Positions 1 through 64,000 of a stretch of DNA of 64,000 bases are shown one piece after another (within the stretch, counting starts at the first letter, position 1; every line of letters starts with the position of its first letter). The notes beneath the pieces were generated by a model, which worked only from the letters and a program-made list of their open reading frames with translations, did not search any database and had not been told where the DNA came from. The translations under genes were made by a program, and so were the position numbers. Source of the stretch: Acidobacteriota bacterium. Lineage in GTDB: Bacteria > Acidobacteriota > Terriglobia > Terriglobales > SCQP01. The DNA is taken from the NCBI GenBank assembly GCA_027459505.1, contig DAIDIE010000031.1, positions 1 to 64,000 of the forward strand, in the 5' to 3' direction.

Positions 1-151
1 CACTCGACCATCTCGCGAACGCGGCGGTTGATTGATCTAGAGACCCACCGGGCGATCTTCGCTTGGATTCTCGAACGGCTGGCGGAAGGCGATCTGCTCA
101 AGGGCAGGACGGTAGGGGTGGACGGAACGACGCTGGAAGCCTGGAGGAGGC
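1..151 (+). pseudogene. Transposase fragment (IS1182/IS5-like)
   Basis: The frame is open from the window edge and reads HSTISRTRRLIDLETH, then a segment ending GRTVGVDGTTLEA. This resembles the part of IS1182/IS5-type transposases that carries the first catalytic aspartate (VDGTTLEA). After about position 138 the similarity stops and the frame runs into unrelated sequence that belongs to the HepT remnant starting at 152. No terminal inverted repeats are visible. I read it as a scar of an insertion sequence, cut on the right by the neighbouring remnant. The upstream part lies outside the window, so the original length is unknown. Confidence 0.6.
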
Positions 152-512
152 ATGCAAGCTCGCCCGGATCGCCTGGTAGCTCCCGATGCCGCCCGGCTGA
201 AGCACATGGTCGAAGCTCTGCACGACTGCTCAAGCCTCACAGGCCGGCCGCCAAAGAGCGGAGCTGGATTCGAACCGGATGATGCAATTGGCACTGGTCC
301 GGGCTGTGGAAATTGTGGGTGAGGCGGCGTCGAAGATTTCAGAATCAACTCGCCAATAGTACCCCTAGGTCCCGTGGGCTAAGATCGTGGGCATGCGGAA
401 CCGTTTGGTTCACGCCTACTTCGATATAAAGCTCGACGTGCTCTGGGATACGGCGACCATGGATGCTCCGGAATTGCTTAATCTGCTGAAGGCCGTTCCG
501 TTGGACGACTAA
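152..512 (+). pseudogene. Broken HepT-like (DUF86, HEPN) toxin gene
   Basis: Pieces of a HepT/DUF86 protein can be read in two frames. The first starts at ATG 152 and gives DAARLKHMVEALHDCSSLT. After a one-base shift near 240 the text continues as AGRQRAELDSNRMMQLALVR, then AVEIVGEAASKISES. Two in-frame stops follow (357-359 and 366-368). The end reads VPWAKIVGMRNRLVHAYFDI and on to a TAA at 510-512. RNRLVH is the R-x4-H motif of HEPN ribonucleases. HepT normally pairs with an MntA nucleotidyltransferase antitoxin, and none is visible here. The gene is therefore inactivated by one frameshift and two nonsense changes. A second, shorter remnant of the same family lies at 29767-29859. Confidence 0.75.
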
Positions 513-701
513 GGGCAGAAATAGAAACGCCGCTCACCGCTCCACCCCTCGCGCCCAACGCCTCTCCCGCACGCTTCGCTTCGATCCGTAGGCGTGGACT
601 GAGCCGCGCCCCCACTCTTCTGCCTCGGCCCTGGCTCGTTCTGATTGGGTCCGCAGCGACAGGTCTTCGATGACTTAATGAATCGAGGTATTATCGTGAA
701 T

Positions 702-974
702 ATGGCAGTGATCCACGTCTCGGAAGCTGACGCCGCTCGGGACTTCGCCGGTCTGCTGGCCCGTGTGCGCGCCGGGGCGGAGATCGTCATCGAGTCCGAT
801 GCTGCGCCGGTTGCCGTCCTGCGCACGCCAGCGCCGCCCCGGCGCTCCATCGAGGAGTGCATCGCGCTTTTGCCCGAAGACTCCACGGCAACTATCGACG
901 AGGACTTCGCCCGTGACGTTCAAGAGGCAGTGGCCGCGCACCGGGAGCCGCTGAATCCTCCCGCATGGGACTGA
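702..974 (+). CDS. Antitoxin, Phd/YefM type
   Basis: A 90-residue protein beginning MAVIHVSEADAARDFAG, followed by LLARVRAGAEIVIES. This is the usual opening of Phd/YefM antitoxins that pair with PIN toxins: an N-terminal DNA-binding and dimerisation fold, then an acidic tail that wraps the toxin. The ATG at 702 is chosen because family members start right at this motif; ATG 678 and TTG 645 are in frame but only add residues unlike the family. Its stop (972-974) overlaps the start of the toxin gene at 965, so the two are translationally coupled. Such antitoxins usually repress their own promoter. Function is inferred from family resemblance and context. Confidence 0.8.
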   Translation: MAVIHVSEADAARDFAGLLARVRAGAEIVIESDAAPVAVLRTPAPPRRSIEECIALLPEDSTATIDEDFARDVQEAVAAHREPLNPPAWD

Positions 975-1378
975 TTCTCGATTCCAGCGTTTTAATCGCA
1001 GCCGAGCGCAGGGGCAAGAACGCACGCCAGGCCCTTGCCGAGATCGCGGTGCGCGCCGCCGGCGAGGACGTGGCCTTGTCGGTCGTGACGGTGCTCGAGC
1101 TGGCCCACGGAGCAGCCCGCGCCAACACGCCACAACGCAAGGCTTTCCGTCAGCAGTTTATCCATGAGCTGATGGAGGCAATCCCTGTTCATCCGGTGTC
1201 AGCTTCGGTCGCTCTCCGGGCTGGACAGATCGACGGTGAGAGCACGGCCAGGGGCGTCACTCTGCCACTCTCAGACCTGCTGATCGGGGTCACGGCGCTG
1301 GAACTTGGCTATCGCGTCGCCAGCGGCAATGTGCGCCACTTCCAGGCCGTTCCCGGCGTCTCTGTGGTCCCGTTCTGA
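965..1378 (+). CDS. vapC: VapC-type PIN-domain ribonuclease toxin
   Basis: A 137-residue PIN-domain protein. The acidic residues that bind metal in VapC enzymes are in place: D6 in LILDSSVLI, E45 in TVLELAHG, D104 in LSDLLIG, and the C-terminal GNVRHF segment near 121-126 that matches the usual TRNxRHF. VapC toxins cleave RNA, often tRNA or rRNA, when released from the antitoxin. The gene overlaps the upstream antitoxin by 10 bp. Unlike its HepT neighbour it shows no stop or frameshift, so this pair looks intact. The target RNA cannot be told from sequence. Confidence 0.85.
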   Translation: MGLILDSSVLIAAERRGKNARQALAEIAVRAAGEDVALSVVTVLELAHGAARANTPQRKAFRQQFIHELMEAIPVHPVSASVALRAGQIDGESTARGVTLPLSDLLIGVTALELGYRVASGNVRHFQAVPGVSVVPF

Positions 1379-1499
1379 GTGCAGAAAGCTTGTCGCTTTA
1401 GTTGCCGTTCCGGTTGCTGATCGGGACCACAATCCAGCCCCTATTCCAACTCCGATCCGCCACGCTTCCAGGTGCAGCGCCCTAACCCGGGTCGATAAC

Positions 1500-1738
1500 G
1501 CTGCCGATCCCGGCCCCTTAAAGACACCCTGGATTTCGGCAATGAGCTCGTCACCGGGGTAGATGGAGTCGTTCGGCGGGGTGGAGTTGGTCATTTCGTA
1601 AATCAACTTGTCAGAACCGCCCAGGTAAAAGAAGTGGCGCTCCTGGCTGGCGCCCGAAGGCCGCCTCCACGCGCCGGTCGTGTCCGTCGCAGAGGCAGGA
1701 GGCGCTGCCGGCGTCATATCCGCAGCCAGTGCCGTCAT
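1500..1738 (-). other. Possible coding remnant in gene-poor stretch 1379-1766
   Basis: The 388 bases between vapC and the lysozyme gene hold no clear intact gene. On the minus strand a segment reads TGAWRRPSGASQERHFFYLG and continues SDKLIYEMTNSTPPNDSIYP with mostly G or C at third codon positions, so it looks like protein-coding text. HFFYLGGSDKLIYE is loosely like one blade of a lectin-type propeller (HVFYlgsDnHvYE), but this is a weak impression. Its 5' part overlaps the lysozyme gene's upstream region on the other strand, and after about 1500 the frame loses coding character. It may be the end of a decayed gene. Confidence 0.25.
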
Positions 1739-1766
1739 CGCCCCCGCGCCCTTTGTACAATTGGTT

Positions 1767-2273
1767 ATGGCCACCTTCGAAGAGGCAATTCCGCTGCTGT
1801 GGAAACAGGAGCACGTCACCGACCCGCAAAACCCCACCTACGGGCTCAACCTGGAGGACTGGCGCCTGGGACGGGTCGAACTCGCTGCCGCCGGCGACAT
1901 CGTGGTGCGCGACGCCAAATCGCTGCGCGACAAGAGTGAATCCTTCTACCGCACCGCCTACTGGCATAAGCTCTTCGACCTGATCGACAGCCAGGAGGTG
2001 GCCAACCGCATCTTCCTGTTTTCCGCGCATGCCGGCCACCAGCCGTCCATCAAACTGCTGCAGCGCACCCTGCGCCAGATGGGATCGTATCCGCTGGTGG
2101 CCGACGACGGCGATTTCGGGCAGGCCACCCTGGCCGCCACCAACAGCCTGGAGGCGGAGCCCCTGATCGCGCGGCTGCGGCAGGCGCAGGCGGAGTACTA
2201 CGAACAGCTCGGACAGAAGGACCAGCGGCTGGCCCGCTTCCTGCCCGCCTGGCAGCGCCGGTTGGAATCCTAG
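1767..2273 (+). CDS. GH108-like lysozyme/peptidoglycan hydrolase
   Basis: A 168-residue protein of the size and layout of glycoside hydrolase family 108 (phage and bacterial lysozymes). It begins MATFEEAIPLLWKQEHVTDP, has YRTAYWHKLFDLIDSQEVAN in the middle (the family's YRrdYWdpl..i.sq.vAN segment) and a C-terminal LIARLRQAQAEYYEQL with a peptidoglycan-binding-like look. The family's catalytic glutamate sits in an EGGY motif. Here the Glu of KQEH is kept but both glycines are gone, so activity is uncertain. There is no signal peptide. ATG 1767 is preferred; an in-frame GTG at 1680 would add 29 Ala-rich residues. It lies beside transposon and toxin debris, so a prophage origin is plausible. 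Confidence 0.6.
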   Translation: MATFEEAIPLLWKQEHVTDPQNPTYGLNLEDWRLGRVELAAAGDIVVRDAKSLRDKSESFYRTAYWHKLFDLIDSQEVANRIFLFSAHAGHQPSIKLLQRTLRQMGSYPLVADDGDFGQATLAATNSLEAEPLIARLRQAQAEYYEQLGQKDQRLARFLPAWQRRLES

Positions 2274-2346
2274 GCAGCGCCGGCTGCCGGTTGAAATCTT
2301 AGGCGCGCCGCTTGGAGTATCAGGCGCGCCGCTTGAAGCATCGACG
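2260..2346. repeat. Degenerate 21-nt tandem repeat after the lysozyme gene
   Basis: Units at 2260-2281, 2289-2309, 2310-2330 and a partial one at 2331-2346 share the pattern GCTTGAAGTATCAGGCGCGCC with changes. The first unit includes the stop codon region of the lysozyme gene. The array lies between two converging genes (lysozyme and trpA). No function is apparent. Confidence 0.5.
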
Positions 2347-2406
2347 TTGCCACACGCGCCGTGTGCGGTCGTGGCTGCGCGCGTTGGGCGGTATGCGCGC
2401 CGCTCG

Positions 2407-3243
2407 TTACTCCTCCGCGCGCAGCGCCGCTACAAACTCCCCAGCGGCGCGCACGGCGCTGTCTTCTCCCTCGCGCGCCGCCTGATCGATGGCGTTGACC
2501 AGTGCGGTGCCCACCACCGCTCCGTCAGCGAATTCCGCCACCTCGTTCACATGCGCCGCGTTGGAAATACCAAACCCCAGCGCAATGGGCAGCTTTGTGA
2601 ATTGGCGGACACGGCCCACCAACTCGCGGGCGCCCACCGGCACGCGCTCACGCGAGCCGGTCACGCCGGTACGCGACACGGTGTAGATAAAGCCGCTGCT
2701 CGATTCCGCGATGGCCTTGAGGCGTACGTCCGGTGACGTGGGGGCTGCAAGAAAGACCGTGGCCAAGCCAGCTCCCCGCAGGACGTTACGGTACTCGCCG
2801 GCTTCTTCGGGAATCAGGTCGGTGACCAGCACCCCATCGGCGCCGGCTTCGGCGGCATCGTGCGCGAACTTTTCCAGTCCATAGCGCAGGATGGGGTTGT
2901 AGTAGCCGAACAGTACGATGCCCAGCCGCGTGGTCTTGCGAATTTCGGTAGCCAGGCGCAGCACATCCGGCAAGCTCACGCCCTGGCGCAGGGCGCGCTC
3001 GCTGGCGCGCTGGATCACCGGCCCGTCGGCGACGGGATCGCTGAACGGAATGCCCAGCTCCAGAATATCCGCGCCCGCCTTCTCCAGCGCCTGGGCAATG
3101 CGCAGGCTCGCCTCCAGCGACGGGTCGCCGGCGGTGATGAAGGGAATCAGCGCACAGCGCTTGGCCTCGCGGCAGGAGCGGAAAATCGCCCCCAAACGCT
3201 CCACGCCGCTGGATTTGGAACTCGTGCCGCTTACGGAACTCAT
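2407..3243 (-). CDS. trpA: Tryptophan synthase alpha subunit
   Basis: A 278-residue TrpA. It cleaves indole-3-glycerol phosphate to indole and glyceraldehyde 3-phosphate and passes indole to TrpB through the alpha2-beta2 tunnel. The catalytic Glu62 lies in [10 protein letters not shown] and Asp73 in PVADGP; the phosphate-binding region GFGISN near residue 230 is present. The start codon at 3243 overlaps the trpB stop by four bases (ATGA), so translation is coupled. It is the last gene of the minus-strand trpC-F-B-A operon. The N-terminus is a few residues longer than usual (Ser-rich). Confidence 0.97.
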
Positions 3244-4445
3244 AGCTGAAGCTCTCTTTGCAAAATACCCATGTCTTTATCGCCGCGTCCGGAGAGGTTC
3301 ACAATCACGGCGCGATCGCGTGGCATGCCCGGCACGCGCCGGCAGGCTTCGGCCACCGCGTGCGACGATTCCAGCGCGGAAATAATGCCCTCGGTACGGG
3401 CCAGCAGTTGGCAGGCTTCCAGCGCCTCCTGGTCGGAGACGGCCACGTATTCGGCGCGCCCCAGGTCATGGAGAAAGGCGTGTTCGGGGCCAATTGACGG
3501 GTAATCCAGACCGGCGGATACCGAGTGGGTGGGGCAGATCTGCCCGTGCTCGTCCTGCAGGATGTAGGAAAACGTCCCCTGCAGCACACCCTGGCTGCCG
3601 CCGCGGAAACGGGCCGCGTGTTCCCCCAGCCCCGTGCCGCGGCCGCCGGCCTCCGCTCCGATCAGCGCCACCTCTTTGTCGTTGAGGAATTCGTGGAAGA
3701 GTCCAATCGCGTTGGAGCCGCCGCCCACGCAGGCAAACAGCGCCAGGGGCAAGCCCCCGTTCTCCGCTTCCATGAATTGCCGCCGCGCCTCGCGCCCAAT
3801 GCAGGCGTGAAAATCGCGCACCATGGTGGGATAAGGATGCGCCCCCAGCACCGACCCCAGCAGGTAGTAGGTGTCGGCGCAATTGGTCACCCAGTCACGC
3901 ATGGCTTCATTGATGGCGTCTTTCAAGGTACGCGTGCCGCCGGAGACGCTGCAGACCTCCGCGCCCAGCAGCCGCATGCGCGCCACGTTGAGCGACTGCC
4001 GCTCCACGTCTTCCGCTCCCATGTAGACCACGCACTCAAAGCCAAACAGCGCCGCCACCGTGGCGGTGGCTACGCCGTGCTGGCCCGCGCCGGTTTCGGC
4101 GATGATGCGCTTCTTGCCCAGCCGCTTGGCGAGCAGGATCTGGCCCAGGCAGTTGTTGATTTTGTGCGCGCCGGTGTGCAGCAGGTCTTCCCGCTTAAGG
4201 TAGACACGCGCGCCACCCAGCTTTTCTGTCAGCCGGCGGGCGAAATACAGGCGCGTGGGCCGCCCCGCGTAGTCGCGCAGCAGTTGATCGAACTCGTGTT
4301 GAAAGGCGGCGTCGTTTCTGGCCTTCTCGTAGGCCGCCGCCAGTTCCTCGTGCGGATAGACCAGCGTCTCGGGGACGTAGCGCCCGCCGTAGGGGCCGAA
4401 TCGCCCTTCCACGCTCTTGCCGATGACAGTTTGCTCTGTACTCAC
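3240..4445 (-). CDS. trpB: Tryptophan synthase beta chain
   Basis: A 401-residue PLP enzyme that condenses indole with serine. The PLP lysine K95 is in [11 protein letters not shown] and the phosphate-binding loop is [10 protein letters not shown]. The start is a GTG at 4445 (protein begins [10 protein letters not shown]); the upstream ATG is in another frame and meets a stop at once. It follows trpF after 61 bases and overlaps trpA by four bases. Length and motifs are those of the common TrpB1 type. Confidence 0.97.
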
Positions 4446-4506
4446 GTCATTACCTCAACTTCCGCACTCCAATCATGCTCCCCGGCCATGCCCAGCGAGA
4501 GACTCC

Positions 4507-5211
4507 TCAGGAGACAGCTACGGCAACGAATGCCTCGCGGGCCGCCTCCACAAAGGCGCGCACGCGGCTCGCGTCCTTCACACCAGGAGCGCTTTCCACG
4601 CCGGTGGAGACATCCACCGCCCAGGGCCGCACCGAAGCGATTGCCTCGGCAACATTCTCCGGCCGCAACCCACCGGCCAACACCAATGGACATTGGACCC
4701 GCGGTATCCGGCGCCAGTCGAATTCTTCTCCGCTGCCGCCGCGAATCCCCTGCGCGCTTCCCGAATCAAACAGCAGCGCCGCCGCCGTGTTTTCCCACGC
4801 GGAAACCAGCGCGCCCGCGTTGGACGACCTCATGGGAACGCTCTTCCAGACCGGCATCCGTTGCAGCACTTGACGGTAATCTTGCGGCCGCTCTTCGCCA
4901 TGCAACTGGGCGATGTGCAACTCAAGCTGCTCCGCAATTTCCAGAATGCTCTGCTGCGGCGCGTTCACGAACAGTCCCACGCGGCCCACGCTGGCCGGCA
5001 AGCCGCCGATGATCTGCTCCGCCACAGCCAACTCAATACGCCGCCGCGACTCGGCAAACACCAGGCCGATAAAATCCGCTCCCGCTTCGGTGGCCGCCCG
5101 CGCATCCTCCGGGCTGGTAATGCCGCAGATTTTAACGAGATCGCGCGCCCGCCCAGAGGCCGGCGGCAAACCCTGCTCCACCGAGCGGTTGCCATTGGCG
5201 GCGTCGTTCAT
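4507..5211 (-). CDS. trpF: Phosphoribosylanthranilate isomerase
   Basis: A 234-residue TIM-barrel enzyme that converts N-(5'-phosphoribosyl)anthranilate to the deoxyribulose form. It carries the catalytic Cys in VKICGIT near residue 29, then GLVFAESRRR, GLFVN, QLHGEE, FDSG and LAGGLRPENV, and ends with DVSTGVESAPGVKD. The first 25 residues are an extra, non-conserved extension; a later start is possible but would need a non-ATG codon. Its start overlaps the trpC stop by four bases (5208-5211). Confidence 0.96.
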   Translation of the reverse strand: MNDAANGNRSVEQGLPPASGRARDLVKICGITSPEDARAATEAGADFIGLVFAESRRRIELAVAEQIIGGLPASVGRVGLFVNAPQQSILEIAEQLELHIAQLHGEERPQDYRQVLQRMPVWKSVPMRSSNAGALVSAWENTAAALLFDSGSAQGIRGGSGEEFDWRRIPRVQCPLVLAGGLRPENVAEAIASVRPWAVDVSTGVESAPGVKDASRVRAFVEAAREAFVAVAVS

Positions 5212-6170
5212 AGCCGCTCCTTTGAAACCGGTGGACGGTCAGCTGGTTGATCGCTTCCCCTCTTGACGCTGGCCGCCCTGTCTAGGGAGGCTGCACGCCG
5301 GCTCTCTTCGAGAAGCTGCTCCAAAGCCAACGCCGGGTCGGCGGCGCGCATAAAGTGCTCGCCAATCAGCACCGCGTCAAACCCGGCGGCCTGGGCCGCA
5401 CAAATGCCTTGGGCGTCCTGCAGCCCGCTCTCCGCCACCCGCAGGCGATCGGCGGGAATGCGCGCGGCCAGCCGTGCACTGCGTTCGGTATCAACCGCGA
5501 AGGTCCGCAGGTCGCGCTGGTTGACGCCAATGATCCGGGCCGGCAGCCGCAGCGCCCGCTCCAGCTCTGCTTCATCGTGGACTTCGGTGAGCACCGCCAG
5601 GCCGGCCTGCTCCGCGATCGAAAGCAAGCTGCCGGCCAGCTCGTCTTCCAGCATGGCCATGATCAGCAGAATCGCGTCCGCACCGGCGGCGGCGGCTTCC
5701 CAGACCTGGTACTCACAAAACAGGAAGTCTTTGCGGAGCAGCGGCAGCGGACAGGCTTCCCGCACGCGCTGCAAATAGGCGAGATCGCCCAGGAAGAAAT
5801 CCGGCTCGGTCAACACCGACAGGGCGGCGGCGCCATGGGCGGCATAGCTGCGCGCCAGGGCGGCAACGTCGAAATCCTGGCGCAAAACGCCCTTGGACGG
5901 GGAGGCCTTCTTCAACTCCGCAATCACCGCTGGCAGCGCCGCCGAGCCGGGCTCGTGCCGGCCGCCTTTTCGCAGCGCGGCCGCGAAGTCGCGACGCCCC
6001 GCCGCCAGCCGTTCCGCTTTTTTCCGTAGGTGATCCAGCGAGACTTCCCGCTCGGCGGCAGCTACGCGCAGCTTGCGCGCGGCAAAGATCTCGTCCAGAA
6101 TGGCTGGCCGGTTCTGGGCGGGATGGGTGCCGGATAGATGGGTGCCGGATAAAGGTGTCGCGGGAGCCAT
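5208..6170 (-). CDS. trpC: Indole-3-glycerol phosphate synthase
   Basis: A 320-residue TrpC closing the indole ring. Typical segments are ILDEIFAARK at the start, VIAELKKASPSKGVL (catalytic Lys), LLRKDFLFCEYQV, ADAILLI, IGVNQRDLRTF and VAESGL. ATG 6170 is chosen; an upstream in-frame start at 6323 would add an Arg-rich stretch (RRRRRREARRRRRR) that is clearly not coding. Residues 7-16 hold a small duplication (LSGTHLSGTH) encoded by a 15-bp tandem repeat at about 6122-6151. The C-terminus is longer than usual by some 25 residues. It is the first gene of the operon; trpE, trpG and trpD are not in the window. Confidence 0.96.
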   Translation of the reverse strand: MAPATPLSGTHLSGTHPAQNRPAILDEIFAARKLRVAAAEREVSLDHLRKKAERLAAGRRDFAAALRKGGRHEPGSAALPAVIAELKKASPSKGVLRQDFDVAALARSYAAHGAAALSVLTEPDFFLGDLAYLQRVREACPLPLLRKDFLFCEYQVWEAAAAGADAILLIMAMLEDELAGSLLSIAEQAGLAVLTEVHDEAELERALRLPARIIGVNQRDLRTFAVDTERSARLAARIPADRLRVAESGLQDAQGICAAQAAGFDAVLIGEHFMRAADPALALEQLLEESRRAASLDRAASVKRGSDQPADRPPVSKERL

Positions 6171-6584
6171 GGGAAGCAACTCTGTAAATGTTAACAGTCC
6201 CGGCGCCGCCCTGCTTTGGTGCAGCCCAGGGCGCCCACGCCGCCTTCGGCGTCTTGCTTCACGCCGCCTTCGGCGTCGCCAGCGCTCGCGGTTTCCCGGA
6301 GCAGACGGCTTCGCCCGGTTCATGCGTGCCGCAGTCCGTTATTGCGCCCCACAGTGCGCACAGTGCACAGTGAACTGTGCACTGTGCACCGCTCGGGCTC
6401 TGCCTGCCTCCAATCTCCACACCCGCCACTGTTTACCCCGTAGATCACCGTGTAAAATTGGTGAAATTCGAAGCTGAGCGCCCCAAAGTTGCGTCTAACG
6501 TTATATATGCGGTGAATGCCCCTGGCGGACATTTTCCGATTTGAAGGACGGATACTGGCCCTCAAGCCGCCTCCGCGGATTTCT
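6171..6584. promoter_or_regulatory. Divergent trpC / TPR-protein control region
   Basis: This 414-bp intergenic stretch should hold the trp operon promoter (minus) and that of the TPR gene (plus). Two identical small hairpins, ACGCCGCCTTCGGCGT, lie 24 bp apart at 6237-6252 and 6261-6276. A 14-bp perfect inverted repeat with a 2-base spacer runs 6358-6387 (arm GCACAGTGCACAGT) and is itself built of 7-base repeats. A TATATA at 6502-6507 could be a -10 box for the plus-strand gene. No tryptophan-rich leader peptide or T-box was recognised. Confidence 0.45.
6354..6390. repeat. Heptad repeat array, copy 1 (GTGNACT)
   Basis: Seven-base units read GTGCGCA, then (after CA) GTGCACA, GTGAACT, GTGCACT and GTGCACC. 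The array forms the perfect inverted repeat 6358-6387. Similar heptads occur at 15177-15204, 25316-25331, 25377-25399 and 27752-27780. Confidence 0.6.
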
Positions 6585-8720
6585 ATGAAGCGAATTGTTG
6601 TTGGCACAGGCGCCGTGTTAGTGAGCTGCCTGACGGCATGGGGGCAGGGAACGCCTCTTTCTTCCGCAGCGCCCGCCTCGCGCCCCGCAGTGGCGCCGTC
6701 CATCGTGGCGCCGTCTATCAAAGCTGCTGCAAGCAAAGCTGCTGCAAGTGCTCCGATTCAGCCCGGCAGCCCTGCACAAAAACCCGACCCGGGTGCCGCC
6801 TACTACCACTTCATGCTGGCGCGCCAGGCCGAAGAGCGGGCCGAACTGGCTGGCGGAGGTCCGGAGGTTGCGCGCGCATTGCACGAGTACCACCTCGCGC
6901 TTCATTCCGATCCAAAGTCGGGCTACATTCCCGAGCAGATGGCGGAGTTGCTCTTCCGCAGCGGCCGTACCGGCGACGCGTTGCGTCTAGCCCGCAGTGT
7001 CGAACAGGAACATCCCGGCGATGTGGCCGTGCACCGCTTCCTGGGAGAGGTTTACGCCTACATGCTTGGGGGAGGCGACAGCGCTTCCAAGTCAGCGCCC
7101 AGCCGCTTGGGAAAACTGGCCATCGACGAGTACCAGTCCCTGACCCGTTTGCGCCCCCTGGAGAGCGACAACTACAGCACGCTTGGCAAGCTCTATCGCG
7201 CCAACCACGACCTGCCCCGCGCTGAGCAGGCCTTTGAGCGCGCCCTGCAACTCAGCCCCGGAAACGCCAGCACCATCCGTAACCTGGTATATGTGGAGAC
7301 GGAACTCGGCCATTCCAGCCGGGCGCAGGCGTTGCTCAAGCAGCTCAGTATGAGCGACAAGACTCCGGGACTCTATACCGCTCTCGGACAGGTCTACGCC
7401 AGGCAGCACCTCTGGACACGCGCCTTGCAGTCCTACCAGCAGGGCCTCACGCTGCAGCCCGGCGATGTTGATTTGTTGCGCGGCTTGGCGCGGACGCAGC
7501 TTCAGGTCGGCGATTTGGATGGCGCGCGCAATACCTACCAGAAGCTGACCGCCACCGACACGCAGGACGCCGAAAGCTTCGTGCAACTGGCGCGCGTCCA
7601 GAAGGCCTTGGGCGATTTCCCGGGCGCCGGCAAGTCGCTCGCCAGGGCGCAACAACTCGCACCCGATGACCCGGAAGTGGCCTATGAAGTGGCCAGCTTG
7701 GCCGCCAGCCAGGGCGACACGGCACGGGCTGAAGCGCTGCTGGGAAAGCTGATTCAGGCGAATACCCGCGCCGACGGCCGCTATAGTCTGGCCGAGGCTT
7801 CCAACCTGGGCGTTTTTCTCGAAAAGCTAGGACGCGTTCAGGCGCAGTCCGGCGATGTCACTGGCGCGCAGAAGAGCTTCGCGCAGTTGCGTCAACTGGG
7901 ACGCGACAACGCCGAGCGCGCCATTGGCGAGCAAGTCGACCTGTATCGCGCGCAGCACCAGATGCCTCAGGCGCTGCAGGCTGCCGCGGAGGGGGTCAAG
8001 TTGGCTCCGCAGTCGCTTTCGCTGCGCACCAGTTACGCCTTGGCCCTGGCCGACAACGGCCAATGGCAACAGGCGTTGCAGCAGGCCGCGCTGATGCAGT
8101 CCAAAGCCGCACCACAACGTCTGGCCTTGCTGCGGGCGCAGATCTACGAACGGGGCCGCCAGTGGAAAGCCGCCACCCGAGCCGCGCAACAGGCGTTGGC
8201 GGCCGCCCAGGTGACCGAAGACAAGGTAGACGCCTGGTTCATGCTGGGCGAAGTCGCTGAACAGCAAAAACATTACGGACCGGCGGAGCAGGACTTCCAG
8301 CAGGCTCTGCGCCTCAGCCCCCACGAGGGCACGGCGCTGAACTACCTGGCCTACATCCTGGCGGAGAGAAACACTCGCCTGCCGGAGGCGCTGCGCGACG
8401 CGCACGCCGCCGTTAGCCTGGAACCCACCAACGGCGCCTACCTGGATACCCTGGGCTGGATTGAACTCAAGCTGAAGGACCTCAAAAACGCCGTCCCCCA
8501 ACTGGAACGAGCCGCCGCCCTGCGCAGCCACGACCCCGTCATCCTCGAGCACCTCGGCGACGCCTACTTTCAGTCCGGTCAATTACGCCAGGCACAGGTG
8601 CAATGGACGCGCGCGCTGAACGAGTGGAAGACCGCCGCGGTAGCCGACTATGACAAAAAGGCGGTCAAGCGGGTGGGGAAACAACTGCACAAGGTGGAAA
8701 CGCAACTGGCCAAGCGCTAG
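6585..8720 (+). CDS. Exported TPR-repeat protein
   Basis: A 711-residue protein starting MKRIVVGTGAVLVSCLTAWG, a signal peptide or lipoprotein-like leader (LVSC at the end of the hydrophobic stretch), then an Ala/Pro-rich spacer of about 40 residues. From residue 60 to the end it is built of tetratricopeptide repeats, for example SDNYSTLGKLYRANHDLPRA, GLYTALGQVYARQHLWTRAL and EGTALNYLAYILAERNTRLP; the last block resembles the conserved C-terminal TPRs of exported bacterial tetratricopeptide proteins. ATG 6585 is chosen because the signal sequence begins there; ATG 6516 is in frame but adds 23 unrelated residues. Such proteins act as scaffolds for protein complexes; the partner is unknown. Confidence 0.85.
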   Translation: MKRIVVGTGAVLVSCLTAWGQGTPLSSAAPASRPAVAPSIVAPSIKAAASKAAASAPIQPGSPAQKPDPGAAYYHFMLARQAEERAELAGGGPEVARALHEYHLALHSDPKSGYIPEQMAELLFRSGRTGDALRLARSVEQEHPGDVAVHRFLGEVYAYMLGGGDSASKSAPSRLGKLAIDEYQSLTRLRPLESDNYSTLGKLYRANHDLPRAEQAFERALQLSPGNASTIRNLVYVETELGHSSRAQALLKQLSMSDKTPGLYTALGQVYARQHLWTRALQSYQQGLTLQPGDVDLLRGLARTQLQVGDLDGARNTYQKLTATDTQDAESFVQLARVQKALGDFPGAGKSLARAQQLAPDDPEVAYEVASLAASQGDTARAEALLGKLIQANTRADGRYSLAEASNLGVFLEKLGRVQAQSGDVTGAQKSFAQLRQLGRDNAERAIGEQVDLYRAQHQMPQALQAAAEGVKLAPQSLSLRTSYALALADNGQWQQALQQAALMQSKAAPQRLALLRAQIYERGRQWKAATRAAQQALAAAQVTEDKVDAWFMLGEVAEQQKHYGPAEQDFQQALRLSPHEGTALNYLAYILAERNTRLPEALRDAHAAVSLEPTNGAYLDTLGWIELKLKDLKNAVPQLERAAALRSHDPVILEHLGDAYFQSGQLRQAQVQWTRALNEWKTAAVADYDKKAVKRVGKQLHKVETQLAKR

Positions 8721-8781
8721 GGCGGCGACGTCGCCAGAGCCCCGCTCAAAGGGCCCGCAACGCGCTGCTTCGAACCGTCAA

Positions 8782-8810
8782 CGGCGGTGGGCTGTAGCTG
8801 GAAACCGCCG
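8782..8810. terminator. Possible bidirectional terminator between convergent genes
   Basis: A stem CGGCGGT (8782-8788) / ACCGCCG (8804-8810) with a 15-base loop sits between the convergent TPR gene and carD. There is no T-tract on either side, so it is only a weak candidate. Confidence 0.3.
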
Positions 8811-9341
8811 CTAGGCGTCCGTTTGGTCCGGTTCGGGAAGCACCAGCCCGGCCGCTGACAATGCCTTCTGCACCAGCTCCAGCGCCTCGCCAGCGCACAG
8901 GTTGTCCGCGCTGGCCAGTTCGCTGCAAAGCAGCGTTCCCGCCCGGTCCAGCATCTTCTTCTCGCGGAACGAAAGCGGCTTGTCTTTGCACACCGAAAGC
9001 AGGCATTTCAGCACTTGCGCCACCTCCGGCAGCGAGCCGGTGCGCATCTTCTCCGAGTTTTCCTTGTAGCGGATCTTCCAGTCCGGGGAGGGATGGCACT
9101 CCCCTTTGCGCAGGTATTCCAGCGTTTGCTGCAGCTCCTGGTGCTTGCCCACCGGGCGCACCCCTACCGTGCCCACGTTGTCAAAGGGAATCATGACACG
9201 CAGGTTGCTGGCTTCAATCTTTAACAGGTAGAACTGCTGGGCGCTGCCGTTGATGCTGCGGCTGGCGATCTGCTCAACAACTCCCACGCCATGGTTGGGA
9301 TAAATGACCTTGTCTCCCACCCGGAACAACGCTGTGTGCAT
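8811..9341 (-). CDS. carD: CarD/CdnL family transcription regulator
   Basis: A 176-residue protein with the CarD_CdnL_TRCF RNA-polymerase-interacting domain at residues 1-65 (FRVGDKVIYPNHGVGVVEQI, QFYLLKIE, MIPFDN) and an all-helical C-terminal half (LEYLRKGE, DWKIRYKENSEKM, LSFREKKMLDRA). CarD-type proteins bind the RNAP beta subunit and steady open promoter complexes, often controlling rRNA and stress genes. The start codon at 9341 matches family starts exactly. The gene has its own promoter (9374-9403) and is convergent with the TPR gene. Confidence in the family is high; regulon is unknown. Confidence 0.95.
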   Translation of the reverse strand: MHTALFRVGDKVIYPNHGVGVVEQIASRSINGSAQQFYLLKIEASNLRVMIPFDNVGTVGVRPVGKHQELQQTLEYLRKGECHPSPDWKIRYKENSEKMRTGSLPEVAQVLKCLLSVCKDKPLSFREKKMLDRAGTLLCSELASADNLCAGEALELVQKALSAAGLVLPEPDQTDA

Positions 9342-9373
9342 AGGAAGACCCCAGAGCGCTTAAAGTTGCTTTA

Positions 9374-9403
9374 ATTATCGCAGGGTGAGCAATTCGAATT
9401 CAA
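9374..9403 (-). promoter_or_regulatory. Putative sigma70-type promoter of carD
   Basis: On the minus strand, TTGAAT (9398-9403) and GATAAT (9374-9379) are separated by 18 bases, and the carD start lies about 32 bases further on. Both boxes match the housekeeping consensus at four or more of six positions. The -35 box overlaps an AATTCGAATT palindrome. Confidence 0.6.
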
Positions 9404-9560
9404 GGAAAAAACCCGCCTCCACGCCCCCGCCGTCTTTACTTGGCCCGGGGTCCCAAAGGTGCTTTTTCGCCTCCCGCGGCCGCAATTGCCGTGACCAGCT
9501 AAGGCCGAGCCGAAAGGCGCCAGCCACTGCGGCCCTGCCGCTGCCCGGTGGAGGAATTCC

Positions 9561-9590
9561 TTGGAACTCGCCCGTCCAGACTCGTATAAT
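9561..9590 (+). promoter_or_regulatory. Putative sigma70-type promoter upstream of greA
   Basis: TTGGAA (9561-9566) and a perfect TATAAT (9585-9590) with an 18-base spacer. Transcription would begin near 9597, about 300 bases before the greA start codon, giving a long leader. The TATAAT is among the best -10 boxes in the window. Confidence 0.65.
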
Positions 9591-9596
9591 GGTGTT

Positions 9597-9897
9597 TTAG
9601 CCCGCCAGCGCTACCTACTTGGCGGGCCGCATTGCTTTTGGGTTGTGACTGCTGCCACACTTGGGCCAATCTCACGACGGGCACTACGTACTTTGCCACC
9701 GCTGAGTCGCAGCTTTTTCTTAGAAGAAAAAGCTGCAGGCCTGCCGGTTTGCACATCGCCCGCACAGTGAGACCAGGCCTGGTGGCAACCATCTGGCCGG
9801 GAAAAGCTGCACAGTTCAGGTTTGGAAATACGCGTCGGCATTTTGGTGCGCCGGTCGAGTGAGACCGTTTCCATTTGCCGCACAAGGCTGGGTTGTT
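9597..9897 (+). ncRNA. Structured long leader of greA or a separate small RNA
   Basis: The 300 bases between the promoter and greA hold no supported gene but several strong foldings: an 8-bp stem GCCCGCCA/TGGCGGGC at 9600-9627, a 13-bp perfect inverted repeat at 9709-9736 (arm GCAGCTTTTTCTT), and two self-complementary decamers GCAGGCCTGC (9735-9744) and CCAGGCCTGG (9773-9782) that can pair with each other. The sequence AGTGAGACC occurs twice (near 9766 and 9858). None is followed by a T-run, so they are not ordinary terminators. I do not recognise a known riboswitch, 6S RNA or tmRNA here. Confidence 0.4.
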
Positions 9898-10395
9898 ATG
9901 CCTTTGAACATTAAAGACAAATTGGAAAAAGAGATCCAGCAGCTCGAGCATGAGCTCAACGTGGAGCTGCCGGCGGAGTTGAAGCGCGCGGTGGCGCTGG
10001 GCGACCTCAGCGAAAATGCCGAATATCACATGGCCAAGCAGCGCCAGGAGTTTGTCGGCGCCCGTCTGGCCCAGCTCAAGAAGCGTCTGGCCGATCTCAG
10101 CCTGGTCAACCTCAACAACATCCCCTCTGACCGAGTGAGTTATGGCTCGATCGTCCGCTTGCTCGATCTGGAAAAAGATCAGGAGATTGAGTACCGCCTG
10201 GTGACCAGTGAAGAGACTGACGTGGCGCGTGGGCTGATTTCCACCTCTTCGCCTATTGGCCGGGGCCTGATGGGCAAACAGGTTGGCGATACGGTGCGCA
10301 TCCAAACCCCCGGCGGCGCCAAAGAGTTCGAGGTGCGTAACCTGCTCACCATTCACGATCAGGATGAGGCCAATGGAGGGAGTCCGTCCGCTTAG
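9898..10395 (+). CDS. greA: Transcription elongation factor GreA
   Basis: A 165-residue GreA/GreB family protein. The N-terminal coiled coil (residues 5-75) carries the acidic tip DLSENAEYHMAKQRQEF that reaches into the RNAP secondary channel to stimulate cleavage of backtracked RNA. The C-terminal globular FKBP-like domain shows YGSIVRLLDLEKDQEIEYRL, SPIGRGLMGKQVGD and GGAKEFEV. ATG 9898 is chosen over an in-frame upstream start at 9859 because GreA proteins begin close to the coiled coil. The C-terminus ends a little beyond the usual end. It is preceded by a promoter and a long structured leader. Confidence 0.95.
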   Translation: MPLNIKDKLEKEIQQLEHELNVELPAELKRAVALGDLSENAEYHMAKQRQEFVGARLAQLKKRLADLSLVNLNNIPSDRVSYGSIVRLLDLEKDQEIEYRLVTSEETDVARGLISTSSPIGRGLMGKQVGDTVRIQTPGGAKEFEVRNLLTIHDQDEANGGSPSA

Positions 10396-10489
10396 ACGTC
10401 GTATCATGAATTAGCCGCCTCGGCGGCCGCGCGGACTTCATCGCCGCGGGATTCATGAAAGCGCTTCTGGGCTTCGGCCCGCATTACCC

Positions 10490-11173
10490 ATGACGCTCAC
10501 TGAAGGCATTGGACGCGCGTGCAAGCTGCTGCTGGACCGGATTGTCCGCTCGCTGGCGTTGGCGCGCATTCACCCCAATGTGCTCACCTTCATAGGGCTG
10601 CTCATCAATCTGGTTGCGGCCACCCTGTTCGGCTATGGACATTTCTTTGCCGCTGGCTGGGTCATCGTCGGCGCCGGCGTCTTCGACATGGTCGATGGCC
10701 GCGTCGCCCGTGAAACCAATACAGTCAGCGCCTTCGGCGGCTTTTTCGATTCCGTCATCGATCGCTACTCCGACCTCGCGCTGTTCTTCGGGCTGCTGGT
10801 CTACTACGCCCGCATCAACCGCTTTTTCTATGTGGTGTTGGTCGGCGTGGTGATGACCGGATCGGTGCTGGTGAGCTATGCGCGCGCTCGCGCGGAAAAC
10901 ATTATCCCTATCTGCAAGGTCGGCTTTTTGGAGCGCCCAGAGCGCATCGTGCTGGTGATCATTGGCGCCCTCTTCAATCGCATGGCGGCGGTCTTGTGGG
11001 TGATTGCGGTGCTCAGCAATATCACCATCATTCACCGCATCCTGTACACCTACCAGGAAACCAAGCGGCTGGAAGGCCGCCTGCCGGGCGCAAGCCTTGC
11101 CCCGCCCGCCACCGCCTCGTCCGCACCCGCCTTACCCGCTTCCACCGAGCCCGGTGTCGCGCTGAAGGGCTGA
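10490..11173 (+). CDS. CDP-alcohol phosphatidyltransferase family protein
   Basis: A 227-residue integral membrane protein with the complete family motif D-x2-D-G-x2-A-R-x8-9-G-x3-D-x3-D, read here as DMVDGRVARE then FGGFFDSVID (starting near residue 66). About five or six membrane helices are visible (LTFIGLLINLVAATLFGY, GWVIVGAGVF, LALFFGLLVYYA, FFYVVLVGVVMTGSVLV, IVLVIIGALF, AVLWVIAVLSNI). The family moves a phosphoalcohol such as glycerol phosphate or inositol phosphate onto CDP-diacylglycerol. The PNVLTFIGLLINL segment resembles inositol-phosphate-type enzymes, but the acceptor cannot be fixed. A Pro/Ala-rich tail of 30 residues follows. It stands alone, with an Smr gene 77 bases downstream. 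Confidence 0.88.
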   Translation: MTLTEGIGRACKLLLDRIVRSLALARIHPNVLTFIGLLINLVAATLFGYGHFFAAGWVIVGAGVFDMVDGRVARETNTVSAFGGFFDSVIDRYSDLALFFGLLVYYARINRFFYVVLVGVVMTGSVLVSYARARAENIIPICKVGFLERPERIVLVIIGALFNRMAAVLWVIAVLSNITIIHRILYTYQETKRLEGRLPGASLAPPATASSAPALPASTEPGVALKG

Positions 11174-11250
11174 TCCCGAGCGACGCCCAACCTGATTTTC
11201 TGGCGACTTCGCCGTATACTCGGCACTGAACCACGGCCGAGTCTGCGCCT

Positions 11251-11514
11251 ATGCCAGCGCCGTTCCTTGAACTCGATCTGCACGGCTCACTTCCGGAGGC
11301 GCAACCCATTGCTGTTCGGATACGCGAGGCGGGGCGCGCCGCTCAGCGCTCGCATCGCGGTTTGCGTATCATCCACGGCCGTGGCGCGGGCGTGCTGGCA
11401 CGCATTGTGCAGAACATTCTCGAGGAGCGCGGTGTCGAATTCACCGCGGGAGTGGTGAATCCAGGCGAGACCCGCATTGACTCCCACACCGTTCAACGGC
11501 ACAACTGGGGCTGA
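11251..11514 (+). CDS. Small Smr-domain protein
   Basis: An 87-residue protein consisting only of an Smr domain, the nuclease-like domain found at the C-terminus of MutS2. The start LELDLHG contains the family's LDxHG motif, and GLRIIHGRGAGVLARIV holds the H-G-[KR]-G motif. The usual end (GGxGxT) is replaced by NPGETRIDSHTV, so it is somewhat divergent. Stand-alone Smr proteins have nicking or RNA-cleaving activity in some bacteria; the role here is not known. A TATACT box at about 11213 lies upstream. Confidence 0.8.
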   Translation: MPAPFLELDLHGSLPEAQPIAVRIREAGRAAQRSHRGLRIIHGRGAGVLARIVQNILEERGVEFTAGVVNPGETRIDSHTVQRHNWG

Positions 11515-11542
11515 GACCGGCTCCGCCACGCCCCACCAGCCT

Positions 11543-12157
11543 TCAAGAGGCGGTGAGTCGTGATGGCGTGCCACGGCCTTTTAAGCTGCGCCATGCCCGG
11601 CGCAGGCCCCGCACAATTGTCCGTAGCAACAGCACCAGGACAGTCACTAACCCCAGTGTCACAACTCCGGTGACCAGCGGATGGTGCATGGCCAGCCAGC
11701 TCAGACCAATAGCGGTGGCATCTTCTCCGGCGCTCAACACCGCGTTTGAGACTGGCTCCGGCGAAGCGGTGACTGTGGTTCGCAGCGCCAGTTTGCTGGA
11801 GTGCGCCACCAGTGCGACCAGCGAGCCCAGCCCAACCGCGAGCAGGCGAATTTCCAGGGGCTGATGGGCGGTGGCGTTGTAGGCCAGTAGCGCCGCTACC
11901 GGCAGCCGCACGAACGTATGCAGTCCATTCCAGACCAGATCAAAGCCGGGAATCTTGTCCGCCACAAACTCCAGACCATAGAGGATCGCGCTGATAACGA
12001 TGACCTCGCCGTGTGTGAGGAAGCTGAGATGGCCCGGCAGAGCGAGATGCCCATAACGGCCCAGTAAGTCCAGCATCGCCACCGTGGCATACACATTGAG
12101 GCCGGCGGCAAAACAGGTACCAAGCAGCAAACCGAAGAGTTGTGGGCCGTGGAACAT
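11543..12157 (-). CDS. DUF4126 membrane protein
   Basis: A 204-residue hydrophobic protein matching the DUF4126 family in its GLNVYATVAMLDLLGRYG and YGLEFVADKIPGFDLVWNGL segments, followed by membrane stretches and SLVALVAHSSKLALRTTVTA and SPEPVSNAVLSAGEDA. About five membrane helices are predicted by eye. The family is widespread in Acidobacteriota and other soil bacteria and has no assigned function. It is convergent with the Smr gene (28-base gap) and lies downstream of folP, separated by a copy of the dispersed repeat. Confidence 0.8.
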   Translation of the reverse strand: MFHGPQLFGLLLGTCFAAGLNVYATVAMLDLLGRYGHLALPGHLSFLTHGEVIVISAILYGLEFVADKIPGFDLVWNGLHTFVRLPVAALLAYNATAHQPLEIRLLAVGLGSLVALVAHSSKLALRTTVTASPEPVSNAVLSAGEDATAIGLSWLAMHHPLVTGVVTLGLVTVLVLLLRTIVRGLRRAWRSLKGRGTPSRLTAS

Positions 12158-12210
12158 GGCACTAGGTCTGATGCGGGGCCGCCCCCGCCCGGGACGTTTT
12201 CTGTTCCCAA

Positions 12211-12372
12211 CGAGCCAGGGCCGAGTCGAACTGCTTTCGAGTTCGAAATCGCAGGCCGAAGTGCTGGGTTGCCTACCAGGTCCCGCCCCGCTGGCGACTA
12301 GTAAAGCGCGGCCACCATCCGTGAGCTTCGGCCGGACACCGAAGCGGGTGAAATAAAAGCGGCCGTGCCGCC
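12211..12372 (+). repeat. Dispersed intergenic repeat, copy 1
   Basis: About 160 bp lying directly against the folP stop codon. It starts CGAGCCAGGGCCGAGTCGAA and ends AAAAGCGGCCGTGCCGCC. Internal foldings: TCGAACT...AGTTCGA, GGCCGAAG pairing with CTTCGGCC 70 bases later, and a 7-bp stem GCTTCGG/CCGAAGC with a short loop (CCGGACA). Other copies: 18941-19117, 34515-34729, 35468-35585, 43318-43486. Confidence 0.85.
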
Positions 12373-13311
12373 TTAGCCCTTCGCGTTGGCCAGTGCCGCT
12401 TCCGCGACCGCCGCCGCCGCGCGGCCCGCCTCCACGTCATGCACGCGGATCAAGCGCGCACCATGCATGATGCAAACCGTATTAGCGGCCACGGTGCCGT
12501 ATAGGCGCTCTTCGGCTGGGAGGTCGCCCAGCAGGTGCCCGATAAAACGCTTGCGCGACAAGCCCGCCAGCAGTGGCCGTCCAAAATGCTGCCAACTTTT
12601 GAATCCGGTTAGTAGCGGCAGGTTTTCGTTGAGGTTTTTGCCAAACCCAAAGCCGGGATCGAGCACCATCTGCGCAGGCCGTACACCCGCCGCCGCGGCG
12701 CGGACGAAAATCGCTTCAAAACCCGCCGTCACGGTGGCCACCGGGTCGGCCAACGGCGGAAGCTGATGCATGGTGGCGAAGTCGCCCCGGTGATGCATAG
12801 CGATCAGCCCGCAGCCAGTGCGCGCCACCAGCGCCGCCATTGCCGGCTCACTTAAGCCGGTAACGTCGTTAATAATATCCGCGCCCGCGCGCAGCGCCAG
12901 TTCGGCAGTGCCGGCATGACGCGTATCCACGGAAAGAATTGACTTGGGAAAACGCTCGCGAATAGCGCGCAATGCGGGCAGCAGCCGCTGCTGCTCTTCC
13001 GCTGGACTGAGCGGGCTCGCCCCCGGCCGTGTGGATTCGGCGCCGAGGTCGAGCACTTCCGCCCCCTGGTGCAGCGCCGTGTCGGCCGCTGCGATCGCGT
13101 TGGCGACCGTTTCAGACTCCTGCAGCGACGCGCCCAGCCGGCTGTCCACATAAAACGAGTCGGGCGTAAGGTTGAGAATGGCGCATACCCAGGTGCGCGC
13201 GCCGATTTCCACGTGGCGTCCGCGCGCCAATTGCCAACTCATCCCTGGCCGCGCAGTTGCCCCATGCGCCGCCAGCTCCTCAGAAGCGGTCATGGTGCTA
13301 TTGTCAGGCAT
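12373..13311 (-). CDS. folP: Dihydropteroate synthase
   Basis: A 312-residue TIM-barrel enzyme joining p-aminobenzoate to the pterin pyrophosphate in folate synthesis. Signature segments: CAILNLTPDSFYVDSRLG (pterin site and Mg-binding Asn), LDLGAESTRPGASPLS, SVDTRHAGTAE, IINDVTGL, VLDPGFGFGKNLNENLPLL and LLAGLSRKRFIGHLLG. The first 35 residues vary among homologues; a second ATG at 13293 is equally possible as a start. It diverges from the exported protein gene at 13458, so promoters for both must lie in the 146 bases between them. Confidence 0.95.
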   Translation of the reverse strand: MPDNSTMTASEELAAHGATARPGMSWQLARGRHVEIGARTWVCAILNLTPDSFYVDSRLGASLQESETVANAIAAADTALHQGAEVLDLGAESTRPGASPLSPAEEQQRLLPALRAIRERFPKSILSVDTRHAGTAELALRAGADIINDVTGLSEPAMAALVARTGCGLIAMHHRGDFATMHQLPPLADPVATVTAGFEAIFVRAAAAGVRPAQMVLDPGFGFGKNLNENLPLLTGFKSWQHFGRPLLAGLSRKRFIGHLLGDLPAEERLYGTVAANTVCIMHGARLIRVHDVEAGRAAAAVAEAALANAKG

Positions 13312-13457
13312 TTTTCGCGTCCCAGGTTCTGCGAAGCGTCATGCCCGCCGCCTTCCCTGAGCCCTGTCTCCGCGTGTGGTAACCCTTCGGCGCATGGGCG
13401 CGTCCGAAGTGTAAAGAGCGGTTTGTGGCGGTGGATCCGGTCCACTCGGGGGGTTCT

Positions 13458-15023
13458 ATGGCACGGCAACGATTTGCGGCAAAAGGCCTGCTGGTATCGG
13501 CAGCATTGGCGCTGTCTCCACTGCTTCCGGTGGCGGCATTCCTGAGCACTCCGACCGCAGCCGGCGCCCAAAGCCAGCCCGCGCTTGATCCTGCTTATGT
13601 GAACGGCTACCGCTCCGGCTACGACGCGGGAAATAGCGATGTGCGGAACGGCTACAGCCCCAACCCACACAAATTTCGCGCCTATCAGCTCGCCAGCATC
13701 GGTTACACCGGGCATGGCAGCCGCACGGAATATGAGAGCGCTTTCCGCGGCGGCTTCGAAGATGGCTATAACGACGCTTACAACCATCGTCCTTCGGCAT
13801 TGAATCGCAACGCGGTCAGAGCCACGGCACAGCCGAGCTACCCGCCAGCCTCTGCTGCCCCGCCACAGAACACGCCAGCTCCGAACTATTCAGCGTCAAC
13901 CTATCCAGCGCAGGGTAACGCAGCGCAGGGCAACACAGCGCAGGGCAACGCAGCGCAGGGGAGCGCCGCGCCAAGCTATCCCCAGCCACAGACCCAGTAC
14001 CCCCCGCAAAACGGGCCCGCGCAGAACCAGCCAGCACCCTCCTGGAGCGGACCCGCGGCCAGCCCACAGGTATTGCAACGCGCCCGCGCCAACGGGTACC
14101 GGGAAGGCTACAATGCCGGCCAGTTCGACGCTGACCGCAATGGCCCCGCGAACTACGGCGGCAGCCGCGAATATCAGCTCGCTTCGGCTGGATACGACCA
14201 AAGCATGGGCAATTTCCAGCAGTACCAGCAGAGCTTCCAGAATGGCTTCCGCCTGGGCTACAGCGACGGCTACAACCGCCATCTGTACAACTCCCAGATC
14301 GGCCTGCGCGACGCCGCTGTTGCAGCCGCGCCGGCTCAGACCAGCCAGCCGTATGGGCCTCCGAATTCCTCGCCTGGTCCAACCTACCCCACGTCCGCCC
14401 AAAGCAATCAATTGCCAACCAACCCGGAGGTGCAACGGGCCCGGCCCAGCGGCAACTATGCCAACGGCACACTCCTGGAGGAGGGCACCGAAATCCAGGC
14501 GCAGCTCGACAATGAGATCAGCACGAAAACCGCTCGCGCCGGTGATCCTTTCACCGCCACCGTGACCGTCCCGGTCTGGGTGGGCTCAGTGGACGCGATT
14601 CCCGCCGGTAGCAAGATCAGCGGCGTCGTCGAGCAAGTGCAGCGTCCCGGCCGCATCCGCGGCACCGCGCAGCTCTCACTGCGCTACAACAACGTGCAGA
14701 TTCCCGGAGCGCAGAGCTACCGCCTGGTGGCCACCACCGCGCGCATTGGTAGCAGCAACAACACCCAAACCAATGGCGACGAGGGTACGGTGAAGGAGAA
14801 GGGCAACACCGGCGGTGACGTGCGCCATGTCGGCGAAGCGGGCGGCGTGGGCGCCATCATTGGCGCAATTGCCGGCGGCACGCGTGGCGCCATCCTGGGA
14901 GGTGCTGTCGGCGCGGGCGTTGGCACTGCGGGCGTGCTTATGACGCGCGGCAAAGACATCGACCTCAAGCCAGGCCAGCCCATCACTCTCCGTCTCGACC
15001 GCCCGATGGAACTGCGTCCTTAG
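13458..15023 (+). CDS. Exported repeat protein with C-terminal glycine-zipper domain
   Basis: A 521-residue protein with a signal peptide (LLVSAALALSPLLPVAAF). Two related modules of about 75 residues follow: near 45-115 (AYVNGYRSGYDAGNSD, then FRGGFEDGYNDAYNHR) and near 210-285 (RANGYREGYNAGQFDADRNG, then FQNGFRLGYSDGYNRHLYNS). Both are rich in G-Y-x2-G-Y. Between them is a Pro/Gln/Ala linker with four AQGNA pentapeptides. Residues 340-440 form a beta-rich region (GTEIQAQLDNEISTKTARAG) and 460-500 a glycine zipper (GAIIGAIAGGTRGAILGGAV) likely to insert in a membrane. Not a family I can name; surface or periplasmic location is inferred. ATG 13458 is preceded by a G-rich ribosome site. Confidence 0.7.
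   Translation: MARQRFAAKGLLVSAALALSPLLPVAAFLSTPTAAGAQSQPALDPAYVNGYRSGYDAGNSDVRNGYSPNPHKFRAYQLASIGYTGHGSRTEYESAFRGGFEDGYNDAYNHRPSALNRNAVRATAQPSYPPASAAPPQNTPAPNYSASTYPAQGNAAQGNTAQGNAAQGSAAPSYPQPQTQYPPQNGPAQNQPAPSWSGPAASPQVLQRARANGYREGYNAGQFDADRNGPANYGGSREYQLASAGYDQSMGNFQQYQQSFQNGFRLGYSDGYNRHLYNSQIGLRDAAVAAAPAQTSQPYGPPNSSPGPTYPTSAQSNQLPTNPEVQRARPSGNYANGTLLEEGTEIQAQLDNEISTKTARAGDPFTATVTVPVWVGSVDAIPAGSKISGVVEQVQRPGRIRGTAQLSLRYNNVQIPGAQSYRLVATTARIGSSNNTQTNGDEGTVKEKGNTGGDVRHVGEAGGVGAIIGAIAGGTRGAILGGAVGAGVGTAGVLMTRGKDIDLKPGQPITLRLDRPMELRP
13906..13965 (+). repeat. 15-bp x 4 tandem repeat inside the exported protein gene
   Basis: Units at 13906, 13921, 13936 and 13951 read CAGCGCAGGGCAACG with small changes and encode the pentapeptides of the AQGNA linker. 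Being a multiple of three, changes in copy number would keep the frame. Confidence 0.85.
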
Positions 15024-15039
15024 CGCGCAGCAGCGCAAA

Positions 15040-15093
15040 TTTGCGCCCACAAACCACTTTGCGCCCACAAACCACTTCGCGCCCACAAACCAC
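15040..15093 (+). repeat. 18-bp x 3 tandem repeat
   Basis: Three consecutive units TTTGCGCCCACAAACCAC at 15040, 15058 and 15076; the third differs by one base (TTC for TTT). The array begins 17 bases after the stop of the exported protein gene. There are no spacers, so it is not a CRISPR. Confidence 0.85.
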
Positions 15094-15176
15094 AGCAATG
15101 TACGTCTGCCACGAGACCGCCTTCAACACTTCCGCCAAGGCCAGCCACGGCGCCCAAAGGACCACCCCTCCCTACA

Positions 15177-15204
15177 GACAACTGACAACCGGCAACTGAC
15201 AACT
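15177..15204 (+). repeat. Heptad repeat array, copy 2 (GACAACT)
   Basis: Four back-to-back heptads: GACAACT, GACAACC, GGCAACT, GACAACT. They lie 34-61 bases before the agmatine deiminase start, and the last supplies the CTGACA that could act as a -35 box for TAAACT at 15221. Confidence 0.65.
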
Positions 15205-15237
15205 CTTCCACCGCCGCCTGTAAACTGTCTACTATCC

Positions 15238-16296
15238 ATGAGCACCATCGACCTCAGCCGCCCTCCCGCTGCCCAGGGTTTCCGTATGCCCGCCGAGTGG
15301 GAGCCCCACCGTGCCACCTGGCTCAGTTGGCCTCATAAGGAAGCAAGCTGGCCCGGCATCCTCGACCACATACCTCCCATCTTCGTCCGCATGGTCGAGG
15401 AACTGGTGCGGGGCGAGGAAGTGCACATCAACGTGCTCGACACCGAAATGGAGCGGGAAGTGCGCGCCCGCCTGCAGCACGCCGGAGTACCCGAGGCCCG
15501 CGTGCACCTGCATTGCATTCCCAATAACGACGCCTGGATTCGCGACCACGGCCCCGCGTTCCTTGTCCGCGAGATCGATGGACGCCGTGAGCAGGTGATC
15601 GTGGATTGGGGCTACAACGCCTGGGGCGGCAAGTACCCCCCCTTTGATCTGGATGACCGCGTGCCCACTCTGATTGGGGAGAAGTTCAACATTCCCGTCT
15701 TCCATCCCGGGATCGTTATGGAAGGCGGCTCGATTGACGTGAACGGGCAGGGAACGCTGTTGACCTCCGAGGCCTGCCTGCTCAACGAAAACCGCAATCC
15801 GCATCTCAGCCGCGAACAAATTGAGCTGTATCTGCGCGACTACTATGGGGTGCGCCACATCCTCTGGCTCGGTGATGGCATCGCCGGCGACGATACCGAC
15901 GGCCACATTGACGACATCACGCGCTTCATCGGTCCCAATACAGTGGTGACGGTCATCGAGGACCGCGCCAGCGATGAAAACTTCGAGCCGTTGCGCGAGA
16001 ATCTGATGCGGCTGCAGAAGATGTCGGATGAAGAGGGGCGCGGCTTGCGTATTTACCAGCTCCCCATGCCCAACCCGGTAGAGTTCGAGGGTCAACGTCT
16101 GCCGGCCAGTTACGCCAACTTCTACATCGGCAATGAGGTCGTGCTTATGCCGGCCTATGGCTGCCGCGCGGATGAAACGGCCCAGTCGATCCTGCAGGTC
16201 CTGTTTCCCGGGCGGCGCGTCGCCGCTATCGATTGCCGCGAATTGGTCTGGGGACTGGGCGCCTTCCACTGCCTAACTCAGCAATGGCCGCTGTAG
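15238..16296 (+). CDS. aguA: Agmatine deiminase
   Basis: A 352-residue enzyme of the agmatine deiminase / peptidyl-arginine deiminase (PAD_porph) family, which converts agmatine to N-carbamoylputrescine and ammonia. The active-site pieces are present: MPAEWEPHRATWLSWP near the start, NNDAWIRDHGP near residue 100, GDDTDGHIDD near 220, and the catalytic Cys345 in GAFHCLTQQ at the C-terminus. A carbamoylputrescine amidase gene, its usual partner in polyamine synthesis, is not next to it here. It ends 22 bases before the convergent BtuF-like gene. Confidence 0.93.
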   Translation: MSTIDLSRPPAAQGFRMPAEWEPHRATWLSWPHKEASWPGILDHIPPIFVRMVEELVRGEEVHINVLDTEMEREVRARLQHAGVPEARVHLHCIPNNDAWIRDHGPAFLVREIDGRREQVIVDWGYNAWGGKYPPFDLDDRVPTLIGEKFNIPVFHPGIVMEGGSIDVNGQGTLLTSEACLLNENRNPHLSREQIELYLRDYYGVRHILWLGDGIAGDDTDGHIDDITRFIGPNTVVTVIEDRASDENFEPLRENLMRLQKMSDEEGRGLRIYQLPMPNPVEFEGQRLPASYANFYIGNEVVLMPAYGCRADETAQSILQVLFPGRRVAAIDCRELVWGLGAFHCLTQQWPL

Positions 16297-16318
16297 GCTG
16301 CGCTGCTCGGCCGCGCGC

Positions 16319-17233
16319 TCAGCCTGGCCAGTGCACCGCCTGCTCTGCTGTGGGCGCGCCAAAAATCTCCGGATGCAGAATGCGGCTCAGGATCTCGAGC
16401 CCTTCGAACAGCCGCGGTCCGGCCTGGCTGAAATATGTGGGACCATCCACGATCCAGACCTGGTCGTGACGCACGGCGCTGAGATCGTCCCAGCCGGGGT
16501 AGTCTCGCACCGCCGCCATCTCCTTATGCGCGCGCTCACGCGGGTAGCCGCAGAGCATGGCAACGATAATCTCCGGGTCAACGTCGCGCAGACGCTCCCA
16601 TTCCAGCCGGGAGGAATATTCCCCGGGCGCTCCCAGCGTGTCCTGGCCGCCCGCAAGCTCAATCATTTCGGGAACCCAGTGGCCGGCGTTGAACAGCGGC
16701 TTGGGCCACTCCAGGCAAAACACGCTGGGGCGGCGCGTGGCATCCAGGGCGCGAATTGCGACTGCGTCTCTCCGCCGGCCCAGTTCCATGGCCAACTCCT
16801 CGCCCCGCTCCTTCCGTCCCAGCGCGGCCCCGGTACGCCGTATATCCTCCAGTGCCTCCTCCAACCGGTGCGCATTGAGCGAAAGCACCTCCGGCGCCGG
16901 CTGCAGGGCCTGCAGCGCGCGCTGAAAGTCGTTGGGAGTGACCGCGCAAACGTCGCATAACTCCTGCGTGATCAGCAGATCGGGCGCCAGTTCCTGCAAC
17001 CGCGGCGCGTCTACCTTGTAAATGCTTTCGCCGCGCGCATACGTCTCCGAAACAATGCGGTCCACCTCTTCCGCCGTGAGCGCGTGCTCGTCGTAGATCA
17101 GGCTGCTCACTACCGGCCGGTCCCGCACCGCGTCGATTTGCAGGTTCTCGTGGGAGATACCAACGATATCCGCCGCCGCGCCCAGCGCCAGCAGGATTTC
17201 GGTTCCCGTGGGAAGAAAGGAAACGATTCGCAT
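16319..17233 (-). CDS. BtuF-like periplasmic-binding-fold protein
   Basis: A 304-residue protein of the helical-backbone metal receptor superfamily (vitamin B12 or Fe-siderophore binding). Typical segments: RIVSFLPTGTEILLALGAAADIV, ITQELCDVCAV, VFCLEWPKPLFNAGHWVP, GQDTLGAPGEYSSRLEWERL and DPEIIVAMLCGY. It lacks a signal peptide and starts directly at the first beta strand, as do the cytoplasmic 'cobalamin-binding' homologues. No permease or ATPase gene is adjacent, so a role in transport is not shown. ATG 17233 is chosen because the conserved RIVSFLPTGTE begins there. Confidence 0.8.
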   Translation of the reverse strand: MRIVSFLPTGTEILLALGAAADIVGISHENLQIDAVRDRPVVSSLIYDEHALTAEEVDRIVSETYARGESIYKVDAPRLQELAPDLLITQELCDVCAVTPNDFQRALQALQPAPEVLSLNAHRLEEALEDIRRTGAALGRKERGEELAMELGRRRDAVAIRALDATRRPSVFCLEWPKPLFNAGHWVPEMIELAGGQDTLGAPGEYSSRLEWERLRDVDPEIIVAMLCGYPRERAHKEMAAVRDYPGWDDLSAVRHDQVWIVDGPTYFSQAGPRLFEGLEILSRILHPEIFGAPTAEQAVHWPG

Positions 17234-17427
17234 CGCCGTTATCCTACTCGCGTTGCCGGTTTTGTGCACCCGTCCTGCGGGGCAGCCGTGGGACAGCGAC
17301 CAATCGCTTAAGAATTTGAAAGCTGCAATAAAGCACCCGCATCGGCCGTACGGGGCGTCCGCTGCCCGCTGGAAGCATTCTCCGCGCCGCCTCTAGCCCC
17401 TCTCCCGCACCCCTGTTAAACTTTTTT

Positions 17428-18921
<1,494 letters not shown>

Positions 18922-18940
18922 GCACGCAGTGCGGAACCTG

Positions 18941-19117
18941 ACGGGCCAGGGCCGCGTCGCACTGATTTCGAATTCGAAACCGCAGGCCGAAGTGACAGCC
19001 AAGGTCCGGGTTGCCGTTTAGGTCCTGCACCGCTGGCGACTGGTAAAGCCCCCCGGCCACAATCCGTGAGCTTCGGCCGCACACCGAAGCGGGTGAAATA
19101 AATGCGGCCGTGCCGCT
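18941..19117 (+). repeat. Dispersed intergenic repeat, copy 2
   Basis: About 177 bp between guaB and the cytochrome gene. It keeps GGGCCAGGGCCG, GCAGGCCGAAGT, CACCGCTGGCGACT, GAGCTTCGGCC, ACACCGAAGCGGGTGAAATA and GCGGCCGTGCCGCT. The first hairpin is degraded here (TCGCACT for TCGAACT), while the GCTTCGG/CCGAAGC stem is intact. Confidence 0.8.
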
Positions 19118-19179
19118 ACCCTTCCCGGCGCCCACCCCGCCCCCCACCCCAGGCCGCCCCGCTCCGTTACACTAAAGAG

Positions 19180-19545
19180 GTGAAGCAGCCTTTGATTCTG
19201 TTGGCGATTGCAGTACTTTGCGTCGCCGTGCTTTTCATCGCTAATCCCCACAGTCACCGCTTTTCCACCGCCGCGGCGCCGCCGCCGGCCGCGGCGGACG
19301 GATCCAATGCCGGTGCCGCGGACGCCTCCGCCCTTTCCACCAGCGACGCTCAAATGGGACAGCTGGTCCTGGCGCGGTGTGGCAGTTGTCATGGTCTGGA
19401 GCGCCTCCAGCAGCATCCCCAAGACGCGGCCGGCTGGCTCAAAACCGTTCGCCAGATGGAGCAAATGGGCGCTCAGGTGCAGCCCGATGAAGAGGCGCCC
19501 CTGGTCGACTACCTGAGCCGCCATTTCGGCCCCAAGTCCGACTAG
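19180..19545 (+). CDS. Small membrane-anchored cytochrome c
   Basis: A 121-residue protein: one N-terminal hydrophobic helix (LILLAIAVLCVAVLFIA) that is an anchor or signal, an Ala/Pro-rich spacer, then a single haem c site CGSCHGLERL near residue 67. The following AAGWLKTVRQMEQMGAQVQP, including the Met that could be the sixth haem ligand, and LVDYLSRHFG resemble the haem domains of quinohemoprotein-type cytochromes. The GTG at 19180, preceded by AAAGAG, is taken as the start because upstream codons are Pro/Arg-rich and overlap the dispersed repeat. Electron partner unknown. Confidence 0.8.
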   Translation: MKQPLILLAIAVLCVAVLFIANPHSHRFSTAAAPPPAAADGSNAGAADASALSTSDAQMGQLVLARCGSCHGLERLQQHPQDAAGWLKTVRQMEQMGAQVQPDEEAPLVDYLSRHFGPKSD

Positions 19546-19660
19546 CGCGCTGGCTTGTGACCGGAATCGCTAGGCCCCCGCAGGGGCGCTTGCTCCAATC
19601 ACCCCTGTTAACCTCTGCCGCCTTCACGCGCCCGTCTTGCCCCTGCTATCATGAGGGGGA

Positions 19661-20233
19661 ATGAAGCCTGATATTGCGCCCTCCTCTACGGTCCTTCGCG
19701 AGAAAGCGCAACTGATGTCCGGCTCGGAGATTGAGCGGACGTTGGTGCGGCTGGCCCATGAGATCGTGGAAAAGAACAACGGGGCCGAGAACCTCGCCCT
19801 GATCGGCATCAAGCGGCGCGGTATTCCCCTGGCCCAGCGCCTGAGCGCGCTGGTGTCGCGCATCGAATCCCGGCCCGTGCCCTGCGGCCATCTCGACATC
19901 ACCTTCTACCGCGACGACCTCTCGACCGTGGGCGCCAAGCCGGTGGTGGGTCCAACCCAGCTGGAATTCGAGATCAACGAAAAGAACGTCATCATCGTCG
20001 ACGACGTTCTTTATACCGGCCGCACCGTGCGCGCCGCCATGGATGCCCTGTTCGATCATGGCCGCCCCCGCAAGGTGCAGCTGGCCGTGCTGGTTGACCG
20101 CGGCCACCGCGAATTGCCGGTCGAGGCCACCTTCGTCGGCAAGTACGTTCAGACCACGGAACGTGAAATCATCGAAGTGAAACTGCAGGAAGTTGACGGC
20201 TGCGAAAAAGTCCTCCTGGTGGAACCGGCCTGA
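19661..20233 (+). CDS. pyrR: PyrR: uracil phosphoribosyltransferase / pyr regulator
   Basis: A 190-residue PyrR. The PRPP-binding loop VIIVDDVLYTGRTVRAAM lies near residue 110, and LALIGIKRRGIPLAQRL and DITFYRDDLSTVG are typical. In Gram-positive bacteria PyrR binds pyr mRNA leaders and attenuates transcription when UMP is high; it also has uracil phosphoribosyltransferase activity. I do not see a clear PyrR RNA loop before this operon. A TATCAT box at 19647-19652 lies eight bases before the ATG, leaving almost no leader for attenuation. Twenty-four bases separate it from pyrB. Confidence 0.93.
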   Translation: MKPDIAPSSTVLREKAQLMSGSEIERTLVRLAHEIVEKNNGAENLALIGIKRRGIPLAQRLSALVSRIESRPVPCGHLDITFYRDDLSTVGAKPVVGPTQLEFEINEKNVIIVDDVLYTGRTVRAAMDALFDHGRPRKVQLAVLVDRGHRELPVEATFVGKYVQTTEREIIEVKLQEVDGCEKVLLVEPA

Positions 20234-20257
20234 GTTCAGGCCATCGGCAAGTGCTGC

Positions 20258-21208
20258 ATGAGCGAATCCTCCTCCGCGGTTGCGCGCCCGCTGTTGCCCA
20301 ATCTGCTTGCAATTAATGATCTGGATTTGAAGCAGATTCAACATCTGCTCGCCCTGGCGGCCGATTTTCAACAGCAAACGCCCGCCAAAAGCCTCGTGGG
20401 CAAGCGCATCCTGCTGCTCTTCTACGAAGCATCGACCCGCACCCGCACCTCCTTTGAAGTGGCCGCCCGCCGCTTGGGCGCGGAAACCGTTTCCATCACC
20501 GCCAGCAGCACCAGCATTGAAAAGGGCGAGTCCCTGCTGGATACGGTTTACACCTTGCGCGCCATGGCCATCGACGCCATTGTCATGCGCCACTCGGTCA
20601 GCGGCAGCCCGGTACTGGTGGCCGATCATGTCGACGTTCCGGTGGTGAATGCCGGCGACGGCATGCACCAACATCCCACCCAGGCGCTGCTCGACGCTTT
20701 CACCATCATTCGCCACAAGCAGCGCATTGCGGGGCTGAAGATCGCCATTGTCGGCGACCTGCTGCACAGTCGCGTGGCGCGATCCAACATCGAACTGCTC
20801 TCGCGCCTCGGCGCCGAAGTGCGGCTCTGCGCGCCGCGCACCCTGCTGCCGCCCGCCTTTGCCAGCCTCGCTCCCGGACTCATTCTCACGCACCGCCTGG
20901 AAGAGGCGCTGGACGCCGCCGACGTGGTCATGGTGCTGCGCATTCAAATGGAGCGCATGCGCGAGTCCTTCTTCCCCAGCGAAGCGGAATACGTGCATCA
21001 CTATTCGGTCACCGCTGACCGCTTGCGCGCCGCGCGTCCCGACGCCATCATCATGCATCCCGGCCCAATGATCCGCGGCGTGGAAATCGGCGCGGATGTC
21101 GCCGACTCGCCGCAGTCGGTGATCCGCGAGCAGGTGGAAAACGGCGTCCTCATCCGCATGGCGGTGCTGCAGTCGGCGCTGTTGCCGGCGCGGTTTTCAA
21201 AAGCGTAA
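20258..21208 (+). CDS. pyrB: Aspartate carbamoyltransferase catalytic subunit
   Basis: A 316-residue enzyme joining carbamoyl phosphate and aspartate. The carbamoyl-phosphate motif STRTRTSFEVAARRLGAE is near residue 56 and HPTQALLDAFTI near 139; the region FFPSEAEYVHHYSVT and HPGPMIRGVEI near the end match the family. No pyrI regulatory gene is adjacent. It is followed by pyrC after two bases, so the two are cotranscribed and probably coupled. Confidence 0.97.
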   Translation: MSESSSAVARPLLPNLLAINDLDLKQIQHLLALAADFQQQTPAKSLVGKRILLLFYEASTRTRTSFEVAARRLGAETVSITASSTSIEKGESLLDTVYTLRAMAIDAIVMRHSVSGSPVLVADHVDVPVVNAGDGMHQHPTQALLDAFTIIRHKQRIAGLKIAIVGDLLHSRVARSNIELLSRLGAEVRLCAPRTLLPPAFASLAPGLILTHRLEEALDAADVVMVLRIQMERMRESFFPSEAEYVHHYSVTADRLRAARPDAIIMHPGPMIRGVEIGADVADSPQSVIREQVENGVLIRMAVLQSALLPARFSKA

Positions 21209-21210
21209 TC

Positions 21211-22488
21211 ATGAACCTGATCCTCAAAAACGGCCGCATCCTGGACCCCGCCTCGGGGCGCGACGAAATCGGCGACATTGTCATCCAGGAGGATCGCATC
21301 CGCGATCTCGGCCCCGGCATTGCCGCCCCCGGACCGGGCACCCTGGACTGCACCGGGATGATCGTCTGCCCCGGTTTAATCGATCTGCACGTGCACCTGC
21401 GCGAACCCGGCTTTGAATACAAAGAGACGATCGAGACGGGTACACGCGCGGCCGTGGCGGGTGGCTTCACCGCCGTTTGCGCCATGCCCAACACCAACCC
21501 GGTCAACGACAACGCCGGTACCACCGCCTACCTGCTGCAACGCGCCCGTGAATTGAGCAGCGCCCGGGTCTACGCGGTAGGCGCCATCACCGTGGGCAGC
21601 CGGGGTGAGGCCCTGGCCAGCATCGGCGATATGCATCGCGCCGGCGCGGTGGCGCTTTCCGACGACGGGCGCCCGGTGATGAACGCGCAAATCCTGCGTC
21701 GCGCCATGGAGTACGCCTCCATGTTCAACATGCCGGTCATTCAGCATTCCGAGGACCTCAACCTCTCGGCAGGAGGCGCCATGCACGAAGGCGAGGTCTC
21801 GCTGCGGCTGGGGCTGCCCGGCATCAGCGGCCAGTCGGAATCGACCATGATCGCCCGCGACGTGCTGCTCGCCGGACAGACCGGCGCGCATCTGCACGTC
21901 GCACATATTTCTTCCGGCGAGTCCATTGAGGCGGTCCGCCAGGCCAAGAAGCGCGGCATTCGCGTTACCGCCGAGGTCACCCCACACCACCTCACCCTGA
22001 TCGACGAAGACATCAAAAACTACGATGCCAATTTCAAGATGAACCCCCCGCTGCGCTCTCGCGCCGACCGCCAGATCCTTCTGGAGGCGCTCGCGGATGG
22101 CACCATCGACATCATCGCCACCGACCACGCACCGCACGCGGCCCATGAAAAGCAGCAGGAGTTCACCCGCGCGCCGATGGGCATTATTGGCCTGGAAACC
22201 GCCCTGCCGCTCACCTTGCGGCTGGTCGAACAAGGCCACATCAGCCTGATGCGAGCCATTGAGGCGCTGACCTCCAGGCCGGCCAGCATCGCCAACCTGC
22301 CGGGAGGCAAGTTGCAGGCGGGCGCGCCCGCCGATGTCACCGTCTTTGATCCCAATCTGAGCTGGACGCTGGACCCCGCCCAGGGCCGCTCCAAAAGCCG
22401 CAACACCCCCTTCGCCGGCTGGAACTTCAAAGGCCGCGCCGTTTATACCGTGGTGGGCGGCCGCCTCGTCTACCAATTGCACAACTAG
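21211..22488 (+). CDS. pyrC: Dihydroorotase
   Basis: A 425-residue class I dihydroorotase of the amidohydrolase superfamily. Metal ligands are seen in GLIDLHVHLREPGFEYKETI (HxH), in PVIQHSEDL, in HLHVAHISSGES and in IIATDHAPHAAHEK with its catalytic Asp. It also shows GFTAVCAMPNTNPVND and the C-terminal composite domain (LPGGKLQAGAPADVTVFDPN). It closes carbamoyl aspartate to dihydroorotate. The third pyr gene, followed by bioB after 38 bases. Confidence 0.96.
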   Translation: MNLILKNGRILDPASGRDEIGDIVIQEDRIRDLGPGIAAPGPGTLDCTGMIVCPGLIDLHVHLREPGFEYKETIETGTRAAVAGGFTAVCAMPNTNPVNDNAGTTAYLLQRARELSSARVYAVGAITVGSRGEALASIGDMHRAGAVALSDDGRPVMNAQILRRAMEYASMFNMPVIQHSEDLNLSAGGAMHEGEVSLRLGLPGISGQSESTMIARDVLLAGQTGAHLHVAHISSGESIEAVRQAKKRGIRVTAEVTPHHLTLIDEDIKNYDANFKMNPPLRSRADRQILLEALADGTIDIIATDHAPHAAHEKQQEFTRAPMGIIGLETALPLTLRLVEQGHISLMRAIEALTSRPASIANLPGGKLQAGAPADVTVFDPNLSWTLDPAQGRSKSRNTPFAGWNFKGRAVYTVVGGRLVYQLHN

Positions 22489-22526
22489 TGCCGCCGCCGC
22501 CCAGCGGGCGCTATCATTAGGCAGCA

Positions 22527-23504
22527 ATGTCTCAATCTAACTGGACCATCGAGCAAGTTCGCGAACTTTATCATCTGCCCCTGTTCACTCTGCTGGAGCG
22601 CGCCCATGAGGTTCACCGCCGCTTTCATCCGGAGCCCGAGGTGCAACTCTGCCGCCTGCTCTCCATCAAAACTGGCGGCTGTCCGGAGGATTGCGGCTAT
22701 TGTCCTCAAAGCGCCCACCACGAAACCGCGGTTGACGCCGGCAAGTTGATGGACAGCGAAGAAGTCATGCGGGCCGCCCGGCAGGCGCGCGCCGATGGCG
22801 CCACCCGCTTTTGCATGGGCGCCGCCTGGCGTCAGGTGCGCGACGGCGCGGAGTTCGATCGCGTGCTCGACATGGTGCGTGGCGTTTCCGGGCTGGGGCT
22901 GGAGGTCTGCTGCACCCTGGGCATGCTCACCGAATCGCAGGCCAGGCGCCTGGCCGAGGCCGGCCTGACTGCCTATAACCACAACCTCGACACCTCACCC
23001 TCTTTCTACGGCAACATCATCAGCACGCGCACCTACGACGACCGCTTGCGCACCCTGCGGCATGTCCGCGATGCCGGCATCACCGTCTGTTGCGGCGGCA
23101 TCCTCGGCATGGGCGAGAGCGAAGACGACCGTGTGGAACTCCTGCATGTGCTGGCCACCATGCCCAAGCCGCCGGAGAGTGTGCCCATTAATGCCCTGGT
23201 TGCCGTGGAAGGTACCCCGTTGGCGGGCCGCCCGCAACTGCCGGTGTTTGAGTTTGTGCGCGCCATTGCCACCGCCCGCATTCTCATGCCGGCTTCGAAG
23301 GTGCGGCTGAGCGCAGGCCGCCTCTCACTCTCCCCCGAGGCCCAGGCGCTTTGCTTTTACGCCGGCGCCAACTCGATCTTCACCGGCGAAAAGCTGCTCA
23401 CCACCTCCAACCCGGGCACGGAAGAAGACTTGGCGCTTCTGCGCATGCTCGGCTTGCGTCCCGAGGCGCCGCAAGCGGCCGTGAGCGCGGCGAGCCGTTC
23501 TTGA
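22527..23504 (+). CDS. bioB: Biotin synthase
   Basis: A 325-residue radical SAM enzyme that inserts sulfur into dethiobiotin. The 4Fe-4S motif [14 protein letters not shown] is at about residue 52. Other family segments are [51 protein letters not shown] and [20 protein letters not shown] with [21 protein letters not shown] box ends nine bases before the start codon, so bioB may have its own promoter within the pyr-bio cluster. Its stop overlaps the bioF start (TTGA). Confidence 0.97.
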
Positions 23505-24694
23505 ACCAGCCTCCGCAGGCGCTGGCCGCTTTTCTTGCGGAAGCCGGTGAGCAATTGCGGCGCCTGGAAAAAATGGGCCGCCGCCGCCGGCTCCAGTCGC
23601 CAAATGGCAGGGATTTCTGCTCCAACGACTACCTCGGCCTGGCAAACGATCCCGCTATCGCGCGCGCGCTGGAGGCCGCCTTGCGCTCCGGTTTGCCCCC
23701 CGGCGCCGCCAGCGCGCGCCTGATCCGTGGAGAGCACCCCGCCTTTGCGGAACTCGAGCAACAATTCGCCGCTTTTTGCGGCGCCGAAGCCGCACTGTTT
23801 TTTTCGTCCGGATACGCCGCCAACTGCGGCCTGCTCTCCGCCGTTGCCGGCAAAAACGACCTCTATTTCTCCGACGCCCTCAACCACGCCAGCATCATCG
23901 ACGGCATGCGCCTCTCCGGCGCCGGGCGCGTCGTTTTTCCCCACCTCGACCTCGATGCCTTGCAACAAGCTCTGCGGCGCCATCCCCGCGTTCCACACCA
24001 GAACCGCTTTGTGGTGGTCGAAAGCATTTACAGCATGGAAGGCGATCGCGCCCCTTTGCGGGAACTCGCTCGTTTGTGCGCCGCCGCCGGCGCGCTTCTC
24101 ATTGTCGATGAATCCCACGCCACCGGCATCTTCGGTCCGCGCGGCGAAGGCTGCGTGGCCGAAGACGGGGTGCGGGAGATGGTGCTCGCCTCCATGCACA
24201 CCTGCGGCAAGGCGTTTGGTGCGGCGGGAGCGCTGGTCGCCGGCTCGCGCACCCTGCGCGACCTGCTCATCAACCGCGCACGAACGTTTGTTTTCGCCAC
24301 CGCGCCACCCCCACTCTTGCCGGTGCAGATTGCCGCCGCTCTCGACCTGAGCCTCGCCGAGCCGCACCGCCGCGTTCAGGTGCGGCGGCTGGCGCGCCAG
24401 CTGCGCACCGCCGTCACCCAACTCGCAACACGTTTCCCCGGACTTGCCCCCCCTCTGGCCTGGGCGGAACCCGAGTCGCCCATTATTCCCATCGTGCTCG
24501 GGACCGAGCAGCGCGCGGTCGCGGTTGCGGAAATGCTTCGCCAGCGCGGATTCGATATCCGCGCCATCCGTCCCCCCACCGTCCCGGAGGGCGCCGCACG
24601 CCTGCGTGTAACCGTGCACGCGTCGCAAACCGCGCCCGAGGTGGATGAGTTGCTTAGTGCGCTTGAGGATATATTGACCAGGGAGCATCAGTGA
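23501..24694 (+). CDS. bioF: 8-amino-7-oxononanoate synthase
   Basis: A 397-residue PLP enzyme of the alpha-oxoamine synthase family, joining pimeloyl thioester and alanine. Key parts: [13 protein letters not shown] near the start, [74 protein letters not shown] and the PLP lysine in [13 protein letters not shown]. Start is the TTG at 23501 that overlaps the bioB stop; a longer frame upstream lies inside bioB and is not coding. It overlaps bioD by four bases at the other end. BioA, which uses its product, is not in the window. Confidence 0.93.
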
Positions 24695-25326
24695 TTCAGT
24701 GGATGAGCAAAGGCTGCTTCGTTACCGGCACTGACACCGGCGTGGGCAAAACCGTGGTGAGTGCGCTGCTGACGCTGCTGCTCGACGGCCTTTATTGGAA
24801 GCCCATTCAGTCGGGAACTGAGCCCAGCACCGATCGTGCCGATGTGCTGCGTTGGACCGGACTTGGGGAAGAGCGCGCCCTGCCGGAACGTTACCGGCTG
24901 CAATTGCCGGCCTCCCCGCATTTATCCGCTGCGCGCGAGGGCCTGCGCATCGCCCTGGAAGACTTTCTTCTCCCCGCCAGGGAACGACGTCTCATCGTCG
25001 AGGGCGCGGGAGGGGTGCTGGTCCCGTTGAATGAGAGCGCCACCATGCGCGACCTGATGCTGCGTCTGGCGTTGCCGGTGGTGGTGGTCGCGCGCAGCTC
25101 GTTGGGCACTATCAATCACACCTGCTTGACGTTGGAGGCGCTGCGCAGCCGCGGGATTCAAGTGGCGGGCGTCATCGTCAACGGTCCCCGCGATCGTAAC
25201 AACGAGGATGCCATTCGCCGCTACGGGCAGGTGGATATTCTCGCGTCTGTCGAGCCCCTGCCCGAGTTGACGCCGCAGGCTCTGCGCGCGGCCGCGCACA
25301 CCCTGGGCCAAAACCGTGAACCGTGA
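24691..25326 (+). CDS. bioD: Dethiobiotin synthetase
   Basis: A 211-residue P-loop enzyme that carboxylates and closes diaminopelargonate. The P-loop is FVTGTDTGVGKTVVSALL at residue 10. YWKPIQSG, VEGAGGVLVPLNE, VVVARSSLGTINHTCLTLEA and VIVNGP follow. The start is a GTG at 24691 overlapping the bioF stop (GTGA). The protein is slightly short because the region between the P-loop and YWKP is compressed (LLLDGL). The stop codon lies inside a heptad repeat (25316-25331). It ends the pyr-bio cluster. Confidence 0.94.
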   Translation: MIQWMSKGCFVTGTDTGVGKTVVSALLTLLLDGLYWKPIQSGTEPSTDRADVLRWTGLGEERALPERYRLQLPASPHLSAAREGLRIALEDFLLPARERRLIVEGAGGVLVPLNESATMRDLMLRLALPVVVVARSSLGTINHTCLTLEALRSRGIQVAGVIVNGPRDRNNEDAIRRYGQVDILASVEPLPELTPQALRAAAHTLGQNREP

Positions 25327-25331
25327 ACTGT
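25316..25331 (+). repeat. Heptad repeat array, copy 3 (overlaps bioD stop)
   Basis: GTGAACC and GTGAACT followed by GT. The bioD stop codon TGA is part of the second heptad, so the last codons of bioD are made of repeat sequence. Confidence 0.5.
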
Positions 25332-25376
25332 CCCCGCTGACCCGAGCAACCCAGCCGCCGTCCACCTAACCCTACG

Positions 25377-25399
25377 GTGAACTGTGAACCGTTAACTGT
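25377..25399 (+). repeat. Heptad repeat array, copy 4
   Basis: GTGAACT, GTGAACC, GTTAACT, then GTT, followed by two copies of CGCCGTC (25401-25414). It lies about 95 bases before the arabinofuranosidase start. Confidence 0.6.
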
Positions 25400-25490
25400 T
25401 CGCCGTCCGCCGTCCGCCTTCCTGCAACCCTATAGCTCCCAATTGCGTAGGCGTATTGTAGCTTTGTGTCTACGGAGGCAATTGAGCTCA

Positions 25491-27650
25491 ATGAAACTAC
25501 GCTTGGCTTTCCTCTCCCTGGCGCTTGCCAGCTGCACCGTGGCCGCCCAACCCGGCGCATCGCCCGCTCCCGCCGCCCCTGCGCCCCATTCCATCGTCGC
25601 CAATATCGATGTGGCCCATGCCGCGCCTCCGGTTTCGAAATATCTCTTCGGCATGTTCATCGAACACATCGGCAAGACGATGTACGGCCCGCTCTGGGCC
25701 GAAATGCTCGATGACCGCAAATTTTATTTCCCTATCAAATCCGCCGCCGCCCAGCCGCCCACTCACCAGCGCCGCGGCTTTCCCGGCATGATGCTGCGCA
25801 AGTGGCGTCCCGTCGGGCCGGATGCGGACGTCGTCATGGATCCGGTCAGACCTTTTGTTGGCGACCACAGTCCGCGCGTGCAACTCGCCCCCGCCACCCC
25901 GCATGGCATTCGCCAATCCGGGTTGGCCTTGGTCAAGGGCAAACGCTATCTGGGCCACGTCTGGCTGCGCGGCGCCCCCGGCGCTAGCGTCAAAGTGGTC
26001 TTGATCTGGGGCGCGGATGCCCGGCAACGCAAAACAGTCGCCCTTCCCCCCCTTCGCTCCGCCTACACCAGCTACCCGCTGCGCTTCACCGCTCCCGCCA
26101 ATGCCGGCAATGCCGCCTTTGAAATTGTCGCCACCGGTCGCGGCAGCTTCCATATCGGCGCCGTCTCGCTCATGCCCGCCGATAACATCCACGGCTTCCG
26201 TCCCGACACCATCGCCCTGCTGCGCCAGATCCACTCCGGTTTCTGGAGGTTCGGCGGTAACTACACCTCCAACTATTCCTGGTATGACGCCGTCGGCAAC
26301 CGCGACCGCCGTCCCCCGGATTGGGATTACGCCTGGAACCAGATGCAGACCAACGACATCGGGCCCGATGAATTCGCGGAGTTCTGCAAGCTGATTGGTG
26401 TGCAGCCTTATATCAGCGTCAATGCCGGCCTCGGCGATGCCCACTCCGCCGCCCAGGAAGTGGAGTACATGAATGGCGCCACCACCACCCCCATGGGCGC
26501 CTGGCGCGCTAGAAACGGCCACCCCGCCCCGTATCATGTCCGCTTCTGGAACATCGGCAATGAGCCCTGGGGCGCCTGGCAGATCGGCCGCACCGATCTC
26601 AAATATTTCATGATCAAGCACAACGAATTCGCCAAAGCCATGCGCAAGGTGGATCCCTCGATCGTCCTGATCGCCTCCGGCGAAATGCTCGAAGATGGCC
26701 AGGTGCCGCCTCGTCTGCGCGCCAAGTACGTTGGCAACCTCGCCGCCGCCTATGGCAGCGATTTTGATTGGACCGGCGGATTCCTGAAACACTGCTGGGG
26801 CAACTTTGACGGCATCGCCGAACATTGGTACGCGCGCCCTGGCCAGCGCTACAACGTGGAGAAGGCCAGAAATCTCCCGCCGGACAAGCCCAATGACGAT
26901 GCCTTCGATAAAATTCACCAGACCACGCTGCAGTATGCCCGCTATCCCGCCAACATCGTCCGCTCCAAGGCGGAGGAGTGGCATGGTTACCAGCACCGTT
27001 TTCCGGCCATGCTGCAGAAAAAAACGTTTCTCTCCATTGACGAGTACGCCTATTTCGGTGGCAGCTTTGGCCGTCCCCCTGATCTCAAGCAAACCCTCGC
27101 CTACGGCATGCTCTTCAATGAAATGCTCCGCCACACCGGCTTTCTCACCATGGCGGCGCACACCATGGGCACGTCAACGCTCAGCTTCAACCGCACCGCC
27201 TCCACGCTGAACGCCTTGGGGCTGCTCTTCAAGATGTACAGCGATAACTTCCCTGGATCGATTCCCGTCGCGGTCTCGGGTAACTCGCCCCAGCCGGCGC
27301 CCAAATATCCCCCCGCCCCCGACCAGCCCAGCGTCAACTCCGGCAGTCCCACCTATCCCCTTGACCTGTTTGCCGCTTTGTCTCCGGACCGTAAGTTCCT
27401 CACCGTTTCGGTGGTGAATGCGACGGGCGTGGCGCGGCCTTTGGACCTGCGCGTGACCGGCACGCGTCTCGCCGGTCCCGCCACCCTGTTCCAGTTGACC
27501 GCCCCCAGCCTCGAAGCGGCCGACCAGGTGGGCCACCCGCCTCAGGTAAACATCAGACGCGTCTCTCTGGGCAACGCTCCGCAAGCGCTGCGGGTCGCCC
27601 CCTACAGCGTCAACATTTACCGCCTGAGCACCAGCGCGGAACCGAAATGA
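25491..27650 (+). CDS. Secreted alpha-L-arabinofuranosidase (GH51-like)
   Basis: A 719-residue secreted glycosidase. A signal peptide (LRLAFLSLALASCTVAAQ, possibly lipoprotein) is followed by SKYLFGMFIEHIGKTMYGPL, the typical opening of family 51 arabinofuranosidases, a carbohydrate-binding-like insert (residues 90-220), and the barrel with HSGFWRFGGNYTSNYSWYDA. The acid/base Glu is in WNIGNEPWGAWQIG near residue 355 and the nucleophile Glu in SIDEYAYFGG near 515. It would release arabinose from plant arabinan or arabinoxylan. ATG 25491 follows a good GGAGG site (near 25473). A long hairpin follows the gene (27674-27708), and an esterase gene lies downstream. Confidence 0.88.
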   Translation: MKLRLAFLSLALASCTVAAQPGASPAPAAPAPHSIVANIDVAHAAPPVSKYLFGMFIEHIGKTMYGPLWAEMLDDRKFYFPIKSAAAQPPTHQRRGFPGMMLRKWRPVGPDADVVMDPVRPFVGDHSPRVQLAPATPHGIRQSGLALVKGKRYLGHVWLRGAPGASVKVVLIWGADARQRKTVALPPLRSAYTSYPLRFTAPANAGNAAFEIVATGRGSFHIGAVSLMPADNIHGFRPDTIALLRQIHSGFWRFGGNYTSNYSWYDAVGNRDRRPPDWDYAWNQMQTNDIGPDEFAEFCKLIGVQPYISVNAGLGDAHSAAQEVEYMNGATTTPMGAWRARNGHPAPYHVRFWNIGNEPWGAWQIGRTDLKYFMIKHNEFAKAMRKVDPSIVLIASGEMLEDGQVPPRLRAKYVGNLAAAYGSDFDWTGGFLKHCWGNFDGIAEHWYARPGQRYNVEKARNLPPDKPNDDAFDKIHQTTLQYARYPANIVRSKAEEWHGYQHRFPAMLQKKTFLSIDEYAYFGGSFGRPPDLKQTLAYGMLFNEMLRHTGFLTMAAHTMGTSTLSFNRTASTLNALGLLFKMYSDNFPGSIPVAVSGNSPQPAPKYPPAPDQPSVNSGSPTYPLDLFAALSPDRKFLTVSVVNATGVARPLDLRVTGTRLAGPATLFQLTAPSLEAADQVGHPPQVNIRRVSLGNAPQALRVAPYSVNIYRLSTSAEPK

Positions 27651-27673
27651 TCTTTGCCGAGCCCCAGAATCGG

Positions 27674-27708
27674 GTGGCCCACTCAACGCATTTTGTTGAG
27701 TGGACCAC
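27674..27708 (+). terminator. Strong hairpin after the arabinofuranosidase gene
   Basis: An outer GTGG/CCAC and an inner 9-bp stem CCACTCAAC (27679-27687) / GTTGAGTGG (27695-27703) with loop GCATTTT. There is no T-run after it, so it may terminate weakly or protect the 3' end of the message. Confidence 0.45.
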
Positions 27709-27751
27709 CGGCGAGGCGAGCAATCAAGCCAGTCGTACACCCAACCGCACG

Positions 27752-27780
27752 GTGAACGGTGAGCTGTAAGCTGTGAACTG
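27752..27780 (+). repeat. Heptad repeat array, copy 5
   Basis: Four heptads GTGAACG, GTGAGCT, GTAAGCT, GTGAACT, ending 40 bases before the carboxylesterase start codon. Confidence 0.6.
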
Positions 27781-27820
27781 TTCGCCCGCTCCCACCGATG
27801 CCCCCGAAAGGAGACCGCCA

Positions 27821-29506
27821 ATGTCCCATTCGAAACTGAACCGTCGTGACGCCTTAAAGCTCTCCGCTACCGCCGGCGTTGCCGCCGCGCTCTCCACGCG
27901 CGCCCAAGCCTCCGACAGCGTTAAAACCGGAGTCCACCAGCAGCAGCCTCCCTATTGCTCCACCCCGCGCTCGGCGGTGGCCAGGACCAAGTATGGCAAG
28001 GTTCGCGGCTTTGTCTCCGGCGACGTCTTCACGTTTAAAGGCGTTCCCTACGGCCAGAACACTGGCGGCGAAAACCGTTGGCTGCCCGCCAAGCCCCCCG
28101 TCCCATGGGATGGCGAGTACCCCGCCCTGATCTACGGCGCCAACTGTCCCCAGCACCGGCACAACTGGACCAGTCAGGAGCAGGTATTTCTTCAGGACTG
28201 GGATGACGGCTGGCAGAGCGAAGACATGCTCAAGCTCAATATCTGGACGCCGTCACTCACTGGCCGCCGCCCCGTCATGTTCTACATCCACGGCGGAGGC
28301 TTTGAATTCGGCTCCGCCTATGAGCTCCCTTCACAGGAAGGCGCCAACCTGGCCCGCTACCATGACGTGGTCTCCGTCACCGTGAATCACCGCCTCAACG
28401 CTTTGGGCTTCCTGGATGTTGCCGAAGTTGGCGGCCCCGCCTATCAGGACTCCTCCAACGTGGGCATGACCGATTTGGTCGCCGCCCTGCGGTGGGTCCG
28501 CGATAACATCTCTAACTTCGGTGGCGACCCCGATTGCGTGATGATTTACGGCCAGTCCGGCGGTGGCGGCAAGGTGGCCGAACTCCTGGGCATGCCCTCC
28601 GCGCAAGGACTGTTTCACCGCGCCGGCATCCAGTCCGGCGGCGCCTTTGAAGGGTCCGCGGAAGAGGCCAAACAGCTGACCCGGCAAATGCTGAAGGATC
28701 TGAATATCGCGCACCACGATATCGGGGCGCTGCAAAAAATGCGGTGGAAAGATCTCATGTCCTCCGCCGACACCGCCCAGGGCAAGCTCCCCGTTAATCC
28801 GCATCTGCCGTTCAAAATGCACGGCCCGCCGCATCGTTTCTGGATGCCCATCCTCGATGGCCGTGTCATCACCATGAAGGCATTTCACGATACCGCCCCG
28901 GCGATCTCGGGACACATCCCACTGCTGGTCGGATCAGTGAGCGAGGAGGGTAACATGATGGCCTCCAATCCCACCGAGGCGCAGTGGCGCGCCAACCTGA
29001 TCCGCGCCTATGGCGAGCAAACCGGCAAAGCGCTGGCCGACGGCATGAAGAAGGCCTATCCCCACAAGAGTGTGCGCACGCTGTCGTATATGTGTGGCGG
29101 CGGCGGCTTTTTGAATACCTTCTTTATGCGCAACGGCGTGGTTCACATGGCGAAGCTCAAGTACGAGCTGCACGCCGCCCCGGTCTATACCTATTACTTC
29201 ACCTGGCAGACCAAAATGCTGGACGGCGTTCCGGGCGCCTGGCATACTTCCGACCTGCAATTCTGTTTTGACAATACCCTGCGCTGCGAGCAGGGCACGG
29301 GCAACACGCCGGAGGCGCAGGCGCTGGCCAAAAAGATGACTGCCGCCTGGGTCAACTTCGCCCGCACCGGCAACCCCAGCCAGCCCGGCTTAACCTGGAA
29401 ACCAACCGACCCCGTCACCAATAAAACAATGGTCTGGGATAACCACCCCCGCATGGTCAACGACCCCGACGGCGAACTGCGCAAATTACTTCTCAAGCCG
29501 GCCTAG
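27821..29506 (+). CDS. Tat-exported type B carboxylesterase
   Basis: A 561-residue alpha/beta hydrolase of the cholinesterase/carboxylesterase type B family. The N-terminus LNRRDALKLSATAGVAAAL is a twin-arginine signal. The oxyanion region VMFYIHGGGFEFGSA is near residue 155, the nucleophile serine in MIYGQSGGGGKVAEL near 246, a candidate acid Glu in GSVSEEGNMM near 371 and the His in GAWHTSDLQFCF near 473. ATG 27821 is preceded by AAGGAGA. Next to the arabinofuranosidase it may remove ester groups from plant polymers, but its substrate is not shown by sequence. It is likely cotranscribed only in part, as a hairpin and heptad repeat separate the two. Confidence 0.88.
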   Translation: MSHSKLNRRDALKLSATAGVAAALSTRAQASDSVKTGVHQQQPPYCSTPRSAVARTKYGKVRGFVSGDVFTFKGVPYGQNTGGENRWLPAKPPVPWDGEYPALIYGANCPQHRHNWTSQEQVFLQDWDDGWQSEDMLKLNIWTPSLTGRRPVMFYIHGGGFEFGSAYELPSQEGANLARYHDVVSVTVNHRLNALGFLDVAEVGGPAYQDSSNVGMTDLVAALRWVRDNISNFGGDPDCVMIYGQSGGGGKVAELLGMPSAQGLFHRAGIQSGGAFEGSAEEAKQLTRQMLKDLNIAHHDIGALQKMRWKDLMSSADTAQGKLPVNPHLPFKMHGPPHRFWMPILDGRVITMKAFHDTAPAISGHIPLLVGSVSEEGNMMASNPTEAQWRANLIRAYGEQTGKALADGMKKAYPHKSVRTLSYMCGGGGFLNTFFMRNGVVHMAKLKYELHAAPVYTYYFTWQTKMLDGVPGAWHTSDLQFCFDNTLRCEQGTGNTPEAQALAKKMTAAWVNFARTGNPSQPGLTWKPTDPVTNKTMVWDNHPRMVNDPDGELRKLLLKPA

Positions 29507-29766
29507 CCCCGCCGGAGAAACCTTAAGACCTGCGGCGAAGCTCCGATAGCGGCGCCGCGTCTGGCGGCTTGGGGCGGGTTCGGGGTCCCCTCTCCCGATA
29601 GAGGGCTGACTGGCGCGGTGTGACGGCCCCCCCCCGGAGCTCGTCAGTAGGAGCGCCGGGGATCCCCTTATGCCTTCAAAAGTGGCCCGCACTCGGGTGT
29701 TCCGCTCAAGTCGCTACTTCCGCGATGAGGTGGTGCGCACTGACGAGATCCAGTACGCCGTCCGGT
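29507..29766 (+). other. Gene-free stretch with C9 tract before the HepT scar
   Basis: No supported gene. It includes a run of nine C (29627-29635) and, from ATG 29670, a short open frame (MPSKVARTRVFRSSRYFRDE, then VVRTDEIQYAV) that looks protein-like for about 32 codons before it merges with the HepT fragment in another frame. I cannot name it; it could be the tail of a further decayed toxin-antitoxin gene. Confidence 0.3.
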
Positions 29767-29859
29767 GCTGCCGCCCGGCTGAAGCACCTGGTCGAAGTTC
29801 AGCACGACTGCTTAAGCTTCACGGCCGGCCGCAAAAGAGCAGAGCTGGATTCGAACCGA
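29767..29859 (+). pseudogene. HepT-like N-terminal fragment, second scar
   Basis: The frame reads AAARLKHLVEVQHDCLSFTA followed by GRKRAELDSNR, matching the N-terminal part of the broken HepT gene at 152-512 (about 90% identical over 90 bases by eye). This copy keeps the frame where the first copy has an extra base, but it lacks the HEPN catalytic half and joins unrelated sequence after 29859. It lies 44 bases before the ABC transporter start. The two scars suggest a HepT cassette that was once present more than once. Confidence 0.65.
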
Positions 29860-29902
29860 GGCCGTGCCTCGACCCTCTCCCCTCCTCTTATACGATGGAG
29901 GT

Positions 29903-30619
29903 ATGGTCTCCTCTTCGCCGCTCGTGAACCGGCCCGCTACCGTGGTGCGCGCCGTTGCGGTCGAAAAATCCTATGGCGCCCGGGAACGCCGCGTGGCCGC
30001 GCTGCGCGGCCTCGACCTCGCTGTCTCGGCCGGCGAATTTGTCGCCATCATGGGACGTAGCGGATGCGGAAAAACCACGTTGTTGAACCTGCTCGGCGCC
30101 ATGGATCAGCCCGACCGGGGCGAAATCTGGCTGGAAGGCCGCAACCTGCCCCAGCTTTCTGAAGAGGAGCTCACCCGCCTGCGCCGTCAGCGTGTCGGGT
30201 TCGTCTTCCAGTTCTTCAATCTGCTGCCCACCCTTACGGTGCGCGAAAACGTGGAACTGCCACTGTTGTTGCAGGGCGAAACTTCGGCAATCCGCGCGCG
30301 AGTTGACGAAGTCCTGGTGGCGGTGGATCTACACGACCGGGCGGCGGACACGCCCGCCCAACTCTCTGGTGGACAGATGCAGCGCGTCGCCCTGGCCCGC
30401 GCCCTGGTGCATCGTCCCGTCCTGCTGATCGCCGACGAGCCCACCGGCAACCTCGATTCCATTTCCGCTGAACAGGTCCTCACGCTCTTAAAGGAACTGC
30501 CGGCGCGCCACGGCGCGGCGGTGGTGATGGCGACGCATAGTAGTGAGGCGGCGCGTTTCGCCGATCGCGTCCTGCACATGAAAGATGGGCAGTGGACAAA
30601 CGAAGCGGGCAAGCCATGA
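29903..30619 (+). CDS. ABC transporter ATP-binding protein (LolD/MacB type)
   Basis: A 238-residue ATPase. Walker A is [19 protein letters not shown] near residue 50, the Q-loop [20 protein letters not shown], signature [16 protein letters not shown] near 154, Walker [14 protein letters not shown] and the H-loop ATHSSEA. These belong to the LolCDE/MacB (FtsX-partner) group. ATG 29903 follows GATGGAGG. Its stop overlaps the start of the permease gene by four bases. With the permease and the AttH-like protein it forms a set like attEFGH. It probably works from the cytoplasmic face to drive a mechanotransmission-type transporter rather than substrate import. Confidence 0.93.
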
Positions 30620-33285
30620 GCGCACGCGAGTGGTCCGTCGCCTGGAAAACCCTGGTCGCGCGCCCCAGCCGCAACGAGCGTGGACGCACGGCTCTGGCGA
30701 TCGTGGCGGTAGCGCTGGCCATTGCCGTCGTCGTCGCTATCCGCATGGCCAACCGCACCGCCCTGGAGTCCTTTGAGCAGACATCGAGAGCGGTCGCTGG
30801 CCGAGGCGCCCTAACCGTTCATGGCCCTACTCCGATTTCCTCCACCTTGTTTCCACGCTTGCGCTGGTTGGGCGCTTATGCGGAGGCGGAACCATATATA
30901 GATCGTTACGCCTACGATCCTCGCGCCCACGACACGCTTGAACTGCTGGGACTGGATTGGGCCGCCGAGGTCGCCCATCACCTGCCGCTCAACCGCAACC
31001 TCATCGCGCCAGGTTCCCGGCAGCAACGGCGCGCAGCCGTCCTGCTGACTTCCTACTACGCCCAGCGCTATCACTATCGGCGCGGCGACTGGCTGCCCCT
31101 GGTTTTGAATGGCCGTCTGGTCCGCCTCTGGATTGCGGGAGTGCTCCCGCAATCCAAACTGGCTACCGCACAAAGCGGGCACATCGCCCTCATGGACGTG
31201 GCTGCGGAAGCGCATCTGCTGGGACAGGTGCGCGGAGCGCCCCTGCGGTTCGACGGCCTGCAATTGCGTTTAGCGCCAGGCGTCTCGGAGCCTTGGCTGG
31301 CGTCGCAGGTGCAGCCCTTTTTACCCGCTGACGATCACGTCGAACCCGCCGCCGTGCGGCGGCGGCAGACGGAAAAGATGGTCAGCGCCTTTGCCGCCAA
31401 CCTGCGCGCCCTGAGTTACGTCGCGCTGCTGGTCGGCGCCTTCCTGATCTACAACACCATCGCTATGGGTGTGGTGCGCCGGCGCACCGCCATCGCTACC
31501 TTGCGCGCCTTGGGCGCCAGCCGCCGGGCCATCCTTGCCGTGTTCCTGGCGGAAGCCCTGCTGCTCTCGGTCATCGGTGGATTGGCCGGGCTTGCATTGG
31601 GGAGGTTATTGGCCGGACTGGCGCTGCACCTGGTCTCCATGACCCTGAATGCGCTCTATACCGTCACCCATCCGAAGGCTGTACGGTTCACTGCCGGCGA
31701 CCTGGTTTGGGCACTGATTCTCGCCGTGGGTGTTGGCTTGATCTCCGCGTGGGGACCAGCGCGCGAAGCCGCACGGGTGGCCCCGGCGGAAGGCATGCGC
31801 CCCGGCTTGTATGAGACGCAATTCGCGGTCGCGAAGCATCGCTGGCTCTGGCTCGGCCTTGCCTGCGCTCTGCTGGCCGCCGTCTGTGCCAAGCTTCCAG
31901 CCATCGGAACTGTGCCTTTCTGGGGATTCGCCAGCGCGCTCATGGCTGTGCTCGGCATGGGGCTGCTGCTGCCCTTTGCGGTGAGCCATCTCCTGCGATT
32001 GGGGCGCTCTCGCCTGCTCGACCCGGCGAGCGCCGCTGCGGGCCGTAATCGCTGGTGGCCGCTGCGCTTATCGCTGGGCTTGGCCGCCGCTTCCTTGTTG
32101 AGCGCGCTCCGGCGAACCTCGGTTTTGTTGGCCGCCCTTACCACCGCCGTGGCCATGTTTATCGCGGTCGCCATCATGGTTGGCAGCTTCCGCGTCACTG
32201 TGAGTACCTGGCTTGGCGAGACACTGAGAGCCGACGTGTTCCTTCGCGCCCGCGACTGGACGCGCAGCAATAACGCGCCTCTGCCGCGCGAGGTGTTGCG
32301 GCAATTGGAGCGCCTCCCCGGGGTGGGCGCCGCCGGGGAATACAGTGCTGTCCCGGAAACGTACCGCGGCCAGCGCATCTTTATCTCTACCGCCTGGAGC
32401 CGCGACCTCGAGAGTGGGCGGCGCAATGTGCGGCTCGCGGGTGAGGCGAGCGGACCCATGCATCGCGGCTGCCCACTCCGCTTTCTGCGCAGCGCCGGCG
32501 ATTGGAACATTTGGCGGCGAGGCAGCCGCCGCGGAGAAGTGTTTGTCTCCGAACCTTTTGCCCGCCACTTTGACCGCTGGCCAGGCCGGCAAATTCAACT
32601 GCCAACCCAGGCTGGCCCACAGAAGTTGCGGATTGCCGCCGTCTTCCGCGACTACTCCAGTTCCCAGGGATACGTGTTCATGAATCTGGCGCTGTTTGAA
32701 AAGCTTTACGGCAAACCTCTGGCAAGCAGCGCCGGACTGTATGCGCGCCCCGGGATGACGGTCGAGCGACTGCTCGCTCAAGTGACTCAAGTCCTGGCCA
32801 GTATGCCCGGCGAGCGGCAGGCGCTGACTGTCAATGACTACCAGTCCTTGTGGCGCGAAGCGTTGAAGGTCTTTGACCAGACCTTCCGCGTAACGTGGTC
32901 ACTGGAGTTGATTGCTCTGGCGGTCGCCATTCTTGGTGTCGCCAATACTCTCCTCGCGGTTGCTCTGGAACGGCGGCGGGAACTGGCGGTCCTGCTCTTC
33001 CTGGGCGCCACCCGCCGGCAGACGCGCCGCATGCTTCTCGGCGAAGCGGTCTGGATTGGTGCGCTGGCGCTGCTCTTCGGGACCCTTCTGGGAGTGGTGC
33101 TTGCCGCAATCCTGATCTTCGTGATTAACGTGCAGTCGTTTGGCTGGACGATTCAGGTGCACGCTCCCTGGACTTGGCTGCTGCCGGCTTGCCTGCTGGT
33201 GTTTGCGGCGACGCTGATCGCGGCCCTTGGCCCGGCCGGCGTCGCCGCCCAGGTCGATCCCGTAGCGGCGGTGAGGGTGGAATGA
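30616..33285 (+). CDS. FtsX-type ABC permease, two-block
   Basis: An 889-residue membrane protein. One helix near residues 28-45 (TALAIVAVALAIAVVVAI) is followed by a periplasmic domain, then an FtsX block at about 265-400 (LSYVALLVGAFLIYNTIAMG, RRTAIATLRALGASRRAIL). Further helices and a second periplasmic domain come before a second FtsX block at about 765-885 (ELIALAVAILGVANTLLAVA, LERRRELAVLLFLGATRRQT). This is a fused double permease, as in the Att-like systems, where two FtsX proteins would otherwise be separate. Start ATG 30616 and stop 33285 each overlap the neighbouring gene by four bases. Confidence 0.9.
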   Translation: MSAREWSVAWKTLVARPSRNERGRTALAIVAVALAIAVVVAIRMANRTALESFEQTSRAVAGRGALTVHGPTPISSTLFPRLRWLGAYAEAEPYIDRYAYDPRAHDTLELLGLDWAAEVAHHLPLNRNLIAPGSRQQRRAAVLLTSYYAQRYHYRRGDWLPLVLNGRLVRLWIAGVLPQSKLATAQSGHIALMDVAAEAHLLGQVRGAPLRFDGLQLRLAPGVSEPWLASQVQPFLPADDHVEPAAVRRRQTEKMVSAFAANLRALSYVALLVGAFLIYNTIAMGVVRRRTAIATLRALGASRRAILAVFLAEALLLSVIGGLAGLALGRLLAGLALHLVSMTLNALYTVTHPKAVRFTAGDLVWALILAVGVGLISAWGPAREAARVAPAEGMRPGLYETQFAVAKHRWLWLGLACALLAAVCAKLPAIGTVPFWGFASALMAVLGMGLLLPFAVSHLLRLGRSRLLDPASAAAGRNRWWPLRLSLGLAAASLLSALRRTSVLLAALTTAVAMFIAVAIMVGSFRVTVSTWLGETLRADVFLRARDWTRSNNAPLPREVLRQLERLPGVGAAGEYSAVPETYRGQRIFISTAWSRDLESGRRNVRLAGEASGPMHRGCPLRFLRSAGDWNIWRRGSRRGEVFVSEPFARHFDRWPGRQIQLPTQAGPQKLRIAAVFRDYSSSQGYVFMNLALFEKLYGKPLASSAGLYARPGMTVERLLAQVTQVLASMPGERQALTVNDYQSLWREALKVFDQTFRVTWSLELIALAVAILGVANTLLAVALERRRELAVLLFLGATRRQTRRMLLGEAVWIGALALLFGTLLGVVLAAILIFVINVQSFGWTIQVHAPWTWLLPACLLVFAATLIAALGPAGVAAQVDPVAAVRVE

Positions 33286-34466
33286 AAACGTTTCTCGCCA
33301 TTCTCTTCATAACGGTTGCGACCCTCCCGGTAGCCGCCCAATCAGCGGCGGCCGCTGTAAGCCCCGGCTTTCAATTGGCCCTGCCCGGCTATCAATGGAA
33401 CTTTCCTCGCGACCATGGCGCCCATCCCCATTTTGCCAACGAGTGGTGGTACTGGACCGGAAACCTCTCCGGCGCTCATGGCCAGCGCTTTGGCTTCGAG
33501 TTGACATTTTTTCGTGTAAGCCCCAATCCGGATGCGCCGCTCGATCGGGATTTCTACCTCGCCCATTTCGCATTAACCGATGTCGCCGGCAACCGATTCT
33601 TCTTTCACGAACGTTCGCGGCGCGGCGCCTGGGGACAGGCGGGCGTAAGGATGGTCGCGCCAGGACCGAATGCAGGCCTGCAATGCGGAGCGCACTCCGG
33701 GCTGCGCCTCTGGAATGAAAACTGGACCGCCGATTTTTTGTCCAGCGGCGCCTGCCACCTGCAAGCGCGCTGGGGTGACTACGCCCTTGACCTGCAGCTC
33801 GATCCTCACGCAGCGCGGATGTTCAACGGGCCAGGAGGCTTAAGCCAGAAAGGGCCGGCTCACGGCCAGGCGTCCTATTACTATTCGGTGCCTCGCGCGT
33901 CCGTGAACGGCGTCATCGAGTTTGCCGGAAGCAATACGCAAGTGACTGGCGCGGCATGGATGGACCACGAGTTTGCCAGCAATCAGTTGGGGACCAACCA
34001 GCAGGGCTGGGATTGGATGGGGCTGCAGCTGACTGAGGCGGGAAAGCCGCTCGACGTCATGTTGTTCAACCTGCGGGATACCAATGGAAGCCGCGACCCG
34101 TATTCCTCCGGTACCTGCTTTGTGGAACATTCCGGGCGTTCTCCTTCCATTACGACATGGCTGAAAGCCTCCGATTTCAAGATCAGTCCATTCCTCTGGT
34201 GGCGCAGTCCCATCACCAGGGCGCGCTACCCCGTGGCGTGGACTGTAGAGATTCCCCGGCGGGGTTTGAAGCTGCAGGTGCGGGCCGCCATCGATAACCA
34301 GGAACTTCGCGGCGGAGGCCCGGGCCTGGCCTACTGGGAGGGTGCGGTTGTGGTGAAGGGAACCGGTCCGGGCGGCGCATCCGTAGAAGGGCGTGGTTAC
34401 CTTGAACTGACCGGCTACGCTGGTCAACTCCGTATTACCACCGCTCACCCCGCCGGGGCTCACTGA
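33282..34466 (+). CDS. AttH/CrtC-like lipocalin-fold secreted protein
   Basis: A 394-residue protein with a signal peptide (FLAILFITVATLPVAAQ) and the double-lipocalin domain of the AttH / carotenoid 1,2-hydratase family: FPRDHGAHPHFANEWWYWTG near residue 45, FGFELTFFRV, DFYLAHFALTDV, then GAAWMDHEFASNQ, GWDWMGLQL and YWEGAVVVKG. In Agrobacterium AttH is encoded with an ABC transporter (attEFG), and the same order is seen here, with the permeases fused. Despite the database name, a carotenoid hydratase role is unlikely in this setting; a lipid or hydrophobic ligand handled together with the transporter is an inference. Confidence 0.88.
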   Translation: MKTFLAILFITVATLPVAAQSAAAAVSPGFQLALPGYQWNFPRDHGAHPHFANEWWYWTGNLSGAHGQRFGFELTFFRVSPNPDAPLDRDFYLAHFALTDVAGNRFFFHERSRRGAWGQAGVRMVAPGPNAGLQCGAHSGLRLWNENWTADFLSSGACHLQARWGDYALDLQLDPHAARMFNGPGGLSQKGPAHGQASYYYSVPRASVNGVIEFAGSNTQVTGAAWMDHEFASNQLGTNQQGWDWMGLQLTEAGKPLDVMLFNLRDTNGSRDPYSSGTCFVEHSGRSPSITTWLKASDFKISPFLWWRSPITRARYPVAWTVEIPRRGLKLQVRAAIDNQELRGGGPGLAYWEGAVVVKGTGPGGASVEGRGYLELTGYAGQLRITTAHPAGAH

Positions 34467-34514
34467 TCAGCGAACTGCCCGCCTCGTAGCGCTGAACCAC
34501 TGCGGCGTCCCCTG

Positions 34515-34729
34515 ACGAGCCAGGGCCGAGTCGAACTGCTTTCGAGTTCGAAATCGCAGGCCGAAGTCGTAGCGAAGGTCCGGGGTTGCCCTTTAGGTCC
34601 CGCACCGCTGGCGACTAGTAAAGCGCGGCCACCATCCGTGAGCTTCGGCCGGGGTCCCCGAGCCGCGCCGCGCGGCTTGGGGTGGGGGCCGGACACCGAA
34701 GCGGGTGGAATAAAAGCGGCCGTGCCGCT
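34515..34729 (+). repeat. Dispersed intergenic repeat, copy 3 (long loop)
   Basis: About 215 bp between the AttH-like gene and tadA, highly similar to copy 1. The stem GCTTCGG/CCGAAGC is kept, but its loop carries about 38 extra bases that themselves form a GC-rich hairpin (GGGGTCCCCGAGCCGCGCCG facing GCGCGGCTTGGGGTGGGGGC). The repeat ends 43 bases before the tadA ATG, so it may be part of that leader. Confidence 0.85.
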
Positions 34730-34772
34730 GGCCCCAAAGCGGTTCACAATAGAGTTCATTTCAGGAACACCC

Positions 34773-35315
34773 ATGGCCGCCAACACGGGAAACTCGAACT
34801 CGGAAACAGCACGCGAACGGCAGCGGGAAAAGGCCGGCGCTTTAGACCTCCACTGGATGGACCAGGCCCTGGAGCTGGCTCGTGCGGCGGAGCGCAGCGG
34901 AGAAGTCCCGATTGGGGCCGTGGTGATCGGTCCTGAAGGTGAGCTGTTGGGAAGGGGCTTCAATCGCACCTTGCTGGACCTCGATCCGACCGCGCACGCT
35001 GAAGTGGTGGCCTTGCGGGAAGCCGCATGGAAAGCGGGGAATCACCGCCTCAACGGCGCGGTCGTCTATGCTACACTGGAGCCCTGTGCGATGTGTGCCG
35101 GAGCTCTGATTCAGGCGCGTATCGCACGCCTGGTGTACGGCGCCGAAGACCCGAAAGCGGGGGCCATTCACTCGGTGCTGCAACTCTCCAATCATCCCCA
35201 ACTGAACCATCGCTTCGCCGTTACGGCGGGGCTGCGGGGCGAGGAGAGTGGAGCCCTGTTGCGGCGCTTCTTTGAAGCGCGACGCAAAACCGGTGGCGCT
35301 GCCGGCCAGGAATAA
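34773..35315 (+). CDS. tadA: tRNA adenosine(34) deaminase
   Basis: A 180-residue zinc deaminase that makes inosine at the wobble position of tRNA-Arg(ACG). The zinc and proton-shuttle motif is TAHAEVVALREAA near residue 73, and the paired cysteines are in LEPCAMCAGALIQARIARL near 102. VYGAEDPKAGAIHSVLQL follows. The first 25 residues are an extra polar stretch (NSNSETARERQREKAG). ATG 34773 is used; the frame is open upstream into the dispersed repeat, but that is not coding. Eleven bases separate the stop from tRNA-Ser. Confidence 0.94.
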   Translation: MAANTGNSNSETARERQREKAGALDLHWMDQALELARAAERSGEVPIGAVVIGPEGELLGRGFNRTLLDLDPTAHAEVVALREAAWKAGNHRLNGAVVYATLEPCAMCAGALIQARIARLVYGAEDPKAGAIHSVLQLSNHPQLNHRFAVTAGLRGEESGALLRRFFEARRKTGGAAGQE

Positions 35316-35324
35316 CCCGGGCGT

Positions 35325-35414
35325 GGAGAGGTGGCCGAGTGGTTGATGGCACCTGCCTCGAAAGCAGGCATACCTTCACGGGTATCGGGGGTTCGAATCC
35401 CCCCCTCTCCGCCA
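35325..35414 (+). tRNA. tRNA-Ser (anticodon CGA)
   Basis: A 90-base tRNA with acceptor GGAGAGG/CCTCTCC, anticodon loop CTCGAAA (anticodon CGA, reads UCG), a long variable arm (TACCTTCACGGGTA) as in class II tRNAs, T-arm GGGGGTTCGAATCCCCC and an encoded CCA end. All stems pair. Confidence 0.97.
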
Positions 35415-35467
35415 TCAGTCCCTGCCTGCCCCTCTACCTGAATCTCTTCTTCTTCTAAATCTCTCCC

Positions 35468-35585
35468 AGTGGCCGGGTCGAACTGTTTTCGAGTTCGGGA
35501 TCGCAGGCCGAAGTGGTAGGAAGGGTCCGGGGTCGCAGTTCCGGCCGGACACCGAAGCGGGTGGAATAAAAGCGGCCGTGCCGCT
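35468..35585 (+). repeat. Dispersed intergenic repeat, copy 4 (internal deletion)
   Basis: About 118 bp between tRNA-Ser and the DUF58 gene. Both ends match the other copies (GGGTCGAACTGTTTTCGAGTT at the left, CCGAAGCGGGTGGAATAAAA at the right), but the middle (CTGGCGACTAGTAAAGCGCG and its surroundings) is missing, so the GCTTCGG arm is reduced to TTCCGG. Confidence 0.8.
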
Positions 35586-35598
35586 CGGGGGATTGCCT

Positions 35599-36933
35599 TC
35601 AGAGCTGCACGGCGTACAGCGCGTGTGATCCCTCCGGGCGTTGCAATTGCCCCGCATGGGAAAGAATGTACAGGTCCGCTTCCGCCACACTCACCATCGG
35701 CGGCATTGCCTCTGTATCGACCAGCGCGAGGTACTCCAGGATGGCCTCGGAAAGCTGGCGCGCCGGTGCCCAATCCAGTCGGAAGGGTGCAGGGCGTCCG
35801 GCTGCGCCGTTGTATCCGGTGAACTGGATCCACAACTCTTGTTGGGCGAATTGCTGAACCAACCACGCCGTTGCCGATATCGCCTTCTCCGTTCCTGGCG
35901 TGTTGGGTGGCAGGCAAAAGGCGATGCGCAGCCTCCGGTCCTGTTCACGGGTAAACTCCCGCACGCGCAGTTCTCCAGTCCGCGCCGTCGCCTTCCAGTG
36001 CACCGCGCGCGCGCTGTCGCCCGCCTGATGCTGACGGACCTGGTAAAGGTCGCTGCCCATGCCGCGCTGCGGCAGCGATTCCTGCCCGCTGGCGGGCGCA
36101 AACCGGTTCAGCAATGCGGGCGCTTCCAGCGGCGCCGGATAAACCAGCACCAGGTGATCGTCTTTGGCGTACTGAAAGCGCCGTGTCTTGATTGTCAGTG
36201 CGAACGGAAAGGAGGTCTGCAGTGCGAAGCTCGTGACACGGTATTGGCCGCGCTTTGGAAAGCGGATCGAGGATACCGCGGTCACCGATTGATGAGCGCG
36301 CACCAGCGCACAGTAGACCGGGCGCATCTCCACCCGCTCGCCGGGCCGGCGGAAGCTGTGCCCTTTGCGTCCCCGCTTTCTTGTCGCCAAAGTCGCGGAA
36401 ACCGGCTGCCCCTCGCCCAGGATGCGCAGCGAGTAGGACGGAAGCAGCCATTTCTCGTTCTCCAGTGTGAGCTGAATGGGAATGTCTTGTTCAGCCGAGA
36501 CCTGCAGGGGCAGTTGAAAACGAAGTGCCATGCCGCTGAGGTCCAGCGCCGACGCCATGCCGCTGACCGCGAGTGTCGCCAGCATGGCTGCTCCTACAAG
36601 GTAGAGCAGGTTGTTGCCGGTGTTGACCGCCGCCAACAGCACCAGCAGTAGCCCAATCAGAAACAGCAGAGCTGCCTTAGTGAAGCGCGCCTGCCCCCGC
36701 CAGCCAAGAAAGCGGCGCAGAATGCTGCGCCGCAGCAGGTTGGGCAACGTCAGCGCCCCCATAATGAGCGCCAATCCCAGCGCCAGCAGTGCCACGGCGG
36801 CCTGCTGCCAGGGGCGGGGCATCTGCCCGGAGAGCAAGGCCAGCAAGAGCGCGAACAGCAGGAGACCGGCCGAAAGCCACCCTTTCCACAGGGGCATCGG
36901 CGGCGGCAGTTCCGGGTCGGCTACGCGGGGCAT
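35599..36933 (-). CDS. DUF58 domain membrane protein
   Basis: A 444-residue protein with four hydrophobic helices in the first 130 residues (GLLLFALLLALLSG, AAVALLALGLALIMGAL, ALLFLIGLLLVLLAAV, LVGAAMLATLAVSGMAS), a beta-rich middle and the DUF58 core near residue 300: RGMGSDLYQVRQHQAGDSAR followed by AVHWKATARTGELRVREFTR. DUF58 proteins often sit beside MoxR ATPases and von Willebrand domain proteins and are thought to act in cell-envelope assembly; no such partner is adjacent here. It is convergent with tRNA-Ser and divergent from tRNA-Val. Confidence 0.88.
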   Translation of the reverse strand: MPRVADPELPPPMPLWKGWLSAGLLLFALLLALLSGQMPRPWQQAAVALLALGLALIMGALTLPNLLRRSILRRFLGWRGQARFTKAALLFLIGLLLVLLAAVNTGNNLLYLVGAAMLATLAVSGMASALDLSGMALRFQLPLQVSAEQDIPIQLTLENEKWLLPSYSLRILGEGQPVSATLATRKRGRKGHSFRRPGERVEMRPVYCALVRAHQSVTAVSSIRFPKRGQYRVTSFALQTSFPFALTIKTRRFQYAKDDHLVLVYPAPLEAPALLNRFAPASGQESLPQRGMGSDLYQVRQHQAGDSARAVHWKATARTGELRVREFTREQDRRLRIAFCLPPNTPGTEKAISATAWLVQQFAQQELWIQFTGYNGAAGRPAPFRLDWAPARQLSEAILEYLALVDTEAMPPMVSVAEADLYILSHAGQLQRPEGSHALYAVQL

Positions 36934-37120
36934 AGCTCATCGTACTGCGAGCCGTGTACGGGCGGGCGGAAGCCTGACACCTTAGACCGGGCACATCCCT
37001 GACACGTTCTCCTTGCGGCGGGTGGAATGCAGCGCGTCCCAGCCTGTTGCGCCCCCTGCCCCCGCTATTCCATGAAGGGTCGAGAGTCTGCTAAAATAGC
37101 AGAGATTTTCTCGCTGATTT

Positions 37121-37197
37121 GGGCGCCTAGCTCAGTTGGTTAGAGCGCCGCCTTCACACGGCGGAGGTCATAGGTTCGAGTCCTATGGCGCCCACCA
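37121..37197 (+). tRNA. tRNA-Val (anticodon CAC)
   Basis: A 77-base tRNA: acceptor GGGCGCC/GGCGCCC, D-arm GCTC/GAGC, anticodon stem CCGCC/GGCGG with loop TTCACAC (anticodon CAC), T-arm ATAGG/CCTAT with TTCGAGT loop, and encoded CCA. A TAAAAT box lies about 24 bases upstream (37092-37097). Confidence 0.97.
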
Positions 37198-37470
37198 TGC
37201 TCGCTGCAGCGGATTCGAACGGATCCAAAGAGTGGGAAGATCGTTCCCCGCGACCGTTGTCCATGGGAGCTAACCTTTAGACTTCCGGCAAGTGCCCGGG
37301 GCGGGGCGCCGGTTGTCCCCCGCGCTCAATACGAGCGAGCCACGGCGGCTTCACGGTCTCACTGGAGAACGTGCCAGCGAGCCGCCAGGAAGCAATGCCG
37401 GCGGGTAGCTCAGGGGACGAGGCGGTGCCTCACTGGATCGGACTGTCGTGGCGGGGAAGGGGCTGAAGTT

Positions 37471-37944
37471 ATGCTGATCGCAGTGCAGGAATTGCAGCAG
37501 CACCCGCTGCACGTCGAGAAGGAATATGCGGCCGGCGAAATTGAAGTACAGCAGCCCGACCTGGAGCGGATTGGACCGCTGAAGGTCCAGGCGGATGCGC
37601 GGTTGAGCGGTCCCGAAATTCGCGTGCACCTGCGCATTGATGGCATCGCCAGTCCCAATTGCGCGCGTTGCCTGCAGCCTGTGGCCCTGCCATTGGCGCA
37701 TGATGTGCGGCTGGTTTATCATCCGGTTTCGGAGCTGACCGCCGTGAATGAAGTGGAAATCCATACCGCCGACACGGAAGTGGGCTTTTTTCGTGGCGAG
37801 GGCGTGGAGCTGGAAGATATTGTCCGGGAACAAGTGCTGTTGGCGCTCCCCATGCGCACCATGTGCAACGAAGAGTGCCGCGGACTCTGCCCCACCTGCG
37901 GCAGCAATTTGAACCATGAGACCTGTGACTGTGACAAGCGCTGA
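37471..37944 (+). CDS. yceD: YceD/DUF177 protein
   Basis: A 157-residue DUF177 protein, encoded as usual just before rpmF. It has NCARCLQPVALPL near residue 65 and the C-terminal cysteine cluster MCNEECRGLCPTCGSNLNHE that likely binds zinc. YceD homologues are linked to large-subunit rRNA processing and are regularly cotranscribed with L32 and plsX. The spacing to rpmF is 64 bases. The 273 bases upstream, back to tRNA-Val, contain no recognisable gene. Confidence 0.92.
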   Translation: MLIAVQELQQHPLHVEKEYAAGEIEVQQPDLERIGPLKVQADARLSGPEIRVHLRIDGIASPNCARCLQPVALPLAHDVRLVYHPVSELTAVNEVEIHTADTEVGFFRGEGVELEDIVREQVLLALPMRTMCNEECRGLCPTCGSNLNHETCDCDKR

Positions 37945-38008
37945 ACTTGTCCGGCGCGGTCCGGGATTTTGAAAGGAACCAGGCGGCCACGGGCCGCTGC
38001 TTACTGCA

Positions 38009-38188
38009 ATGCCTAATCCGAAGCGACGTCATTCTCATCAACGCAAGAATACCCGCCGCGCGCACGATCACCTGTCGACCACCTCGCGCTCGGAGTGCCC
38101 CAACTGCCACGAGCAGAAGCTGCCGCACCGCATCTGTCCGCATTGCGGATACTATCGCGACAAAGAGGTAGTGGAAGTCGCCAGCTAG
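38009..38188 (+). CDS. rpmF: Ribosomal protein L32
   Basis: A 59-residue protein starting MPNPKRRHSHQRKNTRRAHD. Zinc-binding cysteines are in SECPNCHEQKLPHRICPHCG, then YYRDKEVVEV. It is a structural protein of the 50S subunit. The four cysteines mark the zinc-containing (C+) form. The order yceD-rpmF-plsX-fabD-fabG is the classical conserved cluster. Between it and plsX are 211 bases with no further gene. Confidence 0.96.
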   Translation: MPNPKRRHSHQRKNTRRAHDHLSTTSRSECPNCHEQKLPHRICPHCGYYRDKEVVEVAS

Positions 38189-38399
38189 GGCGCTGGCTTC
38201 TTCCGTTGGGTTGTGGTTCACGGTGTCACCGGGCGAGCCCTGTGATGTTCAGGGCTGCCCCTTTGGCCCACCCGGGGCTTTGGCCTCACCGAGAACAAGC
38301 TTGTGGCAATTATCGCCGTCTATGCTTCGACGTTGCGACCCGTCGCAGCCGCCTCGCGGTGCTGTGCAAAGGCTGTGAACCAGGCGCGTCCCACTCCAT

Positions 38400-39479
38400 A
38401 TGCCTGAGGACCCCAATCTCAGTTCCCCAACCATAATTGCCCTCGATGCCATGGGCAGCGATGAGGCCCCGCACCCCGAACTTGCCGGTGCGCTGGCGGC
38501 GGTGCGCGCCTATGGGGTCAAAATTCTGCTGGTGGGACAAGAGCAGGTACTGTCGCCGCTCTGGAAAGGACTGCCGCAAGCCGAGCGGCAGCACATCGAG
38601 ATCGTACCAGCGGATGATGTGATCCGCATGGACGAAAAGGCGATCCGAGCGGTGCGCACCAAACGCAACTCCTCCATTCACGTCTGCTGCCGTCTGGTAC
38701 GCGAGGGCCGTGCCGCTGGCATGGTCAGCGCCGGTAACACCGGCGCCGTCATGGCGGCGGGCAAGATGATTCTGGGCAGCCTGCCAGCCGTGCAGCGGCC
38801 CGCACTGGCGGCGGTATTTCCTACCGCTGCGGGAACTGCGGCGGTGCTTTTGGACGTGGGCGCTAACGTCGATTGCCGTCCCGAGCACCTAGAGCAGTTT
38901 GCCGTCATGGGCGAGATCTATCACCGCGCCATCCTGAATGGCGGCCAGCCCCGTGTCGGCCTCCTCTCCATTGGCGAGGAGGAGATCAAGGGGAACGATC
39001 TCACCCGCGAGGCGTTTGGGCTGTTGCGCCAGCTCCCCATTCAGTTTATCGGCAATGTGGAAGGCCGCGATGTCTACCTGGGCAACGTCGATGTGATTGT
39101 CTGCGATGGTTTTGTCGGTAACGTCGCTCTGAAAATCAGCGAAGGCCTGGTCGACACTTTCCGGACATTGTTGAAAGAGTCCATGGCGAGTTCGATAGCG
39201 AGCAAGCTGGGCTACCTGCTGTCGCGTAAAGCCATTGCCCGCTTTAAGAAGCGGTTGGACTACAGCGAATACGGTGGCGCGCCGTTGCTGGGAGTGCGCG
39301 GCGTGGTGATTATTTCGCATGGCCGCTCCAATGCCAACGCCATCAAGAACGCCGTGCGCGTGGCGCGCGACTTCCATCGGCAAAAGATCAATCAGCAAAT
39401 CGAAAAAGAAATCGAGCAGTTGAAATTGCGCCCCAGCCCGGATCTCAGTGAGGCTGATCCGGCGCCGCTGGGTCAGTAA
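38400..39479 (+). CDS. plsX: Phosphate acyltransferase PlsX
   Basis: A 359-residue enzyme producing acyl-phosphate from acyl-ACP, the first step of the PlsX/PlsY phospholipid route. It contains [112 protein letters not shown] and [14 protein letters not shown]. The C-terminal 30 residues are a polar, helical tail beyond the usual end. A strong hairpin lies 6-36 bases after the stop. Confidence 0.96.
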
Positions 39480-39485
39480 TAGGGA

Positions 39486-39515
39486 CGAAGTCCGCTTTGC
39501 TTAAGCGGACCTTCG
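39486..39515 (+). terminator. Hairpin between plsX and fabD
   Basis: CGAAG-TCCGCTT (39486-39497), loop TGCTT, AAGCGGA-C-CTTCG (39503-39515): a 12-bp stem with one bulged C. No T-run follows, so it may attenuate, process or stabilise rather than end transcription. It begins a few bases after the plsX stop. Confidence 0.45.
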
Positions 39516-39611
39516 ACGGCCGGGCTGAGTTCAACGTTGTGGACCGGATGTCACGGTTCGAAAATGATAGCCGGCTCACGAAATCGGCTGCTGTTCCCAA
39601 ACTTCTGAACC

Positions 39612-40544
39612 ATGAAAACAATCGCACTCCTGTTCCCAGGACAAGGGTCGCAGTATGCCGGCATGGGCCGGGCGCTGGCAGATGCCTATCCCGCCGTCGC
39701 GGATGTGTTTCAACAAGCTGACGAGGTGTTAGGTATACCGCTTTCGGGGCTGTGCTTTAGCGGGCCGGAAGACGATCTCAAGCTGACCGCCAACACGCAG
39801 CCGGCTATTCTCACCACCGCTATTGCGGCGCTTCAGGCATTGCGGGCCGCGGGGGTGCAGGCACAGTACGCCGCCGGGCACAGTTTGGGTGAATACGCCG
39901 CCATAGTGAGTGCGGGGGCGCTGCCGTTTGTCGACGCAGTGCGGCTGGTGCGCTTGCGTGGGCAGCTCATGCAGTCCGCCGTTCCCGTCGGGCAGGGCGC
40001 CATGGCCGCGCTGCTGAATCTCGACCCGGAACAGGTCGAGCGCATCTGCGCCGAAGCGGCGCAAGGAGAAGTCTGCTCGCCGGCGAATTTCAACTCGCCC
40101 GGACAGATTGTCATTGCCGGCCATGCCGGCGCCGTGACGCGTGCCCAGGAATTGGCCAGCGCCGCCGGCGGCCGTGCCATCCCGCTGGCGGTCAGCGCTC
40201 CTTTTCATTGCGCGCTGATGCAGCCCGCACAGGACGGGCTCGCGCCCAGCCTGCGGCAGGCGTCCTTCCAGGACGCGCACATCCCGGTGATTACCAATGT
40301 GGATGCGGAGCCGGCCAGCGGCGCGGAAGCGCTGCGCTCGGCGCTGGTGCGGCAGGTCACCGCCCCGGTGCGCTGGGAGCAGTCCATGCGCAAGCTGATC
40401 GAGCTCGGCGTCGATATGTTCGTCGAAGTTGGTCCGGGCAAGGTTTTGGCTGGACTGATGCGGCGCATTGATCGCGGGCGCAAAGTGCTCAACGTCGAAG
40501 ATCCCGCATCACTGGACGCGACCTTGCAGGCGCTCAACGGATAA
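39612..40544 (+). CDS. fabD: Malonyl-CoA:ACP transacylase
   Basis: A 310-residue enzyme loading malonyl groups onto ACP. It begins TIALLFPGQGSQYAGMGRAL. The nucleophile Ser is in AGHSLGEYAAIVSAG near residue 91, the Arg in RGQLMQSAVPVGQGAMAALL near 115 and the catalytic His in AVSAPFHCALMQPA near 199. The C-terminus has FVEVGPGKVLAGLMRRI. Eight bases separate it from fabG. Confidence 0.97.
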   Translation: MKTIALLFPGQGSQYAGMGRALADAYPAVADVFQQADEVLGIPLSGLCFSGPEDDLKLTANTQPAILTTAIAALQALRAAGVQAQYAAGHSLGEYAAIVSAGALPFVDAVRLVRLRGQLMQSAVPVGQGAMAALLNLDPEQVERICAEAAQGEVCSPANFNSPGQIVIAGHAGAVTRAQELASAAGGRAIPLAVSAPFHCALMQPAQDGLAPSLRQASFQDAHIPVITNVDAEPASGAEALRSALVRQVTAPVRWEQSMRKLIELGVDMFVEVGPGKVLAGLMRRIDRGRKVLNVEDPASLDATLQALNG

Positions 40545-40552
40545 CGCAAAGG

Positions 40553-41305
40553 ATGCCGGACATGCAGGAAACATCAAGAATCGCGGCGGTTACGGGCGCA
40601 TCACAAGGTATTGGACGCGCCATTGCATTGGAGCTGGCGCTTCAGGGATATCGCCTGGCGCTAATGGCGCGCAACGAGGAAAAGCTGGGTCTGGTCGCCG
40701 GCGAGTTGCGCGAAAAGGGCGCCACGGCGGAGATTTTTGCTTGCGATGTGGCTGATTCCGCGTCGATTCAGTCGGCGTTTGCCGCCGTCTTCAAGGTTTT
40801 CTCCAAAGTAGACATCCTGGTCAATAACGCTGGGATTACCCGCGATCAGTTGATGTTGCGCATGAAGCCCGGGGACTGGGACGCAGTGCTGCAGACCAAT
40901 CTCACCTCCGCGTTTTTGTGCTCGCAGCAGGTTATTCCCGGCATGATGAAACAGCGATGGGGTCGCATCATCAATATCACCAGCATCGTGGGGCAGACCG
41001 GCAATCCGGGGCAGGCTAATTACGTGGCCTCGAAAGCGGGTCTGATCGGGTTTACCCGCGCGCTGGCGCTGGAGATCGCCTCCCGGCAAATCACAGTCAA
41101 CGCTGTCGCTCCTGGCTTCATCCAGACTGCGATGACGGCGGAGTTGCCACCCGAGGCGGCCAGCAAGCTCATGGAGCGTATCCCGCTGCGCCGTATGGGG
41201 ACAGATCAGGAAATTGCCGCCGCGGTGCGCTTCCTGTCCAGCGAAGAAGCCGGCTACATTACCGGACAGACGCTGAACGTCAACGGCGGTCTGTACCTGG
41301 GATAG
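40553..41305 (+). CDS. fabG: 3-oxoacyl-ACP reductase FabG
   Basis: A 250-residue short-chain dehydrogenase. The NADP loop TGASQGIGRAIALEL is at residue 14, ILVNNAGITRDQLMLRMK near 94, and the catalytic set is Ser in NITSIVGQTGNPG and Tyr/Lys in NYVASKAGLIGF near 157-161. The C-terminal GYITGQTLNVNGGLYL is characteristic of FabG rather than of other SDRs. It ends the yceD-to-fabG cluster; acpP and fabF are not in the window. Confidence 0.95.
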   Translation: MPDMQETSRIAAVTGASQGIGRAIALELALQGYRLALMARNEEKLGLVAGELREKGATAEIFACDVADSASIQSAFAAVFKVFSKVDILVNNAGITRDQLMLRMKPGDWDAVLQTNLTSAFLCSQQVIPGMMKQRWGRIINITSIVGQTGNPGQANYVASKAGLIGFTRALALEIASRQITVNAVAPGFIQTAMTAELPPEAASKLMERIPLRRMGTDQEIAAAVRFLSSEEAGYITGQTLNVNGGLYLG

Positions 41306-41480
41306 CGTGGCGCAGCGGTCGAGAAGCCACTTTACTCCCCTTGGGAAAGATCGCCAGAGCAGATCACCAGTGGAGGGCCGCGAAATTCTTCCGGGGTCCA
41401 ACACAGCGCAGTTTGCTTTGTTGGGGTGGGCAGGGCGGCCTGAAGCAGACGTGCCTCCGCTCTTGAGCGGATGCGGGTAT

Positions 41481-42344
41481 CTATTGAGTGAGCTTTTCCT
41501 GCAGGGTCTTGACGGCCATGCGGCGCAACAACTCGTTCACGTTTTTGTTGCTCGACAAAATGCGCAGATCGTTTTGGAACAGGTGCTTCACCAGGGGCAG
41601 GGCGACATCCAGCGGCGTGCGCGGATTATTGACCAAGTTGCGAATGATGACCATCGAGGCCATGAATTTGCGGCTGGCTGCGATGCCCCGCAAAACCTCG
41701 TCGGAAACGTTGCGCATATTACTGATCAGTTCGACGTCGTTGGTGGTCAGCCGGGGAGAGCCCAGCACCGCGCGCTGCACGACTTTGTTGGAGTCACGGA
41801 TCAACAGCAAGCGCTCGTCGCGGCTCCCGCGCAGGGCGCACTGCACACGCTGAGGAACGCTCATTTTAGCGATGCGGCTTAAAGGGCTATCGGTTCTGGT
41901 GGTGGGCTTGCCGGGTGCAGGGGCGTCCAGCAGCGTATTCAACTCGCGCACCTCTTCCGGGTCGGCATCGACCAGCGTGAAGGGATCGGTTTCACTGCGC
42001 GCCAGATCGAGAAACGCCTTCTCTTCGGGGCTGATCTCGGCCCAGTCAGGCTCCTCACCGAGCGGAGATTCCTGGCGCGAGGCCACGTAGGCGCGCAGGT
42101 AGTCCGGGGCGGCCGGATGTGCGGCCAGATCGATAAGCAGTTCGGGTTGGACGCGGCTCAAGGTACGCGAGGCCTGGGCGGCGAGAGCTCCGCCGTCACG
42201 AGCTAGATAGGCCAGTACGCAAATACGCGATGCCAACGGCAATGACAGCCGGCCCAACGCGGCATCCTGCGCGATGTTGGATGGGACGGTCCCGGCCTTC
42301 AGCAGCGCCACCATGCGCTCCGCTGGTGCATAGGCGTCATTCAA
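41481..42344 (-). CDS. Conserved hypothetical helical-repeat protein
   Basis: A 287-residue soluble protein of unknown function. It is rich in helices with a HEAT-like rhythm, for instance LLIRDSNKVVQRAVLGSPRL, LISNMRNVSDEVLRGIAA and MVIIRNLVNNPRTPLDVALP, ending LLRRMAVKTLQEKL. The middle (residues 85-150) is acidic and probably disordered. It has no signal peptide. Its start codon overlaps the stop of the RodZ-like gene by four bases, so the two are cotranscribed and perhaps work together. I do not know a named family for it. Confidence 0.6.
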   Translation of the reverse strand: MNDAYAPAERMVALLKAGTVPSNIAQDAALGRLSLPLASRICVLAYLARDGGALAAQASRTLSRVQPELLIDLAAHPAAPDYLRAYVASRQESPLGEEPDWAEISPEEKAFLDLARSETDPFTLVDADPEEVRELNTLLDAPAPGKPTTRTDSPLSRIAKMSVPQRVQCALRGSRDERLLLIRDSNKVVQRAVLGSPRLTTNDVELISNMRNVSDEVLRGIAASRKFMASMVIIRNLVNNPRTPLDVALPLVKHLFQNDLRILSSNKNVNELLRRMAVKTLQEKLTQ

Positions 42345-43219
42345 TGGCTGGCCTCGCTGGCCGGGGCTGGAAACTGAACCCGCCCTACCACGCCGGTTCC
42401 GCCCGGAACCGCCACCCGGTGCCCGTTGATCAGCAAGCGGGTGGCGCCAGCGTTGCCGGTGATCAGGCGGAATTCATGCAGCGCTTTAAAGGTGTGCGGC
42501 GCACCCTTTTGCAGTGTGGTCTGCAGCGCGGTGTTGTGATCAACCTCCACGGAGACCCAGGCGGGCGCGCTGACTGAGAGCTGGACCAAATAAGCCGGCT
42601 TGCTAGCTGTTGCGGAGGTTGCCTTGGAGGCCGCCTTGAAAGCCGCATGGGAGGCCGCCGCCACTGTCGGGACTTTCGCTGCGGCAACGGCGGTCTTGGC
42701 AAGAGACACAGGCGCCGTCCGCTGACCTGTCTGGCTGTGAGCCGCGGTGGGAGTGACTTGTGGAACCGCTGCGCTCCTTGCCGGACTGCTCGATGCCTGA
42801 GGCTTGGGCTGTCTGCGCGTCGGGGCGGCAGCTCGCACCGCCGGTTGCGGTGGACGAAAAATCATGTGGTAACCGGCATCGGCGCTCAGCGCAATGACTC
42901 CCAAAACGAGCAGCGTCATCAGTGCCTGCCCTCCCGACCATGGAGAGTTGCCGGTCGGGGGTGGAGCTGGCGCCGCGACTGTCACGACCGGTTCGGCGGC
43001 CAGGTAATGCGCCAGGGTGCGCTCTTCATCCAGCCCCAGGTGACGGGCATAGGCGCGCACAAAGCTGCGCACGAAGTGGCCGCCCGGCAGCGCGGCGGTA
43101 TTGCCTTCTTCCAGCGCCTGCAGGAAACGTGGCTGAATGCGCGTGGCGGCGGCAATCTCCTCCAGCGTGACCTGGCGCAGGATGCGCTCGCGCCGTAATT
43201 CTTCCCCAAAAGGATTCAT
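42341..43219 (-). CDS. RodZ-like helix-turn-helix membrane protein
   Basis: A 292-residue protein with the RodZ plan: N-terminal HTH (residues 1-70: FGEELRRERILRQVTLEEIA, IQPRFLQALEEGNTAALPGG, HFVRSFVRAYARHLGL), one membrane helix near 107-127 (LMTLLVLGVIALSADAGY), a long Ala/Thr/Ser/Lys-rich linker (135-205) and a C-terminal DUF4115 beta domain (LVQLSVSAPAWVSVEVDHNT, LLINGHRVAVPG). RodZ links MreB to the cell-wall machinery; homologues in other phyla can have other jobs. ATG 43219 is chosen over an upstream frame start at 43282. It is the first gene of a two-gene minus-strand operon. Confidence 0.82.
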   Translation of the reverse strand: MNPFGEELRRERILRQVTLEEIAAATRIQPRFLQALEEGNTAALPGGHFVRSFVRAYARHLGLDEERTLAHYLAAEPVVTVAAPAPPPTGNSPWSGGQALMTLLVLGVIALSADAGYHMIFRPPQPAVRAAAPTRRQPKPQASSSPARSAAVPQVTPTAAHSQTGQRTAPVSLAKTAVAAAKVPTVAAASHAAFKAASKATSATASKPAYLVQLSVSAPAWVSVEVDHNTALQTTLQKGAPHTFKALHEFRLITGNAGATRLLINGHRVAVPGGTGVVGRVQFPAPASEASH

Positions 43220-43317
43220 AGGGCAGTGGTAGGGCCATTGTCGATGGGCAAGGTAGCCGCCGTCAATGGCAAGCTGGAGCATAGCCGTAAAAAATCCTAT
43301 CTCGGCTATACTCTTGA

Positions 43318-43486
43318 CGAGCTAGGCTGAGTCGAACGGATTTCCGGTTCAGCCGAAGTGCTGGATGGCCTGCTAGATCCCGCACCGTTGGCGACCAAGA
43401 TCATCCCGGCCAATACTCGGTAGCTTCGGTCCTGGGGTTCCCGCCTGCGCGACGCGGGACCGGTTGCGAAGCGGGTGGGATAGTGG
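43318..43486 (+). repeat. Dispersed intergenic repeat, copy 5 (most diverged)
   Basis: About 169 bp in the 333-bp gap between the RodZ-like gene and the cyclase. It keeps CTGAGTCGAAC, CAGCCGAAGTGCTGG, CCCGCACCGTTGGCGACCA, TAGCTTCGGTCC and TTGCGAAGCGGGTGGGATA. The stem is GCTTCG/CGAAGC with an insert of about 38 bases that contains its own inverted repeat (TCCTGGGGTTCCCGCCTGCG facing GCGACGCGGGACCGG). The rest of the gap, 43487-43552, holds nothing recognisable. Confidence 0.75.
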
Positions 43487-43552
43487 AATCAACGTGGCAG
43501 CGCCCCGGTGTTGCAGGGCAGGGCAGTTAACGATTTCCAATAAGACAGGCGA

Positions 43553-44611
43553 ATGTCACTGAGGGTGCCATTGATGGCAGCAGGCGAAGACGCATTAAAC
43601 GAGGTGCAGATTGCGGCTTCGCTCACTTCGACGCTGGAACTCGACGAAGTGCTGCGCCGCATTATGGTGTTTGCCCAGATGTGGTGGGGGCCGACCGGCG
43701 GCTCGGTGCTGCTGCTGGAATCCGAGCTGAACCTGGTGCGCTGCGTGGCCGCCTGGGGCGAAGACGCCGACGAGATCGTCGAACGCGATGCCCTGCTCAA
43801 GGATCTCCCGGATTGGGCGCAGCCCGGCGTGGGCGTGGTGCAGGACAGTCTGGAATGGAGCTGGCATGAGGATCTGGACGGCTGGCCCTTTGTGTCCCGC
43901 TCGACGCGCTTGCTCAAACGGGGGTTGGTGCGCATCCCTTTGCGCGGCGGCGACGGCCTGATGGGCTGGTTGCAGATGATTTTTCCGGAGCGGGCGCCAG
44001 TTCCCTTTGAGCCGCGGCGCGTGCTGGAAGCCCTGGTCACCTTTTCCGCCATCGCCATTCACAACGCCCTGGCGGTCAAGCGCGAGCGCCATTTAACCAT
44101 TACCGACGACTGCACCGGGCTTTTCAATAGCCGCTATTTGTTCCAGGTTCTGGAAACCGAAATCCTGCGCTCCGACCGGTTCGGCTATCCTTTCTCGTTC
44201 CTTTTCCTGGATTTGGATCACTTCAAACTCGTCAATGACCGTCACGGCCATCTCAGCGGGAGTCAGGTGCTGCGCGAGTTCGGTGTTCTGCTGCAACAGC
44301 AGGTTCGCCGGATTGACGCCGTCTTCCGCTATGGCGGCGACGAATTCGCCATTGTGCTTCCCCAGACCAACAAAGAGCAGGCGATTAAAGTGGCTGAACG
44401 GCTGCTCGAACAGGTGCGGCAGTCCCGCTTCTTGAAATCGGAGCAATTGAATGTGGGTCTCACGGTCAGCGTCGGCATGGTTACCTTTCCCGAGGATGTG
44501 ACCAGCGCGGAAGGCGTGATCCGGCAGGCGGACGAACTCATGTACCAGGTCAAGCACAGCAGCCGTGATGGCCTGGCCTCGCTGCCCCCACGTCCCACCC
44601 GCAAGAGCTGA
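43553..44611 (+). CDS. GAF-GGDEF diguanylate cyclase
   Basis: A 352-residue soluble signalling protein: a GAF domain at about 15-175 (IAASLTSTLELDEVLRRIMV, GSVLLLESELNLVRCVAAWG, GLVRIPLRGGDGLMGWLQM) and a GGDEF domain at about 185-345 (DDCTGLFNSRYLFQVLETEI, FLFLDLDHFKLVNDRHGHLS, FRYGGDEFAIVLPQ, TVSVGMVTFPED). The active-site GGDEF is intact, so it should make cyclic di-GMP. An RxxD inhibitory site is not seen at the usual place. Cyclic di-GMP often controls type IV pili, and the pil operon starts about 450 bases downstream on the same strand. Confidence 0.92.
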   Translation: MSLRVPLMAAGEDALNEVQIAASLTSTLELDEVLRRIMVFAQMWWGPTGGSVLLLESELNLVRCVAAWGEDADEIVERDALLKDLPDWAQPGVGVVQDSLEWSWHEDLDGWPFVSRSTRLLKRGLVRIPLRGGDGLMGWLQMIFPERAPVPFEPRRVLEALVTFSAIAIHNALAVKRERHLTITDDCTGLFNSRYLFQVLETEILRSDRFGYPFSFLFLDLDHFKLVNDRHGHLSGSQVLREFGVLLQQQVRRIDAVFRYGGDEFAIVLPQTNKEQAIKVAERLLEQVRQSRFLKSEQLNVGLTVSVGMVTFPEDVTSAEGVIRQADELMYQVKHSSRDGLASLPPRPTRKS

Positions 44612-45057
44612 GTTCAACAACCCCCGTCCACCGCACCCTACAACCCTGGTGTTCGATCGGCTGGCGAGCGCCGACAACGCGCTTGACCTCCCACCGCCGC
44701 CGGGCTTATGCGGGCACCTTCGGGGTCGTTTTCAGTCACGCTCCCCGTCATTTTTTTCTCATTGAACAGTTATAAGTTCGATTCGTATCAAACCTGACTC
44801 TCCGGACAGGGGCTGCTCCGCAAGCGCTGGATTTTCCTTGAGTTGGCGCGGGGCGGGACGGGCGAACGCCTTAAGCGCTCCTGAGAAAACACCCCAAAAA
44901 CCGGAAAAGAGCGGAAATACCGGGTATAACCCGCTTGACACCCAGACATGTAGAACGGTAACAAGGCAGTACGCCAAAATTCCGCGAAGCCGCGACTGAC
45001 ACGTTTACATTGTCGTCGTGAGTGGTTGCGGCATTAAGAATTCTGAGGAATGAATGA
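44612..45057 (+). promoter_or_regulatory. Control region of the pil operon
   Basis: This 446-bp gap has no supported gene. Near its end a 13-bp palindrome CGGGTATAACCCG (44921-44933) is followed two bases later by TTGACA (44935-44940), a perfect -35 box; the matching -10 is unclear (GTAACA at 44958-44963 with 17-base spacing). The arrangement suggests an operator beside a promoter for the HTH gene and pilMNOPQ. I found no cyclic-di-GMP riboswitch pattern here. Confidence 0.4.
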
Positions 45058-45276
45058 ATGCCGATTGCGCCTGAAGTTATGAACCTGCGCCAGGCAGCCG
45101 AGTACCTGGGGGTTTCCGAGGACACGCTGTACAAGTACCTGGCGGAGGAGCGCCTGCCGGCATTCAAGCTGGGCAATCGCTGGAAGCTGAAGAAAAGCGT
45201 GCTGGACACTTGGATGGAACGGCAGAGCATGGGTGCGGTAAAGCTGCCGGGAGCGCGGCACAAGGTGGGGGGCTGA
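45058..45276 (+). CDS. Small excisionase-type HTH protein
   Basis: A 72-residue DNA-binding protein of the MerR/excisionase HTH_17 type: NLRQAAEYLGVSEDTLYKYL, then ERLPAFKLGNRWKLKKSVLD and TWMER. It has no effector domain. There are no phage or transposon genes nearby; instead it sits nine bases before pilM, so it is better read as a regulator of the pilus operon than as an excisionase. The ATG at 45058 follows GAGG; another ATG four bases upstream is out of frame. Confidence 0.8.
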   Translation: MPIAPEVMNLRQAAEYLGVSEDTLYKYLAEERLPAFKLGNRWKLKKSVLDTWMERQSMGAVKLPGARHKVGG

Positions 45277-45285
45277 GGCACAACG

Positions 45286-46335
45286 ATGTTTGGACGAAAA
45301 AACAAAGGGCGGCCGCTGCTTGGGGTCGACCTGGGCTCCAGCGCGGTTAAGGTGGTAGAGCTGAAGCGCGGCCGCGCCGGCATTAATGCCAGCGGCGTTG
45401 CCCTGGAGCTGTTGACGCCGGAAATCGTGGTGGACGGCGCCATTCTGGACAGCGCCTTCCTGGGCGACATCATCGGTCAGATGTTGCGCGAACTGCGCAC
45501 CAAAAATCGCGCCGTGGCGACCGCGGTGAGCGGCCACTCGGTGATCGTCAAGCAGATCTCCATGCCGGCTATGACCGAGGAGGAGTTGCAGGCGGCAATG
45601 GCGACGGAAGCGGCGCAGCACATTCCTTTTGAATTGTCGGACGTCAACCTGGACCATCAGGTGCTCAACCTGCACGAAAACGGCATGATGGACGTGCTGC
45701 TGGTGGCGGTGAAAAAAGACAAAGTGACCAACTACACCAGCGCCCTGAGCATGGCGGGCATGCAGCCGGTTGTAATCGATCACGACCCTTTCGCCATGCA
45801 GAACTGCTACGAGTACAACTACCAACCCGATCCAGAGGTGACGGTGGGGCTGTTGAACGTGGGCGCCAGCGTCACCAACATCAACGTGGTGAAGGGAACC
45901 GTGCCGCTGTTTACACGCGACATCAGTGTGGGCGGCAACCAGTACACCGACGCTCTGCAGAAGGAACTGAATATGAGCTTCGACGACGCCGAAACGGCCA
46001 AGTTGGGCAGCAACCCCAATGTCAACGAGGAGCAACGCAAGCCGGTTCTGGAGTCGGTTTCGGAAATCATTCTGCTGGAAATCCAGAAGACATTTGACTT
46101 CTTCCGCGCCAGCGCCGGGGGAGAACAGGTCGAGCGCCTCTACTTGTGCGGTGGCTCGGCGCAGATTCCCGGGTTGACGGCCATGTTATCGCAGGAATTC
46201 GCGGTGCCGGTGGAATTGCTGGATCCGTTCCGCCGAATCAGTGTCGCTGACAGCGCGATCGATCTGGTGCGGGAACAAGGGCCGCGGTTGGCGGTGGCGG
46301 TGGGTTTGGCTCTGAGGAGTTTTGAGGATTTATGA
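45286..46335 (+). CDS. pilM: Type IV pilus assembly protein PilM
   Basis: A 349-residue actin-like ATPase that forms the cytoplasmic ring of the pilus alignment complex and binds the PilN N-terminus. Typical parts are LLGVDLGSSAVKVVELKRGR at the start, SVIVKQISMPAMTEEELQAA, INVVKGTVPLFTRDISVGGN, and LYLCGGSAQIPGLTAMLSQE near residue 285. Overlaps pilN by four bases (46332-46335). Confidence 0.95.
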   Translation: MFGRKNKGRPLLGVDLGSSAVKVVELKRGRAGINASGVALELLTPEIVVDGAILDSAFLGDIIGQMLRELRTKNRAVATAVSGHSVIVKQISMPAMTEEELQAAMATEAAQHIPFELSDVNLDHQVLNLHENGMMDVLLVAVKKDKVTNYTSALSMAGMQPVVIDHDPFAMQNCYEYNYQPDPEVTVGLLNVGASVTNINVVKGTVPLFTRDISVGGNQYTDALQKELNMSFDDAETAKLGSNPNVNEEQRKPVLESVSEIILLEIQKTFDFFRASAGGEQVERLYLCGGSAQIPGLTAMLSQEFAVPVELLDPFRRISVADSAIDLVREQGPRLAVAVGLALRSFEDL

Positions 46336-46952
46336 TTCGCGTCAACCTCATCGAAGGCGCGCAGAAATCTGGCCGCGGGGGGAGCAAGATCACCGCGGAC
46401 ATGCTGGCGCCCGCCACTGGACAAAGCCCGCAGACTTGGGGGGTGCTGATTTTGCTTGGCGCCCTGGTTGTGCTGGGACTGCACTACTTCTGGTTGCAGC
46501 ATCAAGCCAGCGATATTGCCGCCGGCATGGCAAAGGCGCAAAGTGAAGCTTCCCGGCTACAGGCCGTGCGGCACGATTTCGAGCTGAACACCCAGAAAAA
46601 AAGTACTTTGGAAGCGCGGATCAAAGTCATCAACGATTTGCGGCAGGGACAGTTCACCCAAATTCAGTTACTGCGCAATTTGGACGAGTCGGTGTTGGGA
46701 GCCGGTCCAGTCTGGCTGAGCGATCTGAAAGAGAGTGAGGACACGCTGGAGATAAACGGCTATGCGCAAAGCATCGCCGCGGTGGCCCAATTCATGAAGA
46801 CCATGCAGGCCACCGGCTATTTCAGCGCGGTGCACTTCAAGAAGGCAACCCAGAACAACTCTTCAAAAGCGCCTGGGGTCCCCCGCTTCCTTTTCAATCT
46901 CAAAGCGACCATGGGTTCGAGCGGGGCGCGAGAGCAAGGAAAGGTTTCCTGA
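46332..46952 (+). CDS. pilN: Type IV pilus assembly protein PilN
   Basis: A 206-residue inner-membrane protein. The cytoplasmic tip MIRVNLIEG matches the conserved INLLP-like PilM-binding motif; one membrane helix follows at about 36-54 (WGVLILLGALVVLGLHYFWL), then a coiled coil (residues 60-105) and a periplasmic ferredoxin-like domain (PVWLSDLKESEDTLEINGYA). The N-terminal linker (residues 10-33) is longer than usual. PilN dimerises with PilO. Confidence 0.92.
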   Translation: MIRVNLIEGAQKSGRGGSKITADMLAPATGQSPQTWGVLILLGALVVLGLHYFWLQHQASDIAAGMAKAQSEASRLQAVRHDFELNTQKKSTLEARIKVINDLRQGQFTQIQLLRNLDESVLGAGPVWLSDLKESEDTLEINGYAQSIAAVAQFMKTMQATGYFSAVHFKKATQNNSSKAPGVPRFLFNLKATMGSSGAREQGKVS

Positions 46953-46959
46953 GGTTCCT

Positions 46960-47586
46960 ATGGCTTCTCTCAATGATTTGAGCCCCAAGGCACAGATCCT
47001 GGTCTTTTTGGGACTGGCGATCGGCTTGGTGATTGCGGGCGAAATGCTGTACCTGAGCAGCTACTCCGACCAAAACAGTCAGCAGCGGCTGCAGTTGAAA
47101 AAGCTCCAGGTACAAAACGATATGTTGCGCCCCTACCTGCGCAAGACGGAACTTCTCAAACAGAGCAACGCGACGCTGCAGCGTCAGTTGGACACCCTGC
47201 TCACCATGGTTCCCAAGGACCCGCAAGTGGAGGCGTTCATTGGCGAATTGAGAACACAAGCGCAGGTCTCCAGTATTCATGTGCGCACGCTGGAAGCCCA
47301 GCCGAAAGTGCAGCACAAGTTGTATGTGGCCTATCCATACCGGGCGCAAATCGATGGCTCGTTTGCCGATATGGCGCAGTTCTTCAACGCTTTGGCGCAT
47401 CAGGAACGCATTGTTCAGGTTTCCGATCTGCAGATGAGCCATGCGAAGCCGGGCGGCGGCGGGGGGTTCCAGTACGCTCCCAACACCACCGTCACGGCGA
47501 ATTGCGTCTTGACTACATTCGCGAGCCAGGAGCGTGCAACGCCGGCCAAAGGCAAGCCCGGCCCGGCGGGACGGAGGCCGGCATGA
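46960..47586 (+). CDS. pilO: Type IV pilus assembly protein PilO
   Basis: A 208-residue partner of PilN with the same plan: membrane helix at about 10-30 (QILVFLGLAIGLVIAGEMLY), a coiled coil (QQRLQLKKLQVQNDMLRPYL and beyond) and a periplasmic domain (VEAFIGELRTQAQVSSIHVR, YRAQIDGSFADMAQFFNALA). The C-terminus has an extra Pro/Gly/Lys-rich tail. Its stop overlaps the start of pilP (ATGA). Confidence 0.93.
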   Translation: MASLNDLSPKAQILVFLGLAIGLVIAGEMLYLSSYSDQNSQQRLQLKKLQVQNDMLRPYLRKTELLKQSNATLQRQLDTLLTMVPKDPQVEAFIGELRTQAQVSSIHVRTLEAQPKVQHKLYVAYPYRAQIDGSFADMAQFFNALAHQERIVQVSDLQMSHAKPGGGGGFQYAPNTTVTANCVLTTFASQERATPAKGKPGPAGRRPA

Positions 47587-48005
47587 GGTATTCCAAGCTC
47601 TTGGCGAGCGTGTTCGCCACCAGTCTCCTTGTTATGGCGCAGCAGCCTAAGCGCCATCCGGAAGCAGCGCGTTGGCGCAGCGCGGGACGCGACCCGTTTG
47701 CGCCCATTCAGCCACCCAAGAGCACACTTCCCAGCGGGCGGGCTGGCTTGCTGTTATCGGACCTGCACATAATCGGCGTGGCGGTGGGGGGACCCCTGGG
47801 CCCTGTCGCGCTCGTGTCAGATAGCGCTGCCGGAATCGGGGCTTCGCAAATTTATTTCCTGCGGCCAGGCGACCGCATTTACGACGCGCTGATTTTGCGC
47901 ATTAGCCCGCAGGGCGTGTGGTGTCTGCCCACGTCCAATCGCAATAGTAAAGCGCCCAGGGCGCATAGCCCAGTGCTGCTGAAGGTCAGTGGAGCGGCGC
48001 AGTGA
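47583..48005 (+). CDS. pilP: PilP-like pilus lipoprotein
   Basis: A 140-residue exported protein at the pilP position. Signal peptide LLASVFATSLLVMAQ without a clear lipobox cysteine; then GRDPFAPI, the usual PilP 'DPF' motif, and LLLSDLHIIGVAVGG, leading to a small beta domain (IYFLRPGDRIYDALILRISP). PilP links PilN/PilO to the PilQ secretin. It is shorter than proteobacterial PilP and may not be lipidated. The call rests largely on operon position and the DPF motif. Confidence 0.75.
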   Translation: MRYSKLLASVFATSLLVMAQQPKRHPEAARWRSAGRDPFAPIQPPKSTLPSGRAGLLLSDLHIIGVAVGGPLGPVALVSDSAAGIGASQIYFLRPGDRIYDALILRISPQGVWCLPTSNRNSKAPRAHSPVLLKVSGAAQ

Positions 48006-48041
48006 GAGCGCGGAAGTAAGGCATCAGGCAAAGGACCTGCT

Positions 48042-51000
48042 ATGAACATCAGCTCAGCAAAGGCGCGGCTTCTCAAAGAGCGGCCCCGAGGATTACGCAA
48101 GTGGCGGACATCGCCGTGGCCGTTCCGCATGCTGTTGTGCGCCGGACTCGCGGGGTTGACCCCTTCGCTTGTGGCGCAGCCCGCGCCTTCGACGCTGCGG
48201 ATGATTATCTTCCGGGGAGTGCAAGCCGCACCGAGTGCGGAAAGCACGCTCCTGCGGGTCCGTGCCTCCGCGGGATTTACACATACTGAATACCGGCCTT
48301 CGCCCAATTTGCTCCTTGTTGACCTGCACAATGTCGTGTTGGACGAGAACCGGCAACCGGTGGTGCTAAATCAAGGGCCAGTAAGCAGCTATCGCATTTT
48401 TGATTTTTCGGGCGCCAATCATGAGCATGTGTTGCGGCTGGAGATTGCGCTGCGCGGCCCTGCCCGGCCCGAAGTTTCAATGCAGGGGGGAGACCTCCTG
48501 GTCAGAGTGGTAGCCGGCACCGCCGGGCCAACAGCGGCTCCGGTTATCAGGCAGGTGAACACACCGCTGGTGGCTCGCCTCGATCCGCCCCGTGTGGAAC
48601 CCCAACGTTCGCCGTTGCCGCCTGCTCTTCCGCAGGCGCATTTTTTATCGCGGCCGGCTGCACGCCCACAGGCCAGAGCAGCGGTTGCCCCAAGCCGGAT
48701 CGGCCGCCTGCGCGTGGAACGCAATGATCGCGAAACGGCCATTTTTGTCGGAGCTGAGCCGAGCCTGGGACCTGTACATGCCTATGTACTTCATCAACCA
48801 GAACGCCTGGTGATGGACTTTGCCGCGACCCGGGACGACCTGGACCGGCAGCGCTGGAACGTGAACTCGCCCACCGTGCTCGATGTGCGGGTGGCACAAT
48901 TTACCGCCCGTACAGCGAGGGTCGTAGTCGACCTGCGCAAGCCCGTAACGGCGAAGATTGAACAAAGTTCCAATGGTGTTTGGGCTGAATTCCCTGTCAA
49001 TGCATTGGGGGCCGAGGGCGCGCCCAGGGTGCGTGTGGCCGCCTCGGTCTGGTCGGCGCGCGAGCAAGCTGCGCAGCCGTTGCTAGCTGAAGTTCGCATG
49101 CCGGAACGGCCATCGACCGCTGTTCGTGCCGGCAATTCCCTCGTGAACGAAACGTTGCCGCCAACTCAGCTTTCTCCGAGGCGAGCCAAAGCAGTCGCAC
49201 AACCTTTGCGTCCGGCCGCCCGAACGACGGTATTGCCGACGGCCCACAAGATTCAGGCCAGCGTAGCCCGGGTGAACGCAGTGGCGCGTCCGGCGGTCAT
49301 GGCGCATGCCGCAGTACGTCCGGTGGCGCAGCCAGTGCATATTCCGGTCGCCCAGCCAGTGGTCGCGCGCGTGCTGCCTCCGGCCAACCGTTCGCAACAT
49401 CCGCCAGTGCGGGCTGTCGTGGCGGTTCGTCCGGTAGCGCAAGCACAAGTGCGGACGCCCGTGGTGCGGTCCATGCCGGTTCGCAAACAGCCAGCCGAAC
49501 CAGTGCGCGAGACGATGCTGTCGTCGGAAAACAAGATGCAGGCGAGCGTTGCCGCGGCGAACGCAGTGGCGCGACAGGTGGCGATGGCGCATGCCGCGGG
49601 GCGTCCGGTGGCGCAGCCAGTGCACCTGCCGGTCTCCCAGCCAGTCGTCGCGGGCATTACGACGTCCAGGCGGGCCAATCCTCCAGTGTTCAACTTGTCC
49701 GGAAATGCCCCTAGCACGCGTAACCTTACGAGGGGATTCGGAGCCGACAGCCATGAGCCACAGATTGAGTCCGGATCAGCCGTAACCCCGCGGGGCGTTC
49801 CGCCTCCCTCGTTAAGCCAACCGGTTCAGGGCCTGGCCCCTGGGACGGGAGCGCCGGTCGAATATACCGGGGAGCGCATCACACTGAACCTGAAAAACGC
49901 GGACATCAACGACTTCTTCCGTCTGATCAATCAGATCAGCGGTCTCAACATCGTCGTCGATCCCAATGTGAAGGGAACCGTGACGATGATGTTGCAGGAC
50001 GTTCCCTGGGACCAGGCTTTGGACTTGGTACTGCGCAACAACGATCTGGGAAGGGAACTGGAAGGCAACGTTGTGCGCATTGCGACCCTATCCACCCTCC
50101 AGCGCGAGGCGAAACAACAGGCCGCGTTAGCCGCGGCACGGGAAAGCGCGGTTCCATTGACTACCGTCATCCGCACGCTCAGCTACGCGCAAGCTACCGC
50201 GCTGGTGCCTACCCTGAAGAAGTTTGTGGGCGCGCGCGGCGATGTCACGCCGGATAAGCGGACCAACTCGCTGATTATTCAGACCACACCGGCGACCGTG
50301 CCTCTGGTGGATTCACTGATCGCGAAATTGGATGAGAAAACGCCGCAGGTTGAGGTGGAGGCACGCGTGGTGGCAGCCTCGAGGAACTTCACACGGGAAC
50401 TCGGCGTCCAACTTGGTATCGGCGCGGGGAACTCCTCCTCGGCGGTAAGCGGTTTGCCGCCGCAAGGAACATCCACCAATGCCTCGAATACAGCGCTGGC
50501 GGGCATCACCAATCCGGCCTACCCCTTGGCGGCTGGCGGCGGACTGCCCTACAACGTCAACTTGGGCGCGAGCTCTCCCACCAGTGGCATCAGCTTCATC
50601 AATGCCAGCAATACTTATCGCATTGACGCGGTGCTGAGCGCCGCTGAGGCGCGGGGATTGGGACGGGTGTTGTCGCGCCCCAAGATCATTACGCAAAACA
50701 ACACGAAGGCGTCGGTTGAGCAAGGCGTGCAGATTCCGATTCAGACGACCATCAACAACACCATCAGTATTCAGTTCTTCCCGGTGGTGTTGCAGTTGAC
50801 CGTAACGCCGCAGATTACCGCTGAAAACACCGTCTTCCTGCAAGTGGATGTAAAAAACCAGCAGATCGACACCGGCATCCCGGCTATCCAGGGCGTGCCC
50901 GCCATTGACACACAGGAAGCGACCACCAACGTTTTGGTAAGCAACGGCGGGACAGTGGTGATTGGCGGTGTCATGGTCAACAACACCGCCAACTCCGTCC

Positions 51001-51113
51001 AGCAGGTGCCATTGCTCGGCAGTCTACCGGTGGTGGGTTACCTGTTTAAGCACACGACAGTAACGGACAACAGCAACGAGCTGCTCTTCTTTATCACCCC
51101 GAGGATTATCTAA
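48042..51113 (+). CDS. pilQ: Type IV pilus secretin PilQ
   Basis: A 1023-residue outer-membrane secretin. After a signal sequence (MLLCAGLAGLTPSLVAQ) come two AMIN domains, about 50-150 and 225-325 (IGRLRVERNDRETAIFVGAE), which bind peptidoglycan. A Pro/Val/Ala-rich linker at about 345-560 holds a 95-residue tandem duplication (49230-49514 and from 49515). The STN/N0 domain is near 605-690 (ITLNLKNADINDFFRLINQI), then a secretin N1 domain and the beta-barrel core (RVLSRPKIITQNNTKASVEQ, PVVLQLTVTPQITAENTVFL, ending LLGSLPVVGYLFKHTTVTDN). Its stop codon overlaps the next gene's start (TAATG). The linker is unusually long. Confidence 0.95.
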   Translation: MNISSAKARLLKERPRGLRKWRTSPWPFRMLLCAGLAGLTPSLVAQPAPSTLRMIIFRGVQAAPSAESTLLRVRASAGFTHTEYRPSPNLLLVDLHNVVLDENRQPVVLNQGPVSSYRIFDFSGANHEHVLRLEIALRGPARPEVSMQGGDLLVRVVAGTAGPTAAPVIRQVNTPLVARLDPPRVEPQRSPLPPALPQAHFLSRPAARPQARAAVAPSRIGRLRVERNDRETAIFVGAEPSLGPVHAYVLHQPERLVMDFAATRDDLDRQRWNVNSPTVLDVRVAQFTARTARVVVDLRKPVTAKIEQSSNGVWAEFPVNALGAEGAPRVRVAASVWSAREQAAQPLLAEVRMPERPSTAVRAGNSLVNETLPPTQLSPRRAKAVAQPLRPAARTTVLPTAHKIQASVARVNAVARPAVMAHAAVRPVAQPVHIPVAQPVVARVLPPANRSQHPPVRAVVAVRPVAQAQVRTPVVRSMPVRKQPAEPVRETMLSSENKMQASVAAANAVARQVAMAHAAGRPVAQPVHLPVSQPVVAGITTSRRANPPVFNLSGNAPSTRNLTRGFGADSHEPQIESGSAVTPRGVPPPSLSQPVQGLAPGTGAPVEYTGERITLNLKNADINDFFRLINQISGLNIVVDPNVKGTVTMMLQDVPWDQALDLVLRNNDLGRELEGNVVRIATLSTLQREAKQQAALAAARESAVPLTTVIRTLSYAQATALVPTLKKFVGARGDVTPDKRTNSLIIQTTPATVPLVDSLIAKLDEKTPQVEVEARVVAASRNFTRELGVQLGIGAGNSSSAVSGLPPQGTSTNASNTALAGITNPAYPLAAGGGLPYNVNLGASSPTSGISFINASNTYRIDAVLSAAEARGLGRVLSRPKIITQNNTKASVEQGVQIPIQTTINNTISIQFFPVVLQLTVTPQITAENTVFLQVDVKNQQIDTGIPAIQGVPAIDTQEATTNVLVSNGGTVVIGGVMVNNTANSVQQVPLLGSLPVVGYLFKHTTVTDNSNELLFFITPRII
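49230..49665 (+). repeat. 285-bp direct duplication in the pilQ linker
   Basis: The segment from 49230 recurs from 49515. In both copies the text runs through QASVA, NAVAR, MAHAA, RPVAQPVH and QPVVA. The second copy breaks off near 49665 where conserved secretin sequence approaches. The period of 95 codons keeps the frame. Confidence 0.75.
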
Positions 51114-54100
51114 TGAAGAAGGGCGCCAGCGCGGCCGATATGGGTCTTTATATGAAGCGTTTCACCGTCATCCCAAACATTCGTAAGTCCACCAGTGCGG
51201 CACTGGCAGCGCTGTTTCTGCTCGGCTTCACGCTCAGCGGATGCGGTGGCGGTGGGACCTCGCTGTTCACCAATCCCAATACCGGTACGTCCAGCTCGGG
51301 CAGTGGTTCCGGCTCGGGCAGTGGAAGTGGGAGTGGCGGCAGCACCAGCACCACGCCAGTCGTCACTACGATTTCGCCGCTCACCGCGGTGGCCGGCAGC
51401 GGCGCCTTGAACCTGACCATCTCCGGCACGGGGATCAACACGAGCACCGCGACCGTAACTTTTAACGGAACGCCCCTTTCAATTGGCGCAGTGAGTACGA
51501 CGTCGATACAAGCGACGGTGCCCGCTAGTTTAACCGCGGTGGGCGGTACATTCCCAATCATCGTTGCCAACGGCAGCAACGCAGCCGCGGCTGTAAACTT
51601 CACCGTGACCAATCCGGTGCCCACGATCAGCGGGTTATCACCGGCGGTTGCGCAGGCGGGAAGCGCTCCTCTGACCCTCACAGTGACCGGTTCGGGATTC
51701 AATTCTTCCACGACGATCAGTTTCAACGGTACCGATCGAACCGCCAGCATGGCGCTGGTGAGTACAACGCAGATCACCATCCCGTTAAGCAGCGCCGATC
51801 TGGCGGTGGCGGGCACCTATTCGGTACTCGTGGCCAATCCCGGCCCCGGAGGCGGGACGGCGAGTCTGCAGAACCTGGTCGTTACCAATCCGACGCCGGT
51901 GATCACGGGCTTTGGTCCCCCCAGTATGAGCGTGAGCACGTCGGGGGCGACCCTGACCATTGATGGGGCGGGATTCGTTCCCGGCTCATTGGCAACATTC
52001 AACGGCGCCTCTCGCCCAGTCACCTTTGTGAGCACCAATCAGATCAACGTGGCGTTGAGTGGCACCGATTTGAGCATCGCCCAAACGGTGCCTGTACAGG
52101 TGACAAATGCGGGTCCTGGCGGAGGGCAGGCGCAATCGACCTATACAATCACCGCCGCCCCGGGTGCGAGCAGCGGCACCAATAATCCCATTCCGGTGAT
52201 TACCGCCCTCAGTCCGGCGAGCCTGGTGGCCGGCTCTCCCGCGCAAAGCCTGACCATTTCAGGAACGGGTTTTGGTCCGAATACGACTTTGACGTATAAC
52301 GGGACGCAGCGTCCCGTAACGCTTCAGGCCAATGGTTCATTGACCATGCCGCTGAGCAATGCGGATCTAGCCTCCGGAGGCGCATTCGCGATTACGGTAG
52401 CCAACCCGTCCCCAGGAGGCGGTACTTCCAACGTCGTCAACTTTGATGTCACGAATCCGGTGCCGTTGATCAGCAGCTTTGGTCCGCCGACGATTACCGC
52501 CGGCACTGCCGCACAAAGCCTCACGATTAATGGTAGCGGCTTCGTCGCCAACTCACTGGCCACATTCAATGGCGCCAGCCGGCCGGTTACGTTCGTGAGC
52601 CCGAGCATTATCACGGTGGCATTGCAGGCGACGGATCTGGCGCTCCCGGGCACTGTGCCGGTAACGGTCAGCAACATCGCTCCAGGCGGAGGCACGGCCA
52701 CGGCGAGTTTCACGATTTCCGCCTCGCAGACGACCACGACGGGCAACAGCAACAATCCCATTCCCGTAATCACCAGTCTGTCTCCATCCAGTGTGGTGGC
52801 GGGAGCGTCAGCGCAGACGCTTTCGATCACGGGGACCGGCTTTGGGACTTATTCCACGGTTACACTCAACGGGACCACGCTAACGGCTACGCTGCAACCC
52901 GTGGCGAGCGGTGCGACCACGGAGACTTTGACAGTTACTTTGACTGCCGCCGACCTCGCCACAGCTGGCACTGACGCTTTTACGGTCAGTAATCCCACGC
53001 CGGGCGGCGGCACCAGTAACGTCTTCAATTTCACGATCAACAATCCTGTTCCCGCCATCACCAACTTGTCTCCAAATTCCGCTGCGGTCGGGAGCGGCGC
53101 GCAGACGGTCACGATCAATGGCACCGGTTTCGTGTCCAGTTCGGCGGTGAGTTTCAATGGCGCCACACGCAGTTCCACCTTCATCAACTCCACCCAGATG
53201 ACGGTCAATCTGCTCAGCGCCGACTTCGTCACTGGCGGCGTCTATTCGCTATCGGTGTACAACGCTGGGCCCGGCGGAGGCACTGGGCAGGCCAACTTCA
53301 CGGTGAGCACCAGCACCACCAGCGGCAATCCGGTTCCGGCAATTGTCAGCCTGAACCCGAGCACCGTCGCCACCGGGTCTTCGGCGCAAACACTGGTGAT
53401 CACGGGCACGGGATTCGTGCCCAGTGCTGCTGTCACTATCAATGGCGCCGCGCACACCTCCACCTATGTCAGCGCAACGGAAATTGACGTGCCTCTGAGC
53501 GTTGCCGATCAGGCGACTGCTGGCACGTATCTGGTACAGGTCAGCAATCCAACTCCCGGTGGAGGTGGATCAAACGACGCCACTCTCACCGTCAGCAATC
53601 CCGCACCCACGATTACTTCCCTGGGACCCAGCTCCATCACCACGGGAAGCGCGGCGCAGTCGATTACGATCAACGGCAGTGGCTTCCTGCCGACCACGAC
53701 AGTTACCTATGGCGGGTCGCTCCGGGTAGTCACTTATGTCAACTCCTCACAAATCAGCGTGGCATTGCTGAGCAGCGACTTCACCACCGCGGGCAACTAC
53801 ACGGTCAACGCCTTCAATGGCGCGCCAGGAGGCGGAAGCGCACAGGCGGTGTTTAGCGTCTCCAGCGCCAGCGGCAATCCGGTTCCGTCCATTACCAGCC
53901 TGACGCCGGCCTCGGCCACCGCGGGCGACGCGCCGGAGACTCTGACCATTACCGGCTCCAACTTTCTCAATACTTCGACGGTGACGTTCAATGGCGTGGC
54001 GCACGCGGCCAGTCTGCTGCCCTCTGGCAATCTGGCGATCGCGCTCTCGGCGTCTGACTTGGCCAACGCTGGGAGCATGGCGGTTGTGGTAACCAACCCC

Positions 54101-57100
54101 ACGCCAGCCGGTGGCCCCTCCAATGTAGTCAACTTCGTGGTCAACAATCCCGCGCCTGTGTTGAGCAGCGTTTCGCCCAGCTCCACCAGCCCGGGCAGCG
54201 CCGCGATGACGGTGACCCTGAATGGCTCGGGGTTCAATACCACCACGCAGGCGAGCTTCAACGGCTCGGTCCGAACTACGACGTTTGTAAACACCTCCCA
54301 GCTGACGATGGCGCTCACCACGGGTGACCTGGCTACGGCGGGCAGCTACACAATTAGCGTCCTGAACGCGGCACCCGGTGGAGGCACTTCATCGCAGACT
54401 TTCACGGTCACGGGTAACAGCAGCAATGGCGTTCCGGCGATTACCACCTTGTCGCCAGCGACTCTGGTGGTAGGCGCCAATCCCACCACGCTGACGGTGA
54501 CGGGTTCCAATTTTCAGTCCACGTCGGTGGTCAACGTCAACGGAAGCCCACGCACTACGACTCTGACTTCCAGCAGCACCCTTACGATTTCGTTAACCGC
54601 GGCCGATCTGAGCACGGCGACCGAACTGGCGATCACAGTGACCAATCCGGCGCCGGGGGGTGGTACCTCAGCGGTCGTTGATCTGCCAATTACCGATCCC
54701 ACTCCAGTCATCTCCTCACTCGGTCCGGGAGCGGTGGCCGCGGGCAGCGGAGCGCAGACGCTCACGATCAATGGCTCGAATTTCGTCGCCGGATCCCAAG
54801 TAACGTTTAACGGAACGGCGCGTACCGCAACGTATGTCAATGGCGGTCAATTGACGATCGCTCTCACGGCCAACGATGTGGTCGCGGCCGGAACCTATGC
54901 GGTGACCGTATACAACGGACCTCCAGGCGGAGGTGTGTCCAATACCGCCAACTTCATTGTGAGCGGGAGCGGTCCGGTCATTTCGAGTCTGTCGCCGGCC
55001 AGCACGCTGGTGAGCAGTGCGGCCTCGATGACGCTCACCGTGAACGGCAGCAACTTCATTGTGCCTAGCGGCAGCAGTACGGGCTCGGTGATCAGCATCA
55101 ACGGCATCAACCGTACCACCACAGTAACCTCGACCACGCAGGCCAGCGTTACTCTGGGCGCCAGTGATCTGGACACGGCGGCGAACAATGTAGTGAACGT
55201 CAGCAATCCGGCCACCAGCACGACGGCAGCCGCGGTCTCCAATGCGGTGGTCTTCCAGGTCGCCAATCCGGTACCAGGCATCACCAGCCTGTCGCCGAGC
55301 ACGGTCGCGACCGGGTCTTCAGCGCAAACGGTAGTGATCACCGGAACCGGCTTTGTCTCCGGCTCGACGGTGAGCATCAACGGGTCATCGCATACCGCGA
55401 CCTACGTGAGCTCGACGGAAATTGACATACCGCTCAGCACAGCCGACCAGGCGACGGCGGGAACCTATCTGGTTCAGGTAACGAACCCAACCCCGGGCGG
55501 GGGTAGTTCCACCAGCGCGACGCTGACCGTCGGCAATCCCGTGCCCGCCATTACGTCACTGGGCCCGAGCGGCATCACGACCGGCAGCGCGGGTCAGTCG
55601 GTCACCATCAATGGTAGTGGGTTTGTGCCATCGACCACTGTGACTTATGGTGGTTCGCTGCGCACGGTTACCTACGTTAACTCGTCGCAAATCACCGTGG
55701 CGCTGCTGAGCAGCGACTTTGCCACCGCCGGAAATTACACGGTTTCCGTGTTCAACGGAACACCGGGAGGTGGGACGGCGCAAGCGGTCTTCACCGTCTC
55801 CAGCGCCACCGGCAACCCGGTTCCGAGTATTACCAGCCTCACCCCGGCTTCAGCAACGGCGGGCGACGCGCCCGAGTCGTTGACAATCACGGGCAGCAGC
55901 TTCCTGAACACCTCGACGGTCACTTATAACGGTGTGGCGCACGCCGCCAGCTTGCTGCCGTCTGGCAACCTGGAGATTGCCTTATCGGCCAGCGATCTAG
56001 CTACGGCGGGGACAATGGCGGTGGTGGTGACGAATCCTTCACCCGCGGGCGGCCCGTCCAATGTGGTCAATTTCACGGTGAATAATCCGGCGCCGGTGCT
56101 GAGCAGCATTTCACCCAATTCGGCGAGTCCGGGGAGCGCAGCGGAAACGATCACCCTCAACGGAACGGGCTTCAATACCGCCACCCAGGCGAGCTTCAAC
56201 GGCTCGGTGCGTACCACCACCTTTGTGAATAGCACCCAGTTGACGATGTCCGTGACGGCGACGGATTTGGCGACGGCGGGGACCTACGCGGTGAGCGTGT
56301 TCAACGCCACCCCCGGTGGCGGCACGGCTTCGCAGAACTTTACAGTGACCAGCACCAGCACCAACGGGGTGCCGACCATCAGCTCGCTGTCACCGTCAAC
56401 CATCACGGTCGGCTCCAGTCCGGCCACGTTGATCGTGAGCGGAACCAACTTCCTCGCCACATCGGTGGTGAACGTCAACGGTACTGCGCGCACGACGACC
56501 CTCAGCGGGGCCACGCTGACCATACCGCTGACCGCCGCCGATCTCGCGACGGCTGGCAATTTAGCGATTACGGTGACCAATCCGGCGCCGGGCGGTGGGA
56601 CCTCGACCGAAGTCGACCTCCCAGTGACCAATCCGACGCCCGCCATTTCGTCGCTGGCGCCTGGCGCCGTGGCGGCCGGAAGTGGCGCCCAGACGCTCAC
56701 CATCAACGGCTCCAATTTCGTCGCTGGTTCCCAGGTGAGCTTCAATGGGACCGCGCGTACGACGACCCTTGTCAACAGCGGCCAGCTCACAATCGCCTTG
56801 ACCGCGAACGACGTGGTTTCCACGGGAGCCTATTCGGTCACCGTGTTCAACGCCGCCCCGGGCGGTGGCGTGTCGAATACCGCTAATTTCATAGTCAGCG
56901 GCAGCGGGCCCGTCATCAGCAGCTTGTCGCCCAGTACCGAAGTCGTGAACACGGCGGCGCCGGTAACGCTAACCGTCAATGGCAGCAATTTCGTCGTCCC
57001 CAGCGGCAGCAGCGCCGGCTCGGTGATTAGCATCAACGGCGTCAACCGCACTACGACGGTGACCTCGGCGACCCAGGCCAGTATCACCCTGGGAGCGGCG

Positions 57101-60100
57101 GATCTGGACACGGCTGCCAGCAACGTCATCAGTATCAGCAATCCCGCCACCAGTACGACGCCAGCGGCGACATCGAACGCGGTGGTGTTCGAAGTGAGCA
57201 ACCCGGTTCCGGCCATCACAACATTGGCGCCTAGCACCGTGACTACGGGCTCATCGGCCCAAACGCTGGTGATTACAGGTACCGGCTTCCTGACTAGTTC
57301 GACCGTGACCGTCAACGGCGCCGCTCACAGCTCAACCTATATCAGCACGACGGAAATCGACGTGCCGCTCAGCGACGCCGATCAGGCAACTGCGGGAACC
57401 TACCTTGTCCAGGTGACCAACCCCACGCCGGGAGGAGGCGGGTCTGGAGACGCCACGCTCACGGTCAGCAATCCGGCGCCCACCATCAGCTCGCTCGGTC
57501 CGAGCAGCGTCACGACGGGGAGCTCGGGCGAATCCGTTACCATCACCGGCAGCGGCTTTCTGCCGGGCACGACAGTCACCTATGGTGGTTCTCTGCGGAC
57601 GGTGACCTACGTAAACACATCGCAGATTAGTGTCGCCCTGTTAAGTTCCGACTTCACGACGGCGGGCAATTACACCATTGAAGCTTTCAATGGAACGCCG
57701 GGCGGGGGGACCGCGCAGGCGGTCTTCAGCGTTTCCAGCGCCAGCAGCAATTCGGTGCCGGTCATCACCAGTTTGACCCCGGCATCGGCCACCGCGGGCG
57801 ACGCACCCGAGTCGCTAAGCATCGCGGGCACGAATTTCCTGGATACCTCCACGGTCACCTATAACGGGGTGGCGCACGCGGCCAGCCTCCTGCCCTCCGG
57901 CAACCTGGAAATCTCGCTCAGCGCCAGTGACCTGGCCACCGCCGGCAACATGGCGGTTGTGGTCACCAACCCTGCGCCGGGCGGTGGTCCGTCAAATGTT
58001 GAAAACTTTGTGGTCAACAATCCCGCCCCGGTGCTGAGCAGCATTTCGCCAAACTCGGCCAGTCCGGGCAGCGCGGGGGAGACGATCACGCTCAACGGCT
58101 CGGGCTTCAACAGCGCGACCCAGGCCAGCTTTAACGGTTCGGTCCGCACGACCACGTTTGTCAACAGCTCGCAACTGACGATGGCGGTGTCTTCCTCCGA
58201 TCTCGCCTCGGCGGGAACGTATCCGGTGAGCGTTCTGAACGCCACGCCGGGTGGTGGGACGGCCTCGCAGAACTTTACGGTAACGAGCACCAGCAGCAAC
58301 GGTGTTCCCACCATCGTGACCCTGTCGCCCAGCACCATCACGGTGAACTCCTCGGCGACCACGCTGACGATTACGGGAACCAATTTCCTCGCCACCTCCT
58401 CGGTGGCGGTCAACGGCGTAAGCCGCACGACAACCTACAACTCCAGCACTTCTCTGGCGATCACGCTCACTGCGGCGGACCTTTCCAGTGCCAGTGATCT
58501 GGCGGTTACGGTTACCAATCCGTCTCCGGGCGGAGGCACCTCGAACGTGGTCAACTTGCCGGTCACCAACCCAGTCCCGGCGATCAGCTCGCTTGGGCCG
58601 GGCGCAGTGGCGGCGGGCAGTGGCGCACAGACACTGACGATCAACGGCTCGAATTTCGTGACCGGTTCGCAGGTGACCTTCAACGGTTCGGCACGCACCG
58701 CAACCTATCTGAGCTCGACGCAGCTCACGATTCCACTGACCGCGACGGATGTTGCCTCGGCCGGAACCTATGGCGTCATTGTCACCAATGCATCCCCTGG
58801 TGGCGGCGTTTCGAATACGGAAAACTTTATCGTCAGCAGTGGCGGCCCAATCATCACCAGCCTGTCGCCCAGCAGCGATCTGCTGGACACGGCGGCGCCG
58901 GTCACCCTGACCGTGAATGGCAGCGGATTTGTGGTTCCCAGCGGCGGCAGCGCTGGCTCGGTAGTCAGCTTCAATGGACTGGCGCGCACGACTACCGTCG
59001 CGTCCACGACCGTGGCGACGATCAGCCTGGGCGCTACCGATCTGGACACCGCGGGCAATTACGTCGTAACTGTGAGCAACCCGGCCACCAGCACCTCGCC
59101 GGCGGCGACGTCCAACTCCACGGTATTTGAAATTACCAACCCCGTACCGGCCATTACGTCGTTATCACCGGCTACGGTGTCGACTGGCGCTTCAGCGCAG
59201 ACCATGGTCATCGCGGGAACCGGATTCCTGTCCAGCTCGACGGTGACCATCAACGGCACGGCTCATAGCGCCAATTATGTAAGTTCGACGGAAATCGACG
59301 TGCCGCTGAGCAGCGCCGATCAAGCTACAGCAGGGAGCTACCTGGTGCAGGTCACGAACCCGACGCCCGGTGGCGGCGGTTCCAACCTGGAAACGTTGAG
59401 TGTCAACAATCCGGCGCCTACGGTCTCCAGCTGGGGACCGACCAGTGTGCTGAGCGGCAGTTCGGCCCAGACGTTGACCATTACCGGAACCGGCTTTATG
59501 ACCGGAACCACGGTGACTTACGCGGGCTCCGCGCGGGTGGTAACCTACGTGAATTCGACACAGATCGAAGTAGCTCTGTTGTCGACTGACTTCAGCGCGA
59601 CGGGCAGCTATACGGTGGTGGTGGCTAACGCCTCGCCGGGTGGCGGATCGACCTCGTTCAACTTTACCGTGTCCAGTTCGTCGGGCAACTCCGTGCCCAC
59701 GATCACCTCGTTGACTCCGGCGAGCACAACAGTAGGAGCGGCACCGTTCACGCTGGACATCAGCGGCACGAGCTTCCTGAGCACATCGACGGTGACCTAT
59801 AACGGAGTCGCGCACAGCGCCAGCCTGCTGCCCTCAGGGCAACTGGCGATTCCGCTGACCGCTTCGGACCTGGCGACGGCGGGCTACTACCCGGTCATCG
59901 TCACTAATCCGGCGCCTGGTGGCGGTACCTCCAACATAGTTAATCTTGAGGTGGACAACCCGGTGCCAACCGTGAGCAGCCTTTCGCCCAATTCCGCGGC
60001 GCCGGGCAGCGCGGCCATCACGGTAACCGTTAATGGCACGAACTTTAACAGCGCCTCGGTAGCCAGCTTTGGCGGCGCAGTGCGGACGACCACCTATATC

Positions 60101-63100
60101 AGCTCAACCCAGCTCGAAGTGGCGGTAACGGCCAGCGATCTTGCGACCGCTGGTACCTACGCCGTGTCGGTGACCAATCCGTCACCGGGCGGCGGGAGCG
60201 CCTCGCAGAACTTCACCGTGACCGCCACCAGCAGCAATGGGGTACCAACGATCACGGCGGTGTCGCCAGTCAGCGGCACCCTCACTGCGGGCGCGGCCGG
60301 TCAATCCTTGATTATCAGCGGCACCAATTTCCTCTCCACCTCCGTGGTGGATTGGAACGGGACAGCGCAGACGACGACGTATAACAGTGCCACCTCGCTG
60401 TCGATTACGATGACGGCGGCGGAACTGGCCACGGCGGCGAACAACGCTATTACCGTGGTGAACCCGTCACCCGGGGGCGGTACCTCGAATGTGTGGACAT
60501 TCGCGGTGGACAATCCCGCGCCGACCATTAGCAGCTTGTCCCCCGCGGCGGTCGCGACGGGCAGTGCGGCGCAGACCCTGACGATCACCGGCACGAACTT
60601 TGTGAGCGGCTCGCAGGTGACCTTCAATGGCTCCGCGCGGGCGGCAACCCTTATCAGCTCGACCCAACTGACAATTGCGCTGACAGCGAGCGACATGAGT
60701 TCGGCGGGTTCCTACGCCGTGACGGTGGCCAATGCCTCTCCGGGTGGCGGCACCTCCGGCGCGGTGGATTTCGTGGTCAGCAGCACGACCCCGATCATCA
60801 GCAGCATTGCGCCCAGCAGCGCGGCGGTGAATGCGACCACGCCGTTGACTCTGACGATCACCGGGCAAAACTTCATTGTTCCCGCAGGCAGCACGCCGGG
60901 AACGGTCATCAGTTTCAACGGCACTTCGCGCACGACCACCGTGGCGTCGACCACTTCGGCGACGATCACGTTGGGTTCGGCGGATCTGCAAACCGCCGGC
61001 ACCTACAACGTTGTGGCGACCAACCCGCCGACCTCGACTTTGCCTGGAGCGAGCTCCAACACGGTGAGCTTCAGCGTGAACAATCCGGTTCCGGCGATCA
61101 CGTCGTTGAACCCGAGCAGCGTCACGGTGGGCTCGTCCGGCCAGACCCTGATCGTCAACGACACGGCAGGCAACTTCCTGTCGAGCTCGGTCATTAACTT
61201 CAACGGTACGGCGCTGACCACCACCTACGTCAGCTCGACCGAAGTGACGGCGATGTTGTCGACCGCCGACCTGGCCACGACGGGAACCTATCCGGTGACG
61301 GTCACCAATCCGGCGCCGGGTGGCGGCACCTCGTCAGTTGTGGACTTCTATGTGGAGAATCCGGCGCCGACGTTGAGCACGGTTTCGCCCAGCAGCATCA
61401 CGGAAGGCTCGTCGGCGACCACCATCACGGTCTCTGGTGGCAGCTTCGAAGCCAGCAGCGTGGTTTACTTTAACGGCGCCGCGCTGTCGACCAGCTACGT
61501 CAATTCAACGCAGTTGACGGCGACGGTTCCCAGTTCCGATCTCACCACCGCGGGTCTGTTCCCGATTACTGTGGAGAACCCGAGCCCGGGTGGAGGAACA
61601 TCCAGCTCGGTGAATCTGACCGTGGGCAATCCGGTGCCGACGCTGTCCTCAATGACGCCGGTGAATGTGGCCAAGTCGCCGAGCACGCCAGTGAACGTCA
61701 CCCTTACGGGGACGAACTTCATGGCGGGCACGACGGTACTTTTCAACGGAACGGCGTTGTCGAGTTCCTTGTACACGCTCAACAGCTCAACGCAGATCAC
61801 CCTGTCGCTGGACAACACCGTTCTGACGACGGCGGGAAGCTTCCCAGTCGAGGTGGACAACCCCGGACCTTACGGCGGAGGGACGTCGAACGCCCTGTAC
61901 ATGATCGTGGGTGGGCCAAGCTCCAGCGCCAGTCCCATCGCGATTAATGCGGAAACGGTTAACGGCCAGACGGTGGATGTGGGCTATATCCCGTTGCCCA
62001 ACACCGATCAGGTCGCAGTAGTGCAGCTCGACAACAGTGATCTGCCCTACCAAGCCGACAACGGGTTTGTGACTACCGGCCTGGAGCAGACCAGCACTAT
62101 TTCGCATATCATGGGCGTGAACCCCGTGATTACCACGCTAACGTTCATTGGCTTCGTCCCCAACTACACCGTGGCCGACATTACCGACGGGATCGTTCTG
62201 GTGGGTAGCTACACCTCCAGTACGGTGCATGAAATTCGAATCTCCGATCACACTGCCGATCCGGGGGGGGCGGCTTATCCCTACACCTTTACGGTCAGCG
62301 GGTCCAGCACGTTCAGCGATGCGACCTGCAGTGGCATTTGCGGTATAGCGATCGACGGATCGGGAATTTCAGGCCGTACCGAGGCGATCGCCGCGACGCC
62401 AACCGGTTACATCGAATTCACGCCATCAGCGCCGGGCACGAACTCGACGTTGACCAGTGCTGCCGCCGCGCCCTCGGAGGAGTTCGGCTACGATTCGACG
62501 ACCTCCAATTGGATCATCACCAGCCCGTGGTATACCGGCAGCAGCGGAGGATTGCAGTACATCAACATGCTGAAGTCGTCCACGACGCTTGTGACGACGG
62601 CAAACTACGTGGGAACCAAGCCCGATTCCGGTGTCATTGACGACACGACCGCGTTGTCGGTGATCCCGGATGAGGGTACGGGTACGAACTACCTGCTGAA
62701 TCTGGCGGGGATTACGTCCATTTCATCGCCGACCACTCTACCCTCGGCCAGCTTTACCATCCCGCAGGGAACGTACTGCGCCAACCGGGCGGATTGGACC
62801 ATGACGTCGATCCACTTCAATACTCATATCCTGATGTCGGGTCAGGAGTTGACGCCGTGCATTGCGGTTACGCAGCTATCGACGTCGAATCCTGGGTCGG
62901 GGGTGAATCCAACCGCGCCAAGCGGAACATCGGCGATCCACTTTGGCCAACTCTCGGCGCCGCAGCCCAGCTATACCACCGGAGCACCGTACGGTACATT
63001 GAGCACCACCGGACTCGATCCGGACGGAAATGCCTTCAAGAACAGCGGCGATCCGCATCTGTTGGCAACGTTCACCAGTGTGCTGAACGGTGACGCCATG

Positions 63101-63598
63101 GGTATTGTGGTTGAAGACTCCGGGAGCTGGATTGCCGAAGTCAACCTGAGTACTCTGATGAACTTCAGTAGTGGGGTCAGCGCCCTATCGTCACAGGGCG
63201 AGATCAGCCCCTCGGACATGGCCTCGAATACGGCCTACCTGCGCATCTTCAACCCGGCGCCGGATCTGTTGAGCGCCAGCCCCACGACCATCACGCATGG
63301 GGCGAGTAACACAACAGTAACGTTAACGGGCGTAAAAGACACCACTGGCAGTTACGGTCATGGATTTGAGACCACCTCGACGGTCACGATCCAATACCCG
63401 ACTTCCACGGGTGGGGCCACCACCGCCACGACCACCCTGACTTCGTCGTCTCCGTACTTCTCATTTGTCAGCGCAACCGACATTCAGGTCACGCTGACAG
63501 CAGCCGAGTTGCAGTACACCGGTACGATAACGATAACGGTAACCAATCCGTCGCCTGGCGGAGGAACCAGCAGCTCCGCGACGATCACGATCAACTAA
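51113..63598 (+). CDS. Giant IPT/TIG-repeat lipoprotein, last gene of the pil operon
   Basis: A 4161-residue predicted surface lipoprotein. A signal peptide ends in a lipobox, FLLGFTLSGCGGGG near residue 45, followed by a Ser/Gly linker (SSSGSGSGSGSG). Then come about 39 immunoglobulin-like IPT/TIG domains of roughly 90 residues, each with a pattern such as AQTLTINGSGF, FNG.R, DLATAGTY and NP.PGGGTS. Domains 1-7 are residues 80-739; domains 8-35 (740-3324) form four copies of a seven-domain block; 36-38 follow; residues 3601-4047 are a non-repeating, Cys-containing region (SDATCSGICGIAIDGSG); a last IPT-like domain closes the protein. Start ATG 51113 overlaps the pilQ stop and has GAGG upstream; ATG 51152 is a second option. 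Role as adhesin or pilus-linked surface fibre is inferred. Confidence 0.85.
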   Translation: MKKGASAADMGLYMKRFTVIPNIRKSTSAALAALFLLGFTLSGCGGGGTSLFTNPNTGTSSSGSGSGSGSGSGSGGSTSTTPVVTTISPLTAVAGSGALNLTISGTGINTSTATVTFNGTPLSIGAVSTTSIQATVPASLTAVGGTFPIIVANGSNAAAAVNFTVTNPVPTISGLSPAVAQAGSAPLTLTVTGSGFNSSTTISFNGTDRTASMALVSTTQITIPLSSADLAVAGTYSVLVANPGPGGGTASLQNLVVTNPTPVITGFGPPSMSVSTSGATLTIDGAGFVPGSLATFNGASRPVTFVSTNQINVALSGTDLSIAQTVPVQVTNAGPGGGQAQSTYTITAAPGASSGTNNPIPVITALSPASLVAGSPAQSLTISGTGFGPNTTLTYNGTQRPVTLQANGSLTMPLSNADLASGGAFAITVANPSPGGGTSNVVNFDVTNPVPLISSFGPPTITAGTAAQSLTINGSGFVANSLATFNGASRPVTFVSPSIITVALQATDLALPGTVPVTVSNIAPGGGTATASFTISASQTTTTGNSNNPIPVITSLSPSSVVAGASAQTLSITGTGFGTYSTVTLNGTTLTATLQPVASGATTETLTVTLTAADLATAGTDAFTVSNPTPGGGTSNVFNFTINNPVPAITNLSPNSAAVGSGAQTVTINGTGFVSSSAVSFNGATRSSTFINSTQMTVNLLSADFVTGGVYSLSVYNAGPGGGTGQANFTVSTSTTSGNPVPAIVSLNPSTVATGSSAQTLVITGTGFVPSAAVTINGAAHTSTYVSATEIDVPLSVADQATAGTYLVQVSNPTPGGGGSNDATLTVSNPAPTITSLGPSSITTGSAAQSITINGSGFLPTTTVTYGGSLRVVTYVNSSQISVALLSSDFTTAGNYTVNAFNGAPGGGSAQAVFSVSSASGNPVPSITSLTPASATAGDAPETLTITGSNFLNTSTVTFNGVAHAASLLPSGNLAIALSASDLANAGSMAVVVTNPTPAGGPSNVVNFVVNNPAPVLSSVSPSSTSPGSAAMTVTLNGSGFNTTTQASFNGSVRTTTFVNTSQLTMALTTGDLATAGSYTISVLNAAPGGGTSSQTFTVTGNSSNGVPAITTLSPATLVVGANPTTLTVTGSNFQSTSVVNVNGSPRTTTLTSSSTLTISLTAADLSTATELAITVTNPAPGGGTSAVVDLPITDPTPVISSLGPGAVAAGSGAQTLTINGSNFVAGSQVTFNGTARTATYVNGGQLTIALTANDVVAAGTYAVTVYNGPPGGGVSNTANFIVSGSGPVISSLSPASTLVSSAASMTLTVNGSNFIVPSGSSTGSVISINGINRTTTVTSTTQASVTLGASDLDTAANNVVNVSNPATSTTAAAVSNAVVFQVANPVPGITSLSPSTVATGSSAQTVVITGTGFVSGSTVSINGSSHTATYVSSTEIDIPLSTADQATAGTYLVQVTNPTPGGGSSTSATLTVGNPVPAITSLGPSGITTGSAGQSVTINGSGFVPSTTVTYGGSLRTVTYVNSSQITVALLSSDFATAGNYTVSVFNGTPGGGTAQAVFTVSSATGNPVPSITSLTPASATAGDAPESLTITGSSFLNTSTVTYNGVAHAASLLPSGNLEIALSASDLATAGTMAVVVTNPSPAGGPSNVVNFTVNNPAPVLSSISPNSASPGSAAETITLNGTGFNTATQASFNGSVRTTTFVNSTQLTMSVTATDLATAGTYAVSVFNATPGGGTASQNFTVTSTSTNGVPTISSLSPSTITVGSSPATLIVSGTNFLATSVVNVNGTARTTTLSGATLTIPLTAADLATAGNLAITVTNPAPGGGTSTEVDLPVTNPTPAISSLAPGAVAAGSGAQTLTINGSNFVAGSQVSFNGTARTTTLVNSGQLTIALTANDVVSTGAYSVTVFNAAPGGGVSNTANFIVSGSGPVISSLSPSTEVVNTAAPVTLTVNGSNFVVPSGSSAGSVISINGVNRTTTVTSATQASITLGAADLDTAASNVISISNPATSTTPAATSNAVVFEVSNPVPAITTLAPSTVTTGSSAQTLVITGTGFLTSSTVTVNGAAHSSTYISTTEIDVPLSDADQATAGTYLVQVTNPTPGGGGSGDATLTVSNPAPTISSLGPSSVTTGSSGESVTITGSGFLPGTTVTYGGSLRTVTYVNTSQISVALLSSDFTTAGNYTIEAFNGTPGGGTAQAVFSVSSASSNSVPVITSLTPASATAGDAPESLSIAGTNFLDTSTVTYNGVAHAASLLPSGNLEISLSASDLATAGNMAVVVTNPAPGGGPSNVENFVVNNPAPVLSSISPNSASPGSAGETITLNGSGFNSATQASFNGSVRTTTFVNSSQLTMAVSSSDLASAGTYPVSVLNATPGGGTASQNFTVTSTSSNGVPTIVTLSPSTITVNSSATTLTITGTNFLATSSVAVNGVSRTTTYNSSTSLAITLTAADLSSASDLAVTVTNPSPGGGTSNVVNLPVTNPVPAISSLGPGAVAAGSGAQTLTINGSNFVTGSQVTFNGSARTATYLSSTQLTIPLTATDVASAGTYGVIVTNASPGGGVSNTENFIVSSGGPIITSLSPSSDLLDTAAPVTLTVNGSGFVVPSGGSAGSVVSFNGLARTTTVASTTVATISLGATDLDTAGNYVVTVSNPATSTSPAATSNSTVFEITNPVPAITSLSPATVSTGASAQTMVIAGTGFLSSSTVTINGTAHSANYVSSTEIDVPLSSADQATAGSYLVQVTNPTPGGGGSNLETLSVNNPAPTVSSWGPTSVLSGSSAQTLTITGTGFMTGTTVTYAGSARVVTYVNSTQIEVALLSTDFSATGSYTVVVANASPGGGSTSFNFTVSSSSGNSVPTITSLTPASTTVGAAPFTLDISGTSFLSTSTVTYNGVAHSASLLPSGQLAIPLTASDLATAGYYPVIVTNPAPGGGTSNIVNLEVDNPVPTVSSLSPNSAAPGSAAITVTVNGTNFNSASVASFGGAVRTTTYISSTQLEVAVTASDLATAGTYAVSVTNPSPGGGSASQNFTVTATSSNGVPTITAVSPVSGTLTAGAAGQSLIISGTNFLSTSVVDWNGTAQTTTYNSATSLSITMTAAELATAANNAITVVNPSPGGGTSNVWTFAVDNPAPTISSLSPAAVATGSAAQTLTITGTNFVSGSQVTFNGSARAATLISSTQLTIALTASDMSSAGSYAVTVANASPGGGTSGAVDFVVSSTTPIISSIAPSSAAVNATTPLTLTITGQNFIVPAGSTPGTVISFNGTSRTTTVASTTSATITLGSADLQTAGTYNVVATNPPTSTLPGASSNTVSFSVNNPVPAITSLNPSSVTVGSSGQTLIVNDTAGNFLSSSVINFNGTALTTTYVSSTEVTAMLSTADLATTGTYPVTVTNPAPGGGTSSVVDFYVENPAPTLSTVSPSSITEGSSATTITVSGGSFEASSVVYFNGAALSTSYVNSTQLTATVPSSDLTTAGLFPITVENPSPGGGTSSSVNLTVGNPVPTLSSMTPVNVAKSPSTPVNVTLTGTNFMAGTTVLFNGTALSSSLYTLNSSTQITLSLDNTVLTTAGSFPVEVDNPGPYGGGTSNALYMIVGGPSSSASPIAINAETVNGQTVDVGYIPLPNTDQVAVVQLDNSDLPYQADNGFVTTGLEQTSTISHIMGVNPVITTLTFIGFVPNYTVADITDGIVLVGSYTSSTVHEIRISDHTADPGGAAYPYTFTVSGSSTFSDATCSGICGIAIDGSGISGRTEAIAATPTGYIEFTPSAPGTNSTLTSAAAAPSEEFGYDSTTSNWIITSPWYTGSSGGLQYINMLKSSTTLVTTANYVGTKPDSGVIDDTTALSVIPDEGTGTNYLLNLAGITSISSPTTLPSASFTIPQGTYCANRADWTMTSIHFNTHILMSGQELTPCIAVTQLSTSNPGSGVNPTAPSGTSAIHFGQLSAPQPSYTTGAPYGTLSTTGLDPDGNAFKNSGDPHLLATFTSVLNGDAMGIVVEDSGSWIAEVNLSTLMNFSSGVSALSSQGEISPSDMASNTAYLRIFNPAPDLLSASPTTITHGASNTTVTLTGVKDTTGSYGHGFETTSTVTIQYPTSTGGATTATTTLTSSSPYFSFVSATDIQVTLTAAELQYTGTITITVTNPSPGGGTSSSATITIN
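53330..61084 (+). repeat. Higher-order repeat: 4 x seven IPT/TIG domains
   Basis: Blocks start at 53330, 55268, 57203 and 59141 and end at 61084 (1938, 1935, 1938 and 1944 bp). In each block the seven domain types come in the same order, recognised by: A STEIDVPLS.ADQ, B VTYGGSLR.VTYVNSSQI, C PASATAGDAPE, D TQASFNGSVRTTTFVN, E SVVNVNG..RTTT, F GPGAVAAGSGAQTLTINGSN, and G IVPSGSS.GSVISING, which lacks the PGGG turn and has NPATST instead. The fourth block is the most diverged. Only the domain order and period were checked by reading; identities were not computed. Confidence 0.9.
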
Positions 63599-63620
63599 GG
63601 CAGCAAGGCATTTGCCTAAG

Positions 63621-63665
63621 CCGGGCCTCCGCGGGAATTCTGACCGCGGAGGCCCGGCCTTTTTG
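63621..63665 (+). terminator. Rho-independent terminator after the giant gene
   Basis: A perfect 14-bp stem CCGGGCCTCCGCGG / CCGCGGAGGCCCGG (63621-63634 and 63644-63657), nine-base loop, then CCTTTTT. It lies 23 bases after the stop of the giant gene and should end the pil operon transcript. Confidence 0.93.
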
Positions 63666-63719
63666 AGAGCTTACGCAGGCCGCCGGCGCCCGTAAAACAG
63701 AAACGATTAAAATGGAACT

Positions 63720-64000
63720 ATGAACTACCCCCGCAGGTTGCGGCAGTTGCGGCAGCGATTAAGGCGCTCGAATGCCGTCGCGCTGCTGGTCACACATTTG
63801 CCCAACGTGCGCTACCTGTGCGGTTTCAGCGGTTCGGCGGGGGTACTGCTGGTCACGCCGGAGCGCAGTCTGCTGTTCACCGACAATCGCTATCGCGAGC
63901 AGTCGGCTCAGGAGGTGCGCGAGGCGGAAGTGGTGATTCCGGAAACTGGCGGGGTGCGGCCCCTGCTGCTGGCTGAAATGGCCAGGCTCAAAGGCGTGAT
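63720..64000 (+). CDS. Xaa-Pro aminopeptidase (N-terminal part, runs off the window)
   Basis: The first 93 codons of a creatinase/prolidase-family peptidase: LVTHLPNVRYLCGFSGSAGV, LLVTPERSLLFTDNRYREQS. This N-terminal domain is typical of Xaa-Pro aminopeptidases and dipeptidases (PepP/PepQ). The metal-binding catalytic domain lies beyond the window. ATG 63720 is preceded by a TAAAAT box only six bases away, so the message may be leaderless; it is separated from the giant gene by a terminator. Confidence 0.85.
   Translation, partial: MNYPRRLRQLRQRLRRSNAVALLVTHLPNVRYLCGFSGSAGVLLVTPERSLLFTDNRYREQSAQEVREAEVVIPETGGVRPLLLAEMARLKGV

Follow-up and report, generated by a model that had tools for sequence, protein, structure and literature searches.

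Introduction

The systems closest to the repeat family described here are bacterial elements that are moved, or thought to be moved, by Y1 HUH transposases. As set out in the sections of Quentin et al. 2018 (PMC6006769) drawn on here, IS200/IS605 elements have guide and target tetranucleotides, whereas REP sequences are 21-65 nt long and carry a GT[AG]G foot. The same sections place Acidobacteria among the hosts of class 3 TnpA-Y1 REPtron-like structures, which are atypical secondary structures with a 5' foot CnGA that adjoin a Y1 HUH gene and are associated with it, about 600 of them in Solibacter usitatus (PMC6006769). For REP sequences, the relevant parts of PMC8266576 and PMC3116915 describe CT cleavage and high-copy intergenic hairpins that are believed to move in trans.

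We compare with these systems a repeat family found in a window of 64,000 nucleotides (the whole stretch of DNA that was analysed) from an Acidobacteriota genome. The family is almost certainly mobile, and its members are probably non-autonomous elements that transpose as one folded DNA strand.

Copies in the window and beyond

A profile built from full copies of the window's own genome (G000; 4.06 Mb in 45 contigs) finds five copies in the window, all on the plus strand (Table 1), at coordinates close to those of the first-pass annotation. The three best copies contain, with 0-2 mismatches, the left, middle and right words by which that annotation had defined the family; the copy at 35468 is without the middle and the one at 43318 is diverged. 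A sixth, heavily deleted copy proposed at 9493-9543 was not recovered (no profile match at E <= 0.01). The description of all copies as intergenic is approximately right: a crude ORF caller puts 51 of 66 copies in the examined own-genome stretches between genes, as it does 122 of 148 in the relative G006, and the ends of the window copies are overlapped by some mechanical ORFs. Copy 4 stands after a tRNA-Ser (35325-35414).

Table 1. Copies of the repeat in the window and features of the full-length copy 3; ^ marks the cut or element boundary
Feature	Position	Strand	Description	Basis
Copy 1	12210..12371	+	162 nt; left target CCCA^, right end GCCGC^	Profile match 12210-12371 (hmm 1-174), left flank
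Copy 2	18941..19116	+	176 nt; left target CCTG^	Profile match 18941-19116, left flank
Copy 3	34515..34728	+	214 nt, full unit; left target CCTG^	Profile matches 34515-34652 and 34687-34728, left flank
Copy 3, left module	34515..34617	+	P1 (GCCAG/CTGGC) closes a predicted three-way junction with P2-P3 and P4	Predicted structure, between-genus covariation
Copy 3, extra GC-rich hairpin arm	~34653-34686	+		
Copy 3, right terminal hairpin	34716..34728	+	GCGGC-CGT-GCCGC	Sequence
Copy 4	35468..35584	+	Internal deletion; left and right modules joined; extreme left end absent	Profile matches 35471-35539 and 35537-35584
Copy 5	43317..43503	+	Diverged; left target CTTG^	Profile match 43317-43503, left flank

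Read on the minus strand, the right hairpin of copy 3 is followed by T-rich sequence and looks terminator-like. The right end of copy 1, read backwards (12359-12375), is likewise a terminator-like hairpin with a T run, one base from the stop codon of a minus-strand frame at 12373-13311. Elsewhere in the window, a plus-strand open frame of 4161 aa (51113-63598) contains many diverged repeats with a higher-order period of ~1.94 kb.

The genome-wide search that the annotation had named as a possible refutation instead revealed many copies beyond the window's five. In the own genome, patterns allowing up to three mismatches find 138 left ends, 84 of them forward and 54 reverse, together with 126 right ends, of which 79 are forward and 47 reverse. 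These counts mean at least about 140 copies and bear out a dispersed, high-copy family. Chance is ruled out as their source, since the reversed control patterns gave no match in the whole genome. No copy carries a gene between its ends in the examined stretches of the own genome and G006, in agreement with the earlier reading of a non-coding element without a transposase of its own.

Related copies were found in two genomes of another genus in the same taxonomic family. One of them, G006, carries 377 right ends of a diverged sister family with a unit of 189 nt; in the other, G001, a covariance model finds at least six copies with intact left ends (one of seven matches, L176, has no intact left end and was left out). 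The left-module pattern occurs in 26 stretches, 25 of them in MAG YP1.bin64 and one in MAG ZJ1.bin67, which holds one copy. We regard the family as narrow because only 2 of 41 genomes, the own genome included, matched in a first DNA search, with the caution that this search called G001 negative and that such negatives are therefore weak. Across 399 genomes of the class (best 10 candidates per genome), the covariance model gave clear matches in the own genome and G001. Three further genomes with one covariance match each (E 0.005-0.008) were rejected, as the matched sequences bear no resemblance to the element.

The exact right-end pattern matched nothing in named genomes, and there were no matches in viral contigs or in plasmids and phages. 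Rfam searched at E <= 10 returned chance-level matches only, with no family reaching its threshold, consistent with the suggestion that the repeat might belong to no known motif. The annotation's second possible refutation, identity with a named element, thus failed as well, and no paper naming the repeat was found among the open-licence papers searched.

Structure of the element

The core unit of the own genome is 174 nt long and runs from ACGAGCCAGGGCC to GCGGCCGTGCCGC. Its arms are variable (up to about 370 nt), lengthening and shortening freely, and include an extra arm of ~113 nt in the own genome. Within the arms of the mobile element in G006, for example at C6:14902-15246, a second hairpin family (CAATTCCGCAGGAATTG and relatives) recurs.

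On the plus strand, the left module is predicted to form a three-way junction in which P1 encloses P2-P3 and P4. The genera differ in P1, with GCCAG/CTGGC replaced by GTTAA/TTAAC, and in P3, where an A-U pair becomes G-C; each of the four P1 pairs has changed in both partners, and pairing holds in 94.6% of cells, against at most 51% with slid partners. Most of this covariation is one split between two lineages, so the independent events are few. The right module consists of a long hairpin and the terminal GCGGC/GCCGC hairpin; the right-hand unit starts, on inspection, at GAGTATTCGC in G006, ACGTTTCGC in G001 and GAGCTTCGG in G000. Hairpins are predicted at three places in both families, namely within the left module, where the right unit begins and at the right end, and inspection of the two element ends showed no inverted repeats. 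Folded as single-stranded DNA, the 189-nt unit of G006 is far more stable than its shuffles (z -6.83), while the 174-nt unit of the own genome does no better than its shuffles (z -0.48).

Insertion sites and the target rule

The near-certainty of mobility comes from joining the flanks of elements and searching for uninterrupted counterparts. Four clean empty sites were found, all in G006. C43:100-318 corresponds to C22:679-835 (157 nt, 100%, no gap), the counterpart of C27 lies at the end of C2 (96% over 160 nt, again ungapped), and nested insertions in other copies lie at C43:7623-7811 and C22:322-510. At the four junctions there is neither target duplication nor loss. The C43/C22 and C27/C2 pairs resemble alleles of strains that coexist in one metagenome bin, and they lie near contig ends, where an assembly artefact is possible. 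The C22/C43 locus also has a second, upstream element difference that is not a clean empty site. For a possible nested copy in the own genome, at C34:132028, the picture is less clear because the target sequence has diverged.

The insertions follow a simple rule: in the putative target tetranucleotide the first base alone is fixed, and the other three show no more than a bias. C stands four bases before the left end (-4) in 51 of 55 own-genome copies and in all 6 intact left ends of G001, as well as in 85 of 91 copies of G006 once left ends not starting NAGCG and right ends not ending GCCGC are omitted; the genome C fraction is 0.31. An earlier, smaller and unfiltered count in G006 gave C in 36 of 43 and T in 5. 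The right end of the element itself, CCGC, likewise carries a C at this distance from its cut. To the right of the element, position +2 is T in 31 of 52 own-genome copies and 71 of 138 in G006, against a background of 0.19.

The same rule recurs inside the element. In the full G006 unit, C stands at -4 before the right module in 87 of 88 copies, and the right-hand ~78 nt is also found alone in G006, starting at GAGTATTCGC. Of the short units that begin cleanly at GAGTATTCGC, 21 of 21 carry C at -4 (cut CNNN^). This count omits 13 of the 34 non-full entries, which either differ from the start motif at three positions or have a model start of 1, and it sets aside another 24 right ends in which no start motif could be recognised; over all 34 non-full entries, C is at -4 in 28. 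In 15 of the 21 clean short units the tetranucleotide is other than the CCAT of the full element. Judged by these sequences, the right-hand unit seems to move alone, and since full and short units are both cut at C-N-N-N^, one rule seems to make two mobile units with a common right end. The search for uninterrupted counterparts paired none of the short units with an empty site.

Orientation along the chromosome

The shared direction of the copies, noticed in the first-pass annotation and seen in every profile match on the examined part of contig C8, turned out to be an important clue to mechanism. Among the matches listed for the own genome (100 of the 126 right ends), 60 of 73 neighbouring pairs have the same orientation and 13 differ; in its examined stretches, 45 of 59 neighbouring pairs point the same way. 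The bias recurs in G006 (116 of 128 pairs the same, 12 different). Flanking gene strands show a mix close to background. On own contig C9, 7 of 7 matches, two of them weak (E 0.006-0.007), are co-oriented with rplB, which points to the CNNN strand as the lagging-strand template, on the evidence of one gene on one contig and on the assumption that ribosomal genes run with the fork. GC skew was uninformative on the replication strand.

Proposed mechanism and its alternatives

Clean insertion, a short left-hand motif that recurs at the right end, hairpins at the ends and a replication-linked polarity together make up the rules of Y1 HUH transposition. We favor a Y1-type model: the repeats are probably non-autonomous elements that move in the form of a single folded DNA strand, and the enzyme is most likely a Y1 HUH-type transposase acting in trans. 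The model would comprise the following elements:

(i) The element would move as a single folded DNA strand, and we infer from its polarity that the strand bearing CNNN is the lagging-strand template.

(ii) A Y1 HUH-type transposase, presumably of the IS200/TnpA-REP superfamily, would be supplied in trans, bind the hairpins at both ends, and cut and join the strand.

(iii) The left module may represent cargo, or a second left end in folded form, that became joined to the front of the short unit.

The own genome has two Y1_Tnp genes (PF01797), and none was found in G006 (377 copies, 96% complete). Neither in the own genome nor in G001 do the Y1 genes have a copy of the element nearby or flanking them. 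Draft metagenome bins often lose multicopy genes, so the missing Y1 gene of G006 weakens the Y1 claim and does not kill it. Given this gap, we say that the element works like the IS200/IS605 or REP type and do not file it as a member of either. A search for Y2 transposases gave no matches, with a control that was also silent, and thus does not establish absence.

Other genes of mobile systems are present. At ~11480-12310 of L218 in the own genome, a Y1 transposase gene has TGCCCACTCAAC...GTTGAGTGGGC palindromes on both sides; gene and palindromes are a separate REP-like system of this genome. An RVT_1 lead, striking in two copy-rich genomes, was followed and rejected: the proteins are a 701-aa reverse transcriptase on own contig C39 (L117:253-2358, minus strand), with PADLOC RT_UG19 (DRT) as its best match (E 7e-158), and a 698-aa RT-Cas1 fusion on contig C28 of G006 (L116:220-2316).

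A single-stranded element could also be moved by an enzyme other than a Y1 HUH transposase, such as an unrecognised recombinase, as the loose target and the lack of a Y1 gene in G006, the richest genome, would allow. The second point is blunted by the loss of multicopy genes from draft bins. Target and polarity fit Y1 enzymes as the sections of PMC6006769 drawn on here describe them, and we judge a non-Y1 enzyme unlikely.

Less likely again is a SINE-like retroposon of bacteria, in which a reverse transcriptase acting in trans would copy a structured RNA for insertion at replication forks. It would account for the constant right end, the shorter copies that lack the left part, the orientation bias and the RNA-like covarying folds, and RVT_1 rises above its cut-off in just the two copy-richest of 13 searched family members. 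The two reverse transcriptases, however, are unrelated (UG19 DRT-type versus RT-Cas1), and G001 has copies but no RVT_1. Short copies mostly begin at one point ruled by CNNN rather than at random, target duplication is absent, and there is no consistent G-U excess, with G-T versus A-C counts (34/54 and 138/103) showing no consistent strand preference.

HEARO and IscB omega-RNA elements occur as structured, ORF-less copies, and the repeat could in principle be the non-coding RNA of such an RNA-guided nuclease system, moved by an IS605-type enzyme; size, conserved fold and high ORF-less copy number are similar. We consider this very improbable, as none of five genomes gave a TnpB (PF07282) match in a search whose control worked and was positive in 6 of 14, the IscB domain RRXRR had no match in 11 genomes, though there the silent control means that absence is not established, and Rfam gave no match.

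The least probable reading, a host-selected polar signal (a terminator or chromosome-orientation mark) instead of a mobile element, can draw on the orientation bias, on the terminator-like right end when read backwards and on an excess of minus-strand gene ends over plus-strand starts within 40 nt on the right side (17 versus 11 in the own genome, 33 versus 15 in G006), but it is opposed by nested and strain-polymorphic insertions, sharp boundaries, the target rule and the lack of a DNA-search match in most relatives, and may be a secondary use of the element.

Within the model of single-strand transposition, a bolder proposal is that the family is a new single-stranded DNA mobile lineage, with a one-base target rule (a C, the cut following three bases later), a short self-mobile hairpin unit joined to a conserved three-way-junction module, and an enzyme outside the known Y1 families; we regard it as doubtful. 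If no Y1 enzyme appears, a new kind of enzyme is to be sought. In uncultured Acidobacteria the family supplies hundreds of mapped insertions that obey a clear cut rule, along with empty alleles and units of two sizes, and it lets one ask how little sequence single-strand transposition needs and how REP-like repeats become larger folded elements.

Relation to described elements

As in HEARO and IscB omega-RNA elements, copies of the repeat are structured and ORF-less; the repeat differs in having no Rfam match and no IscB match, the latter from a search with a silent control.

With IS200/IS605, the repeat shares insertion without target duplication and the absence of inverted repeats; its short left motif, predicted end hairpins and probable lagging-strand polarity would also be alike. 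It differs in a left motif of which the first base alone is fixed and in having no tnpA or tnpB inside. PATEs, in the parts of their description that bear on this comparison, are likewise non-autonomous, and are derived from IS200/IS605; from both, so far as those descriptions extend, the repeat is distinguished by its long covarying left module.

The class 3 structures are similar in being high-copy secondary structures in Acidobacteria. Compared with the sections of PMC6006769 that describe them, the repeat is without an associated gene, and inspection of its consensus places CCGA before P3 and P4, not before the right-unit hairpin; the two are set apart by description, not by sequence.

Finally, no GT[AG]G foot was found on inspection directly 5' of the right-unit hairpin in G006, G001 or G000. 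The REP and REPIN sequences of TnpA-REP (RAYT), as portrayed in the parts of the cited sources used here, are like the repeat in being high-copy intergenic hairpin units, from which it stands apart by its units of ~78 and 174-189 nt and its CNNN^ cuts.

Follow-up and report, generated by a model that had tools for sequence, protein, structure and literature searches.

A giant TIG-domain lipoprotein with four old copies of a seven-domain block, encoded behind pilQ in an Acidobacteriota genome

IPT/TIG domains are known from adhesins and extracellular fibres. The locus described here encodes a single protein of 4161 residues in which such domains are strung together by the dozen and recur in a fixed order, and it raises the question how an array of this size was built and what it may be for. 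The analysis was centred on the window, i.e. the whole stretch of 64,000 nucleotides available for inspection (Acidobacteriota bacterium; GTDB lineage Bacteria; Acidobacteriota; Terriglobia; Terriglobales; SCQP01; assembly GCA_027459505.1, contig DAIDIE010000031.1, positions 1-64,000, forward strand). The features of the locus are listed in Table 1.

Table 1. Positions of the giant TIG gene, its parts and its neighbours in the window
Feature	Position	Strand	Evidence or remark
pilM	45286..46335	+	Pfam PilM_2, E 3.1e-75
pilN	46332..46952	+	Pfam PilN, E 2e-14
pilO	46960..47586	+	Pfam PilO, E 5e-19
pilP-like gene (putative)	47583..48005	+	position and RDPF...GDRI pattern only
pilQ secretin, 1023 aa	48042..51113	+	TIGR02515, 374.3 bits, cut-off 284.35
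giant TIG lipoprotein gene	51113..63598	+	ATG-started ORF, 4161 aa
signal peptide with lipobox LSGC (Cys44)	51113..51244	+	sequence pattern
Gly/Ser-rich linker	51245..51349	+	sequence
TIG domains 1-7, outside blocks	51350..53305	+	own-repeat HMM, domain comparison, tree
block 1, domains 8-14, types a-g	53330..55267	+	DNA repeats and own-repeat HMM
block 2, domains 15-21	55268..57202	+	80% aa identity to block 1
block 3, domains 22-28	57203..59140	+	76% aa identity to block 1
block 4, domains 29-35, most divergent	59141..61084	+	62-66% aa identity to other blocks
TIG domains 36-38	61085..61909	+	own-repeat HMM
YVTN-type beta-propeller-like region (probable), aa ~3600-4047	61910..63253	+	homology to TIG-propeller lipoproteins
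39th (last) TIG domain	63254..63592	+	own-repeat HMM, 61.4 bits
candidate intrinsic terminator	63620..63664	+	15-bp stem, 9-nt loop, then C and five T
pepP start (aminopeptidase P homolog)	63720..64000, to 64784 on contig	+	usual pilQ neighbour

The preliminary description of this DNA had proposed an open reading frame with a lipobox, about 39 IPT/TIG domains and four consecutive copies of a seven-domain block with an underlying periodicity of 646 residues, and all of these elements were recovered. The LSGC motif is located at aa 41-44 behind a hydrophobic stretch, and with signal peptide, lipobox and Cys present the product has, as judged by pattern only, the hallmarks of a bacterial lipoprotein. 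The NCBIfam model NF058597 (CoaZ_rpt_PGGG, an IPT/TIG-type repeat) matched 39 stretches of the protein with 2743.6 bits (cut-off 30), and the Pfam TIG model PF01833, whose use had been recommended, scored 602.5 bits (cut-off 20.9), separating 25 stretches when used alone. An HMM of the protein's own repeats placed 38 domains back to back at aa 80-3599 and the 39th at aa 4048-4160; the ~450 aa that separate domains 38 and 39 are not TIG. A Pfam scan of the whole protein returned TIG families only and no C-terminal RTX calcium repeats. The protein is rich in Thr, Ser, Ala and Gly, and Lys plus Arg make up less than 1% of it.

From TIG domain 8 to TIG domain 35 a single ordered seven-domain block occurs four times in succession. 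The block starts predicted earlier proved to be exact to the base, the DNA repeats are spaced by 1935-1944 bp, and comparison of the protein with itself gave identity peaks at offsets of 1291, 646 and 645 aa. Domains at the same position in different blocks are more alike (mean identity 71%, 0.71) than domains of different types within blocks (44%, 0.44). Mean domain identity was 0.63 at a lag of seven domains and 0.58 at a lag of 14, most other lags giving ~0.43, and none of 5000 shuffles of the domain order matched the lag-7 value. In the domain tree each of the seven block types (a-g) was monophyletic. With the shuffling result and the monophyletic types, the duplication of a 1.94-kb block as a unit, as had been postulated, is well supported. 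The tree also hints at a deeper level with two clades: types b, d and f join domains 3, 5 and 7 (support 0.94), and types a, c and e join domains 4, 6, 36 and 39 in a second, weakly supported clade. Outside the blocks, domains 3-4 and 5-6 seem to stem from an ancient duplication of a domain pair. Going by the two clades, the array may have started as an alternating pair of domain types, grown to three pairs plus type g, i.e. the block, and then lengthened by block copying.

How old are the copies? Between blocks, identity is 62-80% in protein and 61-73% in DNA, and agreement at fourfold-degenerate sites (0.33-0.43) is close to the 0.32-0.35 expected from composition. A comparison of the pilQ gene of this genome with that of its nearest relative shows a similar degree of saturation (fourfold agreement 0.42, with 0.37 expected). 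The longest identical run between any two blocks is 23 nt. The block copies are thus old, and the saturated synonymous sites rule out a recent duplication. In spite of this saturation the amino acid identity of like domains across blocks is still 53-91%, with dN/dS of about 0.1-0.2, which argues for purifying selection on the domain types. An assembly error, which the preliminary description had allowed for as the source of the blocks, is excluded for all practical purposes: between copies 27-39% of bases differ, fourfold sites agree at a near-random level, identical runs do not exceed 23 nt, and a single open frame spans 12.5 kb within a contig of 207 kb. Because the blocks have diverged in DNA and share such short runs, slippage of repeat number by homologous recombination between them is unlikely at present. 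Codon scrambling selected against recombination was also considered and rejected, since the DNA identity between blocks was slightly higher, not lower, than in a simulation with random codon choice. The idea that the length of the protein is set by block number as a varying trait is not supported: the copies are much diverged, and the searches turned up no other genome with the blocks in which their number could be compared.

When the protein sequence of one block was used as query, matches were obtained in 219 of the 299 genomes of the class, all of them to generic TIG proteins with at most 58% identity over short parts or ~42% over most of the block. A profile search of the family genomes detected the giant gene in one genome only, the others containing just a short paralog (see below), and in the closest relative as judged by pilQ there were two NF058597 matches in the entire genome. 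A clear block period was absent from the five other multi-TIG proteins with at least eight domains, although only two of these, with 17 and 18 domains, have the length at which a seven-domain period would show up well. Two members of the family contain very long open frames of 5080 residues (L139:1216-16455, genome G001) and 4679 residues (L140:3085-17121, genome G006), with one clear TIG domain each. Literature searches on TIG proteins of Acidobacteria yielded nothing relevant.

It has been noted for large multidomain proteins that neighbouring domains are usually less than 50% identical, which is thought to limit misfolding, and that Periscope Proteins break this rule, varying their length by means of near-identical repeats (PMC8201768). 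In the giant protein adjacent TIG domains are on average 42% identical (maximum 0.53), and domains of like type sit seven places apart. For comparison, neighbour identity was determined in eight further multi-TIG proteins from the class, each with at least six domains: in six of them it exceeded 50% on average (means 0.53-0.82), and in the remaining two, which have no blocks, it was 0.33 and 0.47. Taking into account the low neighbour identity of the giant, the spacing of its like domains and the higher values in most of the other proteins, it is plausible that block-wise growth serves to make a rod longer while like domains are kept apart. Blocks are not the sole solution, since the two latter proteins keep their neighbours dissimilar without them. 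In three multi-TIG proteins (L178:5736-13661 in G273, L179:3705-8942 in G127 and L175:6328-18000 in G144) neighbours are on average 71-82%, and up to 95%, identical, which makes these proteins candidates for length variation of the Periscope type in Acidobacteriota.

Besides the low neighbour identity, the following features went beyond the preliminary description: the propeller-like region at aa ~3600-4047, a paralog found throughout the family, and the overlap with pilQ at the end of a pil operon. The region between TIG domains 38 and 39 shares homology with the C-terminal portion of a lipoprotein of 620-680 aa, in which a lipobox is followed by an N-terminal region, one TIG domain and a propeller. 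The homology first emerged when only the window sequence was used as query, with a match of E 3.0e-8 in another genome, G004; a profile search then matched the short paralog in the genome studied here (contig C45). A wider profile had one strong match in each of the 14 family genomes, and in this genome the giant as a second. A search of relatives with the C-terminal 561 aa of the giant gave a single homologous propeller protein, all other matches being to TIG. The short lipoproteins (L182:7136-9172 on contig C45 of this genome, and L184-L193) have no dedicated family model in Pfam or NCBIfam. The giant shares with them the order lipobox, TIG, propeller, including the homology of its C-terminal TIG and propeller parts, and differs in having 38 TIG domains before the propeller-like region instead of one. 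At least eight of ten short members carry CNxYYxPPP behind the lipobox, where the giant has CGGGGTSLF. Identity of the giant to every short member is 26-29%, and the short members among themselves are 34-96% identical; the giant is therefore a deep or fast-evolving paralog of the TIG-propeller lipoprotein and not a recent copy. The propeller model TIGR03866 matched five of 11 members of this family, and a profile reached the YVTN propeller 1l0q with an E value of 0.0018. The predicted structure of the region was of low confidence (pLDDT 54); Foldseek matches of this low-confidence model of the TIG-propeller end were mostly propellers, Leptospira Lp49 being first. Together these data make a beta-propeller likely for aa 3600-4047.

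The giant gene is the last one of an operon that consists of pilM, pilN, pilO, a PilP-like gene and pilQ; its ATG and the pilQ stop overlap by one base (TAATG). The PilP-like product had no match among Pfam and NCBIfam profiles, and the ATG of its gene falls inside a listed ORF (47502-48005). Behind the giant gene the candidate terminator is backed by the RNA fold of positions 63596-63690 (z -3.41). The consensus terminator scan missed this hairpin because of its loop length; in general, the promoter and terminator consensus scan gave no more matches than were seen in shuffled sequences. To see how unusual the arrangement is, 80 pilQ loci of Terriglobia-type genomes were compared, with flanks of up to 10 kb that are cut short where a contig ends early. 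A pepP homolog was present within 4 kb downstream of pilQ in 71 of the 80 loci, in 67 of these starting within 400 nt of pilQ, and with HMM filters off a TIG domain was found near pilQ, within these flanks, in none. Because pepP usually adjoins pilQ and TIG domains do not, the giant gene is an extra gene at a conserved pilQ-pepP junction. In four loci (L085, L095, L130 and L131) the pepP homolog starts 1.1-2.8 kb behind pilQ; some other lineages thus also have additional sequence between the two genes. The secretin itself is longer than the pilQ products of relatives (about 640-870 aa), and its Pro/Ala-rich linker (49248-49670, aa ~403-545) contains a segment of ~45 aa in two copies, KIQASVARVNAVARP... 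(aa 403) and KMQASVAAANAVARQ... (aa 498). Elsewhere the genome encodes a PilB as well as two ATPases of the PilT family, all scoring above cut-off. The giant protein itself has no PF05567 (PilY1) match; a PF05567 search of the genome gave no match either, and the control searches were equally silent. The TIG domains belong to a known family; what sets the giant apart is its super-repeat of seven domains together with its propeller-like head and its location directly after pilQ.

The structure prediction of one block that had been suggested was carried out with AlphaFold2, which returned seven beta-sandwiches in series with a mean pLDDT of 87.5 and a relative domain arrangement that is uncertain (pTM 0.38). 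Foldseek matches of this model included plexin IPT domains and the extender of the MpAFP adhesin (4p99). Four MpAFP repeats of 104 aa span about 19 nm (PMC4083281). Scaling this rise to about 92 aa per unit and 38 domains, the TIG array would measure ~150 nm if extended, or ~4 nm per domain.

In the reading that we favour, the protein would be an outer-membrane lipoprotein in which the lipid anchor is followed by a Gly/Ser hinge, 38 TIG domains, a YVTN-type propeller head and the last TIG domain. It would be expressed together with the secretin operon of the type IV pilus and form an elongated rod projecting from the cell, the head serving as the binding part of a cell-surface adhesin or stalk. 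Block copying would lengthen the rod and leave adjacent domains dissimilar, with less misfolding between neighbours. To this reading as a whole, a surface adhesin or binding stalk grown by blocks, we assign roughly even chances. A long surface stalk, which had been proposed at the outset, is still the likely role of the protein, its exposure and length being what we infer here. For the seven-domain order a neutral origin is a serious though less probable alternative: the order would have no function of its own and be a relic of a few unequal crossing-overs in a TIG array, retained solely because the copies then became too diverged to recombine. Saturated synonymous sites and short shared runs are compatible with this, the nested history of pair, block and four copies is the trace that repeated duplication would leave, and no positional binding sites are evident; the purifying selection on the domain types speaks for function, but it would be true of any structural domain.

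The place of the gene allows yet another interpretation, namely that the protein is a part of the type IV pilus, coupled to PilQ and either exported through the secretin or encircling it, lying along the pilus, or presenting an adhesive propeller nearby. The final position in the operon, the one-base overlap and the PilB and PilT-family ATPases would fit, and the ~28 nm block period could match a periodic partner, as the super-repeats of titin match the thick filament. However, the giant gene is absent from all 80 other pilQ loci, the two short paralogs examined (contig C45 of this genome and contig C16 of G004) lie outside pil operons, in contrast to the giant, and the operon position may bring about co-expression only, so we regard a pilus part as unlikely. 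The stronger version, a titin-like ruler that is coupled to the secretin and has its period matched to a repeating surface partner (the pilus fibre, for instance, or a surface lattice), with each domain type a fixed binding position and the number of blocks setting the reach of a pilus-associated propeller, seems very improbable. A scaffold that lies in the periplasm or parallel to the membrane would also agree with the lipobox, which puts the anchor in the outer membrane and not necessarily on its outer face. An extended rod of ~150 nm would, however, equal several periplasm widths, and both the composition and the fold similarity to adhesin and receptor ectodomains suit a surface role, which makes a scaffold rather improbable. 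A surface stalk or adhesin stays our preferred reading, and the place behind pilQ suggests that this giant surface lipoprotein is linked to the type IV pilus.

Several known systems resemble the giant in part. Other NF058597/PF01833 repeat proteins of Terriglobia share its repeat domain; those examined have neither 39 domains nor seven-domain blocks nor a propeller-like head. Lp49 of Leptospira (3bws) and BT_3476 of Bacteroides (3tc9) were high-ranking fold matches to the TIG-propeller end; they are short and less than 10% identical to it, and as the query model was of low confidence they serve as a lead only. The extender of the ice-binding RTX adhesin MpAFP is likewise an extended Ig-like rod, but it consists of about 120 copies that are identical at the DNA level (PMC4083281), unlike the diverged repeats of the giant, and MpAFP is type I secreted and not a lipoprotein, whereas the giant has a lipobox. 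With Periscope Proteins (SasG, Rib, Sgo_0707 and CdrA) the giant has in common a rod of tandem domains that would project a functional domain (PMC8201768). The repeats of these proteins are almost the same in sequence and come in varying numbers; those of the giant are diverged, with neighbours 42% identical and blocks 61-73% identical in DNA, and it therefore lacks the near-identical tandem repeats of high DNA identity that define the class. Many bacterial stalk proteins lengthen by such near-identical repeats, at the cost of a misfolding risk and genetic instability. The giant represents the other solution, known from titin, in which a block of dissimilar domains is copied whole and then long kept. 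The D-zone of the titin A-band, with six copies of a seven-domain super-repeat (PMC10665226), is by architecture the closest parallel: in both proteins an ordered block of seven Ig-like domains was copied in tandem, a likeness of architecture only and not of homology. Titin differs in being eukaryotic and intracellular, in combining Ig and FnIII domains and in being bound to a periodic filament. The giant lends itself as a natural test case for the idea that growth by blocks serves to keep adjacent domains dissimilar.
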